From NCBI GenBank assembly GCA_902521655.1, contig CABYSM010000005.1, positions 1 through 57,610 on the forward strand: 57,610 nucleotides of DNA, read 5' to 3'. Made by a program: the position numbers and the translations under genes. Source of the stretch: an uncultured Pelagibacteraceae bacterium. Lineage in GTDB: Bacteria; Pseudomonadota; Alphaproteobacteria; Pelagibacterales; AG-422-B15. A model generated the notes under the pieces. It saw nothing but the letters and a program-made list of their open reading frames with translations. It did not search any database and was not told the origin of the DNA. Below, one piece after another: positions 1-57,610 of the stretch (within the stretch, counting starts at the first letter, position 1; the number at the start of each line of letters is the position of its first letter).

Positions 1-1
1 T

Positions 2-553
2 ATATTTCGAGGTCTTGCAGCTTCTGCCAAAGGGATGGATAGAGCAAATGCTGATTATATGGGGATGCTGGCAACTGTTATGAATAGTCTAGCAATGCAA
101 AACGCCTTAGAGAAACTAAAATTAGAGACAAGGGTAATGTCTGCTTTCCCAATTCAGTCTATTTGTGAAACTTACATTAGACGCAGAGCTATAAGACACA
201 TGGAAAAAGGAAGAGTAGTGATTTGTGCTGCTGGAACTGGAAATCCATTTTTCTCAACTGATACAGCAGCTTCATTAAGAGCAGCTGAGTTAATGTGTTC
301 CTATATTTACAAAGCTACCCAGGTTGACGGAATATATAGTAAGGATCCAAAAAAAAATAAAGATGCAAAAAAATATAAAAAAATATCATATAATAAATAT
401 TTATCTGATAATCTCAGAGTTATGGATAGTGCGGCAATAAGTGTGGCTAGAGAAAACAAAATCCCAATTAGAGTATTTTCTATTCTTGAGAAAGATTGCT
501 TTACAGGCGTTTATAATAACAAATTGAATTACTCAGAAATTAACGATGTTTGA
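2..553 (+). CDS. pyrH: UMP kinase, C-terminal part (5' end outside window)
   Basis: Uridylate kinase phosphorylates UMP to UDP in the cytosol, feeding UTP/CTP and UDP-sugar synthesis. The reading frame is open from base 2, before the first internal ATG, and begins [20 protein letters not shown], the conserved nucleotide-binding segment of bacterial PyrH. Further on are [11 protein letters not shown] and the [13 protein letters not shown] segment of the amino-acid kinase fold. About 183 residues remain of a protein usually near 240, so only the N-terminal quarter is missing. The stop codon overlaps the start of frr (ATGTTTGA), so the two are translationally coupled, as in the usual alphaproteobacterial pyrH-frr pair. 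Confidence 0.97.
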
Positions 554-1103
554 TCAGATATATAATGATGTTGAAAAAAGAATGGATGCTTCTATCCAGT
601 CATCTAGATCTGAGATGAGTGGCATAAGGGCTGGAAGGGCATCTCCAAGCATGCTTGATTCAATCAAAGTAGAAACATACGGACAAAAAATGAATATTAA
701 TCAAGTAGCCAATATTACAACTCCTGACGCCAGAACAATAAATATTGATATATGGGATCAAGCTAATGTTAATTTAGTTGATAAGGCAGTGAGAGAGTCA
801 GATTTAGGAATCAATCCAATGATTGAAGGAAATCTTATCAGATTACCATTACCTCAATTAACTGAAGAGAGAAGAAATGAATTTCTTAAGATGGCAAGTA
901 AAATTGCCGAAAATACGAAAATAGCAATTAGAAATATTAGAAGGGACGGAATTGAGAAAGTTAAAAAATTAGAAAAAGATAAAGAAATTGGACAAGATGA
1001 CTCAAAAAAGTATCAAGAGGAAATTGAGTCTTTAACAGCAAATAAAATTAAAATTATCGATGAAGTTCAAAAGTCTAAAGAAGAAGATTTGAAAAATATA
1101 TAA
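546..1103 (+). CDS. frr: Ribosome recycling factor
   Basis: RRF splits post-termination 70S complexes together with EF-G. The 185-residue product has the family length. It carries the N-terminal helix motif [20 protein letters not shown] and the C-terminal helical region [20 protein letters not shown] found in RRF proteins. The start overlaps the end of pyrH by 8 bases and uppS follows after 11 bases, so it lies inside the envelope-biogenesis operon. Nothing unusual is seen. Confidence 0.98.
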
Positions 1104-1114
1104 CATCGCTTGAA

Positions 1115-1810
1115 GTGATAGCATTTAATTCTCACAAAACAAAAATTAAACATGTTGCTATAATTATGGATGGCAATGGAAGATGGGCGGTAAAAAACAA
1201 AATATCAAAAAAAATGGGACACGAGTATGGGGTTCGTAATTGTATTAAAATCTGTGAAAATTTAAAAAAATTAGATTTCAAAATAAATGAAATTTCATTT
1301 TATGTATTCTCTACAGAAAATTGGAAACGTTCACCCTTAGAAGTAGCAAATTTATTTAAAATCATTGAAGCTTTCTATGTTTCTTTCAAAACTTCAGCAA
1401 ATAAAAACAATATTTCTATAAGACACTACGGCTCTAAGCAAAGATTATCTAGTAAAATTAAGAAAATAATTGACGATGTAGTACTTACTACAAAGGAAAA
1501 TAATGGGACTTATGTGAATTTATTATTTAACTATGGATCAAGACAAGAAATTGAGGATGCGATAAAAAAAATTCAGTCTGAAAAGAAAAAAAAATTTAAC
1601 TTTAGGGATTATTTGTATATTCCTGAATCAAATGATCCAGATTTAATAATTAGAACTGGTGGAGAAATTAGGTTAAGTAATTTCATGTTATGGCAAAGTG
1701 CATATTCAGAGCTCTACTTTACAAAGACGTTGTGGCCAGACTTCAAAATTAATTCTTTGAATAAAATATTACATAACTATTTAAAAAGAAATAGAAAACA
1801 TGGAAAATAA
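1115..1810 (+). CDS. uppS: Undecaprenyl diphosphate synthase (cis-prenyltransferase)
   Basis: Condenses isopentenyl diphosphate onto farnesyl diphosphate to make the C55 carrier for peptidoglycan and surface polysaccharides. The N-terminal signature HVAIIMDGNGRWA (catalytic Asp about residue 19) and the later FNYGSRQEIEDAI, DPDLIIRTGGEIRLSNFMLW and WPDF segments identify the family; 231 residues is normal. No ATG lies upstream of the signature in this frame, so the start is read as GTG at 1115, 11 bases after frr. The 3' end overlaps cdsA by 11 bases. Confidence 0.96.
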   Translation: MIAFNSHKTKIKHVAIIMDGNGRWAVKNKISKKMGHEYGVRNCIKICENLKKLDFKINEISFYVFSTENWKRSPLEVANLFKIIEAFYVSFKTSANKNNISIRHYGSKQRLSSKIKKIIDDVVLTTKENNGTYVNLLFNYGSRQEIEDAIKKIQSEKKKKFNFRDYLYIPESNDPDLIIRTGGEIRLSNFMLWQSAYSELYFTKTLWPDFKINSLNKILHNYLKRNRKHGK

Positions 1811-2459
1811 ATTGAAAAACTTATTCAATAAAAATTTATTATTAAGGTTATTATCTTTGATTATATTTATTCCTTTAATGTTACTGCCAATTGTTATTAG
1901 TAATTATTTATTATTCATGATTTATATTTTTTTCAATGCTGTAATTCTTAACGAGATTCAATTAATGAAAGTTGATCATGAAAAAAAGAAATTACTATTT
2001 ATTTATAGGGTTCTAATAGTATTTATTTTTTTTATATTTATTTTAATAAAAATTACAGCAGTTATGACTGCTATAGATTTAATTGAAATAATTATTGCCA
2101 TCTGGCTATTTGACACTTTCTCTTTTTTAGGAGGTAAAATTATTGGTGGCAAAAAACTTATGCCATCAATTAGTTCTGGGAAAACTCAAAGTGGATTGTT
2201 GGTTGGTATCACTGCTACACTTTTTAGTTTTTATATTTATTCAATAATTGTTAGTAATTATTCATTAAAATATTTATTATTTATTAGTATAATTATATTA
2301 TTTGCTTTTCTAGGAGATGTTATAGCTTCGATCATTAAGAGAACGTCATCTATTAAGGACTCTGGCTCCATCATGCCTGGACATGGAGGCTTATTAGATA
2401 GGTTAGATTCATTTATAGGAGTCTTCTTTTTTATTGGCATTTATAAATTATTATCATGA
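1800..2459 (+). CDS. cdsA: Phosphatidate cytidylyltransferase (CDP-diglyceride synthase)
   Basis: Integral membrane enzyme making CDP-diacylglycerol from phosphatidate and CTP, the branch point of phospholipid synthesis. The C-terminal half carries the full family signature around SIIKRTSSIKDSGSIMPGHG followed by GLLDRLDS. The rest is a series of hydrophobic helices starting near residue 13. At 219 residues it is shorter than typical CdsA (about 260-290), with the shortening in the N-terminal membrane part. It overlaps uppS (11 bases) and dxr (4 bases, ATGA). Confidence 0.94.
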   Translation: MENKLKNLFNKNLLLRLLSLIIFIPLMLLPIVISNYLLFMIYIFFNAVILNEIQLMKVDHEKKKLLFIYRVLIVFIFFIFILIKITAVMTAIDLIEIIIAIWLFDTFSFLGGKIIGGKKLMPSISSGKTQSGLLVGITATLFSFYIYSIIVSNYSLKYLLFISIIILFAFLGDVIASIIKRTSSIKDSGSIMPGHGGLLDRLDSFIGVFFFIGIYKLLS

Positions 2460-3601
2460 AGAAAATTAATTTAGTTATTTATGGAGCTACTGGCAGTATT
2501 GGGGGTTCCGTACTTTCTATAGTGCGGTCTAATAAGAAAAAATTTAATGTTCAAGGAATTACATGTAATAAAAATTATAATAAATTAATAAAAATTGCAG
2601 AAGAATTTGATGTAAAAAAACTTGGAATAAATAAACGAATAAGAAGTACAATTAAAAAACTAAAAAAATATCATGTTTATGAAGATATAAGTACATTCAG
2701 CAACATTTGTGATAAAAAAACTGATGTGATTATTTTTGCGATATCTGGCTTAGCTGGTCTAGATCTTATTCACAAATTATGTAAAATTGGAAAAACGATT
2801 GGAATGGCAAATAAAGAATGTATTATTTCAATAGGCCAAAATTTGACCAAACTGGCAAAAAAAAATTGTTCCATTATAGTACCGCTTGATTCTGAACATA
2901 ATTCTATCTTTCACTTATTAAATAACAATCATGGCTCTTTTAAGTCAATTACAATAACTGCTTCAGGTGGCCCATTTAGAAAATTACCTTTAAAGTCTTT
3001 TAATAATATCAGCGTTAAACAAGCTCTATCTCATCCAATATGGAAAATGGGTAAAAAAATATCTATAGACTCAGCTACTATGGTCAATAAAGCACTCGAA
3101 ATTATTGAGGCAAAATATTTATTTAATCTAGAAGACAATCAAATCGATGCAATTATTCACCCACAGGCATTAGTTCATGCAATGGTAAATTACAAAAATG
3201 GCGTTACTACAGCGTTGCTAAATAAACCTGATATGCGTATACCAATATCATCCTTATTTTTTAAATTTAATGATTACGCAAATAAAACTAAAGAATTAAA
3301 TTTGTTAGAGTATTCAAAACTTGAGTTTCAAGCAATAAATACAAAGAGATACCCAGCCATTAAATTGGGTAAGGAAGTAATGAAAATTGGTGGACTAGCT
3401 CCAAATGCCTTTAATTATCTAAATGAGATCTTAGTTAGTTATTTTCTAAAAGGTGTAATAAAATTTGCAGATATAACAGCTTTAAATGAAATTAATTTAG
3501 AGAAGATATTTTCTAAAAATACCAATATAATGTCACCTAATCTAGTTGATATCAAAAATATTAATAGCTGGATAGATAAAAATTTGTATCTAAGGGGCTA
3601 A
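2456..3601 (+). CDS. dxr: 1-deoxy-D-xylulose-5-phosphate reductoisomerase
   Basis: Second step of the MEP isoprenoid pathway: DXP plus NADPH to 2-C-methyl-D-erythritol 4-phosphate. Visible are the NADPH-binding loop YGATGSIGGS at the N-terminus, GMANKECII, the metal/substrate motif PLDSEHNSIFH, TASGGPFR, HPIWKMGKKISIDSATMVNK and IHPQALVHAMV. The 381-residue length fits. It supplies precursors used by the upstream uppS product; ispDF of the same pathway lies at 24991-26115. In most alphaproteobacteria rseP follows, but here bamA starts only 20 bases downstream. Confidence 0.98.
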   Translation: MKKINLVIYGATGSIGGSVLSIVRSNKKKFNVQGITCNKNYNKLIKIAEEFDVKKLGINKRIRSTIKKLKKYHVYEDISTFSNICDKKTDVIIFAISGLAGLDLIHKLCKIGKTIGMANKECIISIGQNLTKLAKKNCSIIVPLDSEHNSIFHLLNNNHGSFKSITITASGGPFRKLPLKSFNNISVKQALSHPIWKMGKKISIDSATMVNKALEIIEAKYLFNLEDNQIDAIIHPQALVHAMVNYKNGVTTALLNKPDMRIPISSLFFKFNDYANKTKELNLLEYSKLEFQAINTKRYPAIKLGKEVMKIGGLAPNAFNYLNEILVSYFLKGVIKFADITALNEINLEKIFSKNTNIMSPNLVDIKNINSWIDKNLYLRG

Positions 3602-3621
3602 ATTTAAGTTAATTTTATATT

Positions 3622-5868
3622 ATGATAAAGCACCTTGTACTTTCCTTTTTATATTTGTTTTTGATCAGTAACTTATACGCAAATGAAAATATTATAAACT
3701 CGATTAGTATTGATGGCATCCAAAGAATTGATAAAGAAACTGTTATAACATATGCCAATATATCAAAAGGAGAAGCTTATACAGAGGAAATTGGAAATAA
3801 CGTTTTAAAAAATCTTTTTGAAACCAATTTGTTTTCTAATATACAAATTTCATTTGAAGACAATGTGTTAAATATAAAAATTCAAGAAAACCCAACCATA
3901 AATCTGGTTAAATTTTATGGCAACTCAAAGATTAAAGATGAAGATTTAGAAATTGAAATTCTATTAAAAGAAAGATCAGTCTATTCAAGAAGTAAAGTTA
4001 AGAAAGATATTGAAAGAATGCTTTCATTATATCAGAGAGCAGGACGTTTATCTACAGAGATAAATCCCAAACTTGAAATACTTGATAATAATCGTGTGAA
4101 TTTAACATATGAGGTTACTGAGTCAGATGTAACTAAAGTTTCAAATATAATTATTTTAGGAAATACTGTTTTTTCAACAAATAAGATCAAGTCTATTATG
4201 AAGACAAAAGAAAAAACATTATTACGTTTTTTATCTAGTTCTGATAATTATGACCCTGATAAATTAGAATATGATAAGCAATTAATTACGCAATTTTATA
4301 ATAATAATGGATATCCAGAATTTAAATTTACCTCTTCTATTGCCCAACTAAAGCCAAATTCAAACAATTTTGAAATCATATTAACCATTAATGAAGGTGA
4401 TGCATTTAATTTTGGTGAACTTCTTATAGAGAGCAAGTTAAAAAAGATAGATCCAGAATATGTTAAAACTATATCGCCAATTAAAGAGGGAATAAAATTT
4501 AACCGAAGCCTTATAAAAGATAGCATTGATCAGTTAAAAGAATTGGCACAATTGGAAGGTTACTCCTTTATAGAAATCGATACGAATTTCTTAGATGGCA
4601 AAGACAAAAATACTATTGACGTTAAATTAATTATAAATGAGGGACCCCGTGTTTATGTTAACAATATTAAGATTGCTGGCAATACGAGAACTGTTGACAA
4701 TGTAATCAGAAGAGAAATTGCACTAACAGAAGGTGATCCGTATAATAAATATTCTATTGATTATTCTAGAGACTCAATAAAAGCACTAAATTTTTTTAAA
4801 GAAGTCGAAATCAATGAAGTTAGAACCGATTATCCAGATAAAATTAATCTTGAAGTAAGTGTTGAAGAAAAAAGTACTGGAGAAGCATCAATTGGGGCTG
4901 GTTATTCAAGTGCAAACGCTGCATCACTTAATTTAGGTTTGAGAGAAAACAATTTTTTAGGAAAGGGTCAAAAGGTCAAATTTGATACATCTTTTTCAGA
5001 TACAAGAACAGCTTATGATATCTCGATAACAGAACCTTATTTCAATAATAAACCACTTTCACTGACTACAAATTTGTACAGTAATTTTACTGATCCTGCT
5101 AATGTAAATTACGAGACTGAAGATTTAGGGTTTGGATTAACTTCTTCATTTCCATTATCAACCGATAGATATCTAGAGATAAGATATTCTTTATTTACCT
5201 CTAAGATTAAAGCTAATTCTAGTGCTACTGCATATGAAAATGCTTTAGCAGGAACAGATACTGTTTCATCTCTTGGATACACTTTAGCGTTTGATAGGCG
5301 AAATAGTAGGTTTAAACCATCAAATGGATTTAATATAAGACTAAGTCAAGATTTAGCAGGGCTAGGTGGTGACAGTTATTATTATAAAAATAATTTTGAG
5401 TTTAACTATTATAAAAGACTGGCGGAAAGATTTATAGGAGCATACAAATTACAAGTAGGAAATATTAACGGATATAATGATAAGTATTCACCATTATCTT
5501 CCAACTTTAAATTAGGTGGCAAAAAGCTTAGGGGCTTTAAATCTGGAAAAATAGGGCCAAAATTAGGAAACTCATATACAGGAGGGCAGTATTTTTACCT
5601 GACATCTCTTGAAACAAATATTGATTTAGATATTAATGCTTTCGATATTACAACAACCGCATTTATTGACTTGGGAAGTGTATGGGGACTGGAAAATCCA
5701 GCATATGGATCGATAGAAGATGAGCATGAAGCTAGAGCTTCTATTGGAATTAATCTCAACTGGGACTCAGCGATTGGACCAATTAACATAATTTATGCAA
5801 ATATAATAAAAAGTAATAAAAACGATACTACTGATAATTTATATTTTGATATAGGTTACAATTTTTAA
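3622..5868 (+). CDS. bamA: Outer membrane protein assembly factor BamA
   Basis: Core of the BAM complex that inserts beta-barrel proteins into the outer membrane. Residues 1-20 form a signal peptide ending LYA. Several POTRA repeats follow (for example ISIDGIQRIDKETV near 27 and IKIAGNTRTVDNVIRREIAL near 348), then a C-terminal beta-barrel from about residue 420. The barrel includes GGKKLRGFKSGKIGP and closes on an aromatic beta-signal ending in Phe (YFDIGYNF). At 748 residues it is typical. It is followed 17 bases later by skp, its usual partner gene. Confidence 0.97.
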   Translation: MIKHLVLSFLYLFLISNLYANENIINSISIDGIQRIDKETVITYANISKGEAYTEEIGNNVLKNLFETNLFSNIQISFEDNVLNIKIQENPTINLVKFYGNSKIKDEDLEIEILLKERSVYSRSKVKKDIERMLSLYQRAGRLSTEINPKLEILDNNRVNLTYEVTESDVTKVSNIIILGNTVFSTNKIKSIMKTKEKTLLRFLSSSDNYDPDKLEYDKQLITQFYNNNGYPEFKFTSSIAQLKPNSNNFEIILTINEGDAFNFGELLIESKLKKIDPEYVKTISPIKEGIKFNRSLIKDSIDQLKELAQLEGYSFIEIDTNFLDGKDKNTIDVKLIINEGPRVYVNNIKIAGNTRTVDNVIRREIALTEGDPYNKYSIDYSRDSIKALNFFKEVEINEVRTDYPDKINLEVSVEEKSTGEASIGAGYSSANAASLNLGLRENNFLGKGQKVKFDTSFSDTRTAYDISITEPYFNNKPLSLTTNLYSNFTDPANVNYETEDLGFGLTSSFPLSTDRYLEIRYSLFTSKIKANSSATAYENALAGTDTVSSLGYTLAFDRRNSRFKPSNGFNIRLSQDLAGLGGDSYYYKNNFEFNYYKRLAERFIGAYKLQVGNINGYNDKYSPLSSNFKLGGKKLRGFKSGKIGPKLGNSYTGGQYFYLTSLETNIDLDINAFDITTTAFIDLGSVWGLENPAYGSIEDEHEARASIGINLNWDSAIGPINIIYANIIKSNKNDTTDNLYFDIGYNF

Positions 5869-5885
5869 AATAACAGGAAAAAATA

Positions 5886-6422
5886 ATGATAAAAAAAATT
5901 TTTATTTTAATTATATCTACTACTTTTATTCCATCTGTATTGTTGGCAGACTATCCAAATACTTCAATTGGAGTTATCGATCTCAATAAAATATTAGCTG
6001 ATGCTGACGCAGCTATAACAGCTGCAGAACAAATTGAGAAGATAGCAATTGAAATTGAAAATGAAATTAAATTAAGTGATGATGAAATTATAAAAGAGCA
6101 AAACTCACTTATTGAATCTCAATCAATTATGGCCCCTGAAGCCTTTGAAGCTAAGAGGAAAGAATATGAGAACAACGTTCTGAAATATAATAATGAAAGA
6201 CAGACTAAGTTAATGAAAATTGATGAGCTCATTGCTGTATCTAGAAATGATATATTAAATGCTGTAAAACCAATATTAGAAGAAATATCAAATGAAAAAG
6301 GCATAACAATTGTTTTAGAGAAGGCCTCAATAATGCTAAATGCAGAAAAGATGGATATAACAAATGAGGTTTTAAAAAAATTAAATAAATCATTACCAAC
6401 TATCAAAGTATCTAGAGATTAA
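5886..6422 (+). CDS. skp: Skp/OmpH-family periplasmic chaperone
   Basis: Holdase that carries unfolded outer-membrane proteins through the periplasm to BamA. Residues 1-21 look like a signal peptide (hydrophobic core, cleavage after LLA). The mature part starts with TSIGVIDLNKILADADA, continues through a long charged, coiled-coil-like helical arm (about 45-115), and ends with EKGITIVLEKASIMLNAEKMDITNEV, typical of OmpH proteins. Length 178 residues fits. Position between bamA and lpxD is the standard alphaproteobacterial and gammaproteobacterial order. Confidence 0.9.
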   Translation: MIKKIFILIISTTFIPSVLLADYPNTSIGVIDLNKILADADAAITAAEQIEKIAIEIENEIKLSDDEIIKEQNSLIESQSIMAPEAFEAKRKEYENNVLKYNNERQTKLMKIDELIAVSRNDILNAVKPILEEISNEKGITIVLEKASIMLNAEKMDITNEVLKKLNKSLPTIKVSRD

Positions 6423-6428
6423 AATTAG

Positions 6429-7406
6429 ATGATATCTAGTTTTTTTAAAAACTTAGGACCTATCAGATATTCTGCTATCAAAGAGCATTTTGAATCAACG
6501 CCTATTAATATTGATGAAGATACCCCCTTTAATGAATTTACAAGTATTAAAAATTTAAAAGTGGGAGGGTTATCCTTTTTAACTGATACTCACTTTGATA
6601 AAGAAAATATACTTAGTGATGGTGCAATTATTTGTAGCCAATCTATTCATAAAAAATTTAAAAAAGACAATCCCCTTATTATAGTTAACGATTTGCATTC
6701 AGCTGTAGCAAAGCTATCAAGCGTTTTTTATCGCTCTTTTACATATAACGAAATTGAAATCCTTGATAAGCCAAAAATCGGAAATAATTGTAATATTTCT
6801 CAGTCTGCAATTATTGAAAATGGAGCTGTAATTGGAAAAAATGTATATATAGGTACTGGTTGCCATGTAGGTTACAATTGTATCATTGGAGATAACACTT
6901 TTATTGATTCTAATACCGTGATTACTAATTCTATAATTGCAGAAAATGTACACATTGGTAGAAATTCATCTTTAGGACAACAAGGGTTTGGTTTTGCTAT
7001 AAGTAAAAACAAAAATATTAAAATATTTCATAGTGGAAGAGTAATACTTCAAGCGGGTGTTAATGTAGGATCAAATTGTACAATTGATAGAGGTAGTTTT
7101 GGAGATACCATTATTGGGCAAAATACGTACTTCGATAATCTGTGTCATGTCGCACATAACGTTGTTGTTGGCAATAATTGTATTTTTGCAGCTATGACTG
7201 GAATTGCAGGAAGTGCTAATATTGGTAATAATGTAATGACTGGAGGCCAAGTAGGCATAGCGGGACATTTAAAAATAGGTAACAATGTGCAAATTGCAGC
7301 TCAAAGTGGTGTACTAAAGGATGTAGGCAATCATAGTTCTGTTATGGGGCATCCAGCAATAGATAAATTCAAATATATCAGAAATTACAAAAAAAATTAT
7401 GCCTAA
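6429..7406 (+). CDS. lpxD: UDP-3-O-(3-hydroxyacyl)glucosamine N-acyltransferase
   Basis: Third step of lipid A synthesis, adding the N-linked hydroxyacyl chain. An N-terminal uridine-binding domain (about 1-105) precedes a left-handed beta-helix made of hexapeptide repeats (about 110-310). The catalytic His is expected at residue 243 within CHVAHNVVVGNN. HPAIDKF near the C-terminus also fits. Length 325 residues. The stop overlaps the fabZ start by 8 bases, giving the lpxD-fabZ-lpxA cluster. Confidence 0.97.
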   Translation: MISSFFKNLGPIRYSAIKEHFESTPINIDEDTPFNEFTSIKNLKVGGLSFLTDTHFDKENILSDGAIICSQSIHKKFKKDNPLIIVNDLHSAVAKLSSVFYRSFTYNEIEILDKPKIGNNCNISQSAIIENGAVIGKNVYIGTGCHVGYNCIIGDNTFIDSNTVITNSIIAENVHIGRNSSLGQQGFGFAISKNKNIKIFHSGRVILQAGVNVGSNCTIDRGSFGDTIIGQNTYFDNLCHVAHNVVVGNNCIFAAMTGIAGSANIGNNVMTGGQVGIAGHLKIGNNVQIAAQSGVLKDVGNHSSVMGHPAIDKFKYIRNYKKNYA

Positions 7407-7866
7407 TATCAAAATTAATTTTCATGAAATTAGGGAATTAATTCCACATCGTGAACCGTTTATTTTTCTAGATGAATTAGTGGATATAGTTAAGTTAAAA
7501 AAAGCTACTGGTATCAAAACCTTTTCAAAAGATGAATATTTTTTTAAGGGTCATTTTCCAGGTCAACCAGTAGTACCAGGCGTGATATTAGTTGAAATGA
7601 TGGCACAAACAGCTGCCGCTCTAATTGCTTACAGTATAAGAGAGGAAACTTTTGATAAAATTGTTTACCTGATGAATATTGAAAGCACTAAGTTTAGAAA
7701 ACCTGTTTTTCCAGATACAAAAATATTTACCGATGTAAATGCTTTACGTTCAAAAGGTAGAGTTTGGAGATTTGAAGGGAAATCTTACGACATAAACAGC
7801 AATTCTATATGTGAAGCAAAATGGAGTGCCATGATAATGAATAGGGATAATGAGCAAAATTCATAA
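7399..7866 (+). CDS. fabZ: 3-hydroxyacyl-ACP dehydratase FabZ
   Basis: Hot-dog-fold dehydratase of fatty-acid elongation, competing with LpxA/LpxD for hydroxyacyl-ACP. The active-site region GHFPGQPVVPGVILVEMMAQ contains the catalytic His52 and Glu66. The N-terminal IPHREPFIFLDELVDI motif is also typical. 155 residues is the normal FabZ length. It overlaps lpxD by 8 and lpxA by 17 bases, so the three are probably translated from one message in fixed ratio. Confidence 0.97.
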   Translation: MPNIKINFHEIRELIPHREPFIFLDELVDIVKLKKATGIKTFSKDEYFFKGHFPGQPVVPGVILVEMMAQTAAALIAYSIREETFDKIVYLMNIESTKFRKPVFPDTKIFTDVNALRSKGRVWRFEGKSYDINSNSICEAKWSAMIMNRDNEQNS

Positions 7867-8629
7867 TACTGCAATAATTGGAAAGAATACCATAATCGGA
7901 TCTAATGTAGAAATTGGCCCTTACTGTGTAGTTGAAGATGGAGTCAAGATTGGTAATGACAATATTCTTCATTCTAGTGTGTATATGTCTGGAGAAACAG
8001 ATATAGGCAACGGAAATAATTTTTTTCCTTTTTGCTCAATTGGATCCATGCCCCAAGATTTAAAATATCAAGGTGAAAAGAGTAAGCTTATTATTGGAGA
8101 TGAAAATATTTTTAGAGAACATTGCACGGCTAACCCAGGCACATCAGGGGATAATATGATAACAATTATTGGAAACTCCTCATTATTTATGATAGGCGCT
8201 CATATAGCCCATGATTGCATCATTGGAGATAAAGTAATCATGGCAAATCAAACTACACTTGGCGGACATGTTCAAGTAGATAATTTTGCTGTATTAGGAG
8301 GACTATCAGCAGTTCATCAATTCTGTAGAATTGGTAAATTGGCCATGGTAGGTGGGTTGTCTGCAGTAGAAAATGATGTCATTCCATTTGGCCTAGCTCT
8401 TGGCAACAGAGCTAAAATAACAGGTGTGAATATAGTTGGATTAAAAAGAGCAAATTATAGCAAAAGCGTTATTAGAGAATACTCAAATATTGTTGATAAA
8501 ATATTTACTGGTGGAACAATTACATCTGAAAAGGAGAAGGTAGAAAATAGCAATAACGACTTAATAAAAGAACTTTTAATTTTCTTGGACAAAAGATCTT
8601 CAAGGGGACTTTGTCAGTATGGTAAGTAA
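7850..8629 (+). CDS. lpxA: UDP-N-acetylglucosamine O-acyltransferase
   Basis: First step of lipid A synthesis. The protein is almost entirely hexapeptide repeats (I-x-x-x-x-x) from residue 4 to about 190, with the catalytic His at about 121 in AHIAHDCIIG and the substrate-binding FFPFCSIGSMPQDLKY segment. A helical C-terminal domain follows. Length 259 residues. Its start overlaps fabZ by 17 bases and its end overlaps lpxI by 11 bases. Confidence 0.97.
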   Translation: MSKIHNTAIIGKNTIIGSNVEIGPYCVVEDGVKIGNDNILHSSVYMSGETDIGNGNNFFPFCSIGSMPQDLKYQGEKSKLIIGDENIFREHCTANPGTSGDNMITIIGNSSLFMIGAHIAHDCIIGDKVIMANQTTLGGHVQVDNFAVLGGLSAVHQFCRIGKLAMVGGLSAVENDVIPFGLALGNRAKITGVNIVGLKRANYSKSVIREYSNIVDKIFTGGTITSEKEKVENSNNDLIKELLIFLDKRSSRGLCQYGK

Positions 8630-9440
8630 TTCTGCAATTTGTATAATTGGTGGTTATGACGAATTATCAAAATCTCTTTTTAAAACACTTAGAAATAAAT
8701 ATAAATCTACGATTTTTATAAACCTCCTAAGCACAATTCATCACAATAAAAACTTATACAATTATAATATCTTTGAATTAAAAAAAATATTAGAGCTTCT
8801 TAAAAAAAGAAACGTAAAAGATATTATTTTTTTGGGAAAAATAGCTAGACCAAATTTATCAAATTTTAAAAATGATGGAATTGTTGAAAATTATATTCCT
8901 AAGCTTGTAGCGGCTTATAAAAAGGGCGATGGCGCAGTTTTAGATGCAGTCGTAGATATATTTAAAGAACATAATTTCAGAGCTGCATCCCCATTTAAAT
9001 ACTGTAAAGATTTAAGTTTAAGCAATTCTGATGTTTTAAAAAAATACAAAAAAGAAGATATTATAGATATAAAAAAATCCAGTGAACTTCTTGATGCTTT
9101 ATCAGAATTTGACAATGCACAAAGTGTTGTTTGTGCTGAAGGATATATAATTGCAATTGAAGCAGTAGAAGGAACTGATGCTTTGTTGCATAGATCTCGG
9201 CAATTAAGAAAAGACTTGGACCAATTCAAAACTAAATCAGGATTTCTTGTAAAGAAAATAAAAAAGAGTCAAAGTAGATTTATTGATTTACCAGTGGTCG
9301 GTCCGAAAACTATAAGTTTAATAAAAAAAGCAAATCTAAAGGGTCTTGCTATAGATATAAAGAGTACATTAGTTTATAAAAAAGATGAATTTCTTAGATT
9401 AGCTAAAGAATATGATCTGATAATTTACGATATAAACTAG
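8619..9440 (+). CDS. lpxI: UDP-2,3-diacylglucosamine pyrophosphatase LpxI
   Basis: Hydrolyses UDP-2,3-diacylglucosamine to lipid X; LpxI is the form used by alphaproteobacteria in place of LpxH. Recognised by EGTDALLHRSRQL at about 187-199, the RFIDLPVVGPKTI segment and the N-terminal IIGGYDELSKSL. Length 273 residues matches. In most relatives lpxB follows immediately. Here the operon ends and gltA converges from the other strand with only four bases between stop codons. Confidence 0.92.
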   Translation: MVSNSAICIIGGYDELSKSLFKTLRNKYKSTIFINLLSTIHHNKNLYNYNIFELKKILELLKKRNVKDIIFLGKIARPNLSNFKNDGIVENYIPKLVAAYKKGDGAVLDAVVDIFKEHNFRAASPFKYCKDLSLSNSDVLKKYKKEDIIDIKKSSELLDALSEFDNAQSVVCAEGYIIAIEAVEGTDALLHRSRQLRKDLDQFKTKSGFLVKKIKKSQSRFIDLPVVGPKTISLIKKANLKGLAIDIKSTLVYKKDEFLRLAKEYDLIIYDIN

Positions 9441-9444
9441 CTAC

Positions 9445-10770
9445 TTAACGTGTATTTTTATTTGATCTGCCAACACCGTATTTGGTAATACCTTTTCCAG
9501 TATATAATTGTCTTGGTCTTCCAATTTTTTGGATTGGATCTTCAATCATTTCAGTCCATTGTGCTGTCCATCCAGCTGTTCTCGCTATTGCAAATATGAC
9601 AGTGAACATTTCTGGAGGGAATCCTATTGCTCTCAAAATTATTCCAGAATAAAAATCAACATTTGGATAAAGTCTTTTTTCTTTAAAATATTTATCATTT
9701 AGTGCAATTTTTTCGAGATCCATTGCAAGTTTTAATATTGGATCATTTTTAACTCCCACATGTTTGAGAACTTTTAGACATATATTTTTAAGTATTTTTG
9801 CTCTCGGATCGTAATTTTTATAAACTCGGTGACCGAATCCCATTAATTTGAAAGGATCTTTTTTATTTTTTGCTTTCGCAATATATTTTTTTATATTTTT
9901 TGATGATCCAATTTCTTCAAGCATTTCTAATGCTGCTTGGTTTGCGCCTCCATGAGCTGGGCCCCATAGTGAAGAAACTCCTGCAGCTATGCAAGCGAAT
10001 GGGTTTGCCCCAGATGAACCTGCAAGTCTTACAGTTGATGTAGATGCATTTTGCTCATGATCAGCATGAAGAATTAGAATTGTATCCATTGCCTTTGCAA
10101 GAATAGGTGAAACTTTGTAGTTTTCTGCAGTATTGCTAAAGCACATATATAAAAAATTTTCTGAAAAAGAAAGATTATTTCTTGGGGAAACAAAGGCTTG
10201 ACCCAAGGAGTATTTATAAGCCATAGCACCAATTGTAGCTGATTTTGCAATAATTCTTCTTGTTGCTTCCTGTCTTTGATGTGAGTCATTAATGTTTAAC
10301 GTATCTTGGTAAAAGGAAGATAGAGCACCCATAACTCCGACCATCATTGCCATGGGATGAGCATCTCTTCTAAATCCTTGAAAAAAGTTTATGATTTGTT
10401 CATGAAGCAAAGTGTGTCTTGTGATAAGTCTTTTGTATTTAGTGAGTTGGTCTTTATTTGGGAGGTCTCCATAGATAAGCAAGTTAACAACTTCAATGAA
10501 ATCACTTTTTCTTGCTAATTCTTCAATATCATATCCCCTATACCTTAGAATGCCCTTATCCCCGTCAATGTAAGTGATTTTTGACTCACATGATGCAGTA
10601 GATGTAAATCCCGGATCATATGTAAATATATTTGCCTCAGCGTGTAATTTAGAGATATCTATAACAGCTTCGCCTTCAGTAGAATTATATATTGGAAATT
10701 CGTATGTCGTTTCGTCGATTATTAGTTTAGCTTTTCTATTATTTTTTTTATTTAATTTCTTCCTAACCAT
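9445..10770 (-). CDS. gltA: Citrate synthase (type II)
   Basis: Condenses acetyl-CoA and oxaloacetate at entry to the TCA cycle. Catalytic segments are visible: [20 protein letters not shown], then the CoA/oxaloacetate region [29 protein letters not shown] and the active-site Asp in NVDFYSGI. The N-terminal [20 protein letters not shown] and the 441-residue length are those of the large bacterial hexameric form. It lies downstream of lexA on the same strand with a 50-base A+T-rich gap that could hold its own promoter. Confidence 0.98.
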
Positions 10771-10820
10771 TTACATTGTTATAGATAAACTATTTCTAGA
10801 ATAAAAAAAGTTAAAAAAAA

Positions 10821-11498
10821 TTAATATTTTCTTAACAGGCCTATTAGCTTTCCCTGAATTTTAACTCTATGTGCAGATAGAATTCTTGTTTCATAAACAG
10901 GGTTAGCACTTTCCAATGCGATACTTTGACCTTTTTTTCTTATTCTTTTTAAAGTTGCCTCAGAGTCATCAATTAAAGCAACCGCAATATCACCATTTTC
11001 AACAAGATTAGTTTTTTTAATTAATACAGTATCTCCATCATAAATACCTTCATTAATCATAGACTCACCCTCAACTGTTAAAGCATAACTTTCCCCGATA
11101 GGCATCATTTCTTTTGGAACATCTACTGATGTATCGTTGTGTTGAATAGCTTCAATTGGGGTACCCGCTGCGATCTTTCCAAGTAATGGAAGGGTGCTTA
11201 ATTTGCTGTTTTCGTCCTTATTGCTTCCTGTAAAATCCCCCACAATAATATTTTTATTAGTTTTATCTGATATTTTTAGAGTGCTTATGGCATCCTTGAT
11301 AACTTCCAACGCTCTAGCTTTGTGAGCTAGTCTTCTTACAAATCCTCTTTCTTCTAAGGCTATTACAAGTCTATGAATGCCTGATTTAGATTTAAGATTA
11401 AGCGCGGCTTTCATTTCTTCATAAGATGGTGTCATACCACTTTTTACCTGATAGCTCTGAATGTATTCTAATAGTTCTTTTTGTTTTTTTGTTAACAT
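10821..11498 (-). CDS. lexA: LexA repressor
   Basis: SOS repressor and self-cleaving protease. From the Met chosen here (MLTKKQKELLEYI, the usual family start) the product is 225 residues. It has an N-terminal winged-helix domain (recognition region MTPSYEEMKAALNLKSKSGI), the Ala-Gly cleavage site within KIAAGTPIEA, the catalytic Ser in VEGESMI and the catalytic Lys near EATLKRIRK. An upstream in-frame Met at 11537 would add 13 residues, but those codons cover a consensus SOS operator (11519-11533), so 11498 is preferred. LexA probably represses itself. Confidence 0.96.
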   Translation of the reverse strand: MLTKKQKELLEYIQSYQVKSGMTPSYEEMKAALNLKSKSGIHRLVIALEERGFVRRLAHKARALEVIKDAISTLKISDKTNKNIIVGDFTGSNKDENSKLSTLPLLGKIAAGTPIEAIQHNDTSVDVPKEMMPIGESYALTVEGESMINEGIYDGDTVLIKKTNLVENGDIAVALIDDSEATLKRIRKKGQSIALESANPVYETRILSAHRVKIQGKLIGLLRKY

Positions 11499-11518
11499 TG
11501 ATTCGTTCCCACACCCAT

Positions 11519-11533
11519 GTTCTACCAATGTTC
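11519..11533 (-). promoter_or_regulatory. LexA operator (alphaproteobacterial SOS box)
   Basis: GTTCTACCAATGTTC on the + strand fits GTTC-N7-GTTC, the SOS box known for alphaproteobacterial LexA. It ends 21 bases before the chosen lexA start codon, in the correct place for autoregulation. A third GTTC at 11505-11508 lies ten bases further toward the gene but is out of register. Transcript start is not determined; a TATAAT-like hexamer lies on the minus strand at 11582-11587. Confidence 0.85.
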
Positions 11534-11596
11534 TCATTAACTTTCAATCAAATAATATTCAATATAATCAGTAATTTAGATATTATAGCTTAACCA

Positions 11597-12388
11597 TCAA
11601 TTTAGAATATTTGCAATATCAGCCTTTAATTGTTTCGATTTCATAAGGTATTCTCCTATGAGAAAATTATTAATACCAGTTAAAGAAATAATTTTACTCA
11701 CAGCACTATGACTATGAAAACCACTTTCTGAGATAAAAATTTTGTTTAAATCGCCTATATAATTACTGAGCTCAATCGTAGTTTCTATTCTAGTTTCAAA
11801 ATTATTTAAGTTTCTATTATTTATACCAATTAATTGTGAATTCATATTTACAGCTCTTTCAAGTTCTTCCTTGTTATGGATTTCAATTATAACATCAAGG
11901 CCTACATTCTGCGCAACTGCTTCAAGATTATCCGCTTTTTTTTGATCGAGCATGGCTAAAATTATTAAAATGCAGCTTGCCCCCACTAACTTACTTTCAT
12001 AAATTTGATATTCATCAACTATGAAATCTTTTCTTAAAATTGGTAAAGTGGATATTTTTCTTATTTCAATAAGATCTTCAATTCCTCCCTTGAAATATTT
12101 TTCATCTGTCAATATTGATAAACAGGAAACACCGCATTCTTCATATATTTGTGCAATATTAGATAAGCTTATTTCTTCATTTACAAAATTTCCTAAAGAA
12201 GGACTTGCACGTTTTAATTCACCTATTATTGATGTTCGAGACATCTCATCTTTTAATTTTTTAGAAAAACTGAAATCGTGCGAAGTTATATTTTTTAACT
12301 TATTTAGGATTTCACTTTGAGTGTGTAGCTTTTTTTGCTTTCTAACAAAGTCAATTTTATATTCATATATTTCCTTCAAAATCGACAT
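11597..12388 (-). CDS. trpC: Indole-3-glycerol-phosphate synthase
   Basis: Converts CdRP to indole-3-glycerol phosphate in tryptophan synthesis. TIM-barrel motifs of the family are all present: IIGELKRASPSLGNF (Lys and Ser of the active site), PILRKDFIVDEYQIYESK, IGINNRNLNNFE and FISESGFHSHS. Length 263 residues. Its ATG overlaps the TAA of the frameshifted trpD by one base (TAATG), so its translation probably depends on ribosomes finishing trpD, which makes the frame break upstream relevant. Confidence 0.97.
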   Translation of the reverse strand: MSILKEIYEYKIDFVRKQKKLHTQSEILNKLKNITSHDFSFSKKLKDEMSRTSIIGELKRASPSLGNFVNEEISLSNIAQIYEECGVSCLSILTDEKYFKGGIEDLIEIRKISTLPILRKDFIVDEYQIYESKLVGASCILIILAMLDQKKADNLEAVAQNVGLDVIIEIHNKEELERAVNMNSQLIGINNRNLNNFETRIETTIELSNYIGDLNKIFISESGFHSHSAVSKIISLTGINNFLIGEYLMKSKQLKADIANILN

Positions 12389-13403
12389 TATTTATTTGTG
12401 AATTTAATTAATTTATTTATTTGATTTAATGGTTCTCCGCTCTTTATTAAATCTGAGGCTTTTTGATATGCTTTTAGAATATTTGCTTCATTCAGTTCAT
12501 GGGACTCATGAGCAAGTAATCCAAAAGCTGCATTTATACATACCGACTTATAGAATGAGTCATTTTTTCCATTGAAAATTTCTATTATTCTGTTGGCATT
12601 ATATTTTGCATCTTTTCCTAAAATTTCATCATTAATTGGTCTAGGAATATCGATTATTGCTGGATCAAATTTAATTTCACCAGATAGTTTTGTAAAAATT
12701 ACATTTTCACCTTCTAATGAAATTTCATCATTTCCATTAAATCCAGATACTATGCAAGCATTTTTATTGCTATTTTTGAAAAAATATCTTTATATATTTT
12801 AAATACCTCTTTTGAATAGACGCCAACAAGTTGAGTCTTTACGTCCGCTGGGTTCAATAGGGGCCCTAGCATATTAAATATTGTTCTAATGCCCAATTGC
12901 TGTCTCACTGGCCCGACATATTTCATTGCAGGGTGATGATTAGGAGCAAACATAAAGCACAGCCCAATTTCGTTAATGCAATCTTCTAATCTTGATGTAT
13001 TCATATCAATATTGATACCTAGAGCTTTAAGAACGTCTGCTGATCCACATTTTGATGTCAACGCTTTATTCCCATGCTTAGCAATAGGTATGCCATGTGA
13101 AGCCAAAACAAATGCTGTGGCTGTAGATATGTTAAGGCTATTTTTTCCATCTCCTCCAGTTCCACATGTATCCATTGAATTTTCTGGGGCAGCGACAGAG
13201 ACCATTTTAGATCTCATTACTTCAATTGCACCAATTATATGATCGGCCCTTACACCAGATTTTTGAAGTATAGATAAAAAGGAACTTATTTGAATGTCAC
13301 TAACTGAACCATTCATGATTAAATTGAATGCTTTCATTGTAGATTCTAGATCAAGTTTATCGTTGAACACTAAATCAATAAATGTTTTAAATTCAATATT
13401 CAT
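12388..13403 (-). pseudogene. trpD: Anthranilate phosphoribosyltransferase, split by a single-base frameshift
   Basis: Transfers phosphoribose to anthranilate. The first 211 or so residues read normally, including the CGTGGDGKNSLNISTATAFV phosphoribosyl-binding loop, KHGNKALTSKCGSADVL, FAPNHHPAMKYVGPVR and FNMLGPLLNPA. Then the frame stops at 12750-12752. In the next frame the sequence continues directly as NACIVSGFNGNDEISLEG, then VCINAAFGLLAHE and ILKAYQKASDLIKSGEPLNQ, clearly the TrpD C-terminus, ending at a TAA (12388-12390) that overlaps trpC. One A (T on the + strand) is missing in the five-base run 12761-12765; restoring it gives 338 residues, the normal length. This may be a sequencing or assembly error, a true lesion, or less likely -1 slippage. 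Confidence 0.9.
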
Positions 13404-13975
13404 ATTTCTAAAAAGTTTTTTATAATTTTCTTACCGTAAGGTGTAGTGGCAATGCTTTCTGGGTGAAATTGTACACCGTAGATAGGATATTTAATGTGCT
13501 GTATTCCCATAATTACTTTTTTATTATCATCAATCGTGTCAGATATTATTTTAAAATATTCAGGAAGAGTATTATTTTTAATCACAAGACTATGATATCT
13601 GGTAGCGTCAAATTTCTTCGGAAGGCCTTTAAATATTTCTGAACCTTTGTTAGTTACAGTCGATACTTTACCATGCATTATTTTAGAGGCTTTTATGATT
13701 TTAGCATTAAAAGCTTGTCCAATGGATTGATGTCCTAAACAAACACCTAATATTGGAAATTTTTTATAGAAATACTTAATAAGGTCAATGCTTATTCCGG
13801 CTTCATCAGGCGTACAGGGGCCAGGGGAAATAATTATTTTTTTAGGTTTCAGCTTTCTTATTTTTTGTAATGTTATTTTATCATTTCTAAATACTTGAAC
13901 TTTGTAATTATGCTCTTCAACGTAATGTACTAAATTATAAGTAAAGCTATCATAGTTATCGATTATTAATATCAT
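13400..13975 (-). CDS. trpG: Anthranilate synthase component II (glutamine amidotransferase)
   Basis: Supplies ammonia from glutamine to TrpE. Class-I amidotransferase motifs: IIISPGPCTPDEAG, the nucleophile Cys in GVCLGHQSIGQAF, and the His/Glu of GVQFHPESIATTPYG. The 191 residues are a stand-alone TrpG. Its start overlaps trpE and its end overlaps trpD by 4 bases each (ATGA), so trpE-G-D-C form one coupled operon. Confidence 0.97.
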   Translation of the reverse strand: MILIIDNYDSFTYNLVHYVEEHNYKVQVFRNDKITLQKIRKLKPKKIIISPGPCTPDEAGISIDLIKYFYKKFPILGVCLGHQSIGQAFNAKIIKASKIMHGKVSTVTNKGSEIFKGLPKKFDATRYHSLVIKNNTLPEYFKIISDTIDDNKKVIMGIQHIKYPIYGVQFHPESIATTPYGKKIIKNFLEI

Positions 13976-15453
13976 TGAACATTACCCATTACTATTTCAG
14001 CTGCATTAAGCACAGCTTTAGCTTTATTAACTGTTTCGTTAAATTCTTTTTCAGAGTCACTGTCGAATACTACACCGCCACCAGCTTGAACATATAGTTT
14101 ATTTTTTGTTATTATTCCTGTTCTCAAGACAATGCATGTATCCATGTCTCCATTAGATGATATATATCCGATTCCTCCTGAGTATATGCCTCGCTTAGTA
14201 GTTTCTAACTCATCTATGATTTGCATAGCCCTTATTTTTGGTGCGCCAGAAACAGTTCCTGCAGGAAAACCTGCCATTAGTGCTGAAATTGATGAAGTGT
14301 TGTTTTTTAATTTGCCGGTAACATTTGATACTATATGCATAACATGTGAATAGCGCTCTATCTTAAATTTCGATGTAACCTTGACGCTTGATTTTTTTGA
14401 TACTTTTCCAACATCATTTCTTCCTAAGTCTAAAAGCATTAAATGTTCGGCAATTTCTTTCTTATCGTTAATTAATTCAGACTCATACTTTTTGTCTTCG
14501 ATCTTATTTTTTCCTCTAGGTCTGGTTCCAGCAATTGGCCTAATAGTTATTTCATTTGATCTAACTCTTACTAGTATTTCAGGGCTTGATCCTACAATTT
14601 CAAATTTGGGAAGATTGAAATAATACATAAAAGGCGATGGATTAGTTTTCCTTAATACTTCATAAAGAAAACTACTTTTCTGATTAAAGTTAGTTTCAAA
14701 TCGTTGACTTGGCACTACCTGGAATATATCGCCATTTTTTATGTATTGTTTTGCTTTCTTAATATTTATTTTAAAGTTTGTTTTTGTTATGTTAGACATA
14801 ACATTGATTTTTTTCTTTTTATTGAAGTTTATATCTCTATAGACTTTTACCTTCTTTATATAATTTCTAATTTCATTTATATCTAGAATTTCATTATAGA
14901 AATTTTTCTTTTTTGCATCAGATAAATAATGTTTAATTATAAAAAGAGAAGCAGAAAAATTATCATATATGAGTAAATTATTAGGTATAAACATAATAAT
15001 ATCAGGAGTTTTAAGGTCGTCTTTCTTTCTTCTAGATGATATCTTTTCAACTTTATTTATATTTTCATAAGCTATATATCCAAAAAAGGCACCTGACATT
15101 GGCGGTAATTTTTTACTTTTAATAAACTTTAGGTTTTTTATGATGGAGTCAATTTTTTTAAGTGGACTGCCTCTATATTTAATTTTTTTAATAACTTTAT
15201 TATTTTCTAAAGTAAGTGAGTCATTCATTAATTTAATAGTTCTTAATGAGTCATACCCACATATAGAGTATCGTCCTTTTTCTTGGCCTTTTTCAACTGA
15301 TTCATAAAGGAAGCTATACTTATTTTTCTCAACTAAATTTATGAATGAAGGAATAGGATCAGAGTTTAATTTTCTAATCTTCTTATAAAAAATAAAATTA
15401 GATTTTTTTTTTATTAAATTATCGAATTGTTTTTTAGTATGAGAAAAAGTCAT
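13972..15453 (-). CDS. trpE: Anthranilate synthase component I
   Basis: Makes anthranilate from chorismate. The C-terminal chorismate-binding domain shows SRFET-type segments (VVPSQRFETNF), IVGSSPEILVR, RPIAGTRPRG, MLLDLGRNDVGKVS, AGFPAGTVSGAPKIRAMQII and QAGGGVVFDSDSEKEF. The N-terminal FLYESVEKGQEKGRYS resembles the tryptophan feedback-binding region. Length 493 residues. The start overlaps the ppiD stop by one base (TAATG); no trp leader peptide or attenuator is possible in that junction. Confidence 0.97.
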   Translation of the reverse strand: MTFSHTKKQFDNLIKKKSNFIFYKKIRKLNSDPIPSFINLVEKNKYSFLYESVEKGQEKGRYSICGYDSLRTIKLMNDSLTLENNKVIKKIKYRGSPLKKIDSIIKNLKFIKSKKLPPMSGAFFGYIAYENINKVEKISSRRKKDDLKTPDIIMFIPNNLLIYDNFSASLFIIKHYLSDAKKKNFYNEILDINEIRNYIKKVKVYRDINFNKKKKINVMSNITKTNFKINIKKAKQYIKNGDIFQVVPSQRFETNFNQKSSFLYEVLRKTNPSPFMYYFNLPKFEIVGSSPEILVRVRSNEITIRPIAGTRPRGKNKIEDKKYESELINDKKEIAEHLMLLDLGRNDVGKVSKKSSVKVTSKFKIERYSHVMHIVSNVTGKLKNNTSSISALMAGFPAGTVSGAPKIRAMQIIDELETTKRGIYSGGIGYISSNGDMDTCIVLRTGIITKNKLYVQAGGGVVFDSDSEKEFNETVNKAKAVLNAAEIVMGNVQ

Positions 15454-17303
15454 TACATAAACAATTTGTCAATATTCTGCGAATATACTTCATAGTCTGT
15501 ACTATCTATAATTTTCTGACCTATTATTGACTCTAGTGAAGAATTAAAGTTTTGTATAACATTGCCCTCTACTTCAGAATAATAAGTGTCAGCAATATAA
15601 CTATCAGGTTTAGTTATTTTTATTAAAGTTCCTATCCCTATATCGGCATTATCAAGTTCAATTTTCATATTGCCCTCTAAATTAATATTAAAAATTGAGG
15701 ATAATGATTCCTTTGACAGATTTTTATCGTTTCTTTTTAAATCATTAAATTCTTTAATTTCAAAATTATTTAGTCTTGCGTAGTCCTCAAATTCATTGAT
15801 ACCTTTAAACTGCAAATCGATCAGTATCTTATCAGCTATACTAGATATTCTTGATTCTTTTACATTTTCTATATAATCACTCTTCAACTCTTCCTTGACC
15901 ATTGTGAATTCAGGTATAAAAGACTCTTCTTTATCAGAAATGAAGTAAATAAATGCAGCGTTATCACTAAAAATAATTTCAGATAAAAATCCAATAGGTT
16001 GATCAAAATTTAATTGTATTTCCTCATTGTTTATTCTATTTACCAAATGATCACTTGAAGATGATCTTGTGATTTTTGCTTTACTCAAACTATCTATAAT
16101 TTCATTTAAATCATAATCATTTAAGAGCATTTCATCTGCAAGATTAACTGTTTCATCAAATTCAACATAAGCAGCTTCTTCTGCTAAATAGATCTTTATA
16201 TCATTCTCAACATCGCTTATTAGTTGAGTTTCTTTTTCCTCAATGCTTAATAACTTAAAGACATAAAAACCTATATCTTGATACTCAAGTGGAGAAGAAA
16301 CGTTATCTATGTTTAAACTAAATATAGAATTAGCTATTTCATTAGTAAATGAATTTTGAGAAAGCGTGAAGTTTTGAAGTTTTGTAAGTTCAACATCATT
16401 ATTTTCCATAAATGAAAAAATTAGCGCAGGATCATTTTGAGACCATACGTTGTAAAATGCGTTTGCACTTTCCTTATCTCTAAACCTAGCAAATTCTAAA
16501 TTTCTCTTTTCTTCTTTGATATAAAGATTTATGTTATCATTATAATATTCAGCAATTTCATCTTCATTTACAGAGTTTAAATTTACAAACTGATCTAAAT
16601 TTATTTCAATGAAATCTATGAATGTTTTTTGTGAGACTTTGTATTTAGATTTTTCTTCCTCGTAGTACTTAATAAGTAAATCATCACTTAATTTAATCTC
16701 CAGGTTATCGTCATTTAATAAAAAATATTTTATAGTTCTCTTTTCACCCTCATGATTAAATAAATAGTTTATAACTTGTTTATCAAGGAAGTTACTTAAA
16801 TTAAAATTTTCAAAAATTATGCCATGATAAATTGTATCCTCAATTTCATTTAAAAAAGCCTCTTCACTTTGGAAATTATTAAAAATATAACTTTTGTATT
16901 TTGCTTCAGAAAATAATCCGTCTACATCACTAAACTGTGGCAAAGAAGTAATTATTAGCTTCAAAGAACTATCGTTAATAAATATATTTTGCTTGTTGGC
17001 ATAGTCTTTGACCATTCTTGAGTAAATCAAGTCATTTAATAAAATATTGTGTAGCTGCAATTCTTTTGCCTCTTTTAAATTTATACTTGAACTAGTTTGC
17101 TGGTTGTAAAGTGATACTGTTTTTTGAAATTCATTATAGAATTCATCTAAAGTAATTTTTTCATTTCCAACCTTAGCAGCTAACTGGCTATTTCCTGAGG
17201 TAAGAATATCTCCAACACCCCATAGCGCAAAGCTCAAGACCATTATTCCAAGGAGAATCTTTCCAAATATTGAGGATACTAAATTTCTTACTATATCTAA
17301 CAT
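15453..17303 (-). CDS. ppiD: PpiD/SurA-like membrane-anchored periplasmic folding factor
   Basis: N-terminal cytoplasmic tip MLDIVRNLVSSIFGKILLG, a single membrane anchor (about 14-33, ending near LWGVGDILT) and a SurA-N-like chaperone domain (VGNEKITLDEFYNEFQKTV from about 44) identify a PpiD-type protein exposed to the periplasm. Length 616 residues. The central PPIase region is strongly diverged; I see no clear parvulin active-site motif, so isomerase activity is uncertain and a chaperone role is likelier. It is the first gene of the ppiD-trpEGDC-lexA direction and faces tpiA across 47 bases, an arrangement conserved in alphaproteobacteria. Confidence 0.85.
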   Translation of the reverse strand: MLDIVRNLVSSIFGKILLGIMVLSFALWGVGDILTSGNSQLAAKVGNEKITLDEFYNEFQKTVSLYNQQTSSSINLKEAKELQLHNILLNDLIYSRMVKDYANKQNIFINDSSLKLIITSLPQFSDVDGLFSEAKYKSYIFNNFQSEEAFLNEIEDTIYHGIIFENFNLSNFLDKQVINYLFNHEGEKRTIKYFLLNDDNLEIKLSDDLLIKYYEEEKSKYKVSQKTFIDFIEINLDQFVNLNSVNEDEIAEYYNDNINLYIKEEKRNLEFARFRDKESANAFYNVWSQNDPALIFSFMENNDVELTKLQNFTLSQNSFTNEIANSIFSLNIDNVSSPLEYQDIGFYVFKLLSIEEKETQLISDVENDIKIYLAEEAAYVEFDETVNLADEMLLNDYDLNEIIDSLSKAKITRSSSSDHLVNRINNEEIQLNFDQPIGFLSEIIFSDNAAFIYFISDKEESFIPEFTMVKEELKSDYIENVKESRISSIADKILIDLQFKGINEFEDYARLNNFEIKEFNDLKRNDKNLSKESLSSIFNINLEGNMKIELDNADIGIGTLIKITKPDSYIADTYYSEVEGNVIQNFNSSLESIIGQKIIDSTDYEVYSQNIDKLFM

Positions 17304-17350
17304 TATGTCTTATGATGTATAAAAAGGTGTTATAAAAGGAATAACGTTGA

Positions 17351-18091
17351 ATGAAAAGAACTAAATATACCATTGCTAACTGGAAGATGAATGGCCAAAA
17401 AGACTCTTATAAATTAGTAAAATCGATATCAAATTATTGTCAGAAGATGAAACGCAAAACATCTAAAGTTGTAATTTGCCCGCCATTTACTCTTCTGTCA
17501 GAATTAATAAAAAAAGAAAAAAAAATTAAATTTGGTGGTCAAGATTGCCATTATAAATCTGAGGGCGCATATACGGGCTCTATAAGTGCAAATATGCTTA
17601 AAACAATTAATTGCCAATATGTTATTTTGGGTCACTCAGAAAGAAGAATATATCAAAAAGAAACTTCTCAAGAGCTGAATTTAAAAATTCAATCTGCAAT
17701 TAAAAGTAATCTAACTGTGATATATTGCATAGGAGAGAAGTTAGAAGAAATAAAAAAAAGAAATATAATACTTAAAAAACAGCTTTCATCATTGCCTAAA
17801 CAAATTGACCCAAAAAAAATCATAATTGCTTACGAGCCTGTATGGGCGATTGGAACTGGTAAGGTTCCATCACTAGATGATATTAATAAAATACATGAAA
17901 AAATAAGACATATACTTTCAAATCTAGTTAGCCTCAGATTTAGTAAGCATGTTTCTATTCTTTATGGGGGTTCAGTTAATGCTTTAAATTCGGTTGATAT
18001 TCTTAACCTTGATCAAGTAGACGGCGCTTTGGTTGGAGGAGCTTCATTAAAATCTAGAGAATTTTGTAAAATAATTGATTCTTATCACTAA
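17351..18091 (+). CDS. tpiA: Triose-phosphate isomerase
   Basis: Interconverts dihydroxyacetone phosphate and glyceraldehyde 3-phosphate. Catalytic residues are in place: Lys12 (NWKMNGQ), His95 (VILGHSERR), Glu162 (AYEPVWAIGTGK), with the C-terminal phosphate loop LYGGSVN. Length 246 residues. An AAAAGGA ribosome-binding site sits 10 bases before the ATG. It is divergent from ppiD and heads a + strand run with secG, pyrG, kdsA and eno. Confidence 0.98.
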   Translation: MKRTKYTIANWKMNGQKDSYKLVKSISNYCQKMKRKTSKVVICPPFTLLSELIKKEKKIKFGGQDCHYKSEGAYTGSISANMLKTINCQYVILGHSERRIYQKETSQELNLKIQSAIKSNLTVIYCIGEKLEEIKKRNIILKKQLSSLPKQIDPKKIIIAYEPVWAIGTGKVPSLDDINKIHEKIRHILSNLVSLRFSKHVSILYGGSVNALNSVDILNLDQVDGALVGGASLKSREFCKIIDSYH

Positions 18092-18108
18092 ATAGATATA
18101 AGGACACA

Positions 18109-18420
18109 ATGGAAAGTGCACTATTAATCATACATGCTATTTTAGCCATTATTTTGATAATCGTAGTTCTCATTCAAAGAGCAGAAGGTGGGGCACTTGG
18201 AATCGGTGGAGGTAGTGATGGAATGTCTCCTAGGGGCAGTGCAGATGCTTTAACAAGAACTACAGCGGTTATTGCTGCTTTTTTTGTTGTAACAAGCATT
18301 AGCCTTACCGTTTTGAGCCTTAGATCTTCAGACAGAACATTATCGTTCGATGAACCTGAAAATATATCAACTGACAAACTGAATATTGAGGATTTGCCAG
18401 AACTTCCGCAATTAGATTAG
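18109..18420 (+). CDS. secG: Preprotein translocase subunit SecG
   Basis: Small SecYEG subunit. The 103 residues contain two hydrophobic segments (about 3-22 and 48-70) around the conserved cytoplasmic loop VVLIQRAEGGALGIGGGSDG, followed by SADALTRTTAVIAAFF, which is diagnostic. The tail is short and acidic. It lies 17 bases after tpiA and 40 before pyrG, the standard alphaproteobacterial order. Confidence 0.94.
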   Translation: MESALLIIHAILAIILIIVVLIQRAEGGALGIGGGSDGMSPRGSADALTRTTAVIAAFFVVTSISLTVLSLRSSDRTLSFDEPENISTDKLNIEDLPELPQLD

Positions 18421-18442
18421 TTCTTTATTTTAAATCTATTTT

Positions 18443-18459
18443 GAAGTATAAAATACTTC
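18443..18459. promoter_or_regulatory. Perfect palindrome abutting the pyrG start codon
   Basis: GAAGTATAAAATACTTC is a 7-base perfect inverted repeat with a 3-base spacer, ending one base before the pyrG ATG at 18461. It could be a DNA operator or, in the mRNA, a small hairpin touching the ribosome-binding region; no Shine-Dalgarno sequence is visible between it and the ATG. Function is not known; a 7-base match can also arise by chance in such A+T-rich DNA. Confidence 0.4.
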
Positions 18460-18460
18460 C

Positions 18461-20083
18461 ATGGCGCGATTTATATTTGTCACTGGCGGCGTGGTATCTT
18501 CACTTGGTAAAGGTCTAGCTTCAGCATCACTCGCTTCATTATTGCAACATCACGGATACAAAGTCAGAATTAGAAAATTAGACCCATATCTAAATGTAGA
18601 CCCAGGTACGATGAGTCCATATCAGCATGGTGAAGTTTATGTAACGGATGATGGTGCGGAAACAGATTTAGATCTAGGTCACTATGAGAGGTTCACAGGA
18701 GTTACATCTAAAAAATCAGATAATATTACATCGGGAAAAGTCTATCAAAAAATTATATCAAAAGAGAGAAAAGGCGAATACTTGGGTGCCACAGTACAAG
18801 TGATTCCTCATGTCACAAATGAAATTAAAGAATTTGTTTCTAAAGATCTTGATGATGAAGATTTTGTAATTTGTGAAATAGGGGGAACAATAGGTGACAT
18901 AGAGAGTTTGCCGTTTATAGAAGCGATCAGGCAATTTCACAATGATAATGGCCATGAAAACTCCTTGTTTATGCATGTAACATTAGTTCCATACATTGCT
19001 AGTTCTGGAGAATTAAAAACTAAACCAACGCAACACTCTGTCAAAGAGTTGAGGAGCTTGGGTATACAGCCAAATATTTTACTATGCAGAGCTGATAGAG
19101 AAATTCCAGAGGATGAAAGAAGGAAAATTGGTTTATTTTGTAATGTGAAAGGTGACTGTGTCATTCCAGCAATTAATGCAAACTCAATTTATGAAGTTCC
19201 TATTAATTTTTTAAATGAAGGTCTTGATAAGAGAGTTCTAGAGTACTTTAGATTAGAGTCTAAAAAAGAAATTGATTTAAAAATTTGGTCACAAGTATCA
19301 AGAAGAATATTGGAACCAGAGGGCAGTATAGAAATTGGCATTGTTGGTAAATATACTGGTTTGGCTGACGCATACAAATCCCTTAATGAAGCACTGTCGC
19401 ATGGTGGTATTTTTAATAATGTTAAAGTAAAATTAAATTGGATTGAGTCAGAAGAACTGAACGTTTCCAATATTGTAAATAAGCTTAATAATTGTAACGG
19501 TATCTTAGTTCCTGGCGGTTTTGGTGAGAGAGGAGCTGAAGGTAAAATAGCAGCAATTAAATATGCAAGAGAAAATAAAATTCCTTATTTTGGCATTTGT
19601 TTTGGAATGCAATTAGCTGTGATAGAAATGGCAAGAAATATACTTGGAATAAAAGAGGCAAATTCGAGTGAATTCGCTGATTGCAAAGAGTCTATTGTTG
19701 GATTAATGACAGAGTGGTCTAATATAGATAACACTACTGAAAAAAGAACAAAAGAGAGTGATTTAGGTGGAACAATGAGATTAGGAGCTTATGAGGCAAA
19801 ATTGAAAAATAATTCAAAAGTTAGAGAAATTTACGATAAAGAGTTGATTAGTGAAAGACACAGACACAGGTATGAAGTTAATAACAATTACGCTAAAGAT
19901 TTTGAAAGTAATGGAGTTCATTTCTCGGGTTATTCCCCAGATGGCTTATTACCTGAAATAGTCGAATTAAAAGACCACCCATGGTTTATAGGTGTTCAAT
20001 TTCATCCTGAACTTAAATCAAAGCCATTTGATCCGCATCCATTATTTAAATCATTTATCGAAGCTGCAAAGAATAAAACGTAA
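18461..20083 (+). CDS. pyrG: CTP synthase
   Basis: Aminates UTP to CTP with glutamine and ATP. The N-terminal synthetase domain shows [20 protein letters not shown] (P-loop), [20 protein letters not shown] and [15 protein letters not shown]. The C-terminal glutaminase domain shows the oxyanion segment [10 protein letters not shown], nucleophile Cys in [12 protein letters not shown] and [12 protein letters not shown]. Length 540 residues. A palindrome touches its start codon. kdsA begins one base after its stop; both use CTP-linked sugar chemistry only indirectly (KDO is activated by CTP). Confidence 0.98.
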
Positions 20084-20084
20084 A

Positions 20085-20912
20085 ATGCAAAAAAGTGTAG
20101 ATTTAGGCAATACCGTATTTAGTAATGAAAAAAGGTTAGTCTTGATTGCAGGTCCTTGTGTACTTGAAACATACGAACATGCAAAAATGATGACGGAATC
20201 ATTACTAGAAATAACATCTAGATTAAAAATTGATTTTGTTTACAAAACTTCCTTTGATAAAGCCAATAGAACAAGTATCAATTCTGAAAGGGGATTAGGT
20301 ATCGATCAGTCCATTGAAATATTTAATAAGTTAAGAAGTGAATATGGAATTCATATATTGACTGATATTCACAATGTTGATGATTGTGATAATATTAAAG
20401 ACCATGTAGATATTTTACAGATCCCTGCATTTTTATGCAGGCAAACTGATCTTTTGATAGCCGCAGCAAAAACAAATAAAGTAATAAATATAAAAAAAGG
20501 ACAATTTCTAGCTCCAATGGACATGGTTAATGTTGCTAAAAAAGTCAGTGATAGCGGGAATAATAAAATACTATTAACTGAGCGTGGTGTTTCGTTTGGT
20601 TACAATACTCTCGTTTCAGATATGAAATCATTGCATGTAATGAAAGAGGAAATTGGTTTTCCGGTTGTTTTTGATGCGACACACTCTGTTCAAAGTCCAG
20701 GTGGAAAAGGCGATAGAAGTGGGGGAGATAGAAAATATGTGCCTACTCTAGCAAAAGCAGCAGTCGCCGTTGGGGTATCCTCAGTATTTATGGAAACTCA
20801 CGATAATCCAGATGATGCACCTTCAGATGGACCAAATATGGTAAAATTAGAAGATTTAGAGAAATTAGTCTCTAAACTTATTGAAATTGACAATTTAGTT
20901 AAAGAAAACTAA
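20085..20912 (+). CDS. kdsA: 3-deoxy-8-phosphooctulonate synthase (KDO-8-P synthase)
   Basis: Condenses arabinose 5-phosphate with phosphoenolpyruvate to form the KDO precursor of the LPS inner core. Family motifs: [58 protein letters not shown] and [12 protein letters not shown]. The start is taken at ATG 20085, directly after the pyrG stop; a longer frame reaching back to 19992 lies inside pyrG and is not credible. The product is 275 residues. Its substrate PEP is made by the next gene, enolase. Confidence 0.97.
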
Positions 20913-20941
20913 ATAAACAGTTAATTAATAACGTTATTTCT

Positions 20942-22210
20942 ATGTCTAAAATTAAAAATGTAATAGCCAGGCAAATTTTTGATAGCAGGGGCAATCCTAC
21001 CGTTGAAACAGATGTTTATTTGCAAGATGGTACAATGGGGCGGGCTAGTGTTCCTTCTGGCGCATCAACGGGCAAATACGAAGCATTTGAATTAAGAGAT
21101 AACAAAAAGTCATATCATGGTCGATCTGTTTTAAAAGCAGTAGAAAATATAAATGTAATAATTTTTGACACCATTTCTGGTCTTGACTCTCTAGATCAAA
21201 ACAAAATTGATCGAACAATGATAGAATTAGATGGAAGTAAAAATAAAAGCAAATTAGGTGCTAATGCTTTATTAAGTGTTTCGCTGGCTGTGGCAGATGC
21301 TGCTGCTAAATCATTAAAGCTGCCTCTTTATAAATATCTTGGAGGATCCAAAACGTTTAAAATGCCAGTACCGATGTTAAATGTCATTAATGGTGGTGCA
21401 CATGCAAATAATAATCTTACATTTCAAGAATTCATGATTATTCCTATAAATGAACAAACATTTGGCAACTGTTTAAGAAAATCATCTGAAGTTTTCCATA
21501 CTCTAAAACAGATACTAGATAAAAAAGGTCTTTCTACAGCTGTAGGTGACGAGGGTGGTTTTTCACCTAATTTAAAAAACGAGGAAGACGCATGTAAACT
21601 AATTAAAGAAGCAATTCTAAAATCGGGATATAAACTTGGCAAAGATTTTATGCTTGGTTTGGATGTCGCTGCATCAGAATTTTATAAAAACAGAAAATAT
21701 AAGCTAGAAAGTAAAATTAAGCCGTTTACAAGTGATGAATTCTCAAAATTTTTAATTAATTTATGTAAAAAATATTCAATTATTTCATTAGAGGATCCTT
21801 TCTCGGAAGATGATTGGAATTCTTGGACAAAATTTACCAAATCATTTGGGGACAGTATCCAAATTGTCGGTGACGATCTGTTTGCTACTAATTTAAATCT
21901 AATTAATAAAGGCATTGAAAGAGGAGCTGCAAATGCTGTCTTAATAAAGCCTAACCAAATAGGTACATTAACTGAAACTATGGATGCAATTGAACTTGCA
22001 CAATCTAATGGATACGAAACCGTTATTTCTCATAGATCCGGAGAAACAGAAAATACCTTCATATCCGATTTAGCAGTTGCTACTAATTCTGGGCAAATTA
22101 AGACAGGCTCTATGTCCAGGTCGGAAAGAATTGCAAAATTTAATCAATTATTACGAATAGAAGAAAACTTTGACTTAAAAAAATCTATAAAAAACAATAA
22201 GTTCTATTGA
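20942..22210 (+). CDS. eno: Enolase
   Basis: Dehydrates 2-phosphoglycerate to phosphoenolpyruvate. Motifs: [50 protein letters not shown] (catalytic Glu), metal ligands in [12 protein letters not shown] and VGDDLFATN, catalytic Lys in LIKPNQIGT, and SHRSGETEN. Length 422 residues. It ends the dense tpiA-to-eno run; a 115-base gap follows before ftsB. Confidence 0.98.
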
Positions 22211-22277
22211 TATTCTAATCGATAATTAGAACAAAAAGAGTCCAAAACTTAATTTTTACATTTTTTCAAGGATTTTT

Positions 22278-22315
22278 GATTCAATAGAATTGTCATGATT
22301 CGTGAATTATGATTC
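22278..22315. promoter_or_regulatory. Cluster of three GATTC (GANTC) sites upstream of ftsB
   Basis: GATTC occurs at 22278-22282, 22297-22301 and 22311-22315 in the short eno-ftsB gap, just before the ftsB start at 22326. GANTC is the recognition site of the alphaproteobacterial cell-cycle methylase CcrM, and methylation-sensitive promoters of division genes are known in Caulobacter. No confident -35/-10 pair was found here. Whether this organism has CcrM cannot be seen in the window. Confidence 0.3.
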
Positions 22316-22325
22316 TTTATAGTTC

Positions 22326-22640
22326 ATGAATAGAGTTCTTAATTTAAAGGAAAGATTTAAAAAGTATTACCCATATTTTTTCTTTCCATTAATAATTATA
22401 TATCTTTCATTTAATATATTTGATGGAAACAATGGCCTCTTATCCCATGCTAGGTTAGATAGTGAAATTATAGCACTCGAAGGAAAAATTAGTTCTTTAA
22501 AGACCAATAATAACCTACTTCAAATTAAGATCTCTTTTCTTCAAAATCTAAGTTCCAATAGTGACCTGGTTGACGAACAGATACGTAATGTTTTAGGCTA
22601 TGGAAAATCAAACGAATATATTGTATTTTTTGATAAGTAG
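22326..22640 (+). CDS. ftsB: FtsB/DivIC-family septum formation protein
   Basis: Small bitopic divisome protein that links FtsQ and FtsL at the septum. The 104 residues show a short basic N-terminus, one membrane helix (about 17-33), then a coiled-coil-prone segment (about 45-78, LDSEIIALEGKISSLKTNNN) and the compact tail DLVDEQIRNVLGYGKSNEYI typical of septum-formation initiators. Position between eno and the lipoate genes is where alphaproteobacteria keep it, although the pyruvate dehydrogenase genes that usually follow are not here. Confidence 0.85.
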   Translation: MNRVLNLKERFKKYYPYFFFPLIIIYLSFNIFDGNNGLLSHARLDSEIIALEGKISSLKTNNNLLQIKISFLQNLSSNSDLVDEQIRNVLGYGKSNEYIVFFDK

Positions 22641-22688
22641 TATCACTTGAAATATAAGCGAATTGTCTTTATTTATTAATAAAGTACA

Positions 22689-23612
22689 ATGGATAATCAA
22701 ATTTCTAAAGCATTACTGAGAAAAAAATTTTCTGATTTTAAAAGTCCAATTAAACCTGACTGGATTAAGGTATCTATTCCTTCAAGCAAAATTGGTCAAA
22801 CTAAGAATACCTTAAAAGAAAATAAGATAGTTACAGTTTGTGAGGAGGCAATGTGTCCAAATTTGTCGGAATGTTGGGAAAAGAAACATGCAACTGTTAT
22901 GATCTTAGGAGACGTATGTACTCGATCATGTAGTTTCTGTAATATTAAAACAGGAAAACCAAACAAGGTTGACATATTAGAACCAGCAAGAGTTGCAAGT
23001 ACTGTTAAGAGTCTGGGACTAAAACATGTAGTTATTACCTCTGTTGATAGAGATGATCTAAATGATGGTGGAGCACAGCACTTTGCAAATACAATAAAAA
23101 AAATTAAAGAAAAATCTCCAAATACAACCGTCGAAATTCTTACTCCAGATTTTAGGGGGAAAGACTCATCAATGGGAATTATAGCAAAAACAGAAATTGA
23201 TGTGTTTAATCACAATCTAGAAACAATAAAAAGATTGTATAAGGAAGTTCGTCCTGGTGCAGACTATCGTCATTCTTTGAAAATACTTCGTCAGATTAAA
23301 CTTTTGAAACCTTCTATATTTACTAAATCTGGAATAATGATTGGTCTTGGTGAAAAGTTTGATGAAATAAGAGTTTTGATGGACGATTTAAGAGAGCAGG
23401 ATGTAGATTTTATTACTATTGGTCAGTATCTAAGACCGACATTAAATCATCATCCTGTAATTAAATATCATAATCCAGATTATTTTATACGCATTCAAGA
23501 TGAGGCGTTAAATAAAGGGTTTAAAATTGTATCATCTTCCCCTTTTACTAGATCATCTTATCACGCAGAGAGTGATTTTAATAAATTAAAAAATTTACAT
23601 TCAGGTGCCTAA
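22689..23612 (+). CDS. lipA: Lipoyl synthase (radical SAM)
   Basis: Inserts two sulfurs into octanoyl groups on 2-oxoacid dehydrogenase and glycine-cleavage proteins. Both iron-sulfur motifs are visible: the auxiliary cluster [12 protein letters not shown] (C-x4-C-x5-C) and the radical [11 protein letters not shown]. Other conserved segments are [26 protein letters not shown] and [11 protein letters not shown]. Length 307 residues. Upstream, CTTTATT-TATT-AATAAAG forms a small A+T-rich inverted repeat (22669-22686) three bases before the ATG. The 3' end overlaps the next gene by 8 bases. Confidence 0.97.
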
Positions 23613-24048
23613 GCAAGAAGAAAAGCAACTAGTCGCATACACGAAAGATCAGATGTTTGATCTAGTTTCAAATATTGACGAATATAAGGAATTTCTTCCT
23701 TGGTGCAATGACTCTAAAATTATTAGTAGAGAGAGATTTGATGACTATGAAGTAGTTACTGCAGATTTAGAGATTGGATATGATCAATTTGTTTATACCT
23801 ATAGAAGTGAGGTGAAGCTGGCAAAAGACAAATCATTTATAAATGTCAAAAACCTTGATGGTCCTTTCAAATATCTTACTAATGAATGGAAATTTGCCGA
23901 TATTGATGAAAATAATTCTGAAATTGAATTTATGATTGATTTCGAGTTAAATCTTTCTTTATTGGATGTATTGATGAAAAAATTTTTCAACTTAGCATTT
24001 CAAAGAATGGTTAGTGCATTTATTGACCGCGCAAAAGAGATATATTAA
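23605..24048 (+). CDS. COQ10/RatA-family START-domain protein (ubiquinone-binding)
   Basis: Members bind ubiquinone and support respiration (mitochondrial COQ10), and the E. coli homologue is named RatA. The 147 residues show the family pattern: [23 protein letters not shown] at about 13-35, [27 protein letters not shown] and a C-terminal helix [21 protein letters not shown]. The start is GTG at 23605, overlapping lipA by 8 bases. Following lipA is its common place in alphaproteobacteria. The gene runs 4 bases into the convergent cinA. Confidence 0.85.
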
Positions 24049-24536
24049 ATCTTCTTTAATTCTTTTAATATTAAATACATCGCATATTCTGTACTCTTTT
24101 TTTGAATAGCATGTCTTGTTTTTTCATGAAATATTTTTTTTGTAGTTTTCAATGTATATTTCTTATTAATTTTCGAACCAATGCCAAAAAATACACATCC
24201 AACAGGTGTTCTTAAAGTGCCGCCACTTGGTCCTGCAACCCCAGTAACTGATAGAAGAATTTCACTATCTGTTATTCGTTTAAGTCCCTTAACCATCGCA
24301 AGAGCAGTTTGGTGACTAACGGCTCCATAATTTATAATCGTGTTCTTTGGAACCTGTAATAATCTTATTTTCATTTGATTTGAATATGAAATACATGCTC
24401 CATTAAAAAAAAGAGAGGAGCCTTTAATGCTTGTTAAATATTTACTTATCATACCTCCTGTACAGGACTCAGCTAAAGATATTGTAAATTTCTTTTTTGA
24501 TCGTATATTTTTTATTTTTAATAAATCTGAAGTCAT
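24045..24536 (-). CDS. pncC: CinA C-terminal domain protein (nicotinamide-nucleotide amidohydrolase)
   Basis: Single-domain CinA-C/PncC, which deamidates NMN to nicotinate mononucleotide in NAD recycling. The conserved SLAESCTGGMISKYLT (Ser/Thr active-site loop), ISYSNQMKIRLLQVP, GAVSHQTALAMVKGL and SVTGVAGPSGGT segments are all present. Length 163 residues, without the N-terminal MoaB-like domain of full CinA. The ATG overlaps the pgpA stop by 4 bases. Confidence 0.92.
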   Translation of the reverse strand: MTSDLLKIKNIRSKKKFTISLAESCTGGMISKYLTSIKGSSLFFNGACISYSNQMKIRLLQVPKNTIINYGAVSHQTALAMVKGLKRITDSEILLSVTGVAGPSGGTLRTPVGCVFFGIGSKINKKYTLKTTKKIFHEKTRHAIQKKSTEYAMYLILKELKKI

Positions 24537-24991
24537 AGCAGCATTAATATCTTATATAACATGAGAATAATTAATGAATATATTCCGGCAACAATATCAT
24601 CTAATATTACGCCATACGATCCCTTTAAGTGTTCCATTTTGTTTATTGGATAAATTTTATATATATCAAAAAATCTAAAGGTAACAAATGCAATTAAAAC
24701 TTCATATATATTAAAATTAACTATAAATAATAACGGTATCGATTGACCCAAAAATTCATCTACAATTACCTCAGAGGGATCTTTTTTTTTATAATTATCT
24801 AGGTATACATCTGTAAAATAAAATGAAACAGATAAAACGAATAAAAATAAAACTATAAAATAAAAAATAGAAAACAAATCAATAGAAATATACCAAATAA
24901 GGATTGCAAACAATGACCCAAATGTACCTGGCGCAAGAGATATAAAGCCAATACCAAACAGTGTAGCAAAATATTTAGAGAAATTTTTCAT
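24533..24991 (-). CDS. pgpA: Phosphatidylglycerophosphatase A
   Basis: Membrane phosphatase making phosphatidylglycerol from PGP, downstream of the CDP-diacylglycerol made by CdsA. Motifs: GTFGSLFAILIWY, the acidic VDEFLGQSIPLLF and the C-terminal DDIVAGIYSLI; about four membrane helices. The start is set at the ATG at 24991 (MKNFSKYFATLFG), which overlaps the ispDF stop as TAATG; an upstream start at 25021 would overlap ispDF by 31 bases and adds a hydrophilic tail. Product 152 residues. Confidence 0.92.
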   Translation of the reverse strand: MKNFSKYFATLFGIGFISLAPGTFGSLFAILIWYISIDLFSIFYFIVLFLFVLSVSFYFTDVYLDNYKKKDPSEVIVDEFLGQSIPLLFIVNFNIYEVLIAFVTFRFFDIYKIYPINKMEHLKGSYGVILDDIVAGIYSLIILMLYKILMLL

Positions 24992-26115
24992 TAACTTATT
25001 ATGTTGATCGTTGCCCAGCAACCTATAGCTTCTGATTTTCCAAAGATGCCAACTTTATCAGCTGTTTTACCTTTAATGTTAATTAGATTTTTATTACATT
25101 TTAGTAATTTAGATAAATTATATTTAATTGGAGCTTTATATTTTTCTAATCTAATTTTCTGACAGATAATTGTAATATCTAAATTTACGATTACTGAGTT
25201 ATCTAGATCTATTTTATTTTTAATTTTATTCAATAATTCAATAGATGAGATATTTTTATATTTTTTTAATGGAGGAAAGAACTTTCCAATATCGCCTTTA
25301 GCATTAGCCCCAAGTAAAGCATCAATTACTGAATGAAGTACTACATCTCCATCAGAATGTCCTATTGCTCTATAATTAGATTTTATTTTTATTCCTCCAA
25401 TCGATAGATAATTTCCTTTGCCTAGTTTATGTATATCAAAGCCATTTCCTATTTTTGATTTATAAAATAAATATTTTTTAAATACATTAATGTCATTTTT
25501 TGTTGTAATTTTTAAGTTCTCATAATCACCATCTACATACTTAATTTTTACATGTTTGCTATTTTCAATTAATTGAACATCATCTGTCATAAGAGTATTT
25601 ATTTTGTTACTACAACTCAGAAACTCTTTTATTTTAAATATCTGAGGTGTTTGTGTTGTTTTATATAAATTACGGTTAACAGTTTTATTATCTTTTTTTA
25701 ATGTATCTATAATTTGAAGAGCAGGAACAACTGCGTCGTATTTGTTTTTCTTAATATTATTGATTAGCTTTTTTACTAATGCTACAGATGTGTTGGGCCT
25801 TGCAGCGTCATGTACCATTAAATATTTATATTTAGCTGTATCAATGGATTTTAAAGCTTTCATTAGACTTTTATAACGAGTTGAACCTCCTAAAATTAAA
25901 GCATTTTCAGTATATTTGGACAAAACACTTTTCTCTTTTTTGGTTATTTTTTTAGGAATTGTAATATATAAACAGTCCTTGCTAAATGATTTTGATATGT
26001 TTTTGAGAGTATGTTCAATAACTGAGTGATATTTAACTTTATAAAAAAGCTTTGACTGATTATTACCAAATCTTGTGCTAGAACCTGATCCAAGAACTAT
26101 ACAAACAACTTTCAT
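24991..26115 (-). CDS. ispDF: Bifunctional IspD/IspF (MEP pathway)
   Basis: N-terminal IspD domain (about 1-215) makes CDP-methylerythritol: VLGSGSSTRFGNNQSKLF at the CTP-binding end and VHDAARPNTSVALVKKLI. The C-terminal IspF domain (about 218-374) makes the 2,4-cyclodiphosphate: GNGFDIHKLGKGNYLSIGGI, metal/substrate motif AIGHSDGDVVLHSVIDALLG, KGDIGKFFPP and GIFGKSEAIGCWA. The fusion is common in alphaproteobacteria. It heads the ispDF-pgpA-pncC operon and is divergent from ntrY with 49 bases between starts; the usual dusB neighbour is missing. Confidence 0.97.
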   Translation of the reverse strand: MKVVCIVLGSGSSTRFGNNQSKLFYKVKYHSVIEHTLKNISKSFSKDCLYITIPKKITKKEKSVLSKYTENALILGGSTRYKSLMKALKSIDTAKYKYLMVHDAARPNTSVALVKKLINNIKKNKYDAVVPALQIIDTLKKDNKTVNRNLYKTTQTPQIFKIKEFLSCSNKINTLMTDDVQLIENSKHVKIKYVDGDYENLKITTKNDINVFKKYLFYKSKIGNGFDIHKLGKGNYLSIGGIKIKSNYRAIGHSDGDVVLHSVIDALLGANAKGDIGKFFPPLKKYKNISSIELLNKIKNKIDLDNSVIVNLDITIICQKIRLEKYKAPIKYNLSKLLKCNKNLINIKGKTADKVGIFGKSEAIGCWATINIIS

Positions 26116-26164
26116 ATCTTTAACTTAATATATTTAAACTTTAGTACTTAAACTTAAATTATCA

Positions 26165-27955
26165 ATGAATAAACAAATAAATAATTTTAATTTTTTTAAT
26201 TTTAGAAATTTATTACTAATCATACTTTCATTCATTTTTATTATACTTTCAAGTATTACACTCATTACTCAAAGATCAAACAATATGGAGACATTGCCTT
26301 ATCTAAACGTACATATTGTTATTTCATCTCTCTTTATATTAGCTTTAGTTGTATCCATAAGTTTTATTATATTTCCAATTATTCTCAGAGTAAGAAGGAA
26401 AAAAATTAGTACTTTAAACAGCAAATTCACTCTTTATTTTATTTCTATTGCATTAACACCAGCAATATTACTTGGTGTATTGGGTTTAGTTTTAATAGAA
26501 CTGGGTATCAACGATTGGTTCAACGATAAAATCAAAAATGTTATTAATAACTCAGTTTTTGTAGCAGAAAGTTATTTAGAAGAGCACAAAGAAACAATTA
26601 AAGGTGACCTTTACGCAATGTCAAACGACCTTAACAATTCGAGTGAAGTATTAACTCAAGATCTATCTAAAATGGTGATAGCATTAAGAACTCAAGCGCT
26701 TATACGGTCTTTACCGGAAACATATATTATAAATAGAAATAGCGATATTTTATTTCAAGCTTTTAAAAATAACATGCCTTTTTATGAACCTCCTTTATCA
26801 TCTTTTGATCGTGTAGATAGTGGCGAAATGACAATTATGTCATCAACACAATTAAATAAAGTTTATGCTATGATAAAGCTTAATAATTTTGATGAGTATT
26901 ACTTATACGCTGGAAGATCAATGGATGGCAATGTGATAAGTGCTTTAAACGATACAGTTTCAGCAAAAAATGAATATATTTTTTTAGAAAAAAGTAGAGA
27001 TAAGATAAGTCTCATATTTATACTACTTTATGTCATAGTATCTTTAATTTTAATTTTAATTGCGATTATAATAGGATTAAATTTTGCAGATAGAATTGTT
27101 AAGCCTATATCAAGTATTATAACTGCAACTAACAATATAAGCAAAGGCCTGTATGATGATAAAATTAAAAAAAATAACGACTACATCGAATTGAATAGAC
27201 TTGCAGATTCATTTAATCAAATGAGTGGAGATATAATCAAGCAAAGAAATCAAATTATAGTTTCTAAAAAACATGAAACTTGGTCGGATATTGCAAGAAG
27301 AATAGCGCACGAAATAAAGAATCCTTTAACTCCAATTCAATTATCAGCGGAACGTCTTCAAAAGAAAACAATAGGATTAAACATTGAAAATAACGAAATA
27401 AACGAATGCATTGATACAATACGTCGTCAAGTCAATGAGATAGGGCACTTGGTAGATGAGTTTTCTAGTTTTGCTAGATTGCCAGATCCAGACTTAAAAA
27501 ATAATAATATAGCTAATACAATGTTAGAAGTTGTATCTGATTACGAAAATGACAACAAAAATATTAGATTCATAAACAAACTTCATTCAAGTCAAATTAA
27601 TGTGAATATAGACAATTCACAAATATCAAGAGTCTTCCAAAATTTAATAGTGAATTCTATTCATTCAATAAGTGAAAGTAAAAACAAGGATGGTGAAATA
27701 ATATATTCATCGTACGAAGTCGATGATAATGTGGTATTATCATTAATAGATAATGGTATTGGACTTAAATATGAAAAAGATGAACTTATAAAGCCTTATT
27801 TTACAACTAAGAAAAAAGTTGGTGGTTCAGGTCTTGGTTTGGCAATTGTAGAAAAAATCTTATTTGATCATCATGCTGATTTTGTTCTAGAAAATAGAAA
27901 TGACGGAAAAGTTGGAGCTGAAGTTAAAATTATTTTTGGAAAAACTATAATATGA
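26165..27955 (+). CDS. ntrY: NtrY-type sensor histidine kinase, PAS domain absent
   Basis: Membrane sensor kinase of the NtrY/NtrX pair, linked in relatives to nitrogen or redox/envelope control. Membrane helices at about 16-35, 50-74 and 88-111, an extracytoplasmic loop, a fourth helix at about 281-303, then HAMP (FADRIVKPISSIITATNNIS), HisKA with phosphoacceptor His382 in RIAHEIKNPLTPIQLSAERL, and a catalytic domain with LIDNGIGL and GGSGLGLAIVEKIL. At 596 residues it is well short of classical NtrY (over 700): HAMP runs straight into HisKA with no PAS domain. Overlaps ntrX by 4 bases. Confidence 0.92.
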   Translation: MNKQINNFNFFNFRNLLLIILSFIFIILSSITLITQRSNNMETLPYLNVHIVISSLFILALVVSISFIIFPIILRVRRKKISTLNSKFTLYFISIALTPAILLGVLGLVLIELGINDWFNDKIKNVINNSVFVAESYLEEHKETIKGDLYAMSNDLNNSSEVLTQDLSKMVIALRTQALIRSLPETYIINRNSDILFQAFKNNMPFYEPPLSSFDRVDSGEMTIMSSTQLNKVYAMIKLNNFDEYYLYAGRSMDGNVISALNDTVSAKNEYIFLEKSRDKISLIFILLYVIVSLILILIAIIIGLNFADRIVKPISSIITATNNISKGLYDDKIKKNNDYIELNRLADSFNQMSGDIIKQRNQIIVSKKHETWSDIARRIAHEIKNPLTPIQLSAERLQKKTIGLNIENNEINECIDTIRRQVNEIGHLVDEFSSFARLPDPDLKNNNIANTMLEVVSDYENDNKNIRFINKLHSSQINVNIDNSQISRVFQNLIVNSIHSISESKNKDGEIIYSSYEVDDNVVLSLIDNGIGLKYEKDELIKPYFTTKKKVGGSGLGLAIVEKILFDHHADFVLENRNDGKVGAEVKIIFGKTII

Positions 27956-29283
27956 AAAATATCTTAGTAATTGATGACGAAATTGATATTTGTAATAATA
28001 TTAAAGCAATTCTTACTGACGAAGGTTTTAATATTCAAATAGCACATAATTCAGATGATGCTTTAAACTATATAAACAAGCATTCCTATAATCTTATAAT
28101 CCTTGATGTTTGGCTGGATAATTCAAAATATGACGGCTTAGAAATTCTTAAACAGATCAGGAAAAACCTAACTATACCGATAATAGTTATTTCTGGACAC
28201 GGAAATATAGAAATGGCGGTTTCTGCAATAAAAGATGGCGCTAATGAATTCATTGAAAAGCCTTTTAATACTGAAAGATTATTACTGTCAGTCAACCGGT
28301 CTATAGAACTTTATGAAGTTAAAGACGAAAATAGGTCTTTAAAAGAAGGAAATGTTTTTGATTATAAATTTATTGGCGAGTCTTCAGCTATTATAAAAAT
28401 TAAGCAACAAATTGCTAAAATTGCACCCACTTTAAGTAGAGTGATGATTTATGGAGATTCAGGAACAGGAAAGGATATCATAGCTAAAGAAATACATAAA
28501 AATTCAACAAATAAAGATGGTCCTTTTGTAATTTTAAATGCAGCACTAATGGACCCTGAAAATTTAGAAAGAGAATTATTTGGAATACAAGATAATAATT
28601 TAAATGAGATTGGACATTTGGAGAAAGCTGAAAATGGAACATTATTTATCGATGAAGTTGGTGAAATGCCTCTACAAACACAAGCTAAGATATTAAGAGT
28701 GCTTACAGATAAAAATTTCACAAAAAAAGGAGGCAACGAATTAATTAAATTGAATTGTAGAATTATATGTTCTTCTACTAAAAATTTAGAGCAATTAACT
28801 AATGAAGGTTCATTTAGAAAAGACTTATTTCATAGACTGAATGTTGTGACTATAAAACTTCCTAATTTAAGTGAGAGGTCTGCAGATATTGACTCATTAA
28901 TAGATTATTTCGCAGAAATATTCTCTAAAGAAAATAATCAAAAAAATACAGATCTAAAGCCTTTAATAAAAACTAAATATATCAATTACGAATGGCCAGG
29001 TAACATAAGAGAATTAAGAAATGTTATTGAAAGATATTCTATTTTAGGTGAAAAATATGATGACAATAATGCAGCAGAGAAACTTGATGATTTTCAAAAT
29101 AAAAATGTTATCTCTTTACCGTTGAGAAATGCACGTAAACTGTTTGAAAAAAACTATCTTCAATCTCAAATTAATAGATTTGATGGAAATATATCAAAAA
29201 CTGCTGCTTTTATAGGAATGGAAAGATCTGCACTACATAGAAAATTAAAACAATTAGGTATTACAGAAGAGGAAAAAAAGTGA
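27952..29283 (+). CDS. ntrX: NtrX-type response regulator (receiver, AAA+, Fis-type HTH)
   Basis: Receiver domain about 1-120 with acidic pocket (VIDDEID) and phosphoacceptor Asp52 (IILDVW). AAA+ domain about 135-360 with Walker A GDSGTGKD and Walker B GTLFIDEVGEMP. C-terminal helix-turn-helix of Fis type (FDGNISKTAAFIGMERSALH). The sigma-54 contact motif GAFTGA is absent: after ELFG the sequence reads IQDNNLNEIGHLEKAENGT. This is the state expected of alphaproteobacterial NtrX, so it may act as an ordinary DNA-binding regulator. Length 443 residues; overlaps trkA (GTGA). Confidence 0.93.
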   Translation: MKNILVIDDEIDICNNIKAILTDEGFNIQIAHNSDDALNYINKHSYNLIILDVWLDNSKYDGLEILKQIRKNLTIPIIVISGHGNIEMAVSAIKDGANEFIEKPFNTERLLLSVNRSIELYEVKDENRSLKEGNVFDYKFIGESSAIIKIKQQIAKIAPTLSRVMIYGDSGTGKDIIAKEIHKNSTNKDGPFVILNAALMDPENLERELFGIQDNNLNEIGHLEKAENGTLFIDEVGEMPLQTQAKILRVLTDKNFTKKGGNELIKLNCRIICSSTKNLEQLTNEGSFRKDLFHRLNVVTIKLPNLSERSADIDSLIDYFAEIFSKENNQKNTDLKPLIKTKYINYEWPGNIRELRNVIERYSILGEKYDDNNAAEKLDDFQNKNVISLPLRNARKLFEKNYLQSQINRFDGNISKTAAFIGMERSALHRKLKQLGITEEEKK

Positions 29284-30671
29284 AAATAATTATATGTGGT
29301 GCTGGAAAAGTAGGAACAACTATAGCACGACACCTTGTTGACCAGGGTAGTGATGTTACAGTGATTGATAGCTCACATAAACTCATTGATGATCTGAGAG
29401 AAAAAGTGGATCTTAAGACTGTTATTGGATCAGCTTCAAATCCATCAGTGCTAAAAAATGCTGGCGCCGAGGACTCTGATATGATTATAGCTGTTACTCT
29501 ACAAGACGAAATAAATATGGTCGCATGTCAAATGGCACATACTTTTTTTAAAATTCCAAGAAAAATTGCTCGTCTAAGAACAGAAGACTTTTTAAATCCT
29601 ATTTGGAGAGATTTGTATAATGCCGATAATATGCCAATTGACCTTATAATAAGTCCAGAATTGGAAGTAGCAAGGTCAATAGAAAGGCAGTTAAAGGCTC
29701 CAGGTGCCTATGATGTTGTTCCTTTTTTGAATGATGAAATTGAACTCTTGAGCTTGGTAATCAACGAAAAGTGTCCTTTAGTTGATACAAGTCTTATAAA
29801 TATACATGAATTATTTCAAGAAAATGCAGATGCTGAAAAAAACCTCAGAGCTTCAATAATAGGAATTAGCAGAGATGAACGACTATTTATACCAAAAAAA
29901 CAAGACACACTAATGCAAGGCGATCATGTTTACATACTGGTTGATAAAAATCATGTGAAAAGAACCATGAGTGCATTCGGATATGATGAAAAGCCAATTA
30001 AAAAAATAATAATCATTGGAGGTGGAAATATCGGCTTCAATTTAGCAAAGGATTTAGAAAAATATCAGTCTGATATATCTGTTAGCGTAGTTGAAAATAA
30101 TGAAGATAGATCAAAATATATTGCTGATCAGCTTTCTGACACTTTAGTTTTAAATGGCGATGGTTTAGATCAAGATTTACTAGATGAGGCCAATATTAAA
30201 GATGCAGACTTATTATTAGCTCTCACAAATGATGACGAAACAAATATCATTATCTCAGCTGTTGCTAGAAAAAATAGGTGCGAGTCAATTATTATTGTTA
30301 ATAATTCAGAATATAACAAACTAAAAGATGTTTTGGGAATCAGTAAAGTTGTTGACCCAAGAAAAATTACAGTGTCAAAAATACTTAAACATATACATAA
30401 AGGAAAAATTGAGTCAGTTTTTGCAATTGACAACAACCAAGCAGAAATTATTCATGCGCAAGTACTTAAAAGCTCAAAATTAATAAATAAAAATATTGAA
30501 GATGCTGATTTTCCAAATGGACTAAGGGTAGGGTTAATTAAGAAAGAAGGCAAAATAATAATCCCTGAAAAAGATACTAAAATTGAAATTCATGACGAAA
30601 TATTATTTTTATGCATGAGAGATGATATTAAAAAAGCAGAAGAACTATTTCAAGTTAGGAGCGAGTATTAA
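29280..30671 (+). CDS. trkA: Trk potassium uptake regulatory protein TrkA
   Basis: Cytosolic peripheral subunit that gates the Trk K+ channel by nucleotide binding. Two tandem RCK units are visible: the first Rossmann fold starts IIICGAGKVGTTIARHLVDQ (residue 3) and the second IIIIGGGNIGFNLAKDL (about 242), each followed by a TrkA-C domain (for example ILVDKNHVKRTMSAFG and ILFLCMRDDIKKAEELF). Length 463 residues. The start is GTG, overlapping ntrX by 4 bases. The TrkH channel gene is not in the window. Confidence 0.95.
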   Translation: MKIIICGAGKVGTTIARHLVDQGSDVTVIDSSHKLIDDLREKVDLKTVIGSASNPSVLKNAGAEDSDMIIAVTLQDEINMVACQMAHTFFKIPRKIARLRTEDFLNPIWRDLYNADNMPIDLIISPELEVARSIERQLKAPGAYDVVPFLNDEIELLSLVINEKCPLVDTSLINIHELFQENADAEKNLRASIIGISRDERLFIPKKQDTLMQGDHVYILVDKNHVKRTMSAFGYDEKPIKKIIIIGGGNIGFNLAKDLEKYQSDISVSVVENNEDRSKYIADQLSDTLVLNGDGLDQDLLDEANIKDADLLLALTNDDETNIIISAVARKNRCESIIIVNNSEYNKLKDVLGISKVVDPRKITVSKILKHIHKGKIESVFAIDNNQAEIIHAQVLKSSKLINKNIEDADFPNGLRVGLIKKEGKIIIPEKDTKIEIHDEILFLCMRDDIKKAEELFQVRSEY

Positions 30672-31522
30672 TGAGTAGAGAGGCATTTGTAAACGGTGAA
30701 TATATAGAATATATTAATTCAAAAGTTCACATAGAAGATAGAGGTTATCAATTTGCCGATGGCGTGTATGAGGTATTTGCAATATTAAATAGTAAAATTG
30801 TAGATTACGAAGGTCATATTAAAAGACTAAATAGATCTCTTAAAGAGTTGAAGATTGCATCACCAATTCAAAAAAAATCATATAAATTTCACATTAATGA
30901 AATTATAAAACGAAATATAATACAAGATGGCTTAGTTTATTTGCAAGTTACGCGTGGCGTTGCCAGTAGAGACTTTAAATTTCCAAAAAATTCTAAAAGT
31001 TCAATTGTTATTATTGGAAAAAATACTCCATCAAATTATTATAATAATAATTTCAATAAAGGAATTAAAGTCAAAACAGCCAAAGATATAAGATGGAAAA
31101 GAGTAGACATTAAATCATTAAATTTACTTCCGCCTGTTTTAGCTAAACAATATGCCGCTGATAATGGTTGTGAAGAAGCATGGCTTTTAGATGATGACGG
31201 ATATATTACAGAAGGAAGTTCAAGTAATGCGTGGATAGTAAAAAATAAAACTGTAATTACTAGACCGGTATCCAGTTCTATACTTAATGGAATAACTCGT
31301 TCAACACTTATCAGTTCCCTATCAAAGGTGGGATATAAATTTATCGAAAGAAAATTTAATATAAATGATATTAAAGATGCGGATGAAGCCTTTATAACTA
31401 GCGCAACGCAGTTTGTTATGCCAGTAATTGCAGTAAATAATATTAAAATAGGTGATGGACGTGTAGGAGAATTTTCGCAATTATTTAAAGAAATTTATTT
31501 TAAGTATATCAGCTTATCTTGA
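30671..31522 (+). CDS. dat: D-amino-acid transaminase-like class IV aminotransferase
   Basis: PLP enzyme of fold type IV; D-alanine transaminase makes D-glutamate/D-alanine for peptidoglycan. Diagnostic segments are FVNGEYIEYINSKVHIEDRG, YQFADGVYEVFAI, YEGHIKRLNRSLKELKI, the PLP lysine in VDIKSLNLLPPVLAKQYA and EEAWLLDDDGYITEGSSSN. Length 283 residues. Branched-chain aminotransferase and aminodeoxychorismate lyase share the fold; the SLNLL-VLAKQ pattern favours D-amino-acid transaminase. It sits between trkA and hflX, coupled to both. Confidence 0.85.
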   Translation: MSREAFVNGEYIEYINSKVHIEDRGYQFADGVYEVFAILNSKIVDYEGHIKRLNRSLKELKIASPIQKKSYKFHINEIIKRNIIQDGLVYLQVTRGVASRDFKFPKNSKSSIVIIGKNTPSNYYNNNFNKGIKVKTAKDIRWKRVDIKSLNLLPPVLAKQYAADNGCEEAWLLDDDGYITEGSSSNAWIVKNKTVITRPVSSSILNGITRSTLISSLSKVGYKFIERKFNINDIKDADEAFITSATQFVMPVIAVNNIKIGDGRVGEFSQLFKEIYFKYISLS

Positions 31523-32592
31523 ATAAAACTATTTCTCATATTGTTCATCTAAATATAGATGCTGATCCTAAATTCATTTCAGAAGAAATGCTTTCTGAAA
31601 TTGAAAATTTAGTAATAAATCTTGATATAACCATTAAAAAAAAAGAAATCATAAAAATAAAAAGAATAAATCCGTCAACTCTGATTGGGGAGGGCAACTT
31701 AGTAAAAATTGATCATGATATTAAGAAAAAAAATATAAATCTGTTAGTTGTGAATAACAACTTAACGCCCGCTCAACAAAAAAATTTAGAAAACAGACTA
31801 AAAGTAAAGGTAACTGATAGAACTGGCATTATACTAGAGGTTTTTGCTAGAAGAGCAAAAACTAATGAAGGCAAAATGCAGGTGCAGCTTGCTGAGTTAA
31901 TATATAGGAAATCTAGACTAGTTAGGGCTTGGACTCATTTAGAACGGCAGAGAGGCGGTACAACCTTTATTGGAGGCCCAGGAGAGCTTCAAATTGAGTT
32001 AGATCGTCGTTTAATACAAGAAAAAATTCTAAATATTAAAAAAAGACTAAGTAAAGTTAAACGTAGAAGGCATGTACAGAGGAATCTAAGGAAAAACAAT
32101 AATTTTAAAACAGCAGCTCTAATTGGATATACAAATGCAGGTAAAACATTGCTATTTAATAAATTAACTAAAAAAAACCAATCAAGCAGATCAAGACTAT
32201 TTGAAACTTTGGATACTAAAATTAGCAGGGTATATTTAGGAGCAAATAAATACATAGGACTTATAGATACCGTTGGCTTCATAAACAATATTCCAACGTC
32301 ATTAATAGAGTCATTTAAAGCTACGCTAGAGGAGGTTAATAAAGCTGATATTTTACTAAATATTGTCGATGTTAACGATTTAAATGCAAATCAAAAAATA
32401 AAAGTAACAAAAGGTATACTTATAGATACTGGTGTTGAAAAAAATAAAATTTCAGAAATGATAACTATCTACAATAAAATTGATATAAAAGGATCCAAGA
32501 GTTTATATCAGCATAAGAAAAATTATATTAGTGCATTAACAGGTGAGGGTGTTTCTGATTTGAAGAGGACCTTAAAAAACTCGCTTATTTAA
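31519..32592 (+). CDS. hflX: GTPase HflX
   Basis: Ribosome-associated GTPase that splits stalled 70S particles. The N-terminal domain has NNNLTPAQQKNLENRLKVKV, DRTGIILEVFARRAKTNEGK and the Arg/Gly-rich ERQRGGTTFIGGPGELQIE. The G domain has G1 GYTNAGKT, G3 DTVGF, NNIPTSLIESFKATLEEV and G4 NKID. Length 357 residues, somewhat short for the family. The start is TTG, overlapping the dat stop (TTGA). In relatives hfq lies just upstream; here there is no room for it. The 3' end overlaps a convergent gene by 8 bases. Confidence 0.95.
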   Translation: MNKTISHIVHLNIDADPKFISEEMLSEIENLVINLDITIKKKEIIKIKRINPSTLIGEGNLVKIDHDIKKKNINLLVVNNNLTPAQQKNLENRLKVKVTDRTGIILEVFARRAKTNEGKMQVQLAELIYRKSRLVRAWTHLERQRGGTTFIGGPGELQIELDRRLIQEKILNIKKRLSKVKRRRHVQRNLRKNNNFKTAALIGYTNAGKTLLFNKLTKKNQSSRSRLFETLDTKISRVYLGANKYIGLIDTVGFINNIPTSLIESFKATLEEVNKADILLNIVDVNDLNANQKIKVTKGILIDTGVEKNKISEMITIYNKIDIKGSKSLYQHKKNYISALTGEGVSDLKRTLKNSLI

Positions 32593-33328
32593 CTTCATTT
32601 ATAAATAAAGTAATAGCTCCGTTGTTTGCTTCGTAACCATAAAATTCTTTCTTATCATTATTATTATATATCACTTTAATATAATCAGATGACGCAAAAA
32701 CATCTTCGTCTTCATCAATTTTATAGCCGCCAAGCTTTATTTGATTTGCTTTACAATATATGAGGTTATTTGAAATAATTTTCTCAGCTTTAGTAAACGA
32801 AACATCATATCTGCGTTTACCATCAAAAATTCTAAAAGTTTTCTCACAGTCATTAAGATTATCATAGTTTAATATATTTAAAAAAAAGCTAGAAGGATCG
32901 ATTGTATTAATAAGCATATCTTCTTCAATTTTAGTTAATTTGTTTATGTCAGGCTCTGGAATTAAGTTAAGCTCGGAGATGTATGAGTCATTGTACTTTA
33001 TCTCAACAAATTTTTCTTTTTCTTTTCTTGTATACCTATATTTATAATGAAGCGGCTTATAAAAATTATCAATAATGCCTACGATGCTTCCATCTCCATT
33101 AACTTTATTGATAAAATCAACTATATTATTTGTTCTAATGCTAAATTTATACTTATAACTATCACCTTGGATTTCTAGAGTTGTATCAATACTCATAACA
33201 GGTATTTTGGGTAGAATTGATAATTTAGCCTCAACAACAAAATTTCTTTCTTCAATAAATGTATCTGCTAGAGTAGTAGATGATATAAATAATGATAAGA
33301 TAATAAATATACGACCAGTTAACAGCAT
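32585..33328 (-). CDS. DUF3108-type exported protein
   Basis: Signal peptide at residues 1-21 (hydrophobic core IFIILSLFISS, cleavage after TLA). The mature protein is beta-rich and matches the DUF3108 pattern as I remember it: VEAKLSILPKIPVMSIDTTL, YKYKFSIRTNNIVDFINK, FYKPLHYKYRYTRKEKEKFV and the C-terminal IKVIYNNNDKKEFYGYEANN. Function is unknown; such proteins are periplasmic or envelope-associated. Its start codon lies four bases from the start of the divergent glycosyltransferase-like gene, and its 3' end overlaps hflX. Confidence 0.7.
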   Translation of the reverse strand: MLLTGRIFIILSLFISSTTLADTFIEERNFVVEAKLSILPKIPVMSIDTTLEIQGDSYKYKFSIRTNNIVDFINKVNGDGSIVGIIDNFYKPLHYKYRYTRKEKEKFVEIKYNDSYISELNLIPEPDINKLTKIEEDMLINTIDPSSFFLNILNYDNLNDCEKTFRIFDGKRRYDVSFTKAEKIISNNLIYCKANQIKLGGYKIDEDEDVFASSDYIKVIYNNNDKKEFYGYEANNGAITLFINEVK

Positions 33329-33332
33329 ATAA

Positions 33333-34388
33333 ATGAAAATACTTCATATATCAAATTTTGTCCAAAAGCAAAAAGGAAGATTACAGTGGAATCATTGTTT
33401 TAAAATAAATAACGGTTTCATCAGAAATGGTCATAACGTATGTACATTTAGCGATAGAGATATGAGTCGGATGAATTTGATAAATAAATTAAATAATAAC
33501 AAAAACTTAAATAAATCTTTGATTGAAACATTCAAAAATTACTATCCTGACCTAGTAGTTCTAGGTCATGCAGATAAAATTCATAATGAAACTTTAAATG
33601 AATTTAGATCTATCAATAAAGATATAAAGATTATTGAATGGAACGTAGATAATTATTATTTAGATAATACAGAGGATAAATTTAAAAAAAGATCTCATTT
33701 AATTGATGCATTCTTCATTACAAATGCAGATGAAAATTTAAAATCGTGCTTAATTCAAGACAATTCTATTTCTTTTTTCCCAAATATCTTTGATAAATCA
33801 ATTGAACGTATGAGGATTTTTGACTTAGCCGAATATACATATGATGTATTTTATGCGCTTAGTTTCGGTGTTGGTTCCGGAAAAATTAAAGCGAATAAAT
33901 CAGATTATGATAGAGAAGTCTACCTTGATTTTATTAGACATAATTACCCTGATATTAAAACAAATTTTTTTGGTTATGACAATATTCAGCCTGTATGGGG
34001 AGCTGATTTTGAAAGAGAAATTTGCAAATCACTAATTAGTTTAAACCTAAGTAGAAAACCTCATCTTAAATATTATAGTTCAGACAGAATATCTCAATAT
34101 TTAGGAAATGGGTCATGTATTTTTGTTGATAAAAATTCAAGATTAGAAGATCTATTTACAAGAGACGAGGTTGTTTATTTTGATTCTGAGGATTTAAATG
34201 AATTTGGTATTAAGATTAATTATTATCTAGATAATGAAGATGAAGCAAAGAGAGTAGCTAAGAAAGGATGGGAGAGGGGTCATAAAAATTATAATGAAAA
34301 AATTGTAACTAATTATTTCTTAGATATAGCTTTTAACAATAAACCATCCAGCGATTATAGTTGGCCTATTATTCAATATTTCTTATAA
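33333..34388 (+). CDS. Glycosyltransferase-like protein (CgeB-type C-terminal domain)
   Basis: 351 residues with a GT-B look: the N-terminus MKILHISNFVQ begins a Rossmann-like fold and the C-terminal half ends with the pattern RISQYLGNGSCIFVDKN, then VVYFDSEDLNEFGIKINYYL and AKKGWERGHKNYNEKIV, resembling the sugar-nucleotide-binding end of the Glyco_trans_1_2/CgeB group. No signal peptide or membrane helix, so cytosolic. The substrate is not predictable. It is a single + strand gene in a minus-strand neighbourhood. Its stop codon lies inside the left arm of a terminator hairpin. Confidence 0.65.
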   Translation: MKILHISNFVQKQKGRLQWNHCFKINNGFIRNGHNVCTFSDRDMSRMNLINKLNNNKNLNKSLIETFKNYYPDLVVLGHADKIHNETLNEFRSINKDIKIIEWNVDNYYLDNTEDKFKKRSHLIDAFFITNADENLKSCLIQDNSISFFPNIFDKSIERMRIFDLAEYTYDVFYALSFGVGSGKIKANKSDYDREVYLDFIRHNYPDIKTNFFGYDNIQPVWGADFEREICKSLISLNLSRKPHLKYYSSDRISQYLGNGSCIFVDKNSRLEDLFTRDEVVYFDSEDLNEFGIKINYYLDNEDEAKRVAKKGWERGHKNYNEKIVTNYFLDIAFNNKPSSDYSWPIIQYFL

Positions 34389-34420
34389 GCCCTAATATTA
34401 AAAAAAGGGCTTATAATTTT
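34383..34420. terminator. Intrinsic terminator hairpin between convergent genes
   Basis: A perfect 11-base stem, TTATAAGCCCT (34383-34393) with AGGGCTTATAA (34406-34416), a 12-base A-rich loop, then TTTT. It follows and partly contains the stop of the + strand glycosyltransferase-like gene and lies 10 bases past the 3' end (34426) of the minus-strand membrane-protein gene, so it may serve both. It is the only obvious G+C-containing terminator stem I found in the window. Confidence 0.8.
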
Positions 34421-34425
34421 AGCTT

Positions 34426-34881
34426 TTAATTGTTTTTTGGACCCCAAATAGTTCCTAAAATCATTACAAGAACTACCAATAGGAATAATGAACCTGCTAT
34501 ACCTGGATACGCCAGTGGTTCACTAAAATTTGAGTAATACTCAAGAAATCCCTCAGAAACAGCAGACATCTCATATCCTTCTGGCATAACTTCTTTAATT
34601 CTTTCTAATGTTGTATAAGTTCCAGTAATTATTCCTTGATTTACAGTCCATGCAATATAAGTCCCGTAAACAACAAGAACTCCAAACAGTGATGACAATG
34701 TTTTAGTTGCTACATTCATATCAGATCTGTCTCGAACCTGTATTGCCATTCTTAATGATAGCCAAATCGCAAGTATTGTTCCGATAAACACCATTGCATT
34801 AGCAATTCTTCCCATTTGATATATTGTAAATGTAGATATTTCAGGTTGAGCTAGCTGGTATAATTGCATTGCTTCTTCCAT
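34426..34881 (-). CDS. Unidentified three-helix membrane protein, likely strongly translated
   Basis: Not recognised. The 151 residues have a short N-terminus (MEEAMQLYQLAQPEISTFTI), then hydrophobic segments at about 28-46, 66-82 and 127-146 and a hydrophilic central loop (about 88-118) rich in acidic and aromatic residues; the C-terminus is WGPKNN. There is no cleavable signal peptide. An AAAGGAG ribosome-binding site sits 6 bases before the ATG, far stronger than those of its neighbours. It has about 170 bases of A+T-rich upstream DNA, a terminator at its end and apparently richer G+C codons. These point to a monocistronic, well-expressed gene. It lies among surface-polysaccharide genes but has no glycosyltransferase or flippase motif. 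Confidence 0.85.
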   Translation of the reverse strand: MEEAMQLYQLAQPEISTFTIYQMGRIANAMVFIGTILAIWLSLRMAIQVRDRSDMNVATKTLSSLFGVLVVYGTYIAWTVNQGIITGTYTTLERIKEVMPEGYEMSAVSEGFLEYYSNFSEPLAYPGIAGSLFLLVVLVMILGTIWGPKNN

Positions 34882-35051
34882 AATTTCTCCTTTGTTAAAT
34901 TTTCAGATAGAGTGTATTAGTTTGGCAAAATTTAAATATTAAGTATTATGTATATTTTTAATTCGTATAATATATATTATGTTAAATTAGATAAATATAT
35001 ATAATACAATGATTTATATTATAAGTATTACATATAAAGTAAATTGTCAGT
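34882..35051 (-). promoter_or_regulatory. A+T-rich upstream region of the 151-residue membrane protein
   Basis: This 170-base stretch separates the gene ending at 35052 from the one starting at 34881, both on the minus strand. It holds the AAAGGAG ribosome-binding site close to the start codon, a perfect 14-base A+T palindrome at 34967-34980 and many TATA-like words, so a promoter is likely but no single -35/-10 pair stands out. No tRNA, riboswitch fold or additional open frame was seen. Confidence 0.5.
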
Positions 35052-36029
35052 TTAATTATATATGTTATTGATTTTATACATTATTTTTAAAAAAGTTTTA
35101 TTTAAGTCTAATGACTTGAATATAAATTGGTAATAACCATTGGTATATGGTTTAAATTCAGAAAATGCATTTCTGGTTATTGTTCTATCAAATATATCAA
35201 TAATATTTTTATTATAATAGCCTGCAATACAAGAAATGGCGCCATGTGGGCTAATAATTAACTCTGAATCCCCTATTTCTTTCATTAAACTTTCTGCATC
35301 TACAGGCCCAAGAAATTTAATGTTATGGTTATTTTTAAAGGCATTAACCAGCTCTTTGCTTGAGCTGTTAAGTTCTATGTCAGTACTAATTTTAATGTAT
35401 ATATTAAAATTTCTTACTAATTTAGAAAAAAAATTATTAAACTGATCTATATTGTCATTAATATTTCCAAATATCTCAGATTTGTAATGAAAAAGAACAT
35501 TAAGTCTTTTTCCTTTTGAGTCATATTTTAAATAATCATTGCGTTTTTTTGATTTAGTAATTGGCATTACATTCTCAAGTAATTTTTGTTCCATTTCATA
35601 AATAGGTAATTTTTTTATATTTTTCGACCTATCATTAACAATAAATTTAAACAAATATTTACGCAGAAAAGTACTTGGCCTTTTTCGTTTCACTCCATCA
35701 ACACATAAAGCAAGAAATTTTATTTTTCGAAAAATTAAAGGGAGATAAAAATAAAAATTTTTAGGCGATAATATAAAAACATACTCATAATCATTTTGCA
35801 TTAATTTATAAAATAATTTTAATTTCTCTACTATGGACAAATTATAATTCACCTCTTGTAATAGCAATTCTTTCGAATTTAATACTTTTGAAAATCTAAT
35901 ATTTATTTTAGATAAATATATTTCTATTATATGATTAGAGTAATATTCTTTTATGTACTGTATATTTCTCAAGGAATGAAAAAAATCACCAACTCTATCA
36001 TTTTTTAAGATAAGAATTTTTTTATCCAT
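35052..36029 (-). CDS. Glycosyltransferase family 9-like (heptosyltransferase-type)
   Basis: 325 residues resembling ADP-heptose:LPS heptosyltransferases: N-terminal ILILKNDRVGDFFHSLRNI (the conserved DxIGD-like loop and first Rossmann helix) and the C-terminal donor-site segment SELIISPHGAISCIAGYYNK followed by NIIDIFD. The middle is divergent and lysine-rich. It probably adds a sugar to the LPS core or a surface glycan at the cytosolic face. It is the last gene of the minus-strand polysaccharide cluster and overlaps the upstream glycosyltransferase by 25 bases. Confidence 0.75.
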   Translation of the reverse strand: MDKKILILKNDRVGDFFHSLRNIQYIKEYYSNHIIEIYLSKINIRFSKVLNSKELLLQEVNYNLSIVEKLKLFYKLMQNDYEYVFILSPKNFYFYLPLIFRKIKFLALCVDGVKRKRPSTFLRKYLFKFIVNDRSKNIKKLPIYEMEQKLLENVMPITKSKKRNDYLKYDSKGKRLNVLFHYKSEIFGNINDNIDQFNNFFSKLVRNFNIYIKISTDIELNSSSKELVNAFKNNHNIKFLGPVDAESLMKEIGDSELIISPHGAISCIAGYYNKNIIDIFDRTITRNAFSEFKPYTNGYYQFIFKSLDLNKTFLKIMYKINNIYN

Positions 36030-37012
36030 ATATCAGCTATGAAATCCCAATTTTTAAAACCTCTTCTTTTGAACATTTGACGTCTTATCTTATTGTAAAA
36101 TTCATCATCGAATAAGAGCATTTCAAGATATTTTGCAAATTCCTCATCATTCTTTGCAATAAACCCAGTTTCATTATGTATTACCCTATCTTCAACTGAT
36201 CCAATTCCATAAGTAACAATTGGAACGCACATTTGCACTGCCTCTTCTACAGTTAATACCCAAATATCAGATTTATGACCTGTATATGCAAATACTCTTG
36301 TATTTTTTAATTCATTTATAAGGTCATCTCTTGAACCAAATTTTCTTTCATAAATATTTGATTCTTTCATTTCATCCGAATATTCAATTAAATTTGGGTT
36401 AATAAAAAGCTTTGCTTTTCCATTTTTATTATTAAAGCTCTTAGTCCAGATATCAATAAGCCAGTCTAAATTTCTATGCGATCTAACATTGTTAAGCGCA
36501 TATGGGCTTGGTATATTTTCTAAATCAACTTTTTCAGTGTAAAATCTCGGATCTACAGAAAGAGATATCATATGTTTACCATACATAGATGTTAAATAAC
36601 TTCTTTTATAAAATTGATAATTACACATGGTAACTACTTCAGGCTTGTGCTTTAGAAATGGTAATAATTGTTTTTTTCTTAAAAATTTTTCAAAAGGCTG
36701 CAACGAATTTGACCATACAACTTTCTTTTTTGCTGATATCTTATTAAATAAGTTTGCATTTGATATTGCAACACATAAATCATAATGTGTCTCTTGATGA
36801 ACATTTTTATTACTATAGATGACACCGTTACATGAAACATCTTCATTTATTTCAGTAAGTACTTTGACATAGATATTATTTTTAACCAGGCTCTCAGCGA
36901 GTAATATTAACGAGCTTTCTGTTCCTCTAACTTTAGTGGTGTTGAGGTCTAATCCTGTAAAGTCAGAGTTAGAGTTATCTATAAATAATATAGACTTATC
37001 ATTTAATGCCAT
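36005..37012 (-). CDS. Glycosyltransferase family 4-like protein
   Basis: 335 residues with a GT-B pattern: N-terminal KVRGTESSLILLAESLVKNN is the usual acceptor-side loop and helix, and the C-terminal half has the nucleotide-sugar binding region WVLTVEEAVQMCVPIVTYGI (E-x7-E family motif) followed by GSVEDRVIHNETGFIAKNDE. No membrane helices. The specific sugar is unknown; adjacency to gmd and a ColD homologue suggests a GDP-linked deoxysugar donor. The ATG overlaps the gmd stop as TAATG. Confidence 0.8.
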   Translation of the reverse strand: MALNDKSILFIDNSNSDFTGLDLNTTKVRGTESSLILLAESLVKNNIYVKVLTEINEDVSCNGVIYSNKNVHQETHYDLCVAISNANLFNKISAKKKVVWSNSLQPFEKFLRKKQLLPFLKHKPEVVTMCNYQFYKRSYLTSMYGKHMISLSVDPRFYTEKVDLENIPSPYALNNVRSHRNLDWLIDIWTKSFNNKNGKAKLFINPNLIEYSDEMKESNIYERKFGSRDDLINELKNTRVFAYTGHKSDIWVLTVEEAVQMCVPIVTYGIGSVEDRVIHNETGFIAKNDEEFAKYLEMLLFDDEFYNKIRRQMFKRRGFKNWDFIADIWIKKFLS

Positions 37013-38031
37013 TAAGCATTTTTTATTTGATTCTCATCATAATCGACCATTAATTTTACTAATTGTTTTAAACTTGTTTTTGGTTTCCATTTTAGCTGAC
37101 GCTTAGCTTTACTTGGATTACCTATTAACAAATCAACTTCGGCTGGTCTAAAAAATTCTTTATCAATTTTCATGATAGTTTTGCCATCTTCTTTATTAAC
37201 TACTCTTTCGTTCATCCCCTTGCCCACCCATTTATAATCAAATTTTAAATAACTGAGTGTTAAATCAATAAATTGTCTTACGCTATGTGTTTTTCCAGTT
37301 GAAATAACAAAATCATCTGGATTCTTTTTCTGAAGCATTAACCACATAGCATAAACATAATCTCCAGCAAAACCCCAATCTCTTTTGGCATTAATATTGC
37401 CAACTCTTAAAGTTTCTTTAGACCCGTATTTTATCCTTGTTAGAGTGGATGTGATTTTTTTTGTTACAAACTCGCTGCCCCTCAACGGCGACTCATGATT
37501 AAATAAAATGCCAGAAGATGCGTGGATATTGTATGATTCTCTGTAGTTAATTGTTATCCAGTGAGAGAAGATCTTTGAAACCCCGTATGGACTTCTGGGA
37601 TAAAATGGTGTGTTTTCTGATTGGGGAATTTGTGCAACCTTTCCAAACATTTCGGATGTAGAAGCTTGATAAAACTTTATTTTCTTATTAATTGAATTTA
37701 TCGAGTCAAGAATTCTTAAGGTCCCAAGAGAATTAATATCGGTAGTAACAATAGGAACTTGAAAGGAAGTCGGCACGAAACTTTGTGCAGCCAGATTATA
37801 GATTTCGTGAGGTTTAGTCTCTTTTATTACATTCTGAATATTACTAAGTTCTAATAAATCGAAGTCATAAAATTTTATTTTATTATACACATTAAGATAT
37901 TTAAGGTTAACAAATTTCTCTGAAGTGCTTCTCCTAACTGTTCCAAATACTTTGTATCCTTTATCGATTAAAAGTTTTGACAAGTAGGCACCATCTTGAC
38001 CAGTTATACCTGTAATTAATGCTCGCTTCAT
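37012..38031 (-). CDS. gmd: GDP-mannose 4,6-dehydratase
   Basis: Converts GDP-D-mannose to GDP-4-keto-6-deoxy-D-mannose. Extended SDR enzyme with NADP-binding TGITGQDGAYLSKLLIDKGY, VFGTVRRSTSEKF, IYNLAAQSFVPTSFQVP, ASTSEMFGKVAQIPQSE, the catalytic YGVSK, and GILFNHESPLRGSEFVT, all diagnostic of GMD. The start is taken at ATG 38031 (MKRALITG, 339 residues); a TTG-initiated frame from 38058 would overlap the preceding gene. Its product is the substrate expected for the ColD-like enzyme encoded just upstream. Confidence 0.95.
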   Translation of the reverse strand: MKRALITGITGQDGAYLSKLLIDKGYKVFGTVRRSTSEKFVNLKYLNVYNKIKFYDFDLLELSNIQNVIKETKPHEIYNLAAQSFVPTSFQVPIVTTDINSLGTLRILDSINSINKKIKFYQASTSEMFGKVAQIPQSENTPFYPRSPYGVSKIFSHWITINYRESYNIHASSGILFNHESPLRGSEFVTKKITSTLTRIKYGSKETLRVGNINAKRDWGFAGDYVYAMWLMLQKKNPDDFVISTGKTHSVRQFIDLTLSYLKFDYKWVGKGMNERVVNKEDGKTIMKIDKEFFRPAEVDLLIGNPSKAKRQLKWKPKTSLKQLVKLMVDYDENQIKNA

Positions 38032-38041
38032 ATTTATTTTA

Positions 38042-39226
38042 TCAAATGTTTTTTTCAAAATCTTTAATTAGACAATGTAGCCAATTTATCTCATTTGATA
38101 AATCTCTAAAATCATTTCCAACGAAGAACCCATTTTGATGTATCTCATCAGACACAGATAGATCTCCACAAACTTCATAATCTAAGAATTTAATTACTGG
38201 ATTTTTAGTAAAGTTGCCAGCAACTATTGGCCTACATTCAATATTATTTTTAATTAAAATATTAACAAGGCTGTCTCTCTGTCCAGACAATGAATTAGTT
38301 AAAATTAGTGAAAATCCAAACCAAGAAGAAAATTGAGTTTCTTGCTGGATTCTAATGTTAGCTTCATTTTCAAATAATGCTTTAAATATTTGAGCGTTTT
38401 TTCTTCTTTTATCGACAAAGCTAGACAATTTTCTTAATTGAACAGAACCTATGGCACCACTCATTTCTAAGGGCCTTATGTTATAACCTGGCACAACAAA
38501 ATTAAATGAGTCATAAAAAGGATTTCCAGTTTTTTTCACGATAGTATTATCATTTGGTAAGTCTCTTATCCAACCATGAGCTCTTAGCGATACACAAAGC
38601 TCATAAAGATTTTTATCATTTGTAAGTACCATGCCACCTTCCATTGTCTGCATATGATGTGAAAAAAAGAAACTAAATGAACCCATCAAGCCACAAGTGC
38701 CAGTATACTTATCATGGTACTTTGCCCCTAAACTCTCACAATTATCCTCAATTAATATAATCTCGTTCTTTTCACATATAGATTTTAAATCCTCTAAATC
38801 AGTTGGATTTCCTAAAAGATTCACAGCAAAAATTAATTTTGTTTTTTGGTTAATTGCCTTAATGACTTCTTTAGGATCAATATTTAATGTGTTTCTATCT
38901 ATATCTACAAATACAAGTTTAAGTCCGTATTGATTAACTGGATAGTATGTTGTACTCCAACTAACCGCCGGTACAATCACCTCATCTCCTTTTTTTAGGT
39001 CGTAGTTATTAGAATAGAATAATGATGCTATCATTAGTAAGTTTGCTGAAGAACCTGAATTTACCATAATTGCATAATCAGATTGAAAATAATCAGCAAA
39101 TTCCTCTTCAAATTTTTTAACTTTCGGACCCATCGTAAATTGATTAGATTTAATAACATCATTTATAGCAACTATTTCTTCCTCACCCCAAGAATCTGAT
39201 GCTAAATTGTACTTAGTATTCTTCAT
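38042..39226 (-). CDS. colD: ColD-like GDP-4-keto-6-deoxy-D-mannose 3-dehydratase (DegT/AHBA fold)
   Basis: PLP-dependent sugar dehydratase of the aminotransferase fold. The usual PLP-anchoring Lys is replaced by His: the segment SFSFFFSHHMQTMEGGMV has His at 190/191, the hallmark of ColD, which deoxygenates C3 instead of transaminating. Other segments matching ColD as remembered are LIEDNCESLGA, LRAHGWIRDLP, VPGYNIRPLEMSGAIGSVQL, ECRPIVAGNFTKNP and NGFFVGND. With gmd next door, the product should be GDP-4-keto-3,6-dideoxymannose, the precursor of colitose. 394 residues. RfbH-type CDP-sugar dehydrases share the His but act with a partner reductase not seen here. Confidence 0.88.
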   Translation of the reverse strand: MKNTKYNLASDSWGEEEIVAINDVIKSNQFTMGPKVKKFEEEFADYFQSDYAIMVNSGSSANLLMIASLFYSNNYDLKKGDEVIVPAVSWSTTYYPVNQYGLKLVFVDIDRNTLNIDPKEVIKAINQKTKLIFAVNLLGNPTDLEDLKSICEKNEIILIEDNCESLGAKYHDKYTGTCGLMGSFSFFFSHHMQTMEGGMVLTNDKNLYELCVSLRAHGWIRDLPNDNTIVKKTGNPFYDSFNFVVPGYNIRPLEMSGAIGSVQLRKLSSFVDKRRKNAQIFKALFENEANIRIQQETQFSSWFGFSLILTNSLSGQRDSLVNILIKNNIECRPIVAGNFTKNPVIKFLDYEVCGDLSVSDEIHQNGFFVGNDFRDLSNEINWLHCLIKDFEKNI

Positions 39227-39599
39227 AAGATTTTACTTCACTAATCAATGAGTTTGTTTTTATATTGATTTCATTTTTTAAAAATGCCCTTTTATCATTC
39301 ATATGATAAACTTTACGTGCATAGTTTATGAAATCTTTTTTGAATAACTTGTTCTTTTCGAAAATTCTTAATTTGTCTTCAACGTTCCATAGTTGTAAAT
39401 TAATATTTTTTAACTGCTTTATTGTAGGCGCCAATTTTCTTCTATTAATTCTTTTTGTTAATACAACCTTTTTTAACAGTGAGAGTTCTTGATTTACAAT
39501 TTTTAGTTTAGTCTTATCTTTTATCTTTAATTTTTTGATTTCAAGAATGGTTATTTTATCAAAAAGCTCACCTATAGATGCTGGTAAATTAATTTTCAT
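39213..39599 (-). CDS. DUF6165-type small protein in polysaccharide cluster
   Basis: 128 residues, no signal peptide or membrane helix, rich in Lys/Leu/Ile and predicted mostly helical. The N-terminus MKINLPASIGELFDKITILEIKK fits the DUF6165 family, which is found among surface-polysaccharide genes; its function is not known. The 3' end overlaps the colD start by 14 bases and it starts three bases after the tatD stop, so it marks the join between housekeeping and sugar genes. Confidence 0.65.
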   Translation of the reverse strand: MKINLPASIGELFDKITILEIKKLKIKDKTKLKIVNQELSLLKKVVLTKRINRRKLAPTIKQLKNINLQLWNVEDKLRIFEKNKLFKKDFINYARKVYHMNDKRAFLKNEINIKTNSLISEVKSYEEY

Positions 39600-39602
39600 T
39601 AT

Positions 39603-40376
39603 TTAGTATGCTCTTTGAAATAAATTAAAAAAGTTTTTTGTAGTAATAACAGAGAAATCTTTATAACTGAGATTAAACATTTTTGAGACATAATCAACAG
39701 TATGAGTTAAATACGCAGGCTCATTCACCTTACCTCTCATAGGAACAGGTGCTAAATATGGAGAATCAGTCTCAACGAGTATTTTATCCAACGGAATATT
39801 TTTTATTGTTTCCCTCAATTTAGTTGAATTTTTAAATGTTACGATACCACTTAAGGAAAAGTAAAAATCATAAGGCAATAAACTCTCCATGAACTCTAAT
39901 GAACCTGTAAAGCAATGAATAACTCCTGAGAATTCTTGTTTCTGGTAGTGATTTTTAATTATTTCAAGTGTATCTTTTTCTGCATCACGCATGTGGACAA
40001 TTAAAGGTAATTTTAGTTCTTGAGCAATTTCAATATGTTTTATGAAGCTATTAATTTGAGTATTTCGATCTGAATTATTGTAATAAAAATCTAAACCAGT
40101 TTCACCGATGCCTACTACTTTTTTATTTTTACACAAGTCAAATATTATTTTTTTTATTTCATCATTCATGCTGTGTGATTCATGCGGATGTATGCCAAGC
40201 GAGCAAAATATATTTTCATAATTGTTAGAAATTTCAATTAATGATCCAAATTCATCAAACTTTGTTGAAATATTAAGCAATTTAAGTACTTCATTTTTTG
40301 ATGCATTTAAAATTATTTTATCTAATAGTTCAGTATTATTTTCGTGCATTAAATGGCAGTGGCTATCAATTATCAT
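39603..40376 (-). CDS. tatD: TatD-family metal-dependent DNase/hydrolase
   Basis: TIM-barrel metal hydrolase; TatD proteins have 3'-5' exonuclease activity on single-stranded nucleic acid. Metal ligands visible: IDSHCHL at the N-terminus, CSLGIHPHES, GETGLDFYY, PLIVHMRDAEKDTLEII, GVIHCFTGS and LVETDSPYLAPVPMRGK. Length 257 residues. Start overlaps metG by 11 bases; metG-tatD and holB-tmk form a conserved alphaproteobacterial block. Confidence 0.95.
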   Translation of the reverse strand: MIIDSHCHLMHENNTELLDKIILNASKNEVLKLLNISTKFDEFGSLIEISNNYENIFCSLGIHPHESHSMNDEIKKIIFDLCKNKKVVGIGETGLDFYYNNSDRNTQINSFIKHIEIAQELKLPLIVHMRDAEKDTLEIIKNHYQKQEFSGVIHCFTGSLEFMESLLPYDFYFSLSGIVTFKNSTKLRETIKNIPLDKILVETDSPYLAPVPMRGKVNEPAYLTHTVDYVSKMFNLSYKDFSVITTKNFFNLFQRAY

Positions 40377-41898
40377 GATCGATCCTTGAAAATAAATGAT
40401 TTATTTCACCTAAATTATTACCACCTATTAATGTTAATTCTTCTTGTTCAAAGCTAAAATTTTCAATACGCACTCCAAGCATAGTAAGTATTTTATTTGA
40501 AGTATCTGGCATAATGGGATTAATCAAAAACGCGATCTTTTTAATGCTTTCGGCAGTAACAGCTAGTGTATCAGAGAATTTATCCATATCTTTATCAAAT
40601 AATTCCCAAGGCTTATTATCATTAAAGAATTTATTTACTTCATTAACATATGACCATACTAATTTAATGTATTCGTGTAATTTGTGACTATCCACTAATA
40701 ACGAACCGTCATTTATAATATTAACATACATTGAAATAAGTTTATTATTTGATACTTCACTTTTTATTTCTGGAATTATAGAATTAAGTTTTTTTTCTAT
40801 CATTGTAAGAGATCTTTGACACAGGTTTCCTAGGTCATTTACTAAATCACTATTTATTCTATTGATTAAAGCAAATTTGGAAAAATCACCATCATTCCCA
40901 AATGGTACTTCACGTAATACAAAATACCTAAACTGATCGAGTCCAAATTCATTTATTATATCAATTGGATCTATCGCATTACCTAAAGACTTAGAAATTT
41001 TCTGACCTTCATTTGTCCACCATCCATGTGCATATATTTTTTTCGGTAATCTTAAATCAGCTGCCATTAAGAAAGCTGGCCAATATACTGCGTGGTGACG
41101 AAGTATGTCTTTGCCAACAATGTGAGTTACATTATCCCAATAATCACTAATATTTTTTTCCTCATTATTCAAGTAATTAACCCCATTTGCATAACATGTT
41201 AAGGCATCTAGCCATACATACATTATATGTTTGTTGTCTGTAGGCGTCTGAATTCCCCATTTAAATGAAGTACGTGAAACCGAAAGATCATTTAAACCAG
41301 ACTCTACAAATTTGATCACTTCGTTTCTTTTAGAAACAGGACTAATAAAGTCTTTATCGTTATTGTATAGATCTAAAAGCTTATCACCCCACTCTGATAG
41401 TTTAAAAAAATAAGATTTTTCAGAAATCCAATCGACGGTGCCGTTTGTGATAGTTTTAAATGTACCATCTCCAGATTTAACAAGATCTTTTTCGTTATAA
41501 AAAGTTTCATCACTGACTGAATACCAACCCTCGTATTCGCCCAAATAAATATGACCCCTATCATAAAGTCTGTCCCATAAATATTTAGCTCCATCTATGT
41601 GTCTATCTTCAGTGGTCCTTATGAAATCGTTATTAGATAAATTGAGCGTTTTTGTAAGATCACGAAAAATCTGAGAATTTTGATCGCATAATTCTATAGG
41701 GGTAACTCCATTTTTCTCAGCTGCTTTTTGAATTTTCAGTCCATGTTCGTCAGTGCCTGTTTGAAACCTTACATCAAATCCCTCAAGCCTTTTAAATCTT
41801 GCAATACAATCTGTTGCAATAGATGTATACGCATGACCAATATGTGGCTTGTCATTAACGTAATAAATTGGTGTTGTTATGTAATATTTATTATTCAT
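40366..41898 (-). CDS. metG: Methionyl-tRNA synthetase
   Basis: Class I aminoacyl-tRNA synthetase. HIGH motif in YYVNDKPHIGHAYTSIA near residue 18, the KMSKS-like motif in GQKISKSLGNAIDP near residue 300, and the conserved HIVGKDILRHHAVYWPAFLM. The connective-peptide region (YEGWYSVSDETFYNEKDL) has no zinc-binding cysteines, as in the zinc-free short form. At 510 residues it lacks the C-terminal EMAP-like tRNA-binding domain. Overlaps holB by 8 and tatD by 11 bases. Confidence 0.97.
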   Translation of the reverse strand: MNNKYYITTPIYYVNDKPHIGHAYTSIATDCIARFKRLEGFDVRFQTGTDEHGLKIQKAAEKNGVTPIELCDQNSQIFRDLTKTLNLSNNDFIRTTEDRHIDGAKYLWDRLYDRGHIYLGEYEGWYSVSDETFYNEKDLVKSGDGTFKTITNGTVDWISEKSYFFKLSEWGDKLLDLYNNDKDFISPVSKRNEVIKFVESGLNDLSVSRTSFKWGIQTPTDNKHIMYVWLDALTCYANGVNYLNNEEKNISDYWDNVTHIVGKDILRHHAVYWPAFLMAADLRLPKKIYAHGWWTNEGQKISKSLGNAIDPIDIINEFGLDQFRYFVLREVPFGNDGDFSKFALINRINSDLVNDLGNLCQRSLTMIEKKLNSIIPEIKSEVSNNKLISMYVNIINDGSLLVDSHKLHEYIKLVWSYVNEVNKFFNDNKPWELFDKDMDKFSDTLAVTAESIKKIAFLINPIMPDTSNKILTMLGVRIENFSFEQEELTLIGGNNLGEINHLFSRIDHDN

Positions 41899-42844
41899 AT
41901 TTTAGCTTATGAAATAAAGAAATAACTATATTTTCAAAATCAAGATTAAGGTTCATATTGTTTTTATTAAATGATTCTATTATTGTATATACATTCAGCA
42001 ATCTGATTACTAATTTATTTTCATTACTATAACAAAGTGTTTTAACCTCATTACTTATCAATAATTGTAAATAGTTTAAGAAAACTGGAATGACCTGTTC
42101 AATATTTTTAAATTTTTGCAAATAGTCAATATAATGACTAGCTGTATTTGATTTTATCTTGTTTTGATTGTTTAAAAGTGCTTTGAAGTGATCATTAATT
42201 TCATAAAAATTAAATTCTATAAATTTTTTTGTTAAGAACGATGATCCATTTGTAATTTTATAAAGGTAATTTAGGTATTCTTCATTTTCTGAATCTTTAT
42301 AAAAATTTATATAATCGTCATAACTTAACTTTCCAAAAAAAATTCTGTGTGATCTTGAAACTATTGTTTTGAGACATCTTGTTTTATTATGATTAACTAT
42401 AATAAAATGATTATTTTTATTTGGTTCTTCAATTATTTTTAATATTGAGTTGGCCGCGTCTAAAGAAAAATCATCTATTAAATTTATTATACAAATTCTT
42501 TTTTGACTTACTTCATCTTTCGTTGAAAAAAAATGGTTAATATGTTTAATATCCTCTCTGTAAATATTTTTTTTAAATCTTTGTTTGTCTTCAAGAAAAA
42601 TTGGTTCAATTTTTAATAAAAATTGTGTTTCTTGGTAGTGAGAATTGTATATAGACTCTTTAAATTCATTATAGTCTTGAATTAACTTCTTACTTATAAC
42701 TAGTGAAGCAAAATTATTGGCAATATTTGTGATAATATCAACGTCTTGTCCAGTAAGTATAATTGAATTAGGTAATTGTGATTTATATAATTTGTATAAA
42801 ACTCTGAGTTCATTTGAATAAATATCATTATTATTTTTTTGCAT
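41891..42844 (-). CDS. holB: DNA polymerase III delta-prime subunit (divergent)
   Basis: Clamp-loader subunit of the AAA+ fold. The conserved DDFSLDAANSILKIIEEPNK, followed by HFIIVNHNKTRCLKTIVSRS (sensor 1 / SRC-like Arg), identifies the delta-prime/tau family. The Walker A region is degenerate (ILTGQDVDI), as is usual for the non-hydrolysing delta-prime subunit. 317 residues with a long, very A+T-rich C-terminal half. Position between tmk and metG is the standard one, which supports the call. Confidence 0.87.
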   Translation of the reverse strand: MQKNNNDIYSNELRVLYKLYKSQLPNSIILTGQDVDIITNIANNFASLVISKKLIQDYNEFKESIYNSHYQETQFLLKIEPIFLEDKQRFKKNIYREDIKHINHFFSTKDEVSQKRICIINLIDDFSLDAANSILKIIEEPNKNNHFIIVNHNKTRCLKTIVSRSHRIFFGKLSYDDYINFYKDSENEEYLNYLYKITNGSSFLTKKFIEFNFYEINDHFKALLNNQNKIKSNTASHYIDYLQKFKNIEQVIPVFLNYLQLLISNEVKTLCYSNENKLVIRLLNVYTIIESFNKNNMNLNLDFENIVISLFHKLKYE

Positions 42845-43463
42845 CTATTTTTTTTGTTACCTCATTCCATATTATATCCTTAATTGAATCAATGTCTTGA
42901 TTGGCATTAATTAATTTAAAATTTCTTTTATTCGCATTAGCAATTTTTTTAAATGCTTTGCGAATTTTATTATGAAAACTTAATGACATTTTCTCATATC
43001 GTGTTTCAGTATTAGCTTTTCTAATTGATCTTTTTAAACCAATCTTTGGATCTATATCTAGAATAAAAGTTAAGCTTGGTGTTAAATTGTCAGTTATCAA
43101 TTTATCAAGTTTTTTAATAAGCTTTATATCAACATTCTTTCCATAACCTTGATAAACAATAGTAGATTCCTTGAATCTGTCGCATAATACCCATTTATTT
43201 TTGTTTAAATTTGGAAGTATAACCTTATCTATATGATCCTTTCGCGCTGCGTATAATAATAAAGTTTCTACAACCCCACTCCACTTATTCTTTTCACCTC
43301 TAACGAGTAAATTTCTGATTATTTCAGCTTCAATTGTACCTCCAGGTTCCCTTGTAGTAATTACGTCTCCATATTTAGTGAGTCTTTTTGCTAACAGTTT
43401 AATTTGTGTCGACTTGCCAGATCCTTCTCCACCTTCAAATGATATAAATTGTGGTTTGATCAC
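42831..43463 (-). CDS. tmk: Thymidylate kinase
   Basis: Phosphorylates dTMP to dTDP. P-loop FEGGEGSGKSTQIKLLA near residue 9, the DR/E TREPGG loop, and CDRFKESTIVYQGYG. Length 210 residues. No ATG is available; the start is GTG at 43463, four bases downstream of the dacA stop. The 3' end overlaps holB by 14 bases. Confidence 0.96.
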   Translation of the reverse strand: MIKPQFISFEGGEGSGKSTQIKLLAKRLTKYGDVITTREPGGTIEAEIIRNLLVRGEKNKWSGVVETLLLYAARKDHIDKVILPNLNKNKWVLCDRFKESTIVYQGYGKNVDIKLIKKLDKLITDNLTPSLTFILDIDPKIGLKRSIRKANTETRYEKMSLSFHNKIRKAFKKIANANKRNFKLINANQDIDSIKDIIWNEVTKKIDAKK

Positions 43464-43466
43464 AAC

Positions 43467-44603
43467 TTAAATAAATAGATTTACCACTGAGTTGTAAATA
43501 TAAGAGAAGTATCTTGAAAATATATTGCTTCTATTTACATCGTTTACAGACACTGCATGAAAAAATTCAGTCTCTTCGTTTGGAATATCAACTTTTATTT
43601 TTCCAATAATATCACCTGAATTTATTGGAAATTTTATATCTTCAAATAATTCAATTTCATAATTTAATTTTTTATCTTTTGTTCTTGGAACTGTCAGAAT
43701 TATATCGTTAACTGCGCCAATCAAAGAGCTTTTTTCATTAGAACCAGGAATATTAATGCTTGCAAATTCGGTAAAATCCTCAAAAAGCCTTATATTTTCA
43801 AACTCTCTAAAAGACCATGTAATAAGTCTAGAAGATCCTTGCGATCTCTTTTGTGTACTGCTAAATCCATTTGTTACAGATATTACTCTTCTATCACCAT
43901 CTATTGCAGATGCCGCAAGCCCATAACCTGAAACAGATAAATGGCCAGTTTTTAATCCATCGACCCCCATATTTTTATATAAAAGAGGATTTCTATTTTT
44001 TTGCTTTATATTTGACCATTCAAACTCAGTTTCTGCAAACATGTGATAATATTCAGGATAATTATTAATCAAATATTGAGATAGAATTGCAAGATCATAT
44101 GCAGTAGAGAAATTATTCTTGTCATGCATGCCTGTAGAATTGGTAAAATTAGTATTGGTCATGCCAATATCTATAGCCTTTTGGGTCATCATTTTAGCAA
44201 AAGACTCCTCTGTTCCAGCTATATTTTCTGCAACAACTATGCACGCATCGTTACCAGACTGAACTATAATGCCGCGCAAGAGATCTTCTACTCTTATGTT
44301 TTTATCTACTTCAACAAACATTGACGAGCCCTCTCTTTCCTTCCAAGCTCTTTCTGAGACTAAAAAAGTATCATCAAGAGATAATGTTCCGTTAGATAAT
44401 TTTTCAAACACTATCAAAGTCGTCATAATCTTTGTCATAGAGGCTGGAAAGGTTTTTTTATCTTTATTCTTTTCAAAAAGTACTTTTCCAGTGGTTGCAT
44501 CAATAACCACTGCTGTTTTAGCATCAGTATCTATATAAGAACCAAACGCTAGTACTGAATTTAGCAAGAATGTAGATAAGATTATTAAAAGGAATCTATG
44601 CAT
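43467..44603 (-). CDS. dacA: D-alanyl-D-alanine carboxypeptidase (penicillin-binding protein 5/6 type)
   Basis: Removes the terminal D-Ala from peptidoglycan stem peptides in the periplasm. Signal peptide at 1-20; the three serine-DD-peptidase motifs are present: S55-x-x-K58 (FPASMTKIMTTL), SGN (IVQSGNDACIVVAE) and KTG (GVDGLKTGHLSVSG). A C-terminal beta domain and an amphipathic end (SRYFSYIYNSVVNLFI) that may anchor it to the inner membrane complete the 378 residues. It follows rlpA and mltB, a run of wall-remodelling genes. Confidence 0.95.
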   Translation of the reverse strand: MHRFLLIILSTFLLNSVLAFGSYIDTDAKTAVVIDATTGKVLFEKNKDKKTFPASMTKIMTTLIVFEKLSNGTLSLDDTFLVSERAWKEREGSSMFVEVDKNIRVEDLLRGIIVQSGNDACIVVAENIAGTEESFAKMMTQKAIDIGMTNTNFTNSTGMHDKNNFSTAYDLAILSQYLINNYPEYYHMFAETEFEWSNIKQKNRNPLLYKNMGVDGLKTGHLSVSGYGLAASAIDGDRRVISVTNGFSSTQKRSQGSSRLITWSFREFENIRLFEDFTEFASINIPGSNEKSSLIGAVNDIILTVPRTKDKKLNYEIELFEDIKFPINSGDIIGKIKVDIPNEETEFFHAVSVNDVNRSNIFSRYFSYIYNSVVNLFI

Positions 44604-44612
44604 AGAACATTA

Positions 44613-45452
44613 TTATATTAAATATATTGATAAATCTTCATATTTTTTAAATGTGTCATCATTAAGATCTATTAATAATGATTCTATATCGCTATAAGGT
44701 CCAATTAGTACCTTGTATTCAGTATTGCCAGATAAATTTTGGCTTTCAAAAATCCTAACATCATAACTTGAAAGATCTCTTTTGATCTTTTGAGCACTTT
44801 CTTTGAATGTAAAGCTAGCTATATTAATGAAGATCTTATTATATAAATTTTTATCTTTAATATTTGTATCATTGGCAGTTGATTCATTTTTATCTTTTTC
44901 AATTACAACAACACTTGATACTGGAGCTTCCACAATTTTTTTCTCTTCATCGTAAGTGTATGCCTCTGAAAGAACAAAACTTTCATTTGAATCTATAAGA
45001 GATATTTTGACTAAGTCGCCATTCTGGTTCATGTCTAGTTTTTTAAAAACTGCTTCAGATAAATTAACTACTTTAATCGAAGAAAATGCTTCTCTATGAT
45101 TTACTCTTACTAACGCAGATTTACCATTATTAAGGTTTGTAACTTCAATAATTGATGGTAAAGGCAATGTTCTATGAGCCCCTGTTAATGTATCATTATG
45201 ATAGTATTCTCCATTTTTAGTTTTACTTCCATTTTTTAAACTTGTTTCCAATTGCGCTAAGCCAATTTCCTCAAATTTTTTATAATCATAAGGGTAAAAC
45301 CACTTGCCATTAACCTGATATGGCTCTTCAATTAACTTTTCAATTAATTCAATATTATTTTTATTATTACTGTCTTCAATTACGAGTGGGACAACGTTTG
45401 CGATAGTGCAATTATTAAGAATTAAAAAAATTATTAGTAAAATAATTCTCAT
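44613..45452 (-). CDS. rlpA: RlpA-like septal lytic transglycosylase with altered active site, SPOR domain
   Basis: RlpA proteins cleave denuded glycan at the septum. The N-terminus is a short hydrophobic signal with a possible lipobox Cys15 (LNNC, not ideal). The double-psi beta-barrel domain (about 45-160) reads YQVNGKWFYPYDY, then GLAQLETSLKNGS-KTKNGEY and LTGAHRTLPLPSIIEVTNL. His93, matching the catalytic His, is kept, but the usual NDRGPF reads NHREAF, so the catalytic Asp is His119, and the usual SWYG is lost. A SPOR domain (about 207-279, IASFTFKESAQKIKRDL) should target it to septal peptidoglycan. 279 residues. It may bind rather than cut. Confidence 0.85.
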   Translation of the reverse strand: MRIILLIIFLILNNCTIANVVPLVIEDSNNKNNIELIEKLIEEPYQVNGKWFYPYDYKKFEEIGLAQLETSLKNGSKTKNGEYYHNDTLTGAHRTLPLPSIIEVTNLNNGKSALVRVNHREAFSSIKVVNLSEAVFKKLDMNQNGDLVKISLIDSNESFVLSEAYTYDEEKKIVEAPVSSVVVIEKDKNESTANDTNIKDKNLYNKIFINIASFTFKESAQKIKRDLSSYDVRIFESQNLSGNTEYKVLIGPYSDIESLLIDLNDDTFKKYEDLSIYLI

Positions 45453-46447
45453 TAATAATATTCAATCATATCAGACAATATACCAACTGATAATCCGAAG
45501 AAGAGAGATCTGTTCCATTTCATAATAACTTTAAAATTTTCGTAAACTAAAAATTTTCGGCCTTCTTCACCTTCTGGATAAACTAAGTATGCTTGGATAT
45601 CCCGAAGTGGTAATTTTTCTCCATTCTTTTTCAATATACCTAAAGCAGCCCATTCATTAAGTGATTTTGATATATTAATTTCTTTAGCGGACGTTGTAAT
45701 AAAATCATCTGGAATAGATTTTGAAGTCATTACTTCTCTGCCCCACGTTAAATCATCGTTCCAGCCAGATTCTTTTAAATAATTTGATGATGAAGCGAAT
45801 ACATCCGGCAAGGTAGACCAAATATCTTTTTTACCATCTTTATCAAAATCTGTTGCGTAATTTAAAAAGCTAGATGGCATAAATTGATTTTGCCCCATGG
45901 CTCCTGCCCATGAACCCATCATTTCATTAGCTGTAATGTGACCTTGTTCAATAATTGCTAATGCGTTTATGAGTTCATCTGTAAAAAATTCTCTTCTTCT
46001 TAGATCGTACGATAACGTCGATAAAGAACGTATTACATTAAATGATCCTGTATAAGTTCCAAAACTTGTTTCTATGCCCCATAGGGCTAAAATAAAGCGG
46101 GGTTGCACACCATACTTGTTATATATACTCAACAGCAAATCCTTGTGTTCACTGTATAACTTTTTGCCTTTAAGCATTCTACTTTTCGGAGTCGTATTAT
46201 TTAGGTATTCATTCAGTGTAAGTGTGAATTCTGGTTGGGATCTATCAAGTTCTAGAACCCTTTCATTAATAGCGATATCTCTAAATGATAAATCGATAGT
46301 TTTCTCAGATATCCCCTCTTTAGTAGCAATATTTTTGATATTTTCAAGCCATTCGACAAAGCTATAGTCTTCATCTGCTTGCAATGAAGAGAGATTAATT
46401 ATAGTAAATATAATTATAATTGATGATATTTTAAATTTTAAATTCAT
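45452..46447 (-). CDS. mltB: Lytic murein transglycosylase, MltB family
   Basis: Cleaves peptidoglycan glycan strands, leaving 1,6-anhydro ends. Signal peptide about 1-24. The catalytic Glu126 lies in LALWGIETSFGTYTG, and other conserved segments are RSLSTLSYDLRRREFF, MGSWAGAMGQNQFMPSSFLN and FDKDGKKDIWSTLPDVFAS. Length 331 residues. First gene of the long minus-strand run to GT9; it is divergent from the cystathionine synthase gene with 25 bases between starts. The stop overlaps the rlpA start by one base. Confidence 0.95.
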   Translation of the reverse strand: MNLKFKISSIIIIFTIINLSSLQADEDYSFVEWLENIKNIATKEGISEKTIDLSFRDIAINERVLELDRSQPEFTLTLNEYLNNTTPKSRMLKGKKLYSEHKDLLLSIYNKYGVQPRFILALWGIETSFGTYTGSFNVIRSLSTLSYDLRRREFFTDELINALAIIEQGHITANEMMGSWAGAMGQNQFMPSSFLNYATDFDKDGKKDIWSTLPDVFASSSNYLKESGWNDDLTWGREVMTSKSIPDDFITTSAKEINISKSLNEWAALGILKKNGEKLPLRDIQAYLVYPEGEEGRKFLVYENFKVIMKWNRSLFFGLSVGILSDMIEYY

Positions 46448-46472
46448 ACTTACCTATAAATAGCATAATTTT

Positions 46473-47444
46473 ATGAAAGATATAAAATCACTTGTAGATT
46501 TAATTGGTAATACGCCAATAGTTCAAGCTAAAAATATAGATGCAGGTAAATGCAATCTCTTCTTAAAGATGGAAAATATGAATCCTGGCTCATCTATAAA
46601 AGACCGCGTTGCGCTTCAAATAATAAATGATGCTGAAAAGAGCGGGGATTTGGTAAAGGGATCAACTGTTGTCGAGGCTACTGCTGGCAATACAGGCCTT
46701 GGATTAGCGCTAATAGCTGTATTAAAAGGTTATAAAGCTAAAGTCGTAATATTAGATAAAATGAATCAAAATAAGATTTTTCATTTAAAATCTCTTGGTG
46801 CTGAGGTAATGCTTGCAAAAAGTGATGTAGGTCCTGATAGTCCAGACCATTATGTAAACATGGCTAAAAGAGTTGCTGCTGAAACTAACAACTCATTTAT
46901 GGCTAATCAGTTTACTAACAAATCAAATCCTTTAGCCCATGAATTAACCACTGCACCAGAGATATTTAAACAAATGGATGGGGATGTAGATGCAATAGTC
47001 TGTGGTGTAGGTACTGGTGGAACTATTTCCGGTATTGGCAAATATTTTGAGAAGAATAACCCAAAAACTGAAATGGTTCTTGCTGATCCTGAGGGCTCAA
47101 TCGTAAAGGATGCTGTTGATAAAAAACCTTTAAAGGATGCTGATTACAAGTGGTTGGTTGAAGGGATTGGAGAAGACTTTCTTCCCGATACACTAGATCT
47201 TAAATACATAAAAAAAGCTTATTCAGTAAGTAATGAAGAAGCCTTTCAAACAATTCGTACACTTGCGTTAAAAGAGGGTATATTAGGCGGATCATCAAGC
47301 GGAACTCTAATTTGTGCCGCATTAAAGTATTGTCATGAACAAAAAGAAAAGAAAAATGTTGTAACATTTGTTTGTGATAATGGTGAAAAATATTTAAATA
47401 CGGCGTATAATAGTGAATGGCTAAAAGAAAAAAAACTGATTTAA
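46473..47444 (+). CDS. Cystathionine beta-synthase-type PLP enzyme
   Basis: Fold-type II PLP enzyme of the cysteine synthase/CBS group. PLP Lys in SSIKDRVAL, EATAGNTGLGLALIA substrate loop, VGTGGTISGIGKYF phosphate loop and GGSSSGT. The segments SKSNPLAHELTTAPEIF-like region and VEGIGEDFLPDTLD favour cystathionine beta-synthase over CysK. The C-terminal regulatory CBS (Bateman) domains are absent; 323 residues. It overlaps the next gene by 28 bases, which encodes the partner enzyme of the transsulfuration pathway. Confidence 0.85.
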   Translation: MKDIKSLVDLIGNTPIVQAKNIDAGKCNLFLKMENMNPGSSIKDRVALQIINDAEKSGDLVKGSTVVEATAGNTGLGLALIAVLKGYKAKVVILDKMNQNKIFHLKSLGAEVMLAKSDVGPDSPDHYVNMAKRVAAETNNSFMANQFTNKSNPLAHELTTAPEIFKQMDGDVDAIVCGVGTGGTISGIGKYFEKNNPKTEMVLADPEGSIVKDAVDKKPLKDADYKWLVEGIGEDFLPDTLDLKYIKKAYSVSNEEAFQTIRTLALKEGILGGSSSGTLICAALKYCHEQKEKKNVVTFVCDNGEKYLNTAYNSEWLKEKKLI

Positions 47445-48583
47445 GAAAAATCAATCAATTTGATACATTATCCGTGCACGCAGGGATCAAAAGCGATCCA
47501 CTTACGGGCGCCGTTATGACTCCTATCTATGCGACATCAACATTTGCACAAGATACACCGGGTAAAGATAAGGGGTATGAATATTCAAGATCTCAAAATC
47601 CAACACGTGAAGTTTTAGAGGATTCATTAGCTGAGTTAGAAAATGGAAATAAAGCGTTTGCTTTTGCGTCAGGAGTTGCAGCTCAAACAGCTGTTATAGA
47701 TCTTCTAAAACCTGGAGATCATGTTATTGCATTTGATGATTTATATGGTGGAACTTTTCGACTGTTTAATGAAATTAAAGCTAAATCATCAAATATAGAT
47801 TTTACTTTTGTTGATTTAAACACAAATTTTAGTAAATATATTCAAAAGAATACAAAGATGATTTGGGTAGAAACTCCTACTAATCCACTTTTAAAAATTG
47901 CCGATCTTAAGCGTATTGCTCGTATAGCAAAAAAACATAAACTTATTACTGTTTGCGACAATACTTTTGCAACGCCAATCAATCAAAGACCATTAGATTT
48001 TGGCATTGATATAGTAAATCATTCAACTACCAAGTACATAAATGGGCACTCTGATATTATTGGTGGATCGCTTGTCATAGGTAAAAATAAAACATTAGAA
48101 AAGAAACTTGCATTGATACAAAACTCTACAGGAGCAGTACCAAGTCCGTTTGATTGTTTTTTAATTCTAAGAGGGATTAAGACTCTTTCGCTCAGAATAA
48201 AAAAACATAATGAAAATGGAATTAAGGTTGCAAGGTTTTTAAAGAGCCATAAAAAATTGTCTGACGTTACCTATCCAGGTTTAGCAAACCATAAGCAAAG
48301 TGATATAGCTAAAAAACAAATGAATGGTTTTGGAGGAATGATTACCTTTATACACAAAGGTACAATGTCAGATATCTCAAAATTTATGAGGAAACTCAAA
48401 ATATTTACTATTGCCGAAAGCCTAGGAGGAGTTGAATCGTTAATTGAGTCTCCAGCGCTAATGACACATGCATATTTGGAAGATAAATCATACAATCAAG
48501 TCCCCAAGAAACTTGTAAGACTATCCGTTGGTATTGAAGATTCAGATGATCTAATTAATGATCTATTTCAAGCTTTAAAGTAA
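47417..48583 (+). CDS. Cystathionine gamma-lyase / gamma-synthase family enzyme
   Basis: Fold-type I PLP enzyme of Cys/Met metabolism. VHAGIKSDPLTGAVMTPIYA, YEYSRSQNPTREVLEDSLAE, AFASGVAAQTAVIDLL, the DDLYGGTFRLF loop, IWVETPTNPLLKI, CDNTFATPINQRPL and the PLP Lys in HSTTKYINGHSDIIGG are all conserved. Length 388 residues. With the preceding CBS-like gene the likelier role is gamma-lyase (cystathionine to cysteine), giving a homocysteine-to-cysteine route; gamma-synthase cannot be excluded by sequence. Its stop abuts that of the convergent gene. Confidence 0.88.
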   Translation: MAKRKKTDLRKINQFDTLSVHAGIKSDPLTGAVMTPIYATSTFAQDTPGKDKGYEYSRSQNPTREVLEDSLAELENGNKAFAFASGVAAQTAVIDLLKPGDHVIAFDDLYGGTFRLFNEIKAKSSNIDFTFVDLNTNFSKYIQKNTKMIWVETPTNPLLKIADLKRIARIAKKHKLITVCDNTFATPINQRPLDFGIDIVNHSTTKYINGHSDIIGGSLVIGKNKTLEKKLALIQNSTGAVPSPFDCFLILRGIKTLSLRIKKHNENGIKVARFLKSHKKLSDVTYPGLANHKQSDIAKKQMNGFGGMITFIHKGTMSDISKFMRKLKIFTIAESLGGVESLIESPALMTHAYLEDKSYNQVPKKLVRLSVGIEDSDDLINDLFQALK

Positions 48584-49480
48584 TTAAAGTGTACTCAAAA
48601 CAGCATTAACAATTGAAGACAGGCGTGAGCTTGAACTGTCTGATCTGCTAGTTATTACCACAGGAGATATGCCTCCTGTAACAAAGCCACCAGCTGTACA
48701 GTTCATGAAATTAACCATAATTTTTACTAATGAATTACCTGTTTCAACATTGGGCACTAAAATTACATTTGCTTTGCCTGCAACATTATTACTAATTCCT
48801 TTAATTTTAGCTGCATCAGATGATATTGCATTATCAAATGCAAAGGGGCCCTGAATATCCATGGTTGGATGCTCTATTCTAGACCACTCAACTAAATCTT
48901 TTGCATCAACTGAACTTTGCATTTGCGGTAAAATTTCTTCAGTAGCAGACAGAATTGCTATTTTTGGATCAAAATTTGCCAGCTTTGAAGTAAATTCAAT
49001 AACGTTATTTATAATATGTTTTTTCGTTTCAATATTGGGGCTTATATTTAGCGCACCATCAGTTATAATTATGGGACTTCTGATATTATCTGGAAAAGTC
49101 ATAAACCATATATGACTTAGTCGTCTTCCTTTAATTAAAAGCTTGTATTCAGATCTGATATATTCTGACATTAAAACATCGGTATGTAAGTGGCCCTTAA
49201 CGATCAAATAAGGATCATTAATACGCTCACTGGCCAATTTGCATGCGATCCTGGAGGACTCTTCTTCATTGTTAGAATTTATGATTTTATCAGTTTGTAA
49301 ATGCCAACTTAAATCATTCAATAATGACTCAATAATAACCTTATCTCCTATCAAAAGCGGTTCTATGAAACCTGCTTCAGAAGCTTCTTTAATAGGTTCT
49401 AATGAGACTCTGTTGATTGGATTTACAATTAATGAGTCTTTTTTTAAATTTTTATCAATAAAATCAATGTTTTGTATCAT
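48584..49480 (-). CDS. Phosphate acetyl/butyryl transferase family protein
   Basis: 298 residues of the PTA_PTB fold: NRVSLEPIKEASEAGFIEPL, then KGHLHTDVLMSEYIR, RRLSHIWFMTFPD, IITDGALNISPNIETKKHII, DAKDLVEWSRIEHPTMDIQG, GPFAFDNAISSDAAKIKGI and NVILVPNVETGNSLVK. These transfer acyl groups between CoA and phosphate. The closest match in shape is the phosphotransacylase domain that pairs with enoyl-CoA hydratase or stands alone. No acetate or butyrate kinase gene is next to it, so the metabolic role is open. Confidence 0.88.
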   Translation of the reverse strand: MIQNIDFIDKNLKKDSLIVNPINRVSLEPIKEASEAGFIEPLLIGDKVIIESLLNDLSWHLQTDKIINSNNEEESSRIACKLASERINDPYLIVKGHLHTDVLMSEYIRSEYKLLIKGRRLSHIWFMTFPDNIRSPIIITDGALNISPNIETKKHIINNVIEFTSKLANFDPKIAILSATEEILPQMQSSVDAKDLVEWSRIEHPTMDIQGPFAFDNAISSDAAKIKGISNNVAGKANVILVPNVETGNSLVKIMVNFMNCTAGGFVTGGISPVVITSRSDSSSSRLSSIVNAVLSTL

Positions 49481-49793
49481 TTATTTAATGTTCAAATATT
49501 TTATTAAAGTATTACATAATAATAATTAAATTAACTATTGTTTTTACTTCATATTTTTAAAATAATTTAATAAATAAGCTCCAATTATTAGTATTAATAT
49601 GATGGCAGAAAATGAATAAAAGATCATTGAGAGATCTTGGAATAATGAGACAAAAAAGTTGATCATGATATCTAGAATATCAAAGTTAGGGCCCAATAAA
49701 GTAAATAAAAGAAAGAAATTGTAACTAAGCCACCTATTATCCAGTCTAACATGCTACAATACTTAGCACATAAAGGCTTATATTTATACAATT
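49481..49793. other. 313-base gap without an intact gene
   Basis: The longest gene-free stretch in the window, between two divergently transcribed genes. It contains a broken or very small membrane-protein frame on the minus strand (49544-49752) and presumably the promoters for both flanking genes. No tRNA, hairpin terminator or repeat was seen in it. Confidence 0.6.
49544..49752 (-). pseudogene. Small two-helix membrane protein, frame broken by one base
   Basis: From ATG at 49752 the minus strand reads MLDWIIGGLVTISFFYLLY and then a stop soon after. In the -1 frame, starting at about the same point, it continues LGPNFDILDIMINFF, then VSLFQDLSMIFYSFSAII and LILIIGAYLLNYFKNMK to a TAA at 49544-49546. 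Joined, they give about 69 residues with two hydrophobic helices. The total of 209 bases is one short of a whole number of codons. Alternatively only the second part is real, starting at an internal ATG (40 residues). No family recognised. Confidence 0.4.
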
Positions 49794-50987
49794 ATGAAAA
49801 AAGACTATGATTTAATCATATATGGCGCAACTGGTTTTACTGGCAGTTTGGTAGTTGAATATTTAGATAAAAATTACTCTGATATCAGTTGGGCAATTGC
49901 AGGTAGAAACGAAGAAAAATTACGAAAGATATCAAACAGCACCGCCTATAAGCCAAAATATTTTATTGCTGATAGCGAAGATATAACTGGCTTAAATAAC
50001 ATTGCCACGCAAACAACTGTTATTGTTTCATTAGCGGGCCCTTTTAATAGATACAGTGATAAATTAGTAGATTGTTGTGTAAAAAATAACACTCATTATG
50101 TAGACATCACTGGTGAAAATATATGGGTGAGAGATTTAATAGATAAACACCATGAAGAAGCAGAAAAAAAAGGAATTAAAATTATTCCTTCATGTGGCTA
50201 TGACTCAATACCATCAGATATGGGGTGTTTTTATTTACAAAGATCACTTGGTGAAAACTTATTGTCAGTTGATGGCTATCACCGAGGAGGTGGAGGTGTA
50301 AGTGGTGGAACGATTGAAAGTGCTTTTACAATGAAAAATTATAAAACAAACTATTCAATTGGACATCCCTTCCTATTAAACAGTAAAGATTTCATAGGAA
50401 AACAGAATAGAGAAGCTAACAAAGATACATTTAAAATAAAGTACATTGATAGTATTCAATCATGGTCTGCTCCTTTTGTTATGTCTATTGCTAATACAAG
50501 AGTCGTCAGAAGAAGCGCTGAATTGCATGAATTGAATCAGTCGGGTTATGGATCAGACTTTATTTATAAAGAGTTCATGAATGTTAAAAAATATTCTTCA
50601 GCATTGATGGTATCAATTGGACTTGCAGTACTAGGATTAATGATTGTTAGCCCTATAAGTTCTCTATTTCGAAAATTATTTACAAAACCAGGAAATGGAC
50701 CTAATAAGAAAACTCGAGATAACGGATGGTTTGAAAGTATTTTTGTTGGCAAAAATACCAATAATGAAACCTATAAGTTAAGAATTTATGGCGATGGTGA
50801 TCCAGGCTATAAAACTACAGCAAAATTCATATGTGAATCTGCATTGTGCTTGGTTAAATCTGATGGGTATTTAGAAAATACAAACAGCGGAGGTGTCTTA
50901 ACTACGTCAACTGGACTTGGAGACCACCTCATAGAACGACTCAAAAAGGCAGATATTCTGTTTGAAGGTCCTGAAAAGATAGCATAA
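49794..50987 (+). CDS. Saccharopine dehydrogenase-like NAD(P)-binding protein
   Basis: 397 residues. The N-terminal Rossmann fold IIYGATGFTGSLVVEYLDKN and WAIAGRNEEKLRKI, then SLAGPFNRYSDKLVDCCVKN, HYVDITGENIWV, IIPSCGYDSIPSDMGCFYL and YHRGGGGVSGGTIES match the saccharopine-dehydrogenase-like / trans-acting enoyl reductase group (eukaryotic SCCPDH, mycobacterial Rv2449c type). A hydrophobic stretch at about 267-285 could be membrane-associated. These proteins are thought to act on lipids rather than lysine, but the substrate here is unknown. Confidence 0.85.
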   Translation: MKKDYDLIIYGATGFTGSLVVEYLDKNYSDISWAIAGRNEEKLRKISNSTAYKPKYFIADSEDITGLNNIATQTTVIVSLAGPFNRYSDKLVDCCVKNNTHYVDITGENIWVRDLIDKHHEEAEKKGIKIIPSCGYDSIPSDMGCFYLQRSLGENLLSVDGYHRGGGGVSGGTIESAFTMKNYKTNYSIGHPFLLNSKDFIGKQNREANKDTFKIKYIDSIQSWSAPFVMSIANTRVVRRSAELHELNQSGYGSDFIYKEFMNVKKYSSALMVSIGLAVLGLMIVSPISSLFRKLFTKPGNGPNKKTRDNGWFESIFVGKNTNNETYKLRIYGDGDPGYKTTAKFICESALCLVKSDGYLENTNSGGVLTTSTGLGDHLIERLKKADILFEGPEKIA

Positions 50988-51071
50988 ACATAGACTTACG
51001 TATCAACCCAGAATGGGTATTCAAAATCGTACAAATATTTATTTATAGTGCATAACAGTTAGTTATATCTT

Positions 51072-51392
51072 ATGATTTTGCAGAAAATAAACGCTGGAGT
51101 ATTTAACGAAATGGTTCAAGATGAAACTGGCACTTTTGTTATGAATAAAAACCAACCTTCTCATTTAAGTAGTGAAATTGACAGTGACACTGTAAAAAAA
51201 ATTAGAGAGCTATCTAAATTAAGAAAAAGTATTGAACTTGATTTAAAGGCAATTGCTACAGCGACAAAAATCTCTACAAATCAATTGAAAAACATTGAAT
51301 CTTTTAAGTTTGAAAAATTACCTCCCAACCCAATGAGATTATCATTTATTGATCAATATTGTTCAGTAATTGAAAAAGCAAATAAAAATTAA
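51072..51392 (+). CDS. Small RodZ-like helix-turn-helix protein, no membrane anchor
   Basis: 106 residues. Residues about 48-102 (LRKSIELDLKAIATATKIST, NQLKNIESFKFEKLPPNPMR, LSFIDQYCSVIE) follow the HTH_25 pattern seen at the N-terminus of RodZ and in Xre-like regulators: helix-turn-helix, then a Leu-Pro loop and a final FI-x-QYC helix. Unlike RodZ there is no transmembrane helix or periplasmic part. The first 40 residues are unstructured and the start could be any of Met1, Met14 or Met23. It may bind DNA or a partner protein. Confidence 0.6.
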   Translation: MILQKINAGVFNEMVQDETGTFVMNKNQPSHLSSEIDSDTVKKIRELSKLRKSIELDLKAIATATKISTNQLKNIESFKFEKLPPNPMRLSFIDQYCSVIEKANKN

Positions 51393-51398
51393 TTTTAC

Positions 51399-51854
51399 TT
51401 AAGGATAATTTCTTTTAAGAAGCTTGTTATACAAATAAGCAAATATAACTAGCATAAATGCACCAACCGCTACTGGAAATAAAACAAACGATATTCCCTG
51501 CCCTGTTAAAATAACTATAATTGGATTAGCGCCTGCTGGTGGATGTATCGTATCAGTAACGATCATCACAAAGACTGCTAAAGCAACAGCAATTCCAAGG
51601 GCAAGAAAATTATCACCTATTAAATATAAGATTATGATTCCCGATAAGGCGGATAATATATGTCCTAGTAATATATTTTTTGGTTTCGCTAAAGGACTCT
51701 CATGCACAGCCATCACTAAAACCATAGAAGCTCCAAATGGCGGTATTAGCCAAATCATGCCTTCAAATGACCTGTCTAGAAAAGCTAAAAAACTAATAAA
51801 AATTAAAGCTCCAAGCGCACTCAATAATGCATTGATTATTTTGCTATTATTCAT
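51399..51854 (-). CDS. HPP-family membrane protein
   Basis: 151 residues with four to five hydrophobic helices. The signature TIHPPAGANPIIVILTGQG (about 104-122) names the HPP family, and FGASMVLVMAVHESPLAKPKNI and GHILSALSGI are also conserved. HPP proteins of cyanobacteria transport nitrite into chloroplast-like membranes; in other bacteria the substrate is unsettled. Its start codon lies two bases from the divergent DUF2177 gene. Confidence 0.88.
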   Translation of the reverse strand: MNNSKIINALLSALGALIFISFLAFLDRSFEGMIWLIPPFGASMVLVMAVHESPLAKPKNILLGHILSALSGIIILYLIGDNFLALGIAVALAVFVMIVTDTIHPPAGANPIIVILTGQGISFVLFPVAVGAFMLVIFAYLYNKLLKRNYP

Positions 51855-51856
51855 TA

Positions 51857-52267
51857 ATGATAACTATGATGATTAAGCTATACATTACAACATTTATATA
51901 TTTTATTATTATTGATTTAATAGGTATTAGTTTTTTTGTAAGAAAAGTTTATGAAAAAAACCTACCTAAAGATGTCAAATTAGATTTCAACTTACCAGTT
52001 GCATTGATTTTTTATTTTATTTTTGTATTTGGTTTAGTTTATTTTGTCATAGCGCCAAACAAAGATAATGGCATTTCATCAATTATAATGCCTTCTATTA
52101 TTTATGGCCTCGTTACTTACGCAACTTATGCGCTTACTGTAAAAGCTGTATTTAACACGCTTAATACGCAGATAATAGTATTTGATATTATTTGGGGGAT
52201 GGCTCTTTGTTTATCAATATCAATTCTCACAATCTATACGATATCGAAATTTGAGTTTCTTAATTAA
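51857..52267 (+). CDS. DUF2177-type membrane protein
   Basis: 136 residues, four membrane helices (about 8-26, 45-63, 75-95, 108-128). The patterns YFIIIDLIGISFFVRKVYEK, IYGLVTYATYALTVKAVFNT and VFDIIWGMAL match the DUF2177 family, whose function is unknown. The start may be Met1, Met4 or Met5 (51857, 51866 or 51869); no clear ribosome-binding site decides. The gene is head-to-head with the HPP gene and is followed 41 bases later by the tRNA. Confidence 0.82.
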   Translation: MITMMIKLYITTFIYFIIIDLIGISFFVRKVYEKNLPKDVKLDFNLPVALIFYFIFVFGLVYFVIAPNKDNGISSIIMPSIIYGLVTYATYALTVKAVFNTLNTQIIVFDIIWGMALCLSISILTIYTISKFEFLN

Positions 52268-52270
52268 AGA

Positions 52271-52298
52271 TTGTCATATAATTTAATTCGAATAAATT
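52271..52298 (+). promoter_or_regulatory. Candidate sigma-70 promoter of tRNA-Ser
   Basis: TTGTCA at 52271-52276, a 16-base spacer and TAAATT at 52293-52298 lie 10 bases before the tRNA 5' end. The -35 word is close to consensus; the -10 word matches four of six. The whole region is A+T-rich, so the -10 assignment is weak. Confidence 0.45.
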
Positions 52299-52308
52299 AA
52301 AATTTCTT

Positions 52309-52398
52309 GGAGAGGTGTCTGAGCGGTTGAAAGAACCAGTCTTGAAAACTGGCAACGGGGAAACTCGTTCGTGGGTTCGAATCCCACCCTCTCCGCCA
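52309..52398 (+). tRNA. tRNA-Ser (anticodon TGA)
   Basis: 90 bases with acceptor stem GGAGAGG/CCTCTCC, discriminator G and an encoded CCA. The anticodon stem is CCAGT/ACTGG around loop CTTGAAA, giving anticodon TGA (reads UCA and related Ser codons). A long variable arm and the T arm GTGGG-TTCGAAT-CCCAC confirm a type II serine tRNA. No terminator is seen between it and the following dehydrogenase gene 16 bases later. Confidence 0.97.
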
Positions 52399-52414
52399 TT
52401 ATTAATTATTTTGA

Positions 52415-53275
52415 ATGATTATTATGAAATCTATTGTAATTACTGGCACTTCAACTGGAATTGGATATGCATGTTCAAAAAAGTTTATAGAAAAAGGCTA
52501 CAAGGTATTTGGATCTGTTCGAAATGATAACGATGCAAATCGAGTTTCTAATGAACTTGGTAGTAATTTTGTTCCTTTAATATTTGATGTTACAGATGAG
52601 ACTGCTGTAAAGGAATCTGTTAAGGAAGTAGAAAAACAAATTGGTGATCAGAACTTATCTGGCCTAATAAACAATGCTGGTCTTGGCGTAATGGGAACTA
52701 TCCAGAGCCTCTCTGCTGAACAGTTTAAGTATCAATTTGATGTAAATGTCTTGGGAGTATTTCATTGTTGTCAGGCTTATTTAGATTTATTGGGTGCAGA
52801 TAAAAACCGTAAAGGAGATCCAGGTAAAATAATAAACATAAGTTCTGTTTCAGGTGAAATTGGAATGCCTTTCATGTCTGCATATAATATGAGTAAGTTT
52901 GGCTTAGAAGGATTTTCAGAGGGCATTAGACGTGAATTATTGATGTATGGAATTGATGTGGTTGTTATTGCACCAGGACCAGTTAAAACGCCAATTTGGA
53001 AAAAATTAATGCAAAAAAACGAAGCTAAGCGATACGACAATACAGACTATAGAGAGTCAGTATCTAAATTAATGAGAATGTCAGAGAAGATGGAGAAAGC
53101 TGGTGTAGATGCAGGTGTCATAGCTGAACGTGCATTATCAGTTATTGAAAATATAAAAAATAAGACACGTTACCGAATTGATCCCACAAGGATGCAGAAT
53201 ATAATGCTACAGCTTTTCCCAAAGCGTGTAGCGGATAGAATGATTGCTAAGCAAATGAAAATTATAAAAGAATAA
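52415..53275 (+). CDS. Short-chain dehydrogenase/reductase
   Basis: 286 residues of the classical SDR family: cofactor loop VITGTSTGIGYACSKKFIEK, structural NNAGLGVMG, catalytic Ser in INISSVSGEIGMPFMS and Tyr-x-x-x-Lys in AYNMSKFGLEGFSEG, then VVIAPGPVKTPIW. The substrate is not predictable. The start may be Met4 (52424), which puts the cofactor loop at the usual distance from the N-terminus. Convergent with the next gene, six bases apart. Confidence 0.93.
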   Translation: MIIMKSIVITGTSTGIGYACSKKFIEKGYKVFGSVRNDNDANRVSNELGSNFVPLIFDVTDETAVKESVKEVEKQIGDQNLSGLINNAGLGVMGTIQSLSAEQFKYQFDVNVLGVFHCCQAYLDLLGADKNRKGDPGKIINISSVSGEIGMPFMSAYNMSKFGLEGFSEGIRRELLMYGIDVVVIAPGPVKTPIWKKLMQKNEAKRYDNTDYRESVSKLMRMSEKMEKAGVDAGVIAERALSVIENIKNKTRYRIDPTRMQNIMLQLFPKRVADRMIAKQMKIIKE

Positions 53276-53280
53276 TCGCT

Positions 53281-54951
53281 TTATCGTTGGTTAGTCTGAT
53301 AATTTGGACTCTGCCAAGTTTGCAATTCTATTCGATTTAAAGCATTAACTCCTAATATTTTGTCACTAATTTTTTCAGCAATCATTATTGTAGGTGCGTT
53401 TGTATTGCCGTTTGGAGCAAAAGGCATAATAGAAGCGTCAACAACTCGTAAACCTGTAAAACCGTGAACATTACCTGAATTATCAACTACTGAGTATTTG
53501 TCTGATTTTAGGCCCATCCTTGCCGTACAAGCTAAATGCCATTGGCTAGTAGTATGCGAATTCATTTTTTCATCAAGGTCAGAGTCTGACTTGCAGTCAT
53601 TGCCAGGAAAAATCTCTTCGCCTTTTAAGTCAGAAAATGAAGGCTGATCCAATAATTCGCGAACCAAAAGGATACCTTTACGCATTAATTCCCTATCGCG
53701 TTTATCTTTTAGATAATTAACTAATATTCGAGGCGGATCAGCGGGGTTGCTTGAGCGTAATTCAATCTTTCCACGGCTGTGCGTTCGCATTAAGCCAACA
53801 TGAACCTGAAACGCATGCTCCTTTAATGGTTGCCAAGTGTTATCATCAATCGCAATTGGTGAAATACATAATTGTAAGTCCGGATACTCAATGCCTGGCC
53901 CTGACCTAACGCACGCTACTGCATCAAAATGATTAGATGCACACATACCCTCTTTAGTTAACAGCCATTGAATACCAGCGCCAATACTGCTTAGTCTTTT
54001 TGTCTTTGGCCAAAGCGTAACTGGCTTTAAGCATTTATATTTGATCATAAAATCAGGATGATCTTGAAGATTCTGGCCAACACCCGGTAAGTCAGCTTTA
54101 AGATTAATACCCATTGAATTTAGATGATCCTTTGGGCCAATTCCTGAAAGCATAAGTATGTGTGGTGTTCCTACTGCACCAGCACTTAGGATGACTTCTT
54201 TTTTTGATTTAACATTAAATACTTTATCTTTGTTATCTATAAATGAAACTCCTGTTGCCTTGTTATTTTCAAGAATTAATTTACATACAAGTACTTTTGT
54301 TAAAATCGTTAAGTTGTTTCTATCTCGCACTGGATCAAGATAGCCACGTGTTGTGCTCCATCTTTCTCCTTTAAATACTGTTCGGTCAAAAATACCAAAA
54401 CCTTCTTGGCAATATCCACTGATATCGTCTGTTTCTTTGTACCCTGCTTCTTTCCCTGCATTTATAAATGCGAGAGAAAGGGGATCCTTGGGTATGCTTC
54501 TATGAACCTTTAACGGACCTGAATCGCCTCTGAAATCATCACCTCCACCACTATAAGTTTCCATTTTCTTAAAATAAGGCAAGACATCAGCATATCCCCA
54601 ACCTTCACAACCCATTTGTCTCCAGCCTTCGTAGTCCAGTGAATTTCCTCTAATAAATACCATGCCGTTTATTGAAGATGAACCCCCAAGGGTTTTGCCA
54701 CGATCATGTTGCAGCTGTCGACCCGCAAGCTCAGGTTCAGGTTCACCTTTAAATGCCCAATTATGCTTAGTACTTTTAAGATTTAATAAAACAGCTGCAG
54801 GCATTTTCAAAGTTATTGATTTATCTTCCCTACCCGCTTCAAGAAGAAGAACACGGTTTTTTGGATTTTCAGATAATCTGTTTGCTAATACACAACCAGC
54901 TGAACCAGCGCCAACGATGATATAATCATATTCAGAATCTATGTATTTCAT
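53281..54951 (-). CDS. GMC oxidoreductase, choline dehydrogenase-like
   Basis: FAD-dependent alcohol oxidase/dehydrogenase, 556 residues, the same length as E. coli BetA. FAD-binding DYIIVGAGSAGCVLANRLSE at the N-terminus, GMC signature region HDRGKTLGGSSSINGMVFIR, INLKADLPGVGQNLQDHPDF, and the C-terminal catalytic His segment WHLACTARMG with LRVVDASIMPFAPNGNTNAP. Many residues agree with BetA as remembered (GYLD, NHFDA, CHVG-type VHVGLMR). No betaine aldehyde dehydrogenase is nearby, so choline is only one candidate substrate. The gene looks richer in G+C than its neighbours. Confidence 0.9.
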   Translation of the reverse strand: MKYIDSEYDYIIVGAGSAGCVLANRLSENPKNRVLLLEAGREDKSITLKMPAAVLLNLKSTKHNWAFKGEPEPELAGRQLQHDRGKTLGGSSSINGMVFIRGNSLDYEGWRQMGCEGWGYADVLPYFKKMETYSGGGDDFRGDSGPLKVHRSIPKDPLSLAFINAGKEAGYKETDDISGYCQEGFGIFDRTVFKGERWSTTRGYLDPVRDRNNLTILTKVLVCKLILENNKATGVSFIDNKDKVFNVKSKKEVILSAGAVGTPHILMLSGIGPKDHLNSMGINLKADLPGVGQNLQDHPDFMIKYKCLKPVTLWPKTKRLSSIGAGIQWLLTKEGMCASNHFDAVACVRSGPGIEYPDLQLCISPIAIDDNTWQPLKEHAFQVHVGLMRTHSRGKIELRSSNPADPPRILVNYLKDKRDRELMRKGILLVRELLDQPSFSDLKGEEIFPGNDCKSDSDLDEKMNSHTTSQWHLACTARMGLKSDKYSVVDNSGNVHGFTGLRVVDASIMPFAPNGNTNAPTIMIAEKISDKILGVNALNRIELQTWQSPNYQTNQR

Positions 54952-55034
54952 TGCAAATTAAATTTTTTTTATACTCATCAATAATGGTTAACTAGTGCAT
55001 AGTAAGCTATTATTCAAATAAAAAAACGTGCTAA

Positions 55035-55979
55035 ATGAAGGAAAATAATTTTCTTGCAATAACATATATCATGCTGGGTATGACAGCATTTGCATTGCAA
55101 GATACTGTCATAAGATTACTAGCTGTCGATATTTCAATTCTACAGGTAATGTTTGCTCGTAGTGTTGTTGCATTAATACTTCTCACTCTCTTTTTAAAAA
55201 TTACTAAAAAAGAAATTATATTAAAAACGGAGTTTCCTAAATTATCAATTTTCAGAACGGTAATGTTTATTTTAGCTTTTGTTTTTTATTATATTGGTCT
55301 TCATTATTTAACATTTGCTGAAGCAACCGCCTTGTTTTTTACCGCGCCATTTTTCATTACGATATTTTCAGGAATATTTTTAAAAGAAAAAATAGGTTTA
55401 ATAAGATGGGCGATCATTGTTTATGGCTTTATTGGCGTATTGTTCATTGTCTCACCAGATATCAACTCATTCAATATTTACATGATCTATCCTATTCTCT
55501 GTGCAGCAGGCTACTCTGCAAACATGATTATTATCAAATACACTTCTGAAAAAGATAATGTTTATACTCAAACATTACATGTTTACATCGCTACTATAAT
55601 AATTTGTCCTATAATTACGTTTTCAGGAATATTTTTAGACTTTGGTAATTCGAATAGTGAAGTTTTAAATTTTCTTTTTAGAGACTGGTTTTTTAACGAT
55701 CCAAAATCCTTATTCATGATATTTGTTGTAGGTGTATCTGTGATATTCGGATTTGTTTTTCTCTTTAATGCATATAGACATGGACGGCCTTACATTATAG
55801 CCCCATTTGAATATATATTTCTTATATGGGCTGTTATATTAGGTTGGTTTATATGGAGTGAAACAGTGGATCTTAAAACCTGGACCGGGATTGCTATAAT
55901 TGTTTCAGCTGGAATATTTATTTTATACAGAGAAAAAATTAGAGATCAGAATATCACAACAGATCAACCAATAAGATAA
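55035..55979 (+). CDS. EamA/DMT-family transporter
   Basis: 314 residues with about ten hydrophobic helices arranged as two five-helix EamA repeats. The first repeat has ITYIMLGMTAFALQDTVIRL, VMFARSVVALILLTLFL and FAEATALFFTAPFFITIFSG, the second AGYSANMIIIKYTSE and YRHGRPYIIAPFEYIFLIWA. Such permeases export or import amino acids and other small metabolites. It is divergent from the GMC gene across 83 bases; the two could share a substrate but nothing proves it. The stop directly abuts that of yajQ. Confidence 0.9.
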   Translation: MKENNFLAITYIMLGMTAFALQDTVIRLLAVDISILQVMFARSVVALILLTLFLKITKKEIILKTEFPKLSIFRTVMFILAFVFYYIGLHYLTFAEATALFFTAPFFITIFSGIFLKEKIGLIRWAIIVYGFIGVLFIVSPDINSFNIYMIYPILCAAGYSANMIIIKYTSEKDNVYTQTLHVYIATIIICPIITFSGIFLDFGNSNSEVLNFLFRDWFFNDPKSLFMIFVVGVSVIFGFVFLFNAYRHGRPYIIAPFEYIFLIWAVILGWFIWSETVDLKTWTGIAIIVSAGIFILYREKIRDQNITTDQPIR

Positions 55980-56465
55980 CTAATCTCTAAAATTAACAAA
56001 TTGTAATGGCAATTCTAATTTCAATTCATTAATCTTAGTCATCACATCTTGCAAATTATCTTTTTTAGCACCGCTTATTCTTAGCTCATTACCCTGAATT
56101 TTTGCTTGCACCTTTAATTTTGTATCTTTTATCATTTTAGTAATTTTCTTCCCCATTTCCTGATCAATGCCTTCCAGCAAATCATACTTCTGTCTGATAG
56201 TGTTGCCTGAGGCATTTTCAGAGGATTTTAACTTTACAGCTTTTGGGTCTATTTTTCTTTTAATTAAGTGTGATGTTAGTATTTCTATTACTTGTTTTGC
56301 CTTCATATCATCCTCTGTTAAGAGAGTGACAACATTATCAGATCTCTCTAATTTCGATATAGAACCCTTAAAATCATATCTTTGAGTTATTTCTTTCATT
56401 GCATTAGATACTGCATTGTCAATTTCTTGCATCTCTAATCTACTTACTACATCAAAGCTTGGCAT
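55980..56465 (-). CDS. yajQ: YajQ-family nucleotide-binding protein
   Basis: 161 residues matching the family throughout: MPSFDVVSRLEMQEIDNAVS at the N-terminus, EITQRYDFKGS, ASGNTIRQKYDLLEGIDQEM and KVQAKIQGNELRISGAKKDN. YajQ proteins bind nucleotides or tRNA and some bind cyclic di-GMP. Starts two bases after the stop of the CaiB-type gene upstream, so probably cotranscribed with it. Confidence 0.95.
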   Translation of the reverse strand: MPSFDVVSRLEMQEIDNAVSNAMKEITQRYDFKGSISKLERSDNVVTLLTEDDMKAKQVIEILTSHLIKRKIDPKAVKLKSSENASGNTIRQKYDLLEGIDQEMGKKITKMIKDTKLKVQAKIQGNELRISGAKKDNLQDVMTKINELKLELPLQFVNFRD

Positions 56466-56467
56466 AG

Positions 56468-57598
56468 CTAAATAACTTCATTTTCATAAAACTTTTTAAT
56501 TTCTTCATCACTGTAACCAATTTCCTTCATAATATCATTATTATCTTGCCCAATTTCAGGTGCTTTTTTAATTTCAGCTTTATCATCAGAACTAAATCTA
56601 GGCGCAGGCGCTGGTTGAATAACTCCATCTACTTCAATAAAATTATTTCTGTCTATCATATGCGGGTGATCTTTAGCTTCATTTATCGACAATACAGGTG
56701 AATAACACACATCAGTACCTTCAAATAATTTATTCCATTCACTTATATTTTTAGATTTAAATATAGATTCTAATTTATCTTTTAATTTTGGCCATTCGTT
56801 CATGTCTAATTGATTACTAAATTCACTCTGAAGATCTAGTTTTTCAATTAATAATTGATAAAACTGTGGCTCTAGTGAGCCTAGAGATATAAATTTATGA
56901 TCTTTTGTTTCGTAGACTTGATAAAATGGAGCACCACCATCAAGTAAATTCATTCCCCTCTTGTTAACATCCCATAGTCCTGATTGTGATAAGCTGTAAA
57001 AAATTGACGTGAGAGTTGAAACGCCATCTATCATAGCTGCGTCAACTACCTGGCCTTTACCTGTTTTTGAAGCTGACAATAATGCAGCACAAACACCAAA
57101 TGCTAGAAACATTGTACCTCCACCATAATCACCAATAAGATTTAATGGCACTGTTGGTTTTTCAATAACTCCTATTGAATGCAACGCGCCAGCTAGTGCT
57201 ATGTAATTTATGTCGTGTCCAGCAACTTTTGATAAGGGTCCTGTTTGTCCCCAGCCAGTTATTCTGCCATAAACCAATTTAGGGTTTATTTTCATACAAT
57301 CATCGGGTCCAACTCCCAGCTTTTCTGTAACTCCAGGCCTGAAGCCTTCTATTAAGGCATCTGCATTTTTTATAAGTTTATTAAATACATTCAGGGATTC
57401 TGCATTTTTAAGATTAAGACTTAAAGATTTCTTATTTCTTCCTGTGATATCATACTTTGGTTTTGAATTAGGTAATGTTGTTTTTTTTCGATCTATTCTG
57501 ATCACTTCTGCACCAAGGTCCGCAAATAACATACCGCATAACGGTCCAGGCCCTATTCCTGATAATTCGATTATTCTATACCCACTAAGTACACCCAT
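56468..57598 (-). CDS. CaiB/BaiF family: alpha-methylacyl-CoA racemase-like
   Basis: 376 residues of the class III CoA-transferase family. GIGPGPLCGMLFADLGAEVIRIDR at the N-terminus, GRNKKSLSLNLKN, LIEGFRPGVTEKLGVGP and GRITGWGQTGPLS are family-wide. GHDINYIALAGAL and IGDYGGGTMFLAFGVCAALL carry the His and Asp used by alpha-methylacyl-CoA racemase (equivalent of mycobacterial MCR H126/D156), which favours racemase over CoA transferase. It would epimerise branched 2-methylacyl-CoAs before beta-oxidation. The gene is complete; only 12 bases remain before the window end. Confidence 0.9.
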   Translation of the reverse strand: MGVLSGYRIIELSGIGPGPLCGMLFADLGAEVIRIDRKKTTLPNSKPKYDITGRNKKSLSLNLKNAESLNVFNKLIKNADALIEGFRPGVTEKLGVGPDDCMKINPKLVYGRITGWGQTGPLSKVAGHDINYIALAGALHSIGVIEKPTVPLNLIGDYGGGTMFLAFGVCAALLSASKTGKGQVVDAAMIDGVSTLTSIFYSLSQSGLWDVNKRGMNLLDGGAPFYQVYETKDHKFISLGSLEPQFYQLLIEKLDLQSEFSNQLDMNEWPKLKDKLESIFKSKNISEWNKLFEGTDVCYSPVLSINEAKDHPHMIDRNNFIEVDGVIQPAPAPRFSSDDKAEIKKAPEIGQDNNDIMKEIGYSDEEIKKFYENEVI

Positions 57599-57610
57599 AC
57601 CATTAATTAT

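Follow-up and report, generated by a model that had tools for sequence, protein, structure and literature searches.

A predicted three-helix membrane protein of an unnamed alphaproteobacterial family, encoded beside dif in a possible replacement-type island of a SAR11 lineage

The ORF at positions 34426-34881 raises two questions: what kind of protein does it encode, and does the long intergenic region in front of it serve to regulate it? A sequence-only reading of the window, by which we mean the whole stretch of 57,610 nucleotides that was analysed, had described the product as a three-helix membrane protein of no known family. It had also credited the gene with signs of high expression, namely a uniquely strong ribosome-binding site, a private upstream region, G+C-rich codons and a strong terminator, and had proposed a new envelope or energy-related component. 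The ORF is a genuine gene. The features discussed below are collected in Table 1.

Table 1. Positions of the membrane-protein gene and of the features around it in the window
Feature	Position	Strand	Remarks
Variable island around dif	32585..39226	.	sugar and envelope genes
Convergent glycosyltransferase gene (PF13524)	33333..34388	+	two allele classes
Hairpin between the convergent genes	34383..34416	.	11 bp; dG -14.7 kcal/mol, z -2.4
Membrane-protein gene	34426..34881	minus	151 aa; predicted TM at aa 29-47, 62-80 and 127-145
Shine-Dalgarno sequence AAAGGAG	34887..34893	minus	7-nt match
Chromosomal dif site (assigned), AATTCGTATAA-TATATA-TTATGTTAAAT	34960..34987	+	28-mer, 11-6-11
XerC arm of dif	34960..34970
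Centre of dif	34971..34976
XerD arm of dif	34977..34987
CAAT/CAGT element	35007..35010	+	~20 bp beyond the XerD arm

The hydropathy profile of the protein contains the three hydrophobic segments listed in Table 1, in line with the three helices proposed earlier. Of the two loops, that joining the first two segments bears the positive charges, and that joining the last two is acidic. By the positive-inside rule, this arrangement predicts a three-helix inner-membrane protein with its N-terminus outside and its C-terminus inside. The charge pattern is common to four types of the protein (types A, C and E and a relative from family f50); the first hydrophobic segment of a relative from f20 falls below the cut-off. 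The AlphaFold model has a mean pLDDT of 81 and contains long helices at residues 2-51, 57-98 and 128-146 as well as a short helix at residues 107-117. M1, W40, L41, R44, A46 and W146 are invariant across 25 members from the SAR11 family, and R44, K60 and S106 are invariant in a wider homolog set. The role of these few conserved residues (W40, L41, R44, A46, K60, S106 and W146) looks structural. Since dN/dS amounts to 0.04-0.07 inside types A, B, C and E, purifying selection on the membrane protein within these types is strong.

Profile and structure-based searches gave no clear match to a known family, which bears out the earlier reading on this point. None of the sequence families of Pfam, NCBIfam, PHROG and the PDB was matched by the 151-amino-acid protein, and no Pfam or NCBIfam membrane-protein family scored above its curated cut-off in the profile searches. 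The best NCBIfam match, which was insignificant (E 0.3), was to MnhG of Mrp antiporters, a small three-helix membrane subunit. The two proteins are alike in size, but the match reached 10.9 bits against a family cut-off of 156 bits. PADLOC detected no family beyond chance: one of 18 members matched a restriction enzyme at E 0.0018, and this match ran over the membrane helices. The PDB profile search returned only weak matches to photosystem I PsaB, with E values of 0.01 or worse and confined to one hydrophobic stretch. Foldseek with the AlphaFold model found generic helical bundles alone (best E 0.24), and the VIA-align Z scores of up to 9.2 lie within the range expected for any helical bundle. 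Relatives of the membrane protein were found neither in phage records nor, using profile A1, in viral contigs. Literature searches turned up nothing usable on SAR11 with dif, on AG-422-B15 or on highly expressed hypothetical SAR11 membrane proteins.

Relatives do exist within the Alphaproteobacteria. Genome searches detected them in three genera (g1, g7 and g8) of the same SAR11 family, a profile search added relatives in three other alphaproteobacterial families (f50, f20 and f161), and the relatives found by iterated profiles measure 127-151 amino acids. The alphaproteobacterial three-helix family to which the protein belongs has no name as yet. A phylum-wide profile search added nothing credible, only a single weak match with internal stops, and the matches in f2, the second SAR11 family, were all marginal and ran over stretches with stop codons. 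The relatives are often paralogs, with tandem copies in G080, G448 and G205. Several of the copies in f50 adjoin TonB-dependent receptor genes or an EthD-like gene, neighbours that may point to transport. The types of the membrane gene are ~25-40% identical to one another. In the phylogenetic tree, the long types group with the f50 proteins (support 91/96), separate from the short type E, and a single clade of all SAR11 members, when forced, was not rejected (p-AU 0.10). An ancient, deep paralogy of the membrane gene inside SAR11 is likely.

The expression signals proposed for the gene fared differently. Its Shine-Dalgarno sequence is the strongest of the 58 ORFs in the window, as had been claimed, and it alone attains a 7-nt match. 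A purine-rich Shine-Dalgarno sequence (AGGAG, AAGGAG, AGGGAG etc.) occupies the matching place in nearly all homologs. The claim of a G+C-rich codon choice had to be given up. The gene ranks 5th of 58 in total G+C and 3rd at codon positions 1+2, but its third-position G+C of 0.207 is average (rank 35 of 58; median 0.211), and the richness therefore stems from amino-acid composition and not from synonymous choice. Codon adaptation was discarded as evidence of expression because it is uninformative here, ribosomal genes scoring no higher than average. As for the strong terminator, a stable hairpin is indeed present between the convergent genes; its role as a terminator is less clear, since it shares bases with the stop codon of the glycosyltransferase gene, goes unflagged in the terminator scan and is not followed by a clear U-tract on the strand of the membrane gene (minus). 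The promoter scan gave sites no more numerous than in shuffled sequence. A transcription unit of its own is supported for the gene, and high abundance of its product is possible judging from these signals.

The intergenic region upstream of the gene is 170 bp long (34882-35051), as stated in the sequence-only reading. It is not a private regulatory region, because it holds dif. The 28-mer AATTCGTATAATATATATTATGTTAAAT, which lies in this intergenic region 78 bp upstream of the membrane gene, is identical to E. coli dif at 23 of 28 bases; the next best position in the window reaches 19 of 28. Its XerD arm, TTATGTTAAAT, is the same as that of E. coli dif, and it differs from the published dif of Francisella tularensis (CATTCGTATAATATATATTATGTTAAAT; PMC2731167) at the first base only. 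Like the published dif of the XerC/XerD system (Carnoy and Roten 2009, PMC2731167), the site is 28 bp long, organized as 11-6-11, AT-rich and palindromic. It also shares with published dif sites (PMC2731167) its intergenic location, its single copy and its position at the GC-skew switch: the 1.0-Mb assembly (76% complete) matches it exactly at a single place, and the cumulative GC skew peaks at 32-36 kb, where the 28-mer lies. Five genomes from the genus each contain two PF00589 matches, that is, Xer-type tyrosine recombinases. Judged by its sequence, copy number and position, the 28-mer is the dif site of the chromosome, at which finished chromosomes would separate. Pelagibacter ubique, a member of the same order, is stated to have no dif/Xer system (PMC2731167); in contrast, the lineage of the window has kept a canonical dif. 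Unlike in the published description of dif (PMC2731167), a CAAT/CAGT element is conserved in this lineage ~20 bp past the XerD arm (C in 22, A in 23 and A in 24 of 29 dif loci). It is conserved even at dif loci without the membrane gene and is possibly an accessory element of dif.

A membrane-family gene adjoins dif in 25 of the 29 dif loci of dif-bearing relatives. In the other four relatives (G034, G060, G062 and G068; loci L057, L058, L060 and L080) dif is kept and the membrane gene is gone, so that the conservation of the gene, which mattered to the sequence-only reading, is incomplete. These four relatives keep the neighbouring glycosyltransferase gene, too. In G034 (locus L080), a leader with ribosome-binding site and terminator remains after loss of the ORF. 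The same loci bear on a further explanation, in which the upstream palindrome would be a private operator or promoter of the membrane gene. A nearly invariant palindrome indeed lies ~80-170 bp upstream of the start codon in homologous loci, and its 20 core bases hardly vary in front of 25 homologs, which speaks for an operator. But the palindrome matches published dif, is single copy and sits at the skew switch, and it persists where the gene has been lost. Because dif is retained without the membrane gene, it is not the operator of that gene; we rejected this explanation, which retains hardly any probability.

The gene, the dif match and the glycosyltransferase gene are absent together from three near-complete genomes of the genus (G020, G015 and G024), and assembly gaps at the terminus may therefore affect the presence/absence counts. 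Eight further genomes of the genus likewise jointly miss all three, and the contigs of G032 and G080 end right beside the dif locus. The terminus of genomes without a dif match is either divergent or prone to assembly breaks.

In the sampled genomes of the sister family f2, most of them single-contig, the dif 28-mer type was not found. We infer that f2 represents the Pelagibacteraceae proper. Most of these genomes carry one, more divergent tyrosine recombinase, the exceptions being one genome without a recombinase, G036 and G038 with a second one, and G045 with two further fragments. The f2 recombinase retains R, K, HxxR, H and Y and is located within ~3 kb of the local GC-skew maximum in all six genomes tested. 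A conserved palindrome (GATAACNATTAATTATC core in most) is found ~25-36 bp upstream of its start in 12 of 12 loci (L156-L162 and L164-L168). XerS and XerH are single-recombinase resolution systems. The f2 recombinase and its palindrome look like a candidate system of this kind, which would sit in a group published as lacking dif/Xer (PMC2731167: Pelagibacter ubique). Homologs of the glycosyltransferase encoded at 33333-34388 occur near the f2 terminus recombinase in L159 (G157, at a distance of ~150 bp) and in L141/L142 (G048). In L155 892-2013 (G000 contig C24), the start of an ATP synthase gamma subunit runs in frame into the C-terminal portion of a Xer recombinase; this fusion is probably a chimeric assembly join.

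In the comparison of eight neighbourhoods, conserved blocks on the left (27952-32592) and on the right (39213-46447) flank a variable stretch around dif. Its left limit lies in or beside the DUF3108 gene and its right limit just before 39213. Within this island, different types of the membrane gene occupy one slot beside dif. The glycosyltransferase falls into two classes, ~50% identical, each of which is found with several membrane-gene types. Types C and E each occur with both classes, and these discordant pairings of membrane-gene type and glycosyltransferase class indicate that the parts of the island have been reassorted. Replacement islands of aquatic prokaryotes carry genes for exposed structures and are exchanged by homologous recombination (PMC4033161). 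As in such replacement flexible genomic islands, the surroundings of dif hold different genes of similar function at the same place between conserved flanks, and the mixed pairings may be signs of exchange by recombination. The dif island differs from the published islands (PMC4033161) in its very small size (<~7 kb) and in having dif inside; moreover, one of its parts is a membrane protein that is restricted to the lineage and comes in several diverged types. Overall, the dif neighbourhood fits a replacement-type genomic island. Since the relatives in f50, f20 and f161 have no recognisable dif beside them, this island context does not extend to the family as a whole.

The explanation we favour, and to which we give about an even chance of being right, is that the product is a small inner-membrane protein belonging to an unnamed family and that the gene forms an exchangeable part of the envelope-gene island around dif. 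The gene would be well translated from its own promoter, and the protein would belong to the envelope as a small, perhaps oligomeric component in the inner membrane, serving as a structural partner or transporter subunit; we do not propose a catalytic activity. Versions of the slot would pass from one lineage to another by homologous recombination, in the manner of the replacement genomic islands of aquatic bacteria. The invariant dif region would flank the exchange at one end, and either the core blocks or the conserved terminal part of the convergent gene would do so at the other. A version could be swapped jointly with the neighbouring envelope genes or independently of them. The envelope context of the earlier proposal is supported; the sequence and structure searches gave no match to a protein of known function.

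Because of the TonB-receptor neighbours in f50, the main rival is a transport or energy component of the inner membrane, either a small oligomeric carrier or an accessory subunit of a larger transporter. The three-helix topology, the tandem paralogs and the E-like copies that immediately precede TonB-dependent receptor genes in G448, G523 and G235 would agree with such a function. However, no transporter family is similar at usable scores, no conserved buried charged pair suggests ion or substrate transport, and the receptor gene is absent beside the membrane gene in the SAR11 loci read. We regard the transport reading as unlikely, although it deserves to be kept in mind. A membrane protein against phages or superinfection, encoded in a small defence slot at the terminus, appears more doubtful still. 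Variable presence, many diverged types per slot and neighbouring sugar and envelope genes are what one might expect of it, but PADLOC gave no match beyond chance, relatives are absent from phage genomes and, with profile A1, from viral contigs, and purifying selection within types is strong.

Two further explanations start from the closeness of the gene to dif. The gene might have entered at dif by XerCD recombination, comparable to integrative elements or dif modules; that it directly adjoins dif in 25 loci, and that dif stays in genomes without it, would be in accordance with a Xer-mobilised cassette. Yet the window and each locus examined contain one dif-like site, with no second site bordering the gene, and the leader with its ribosome-binding site and terminator that outlasts the ORF in G034 argues for a deletion and not for Xer excision, which makes such a cassette very improbable. 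Alternatively, the protein might act at the terminus itself, by tethering dif or by assisting FtsK and XerCD, as its conserved position beside dif and its predicted membrane location could suggest. A role at dif is unlikely, because homologs occur elsewhere without an adjoining recognisable dif and dif persists without the gene: four genomes keep the site alone, neither the tandem copies of G080 nor the relatives from other families lie beside it, and SAR11 members have been swapped between diverged types. Of tethering or assistance to the recombinases we think there is only the slightest chance.

Taken together, the locus yields a new small membrane-protein family with homologs beyond SAR11. 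It also places in SAR11 a lineage that retains dif/XerCD, though the best-known member of the order is reported to be without one. A third result is a tiny envelope island with dif at its centre and with mixed gene combinations. As a caution for similar cases, conservation of a sequence in front of a gene does not in itself make it the regulator of that gene. A more far-reaching idea, which we consider rather unlikely as it stands, is that dif serves as a fixed anchor around which diverged versions of the membrane protein and the glycosyltransferase are continually reassorted at the SAR11 terminus. If true, such dif-anchored reassortment would allow the properties of the envelope to change while the resolution of the chromosome stays undisturbed.
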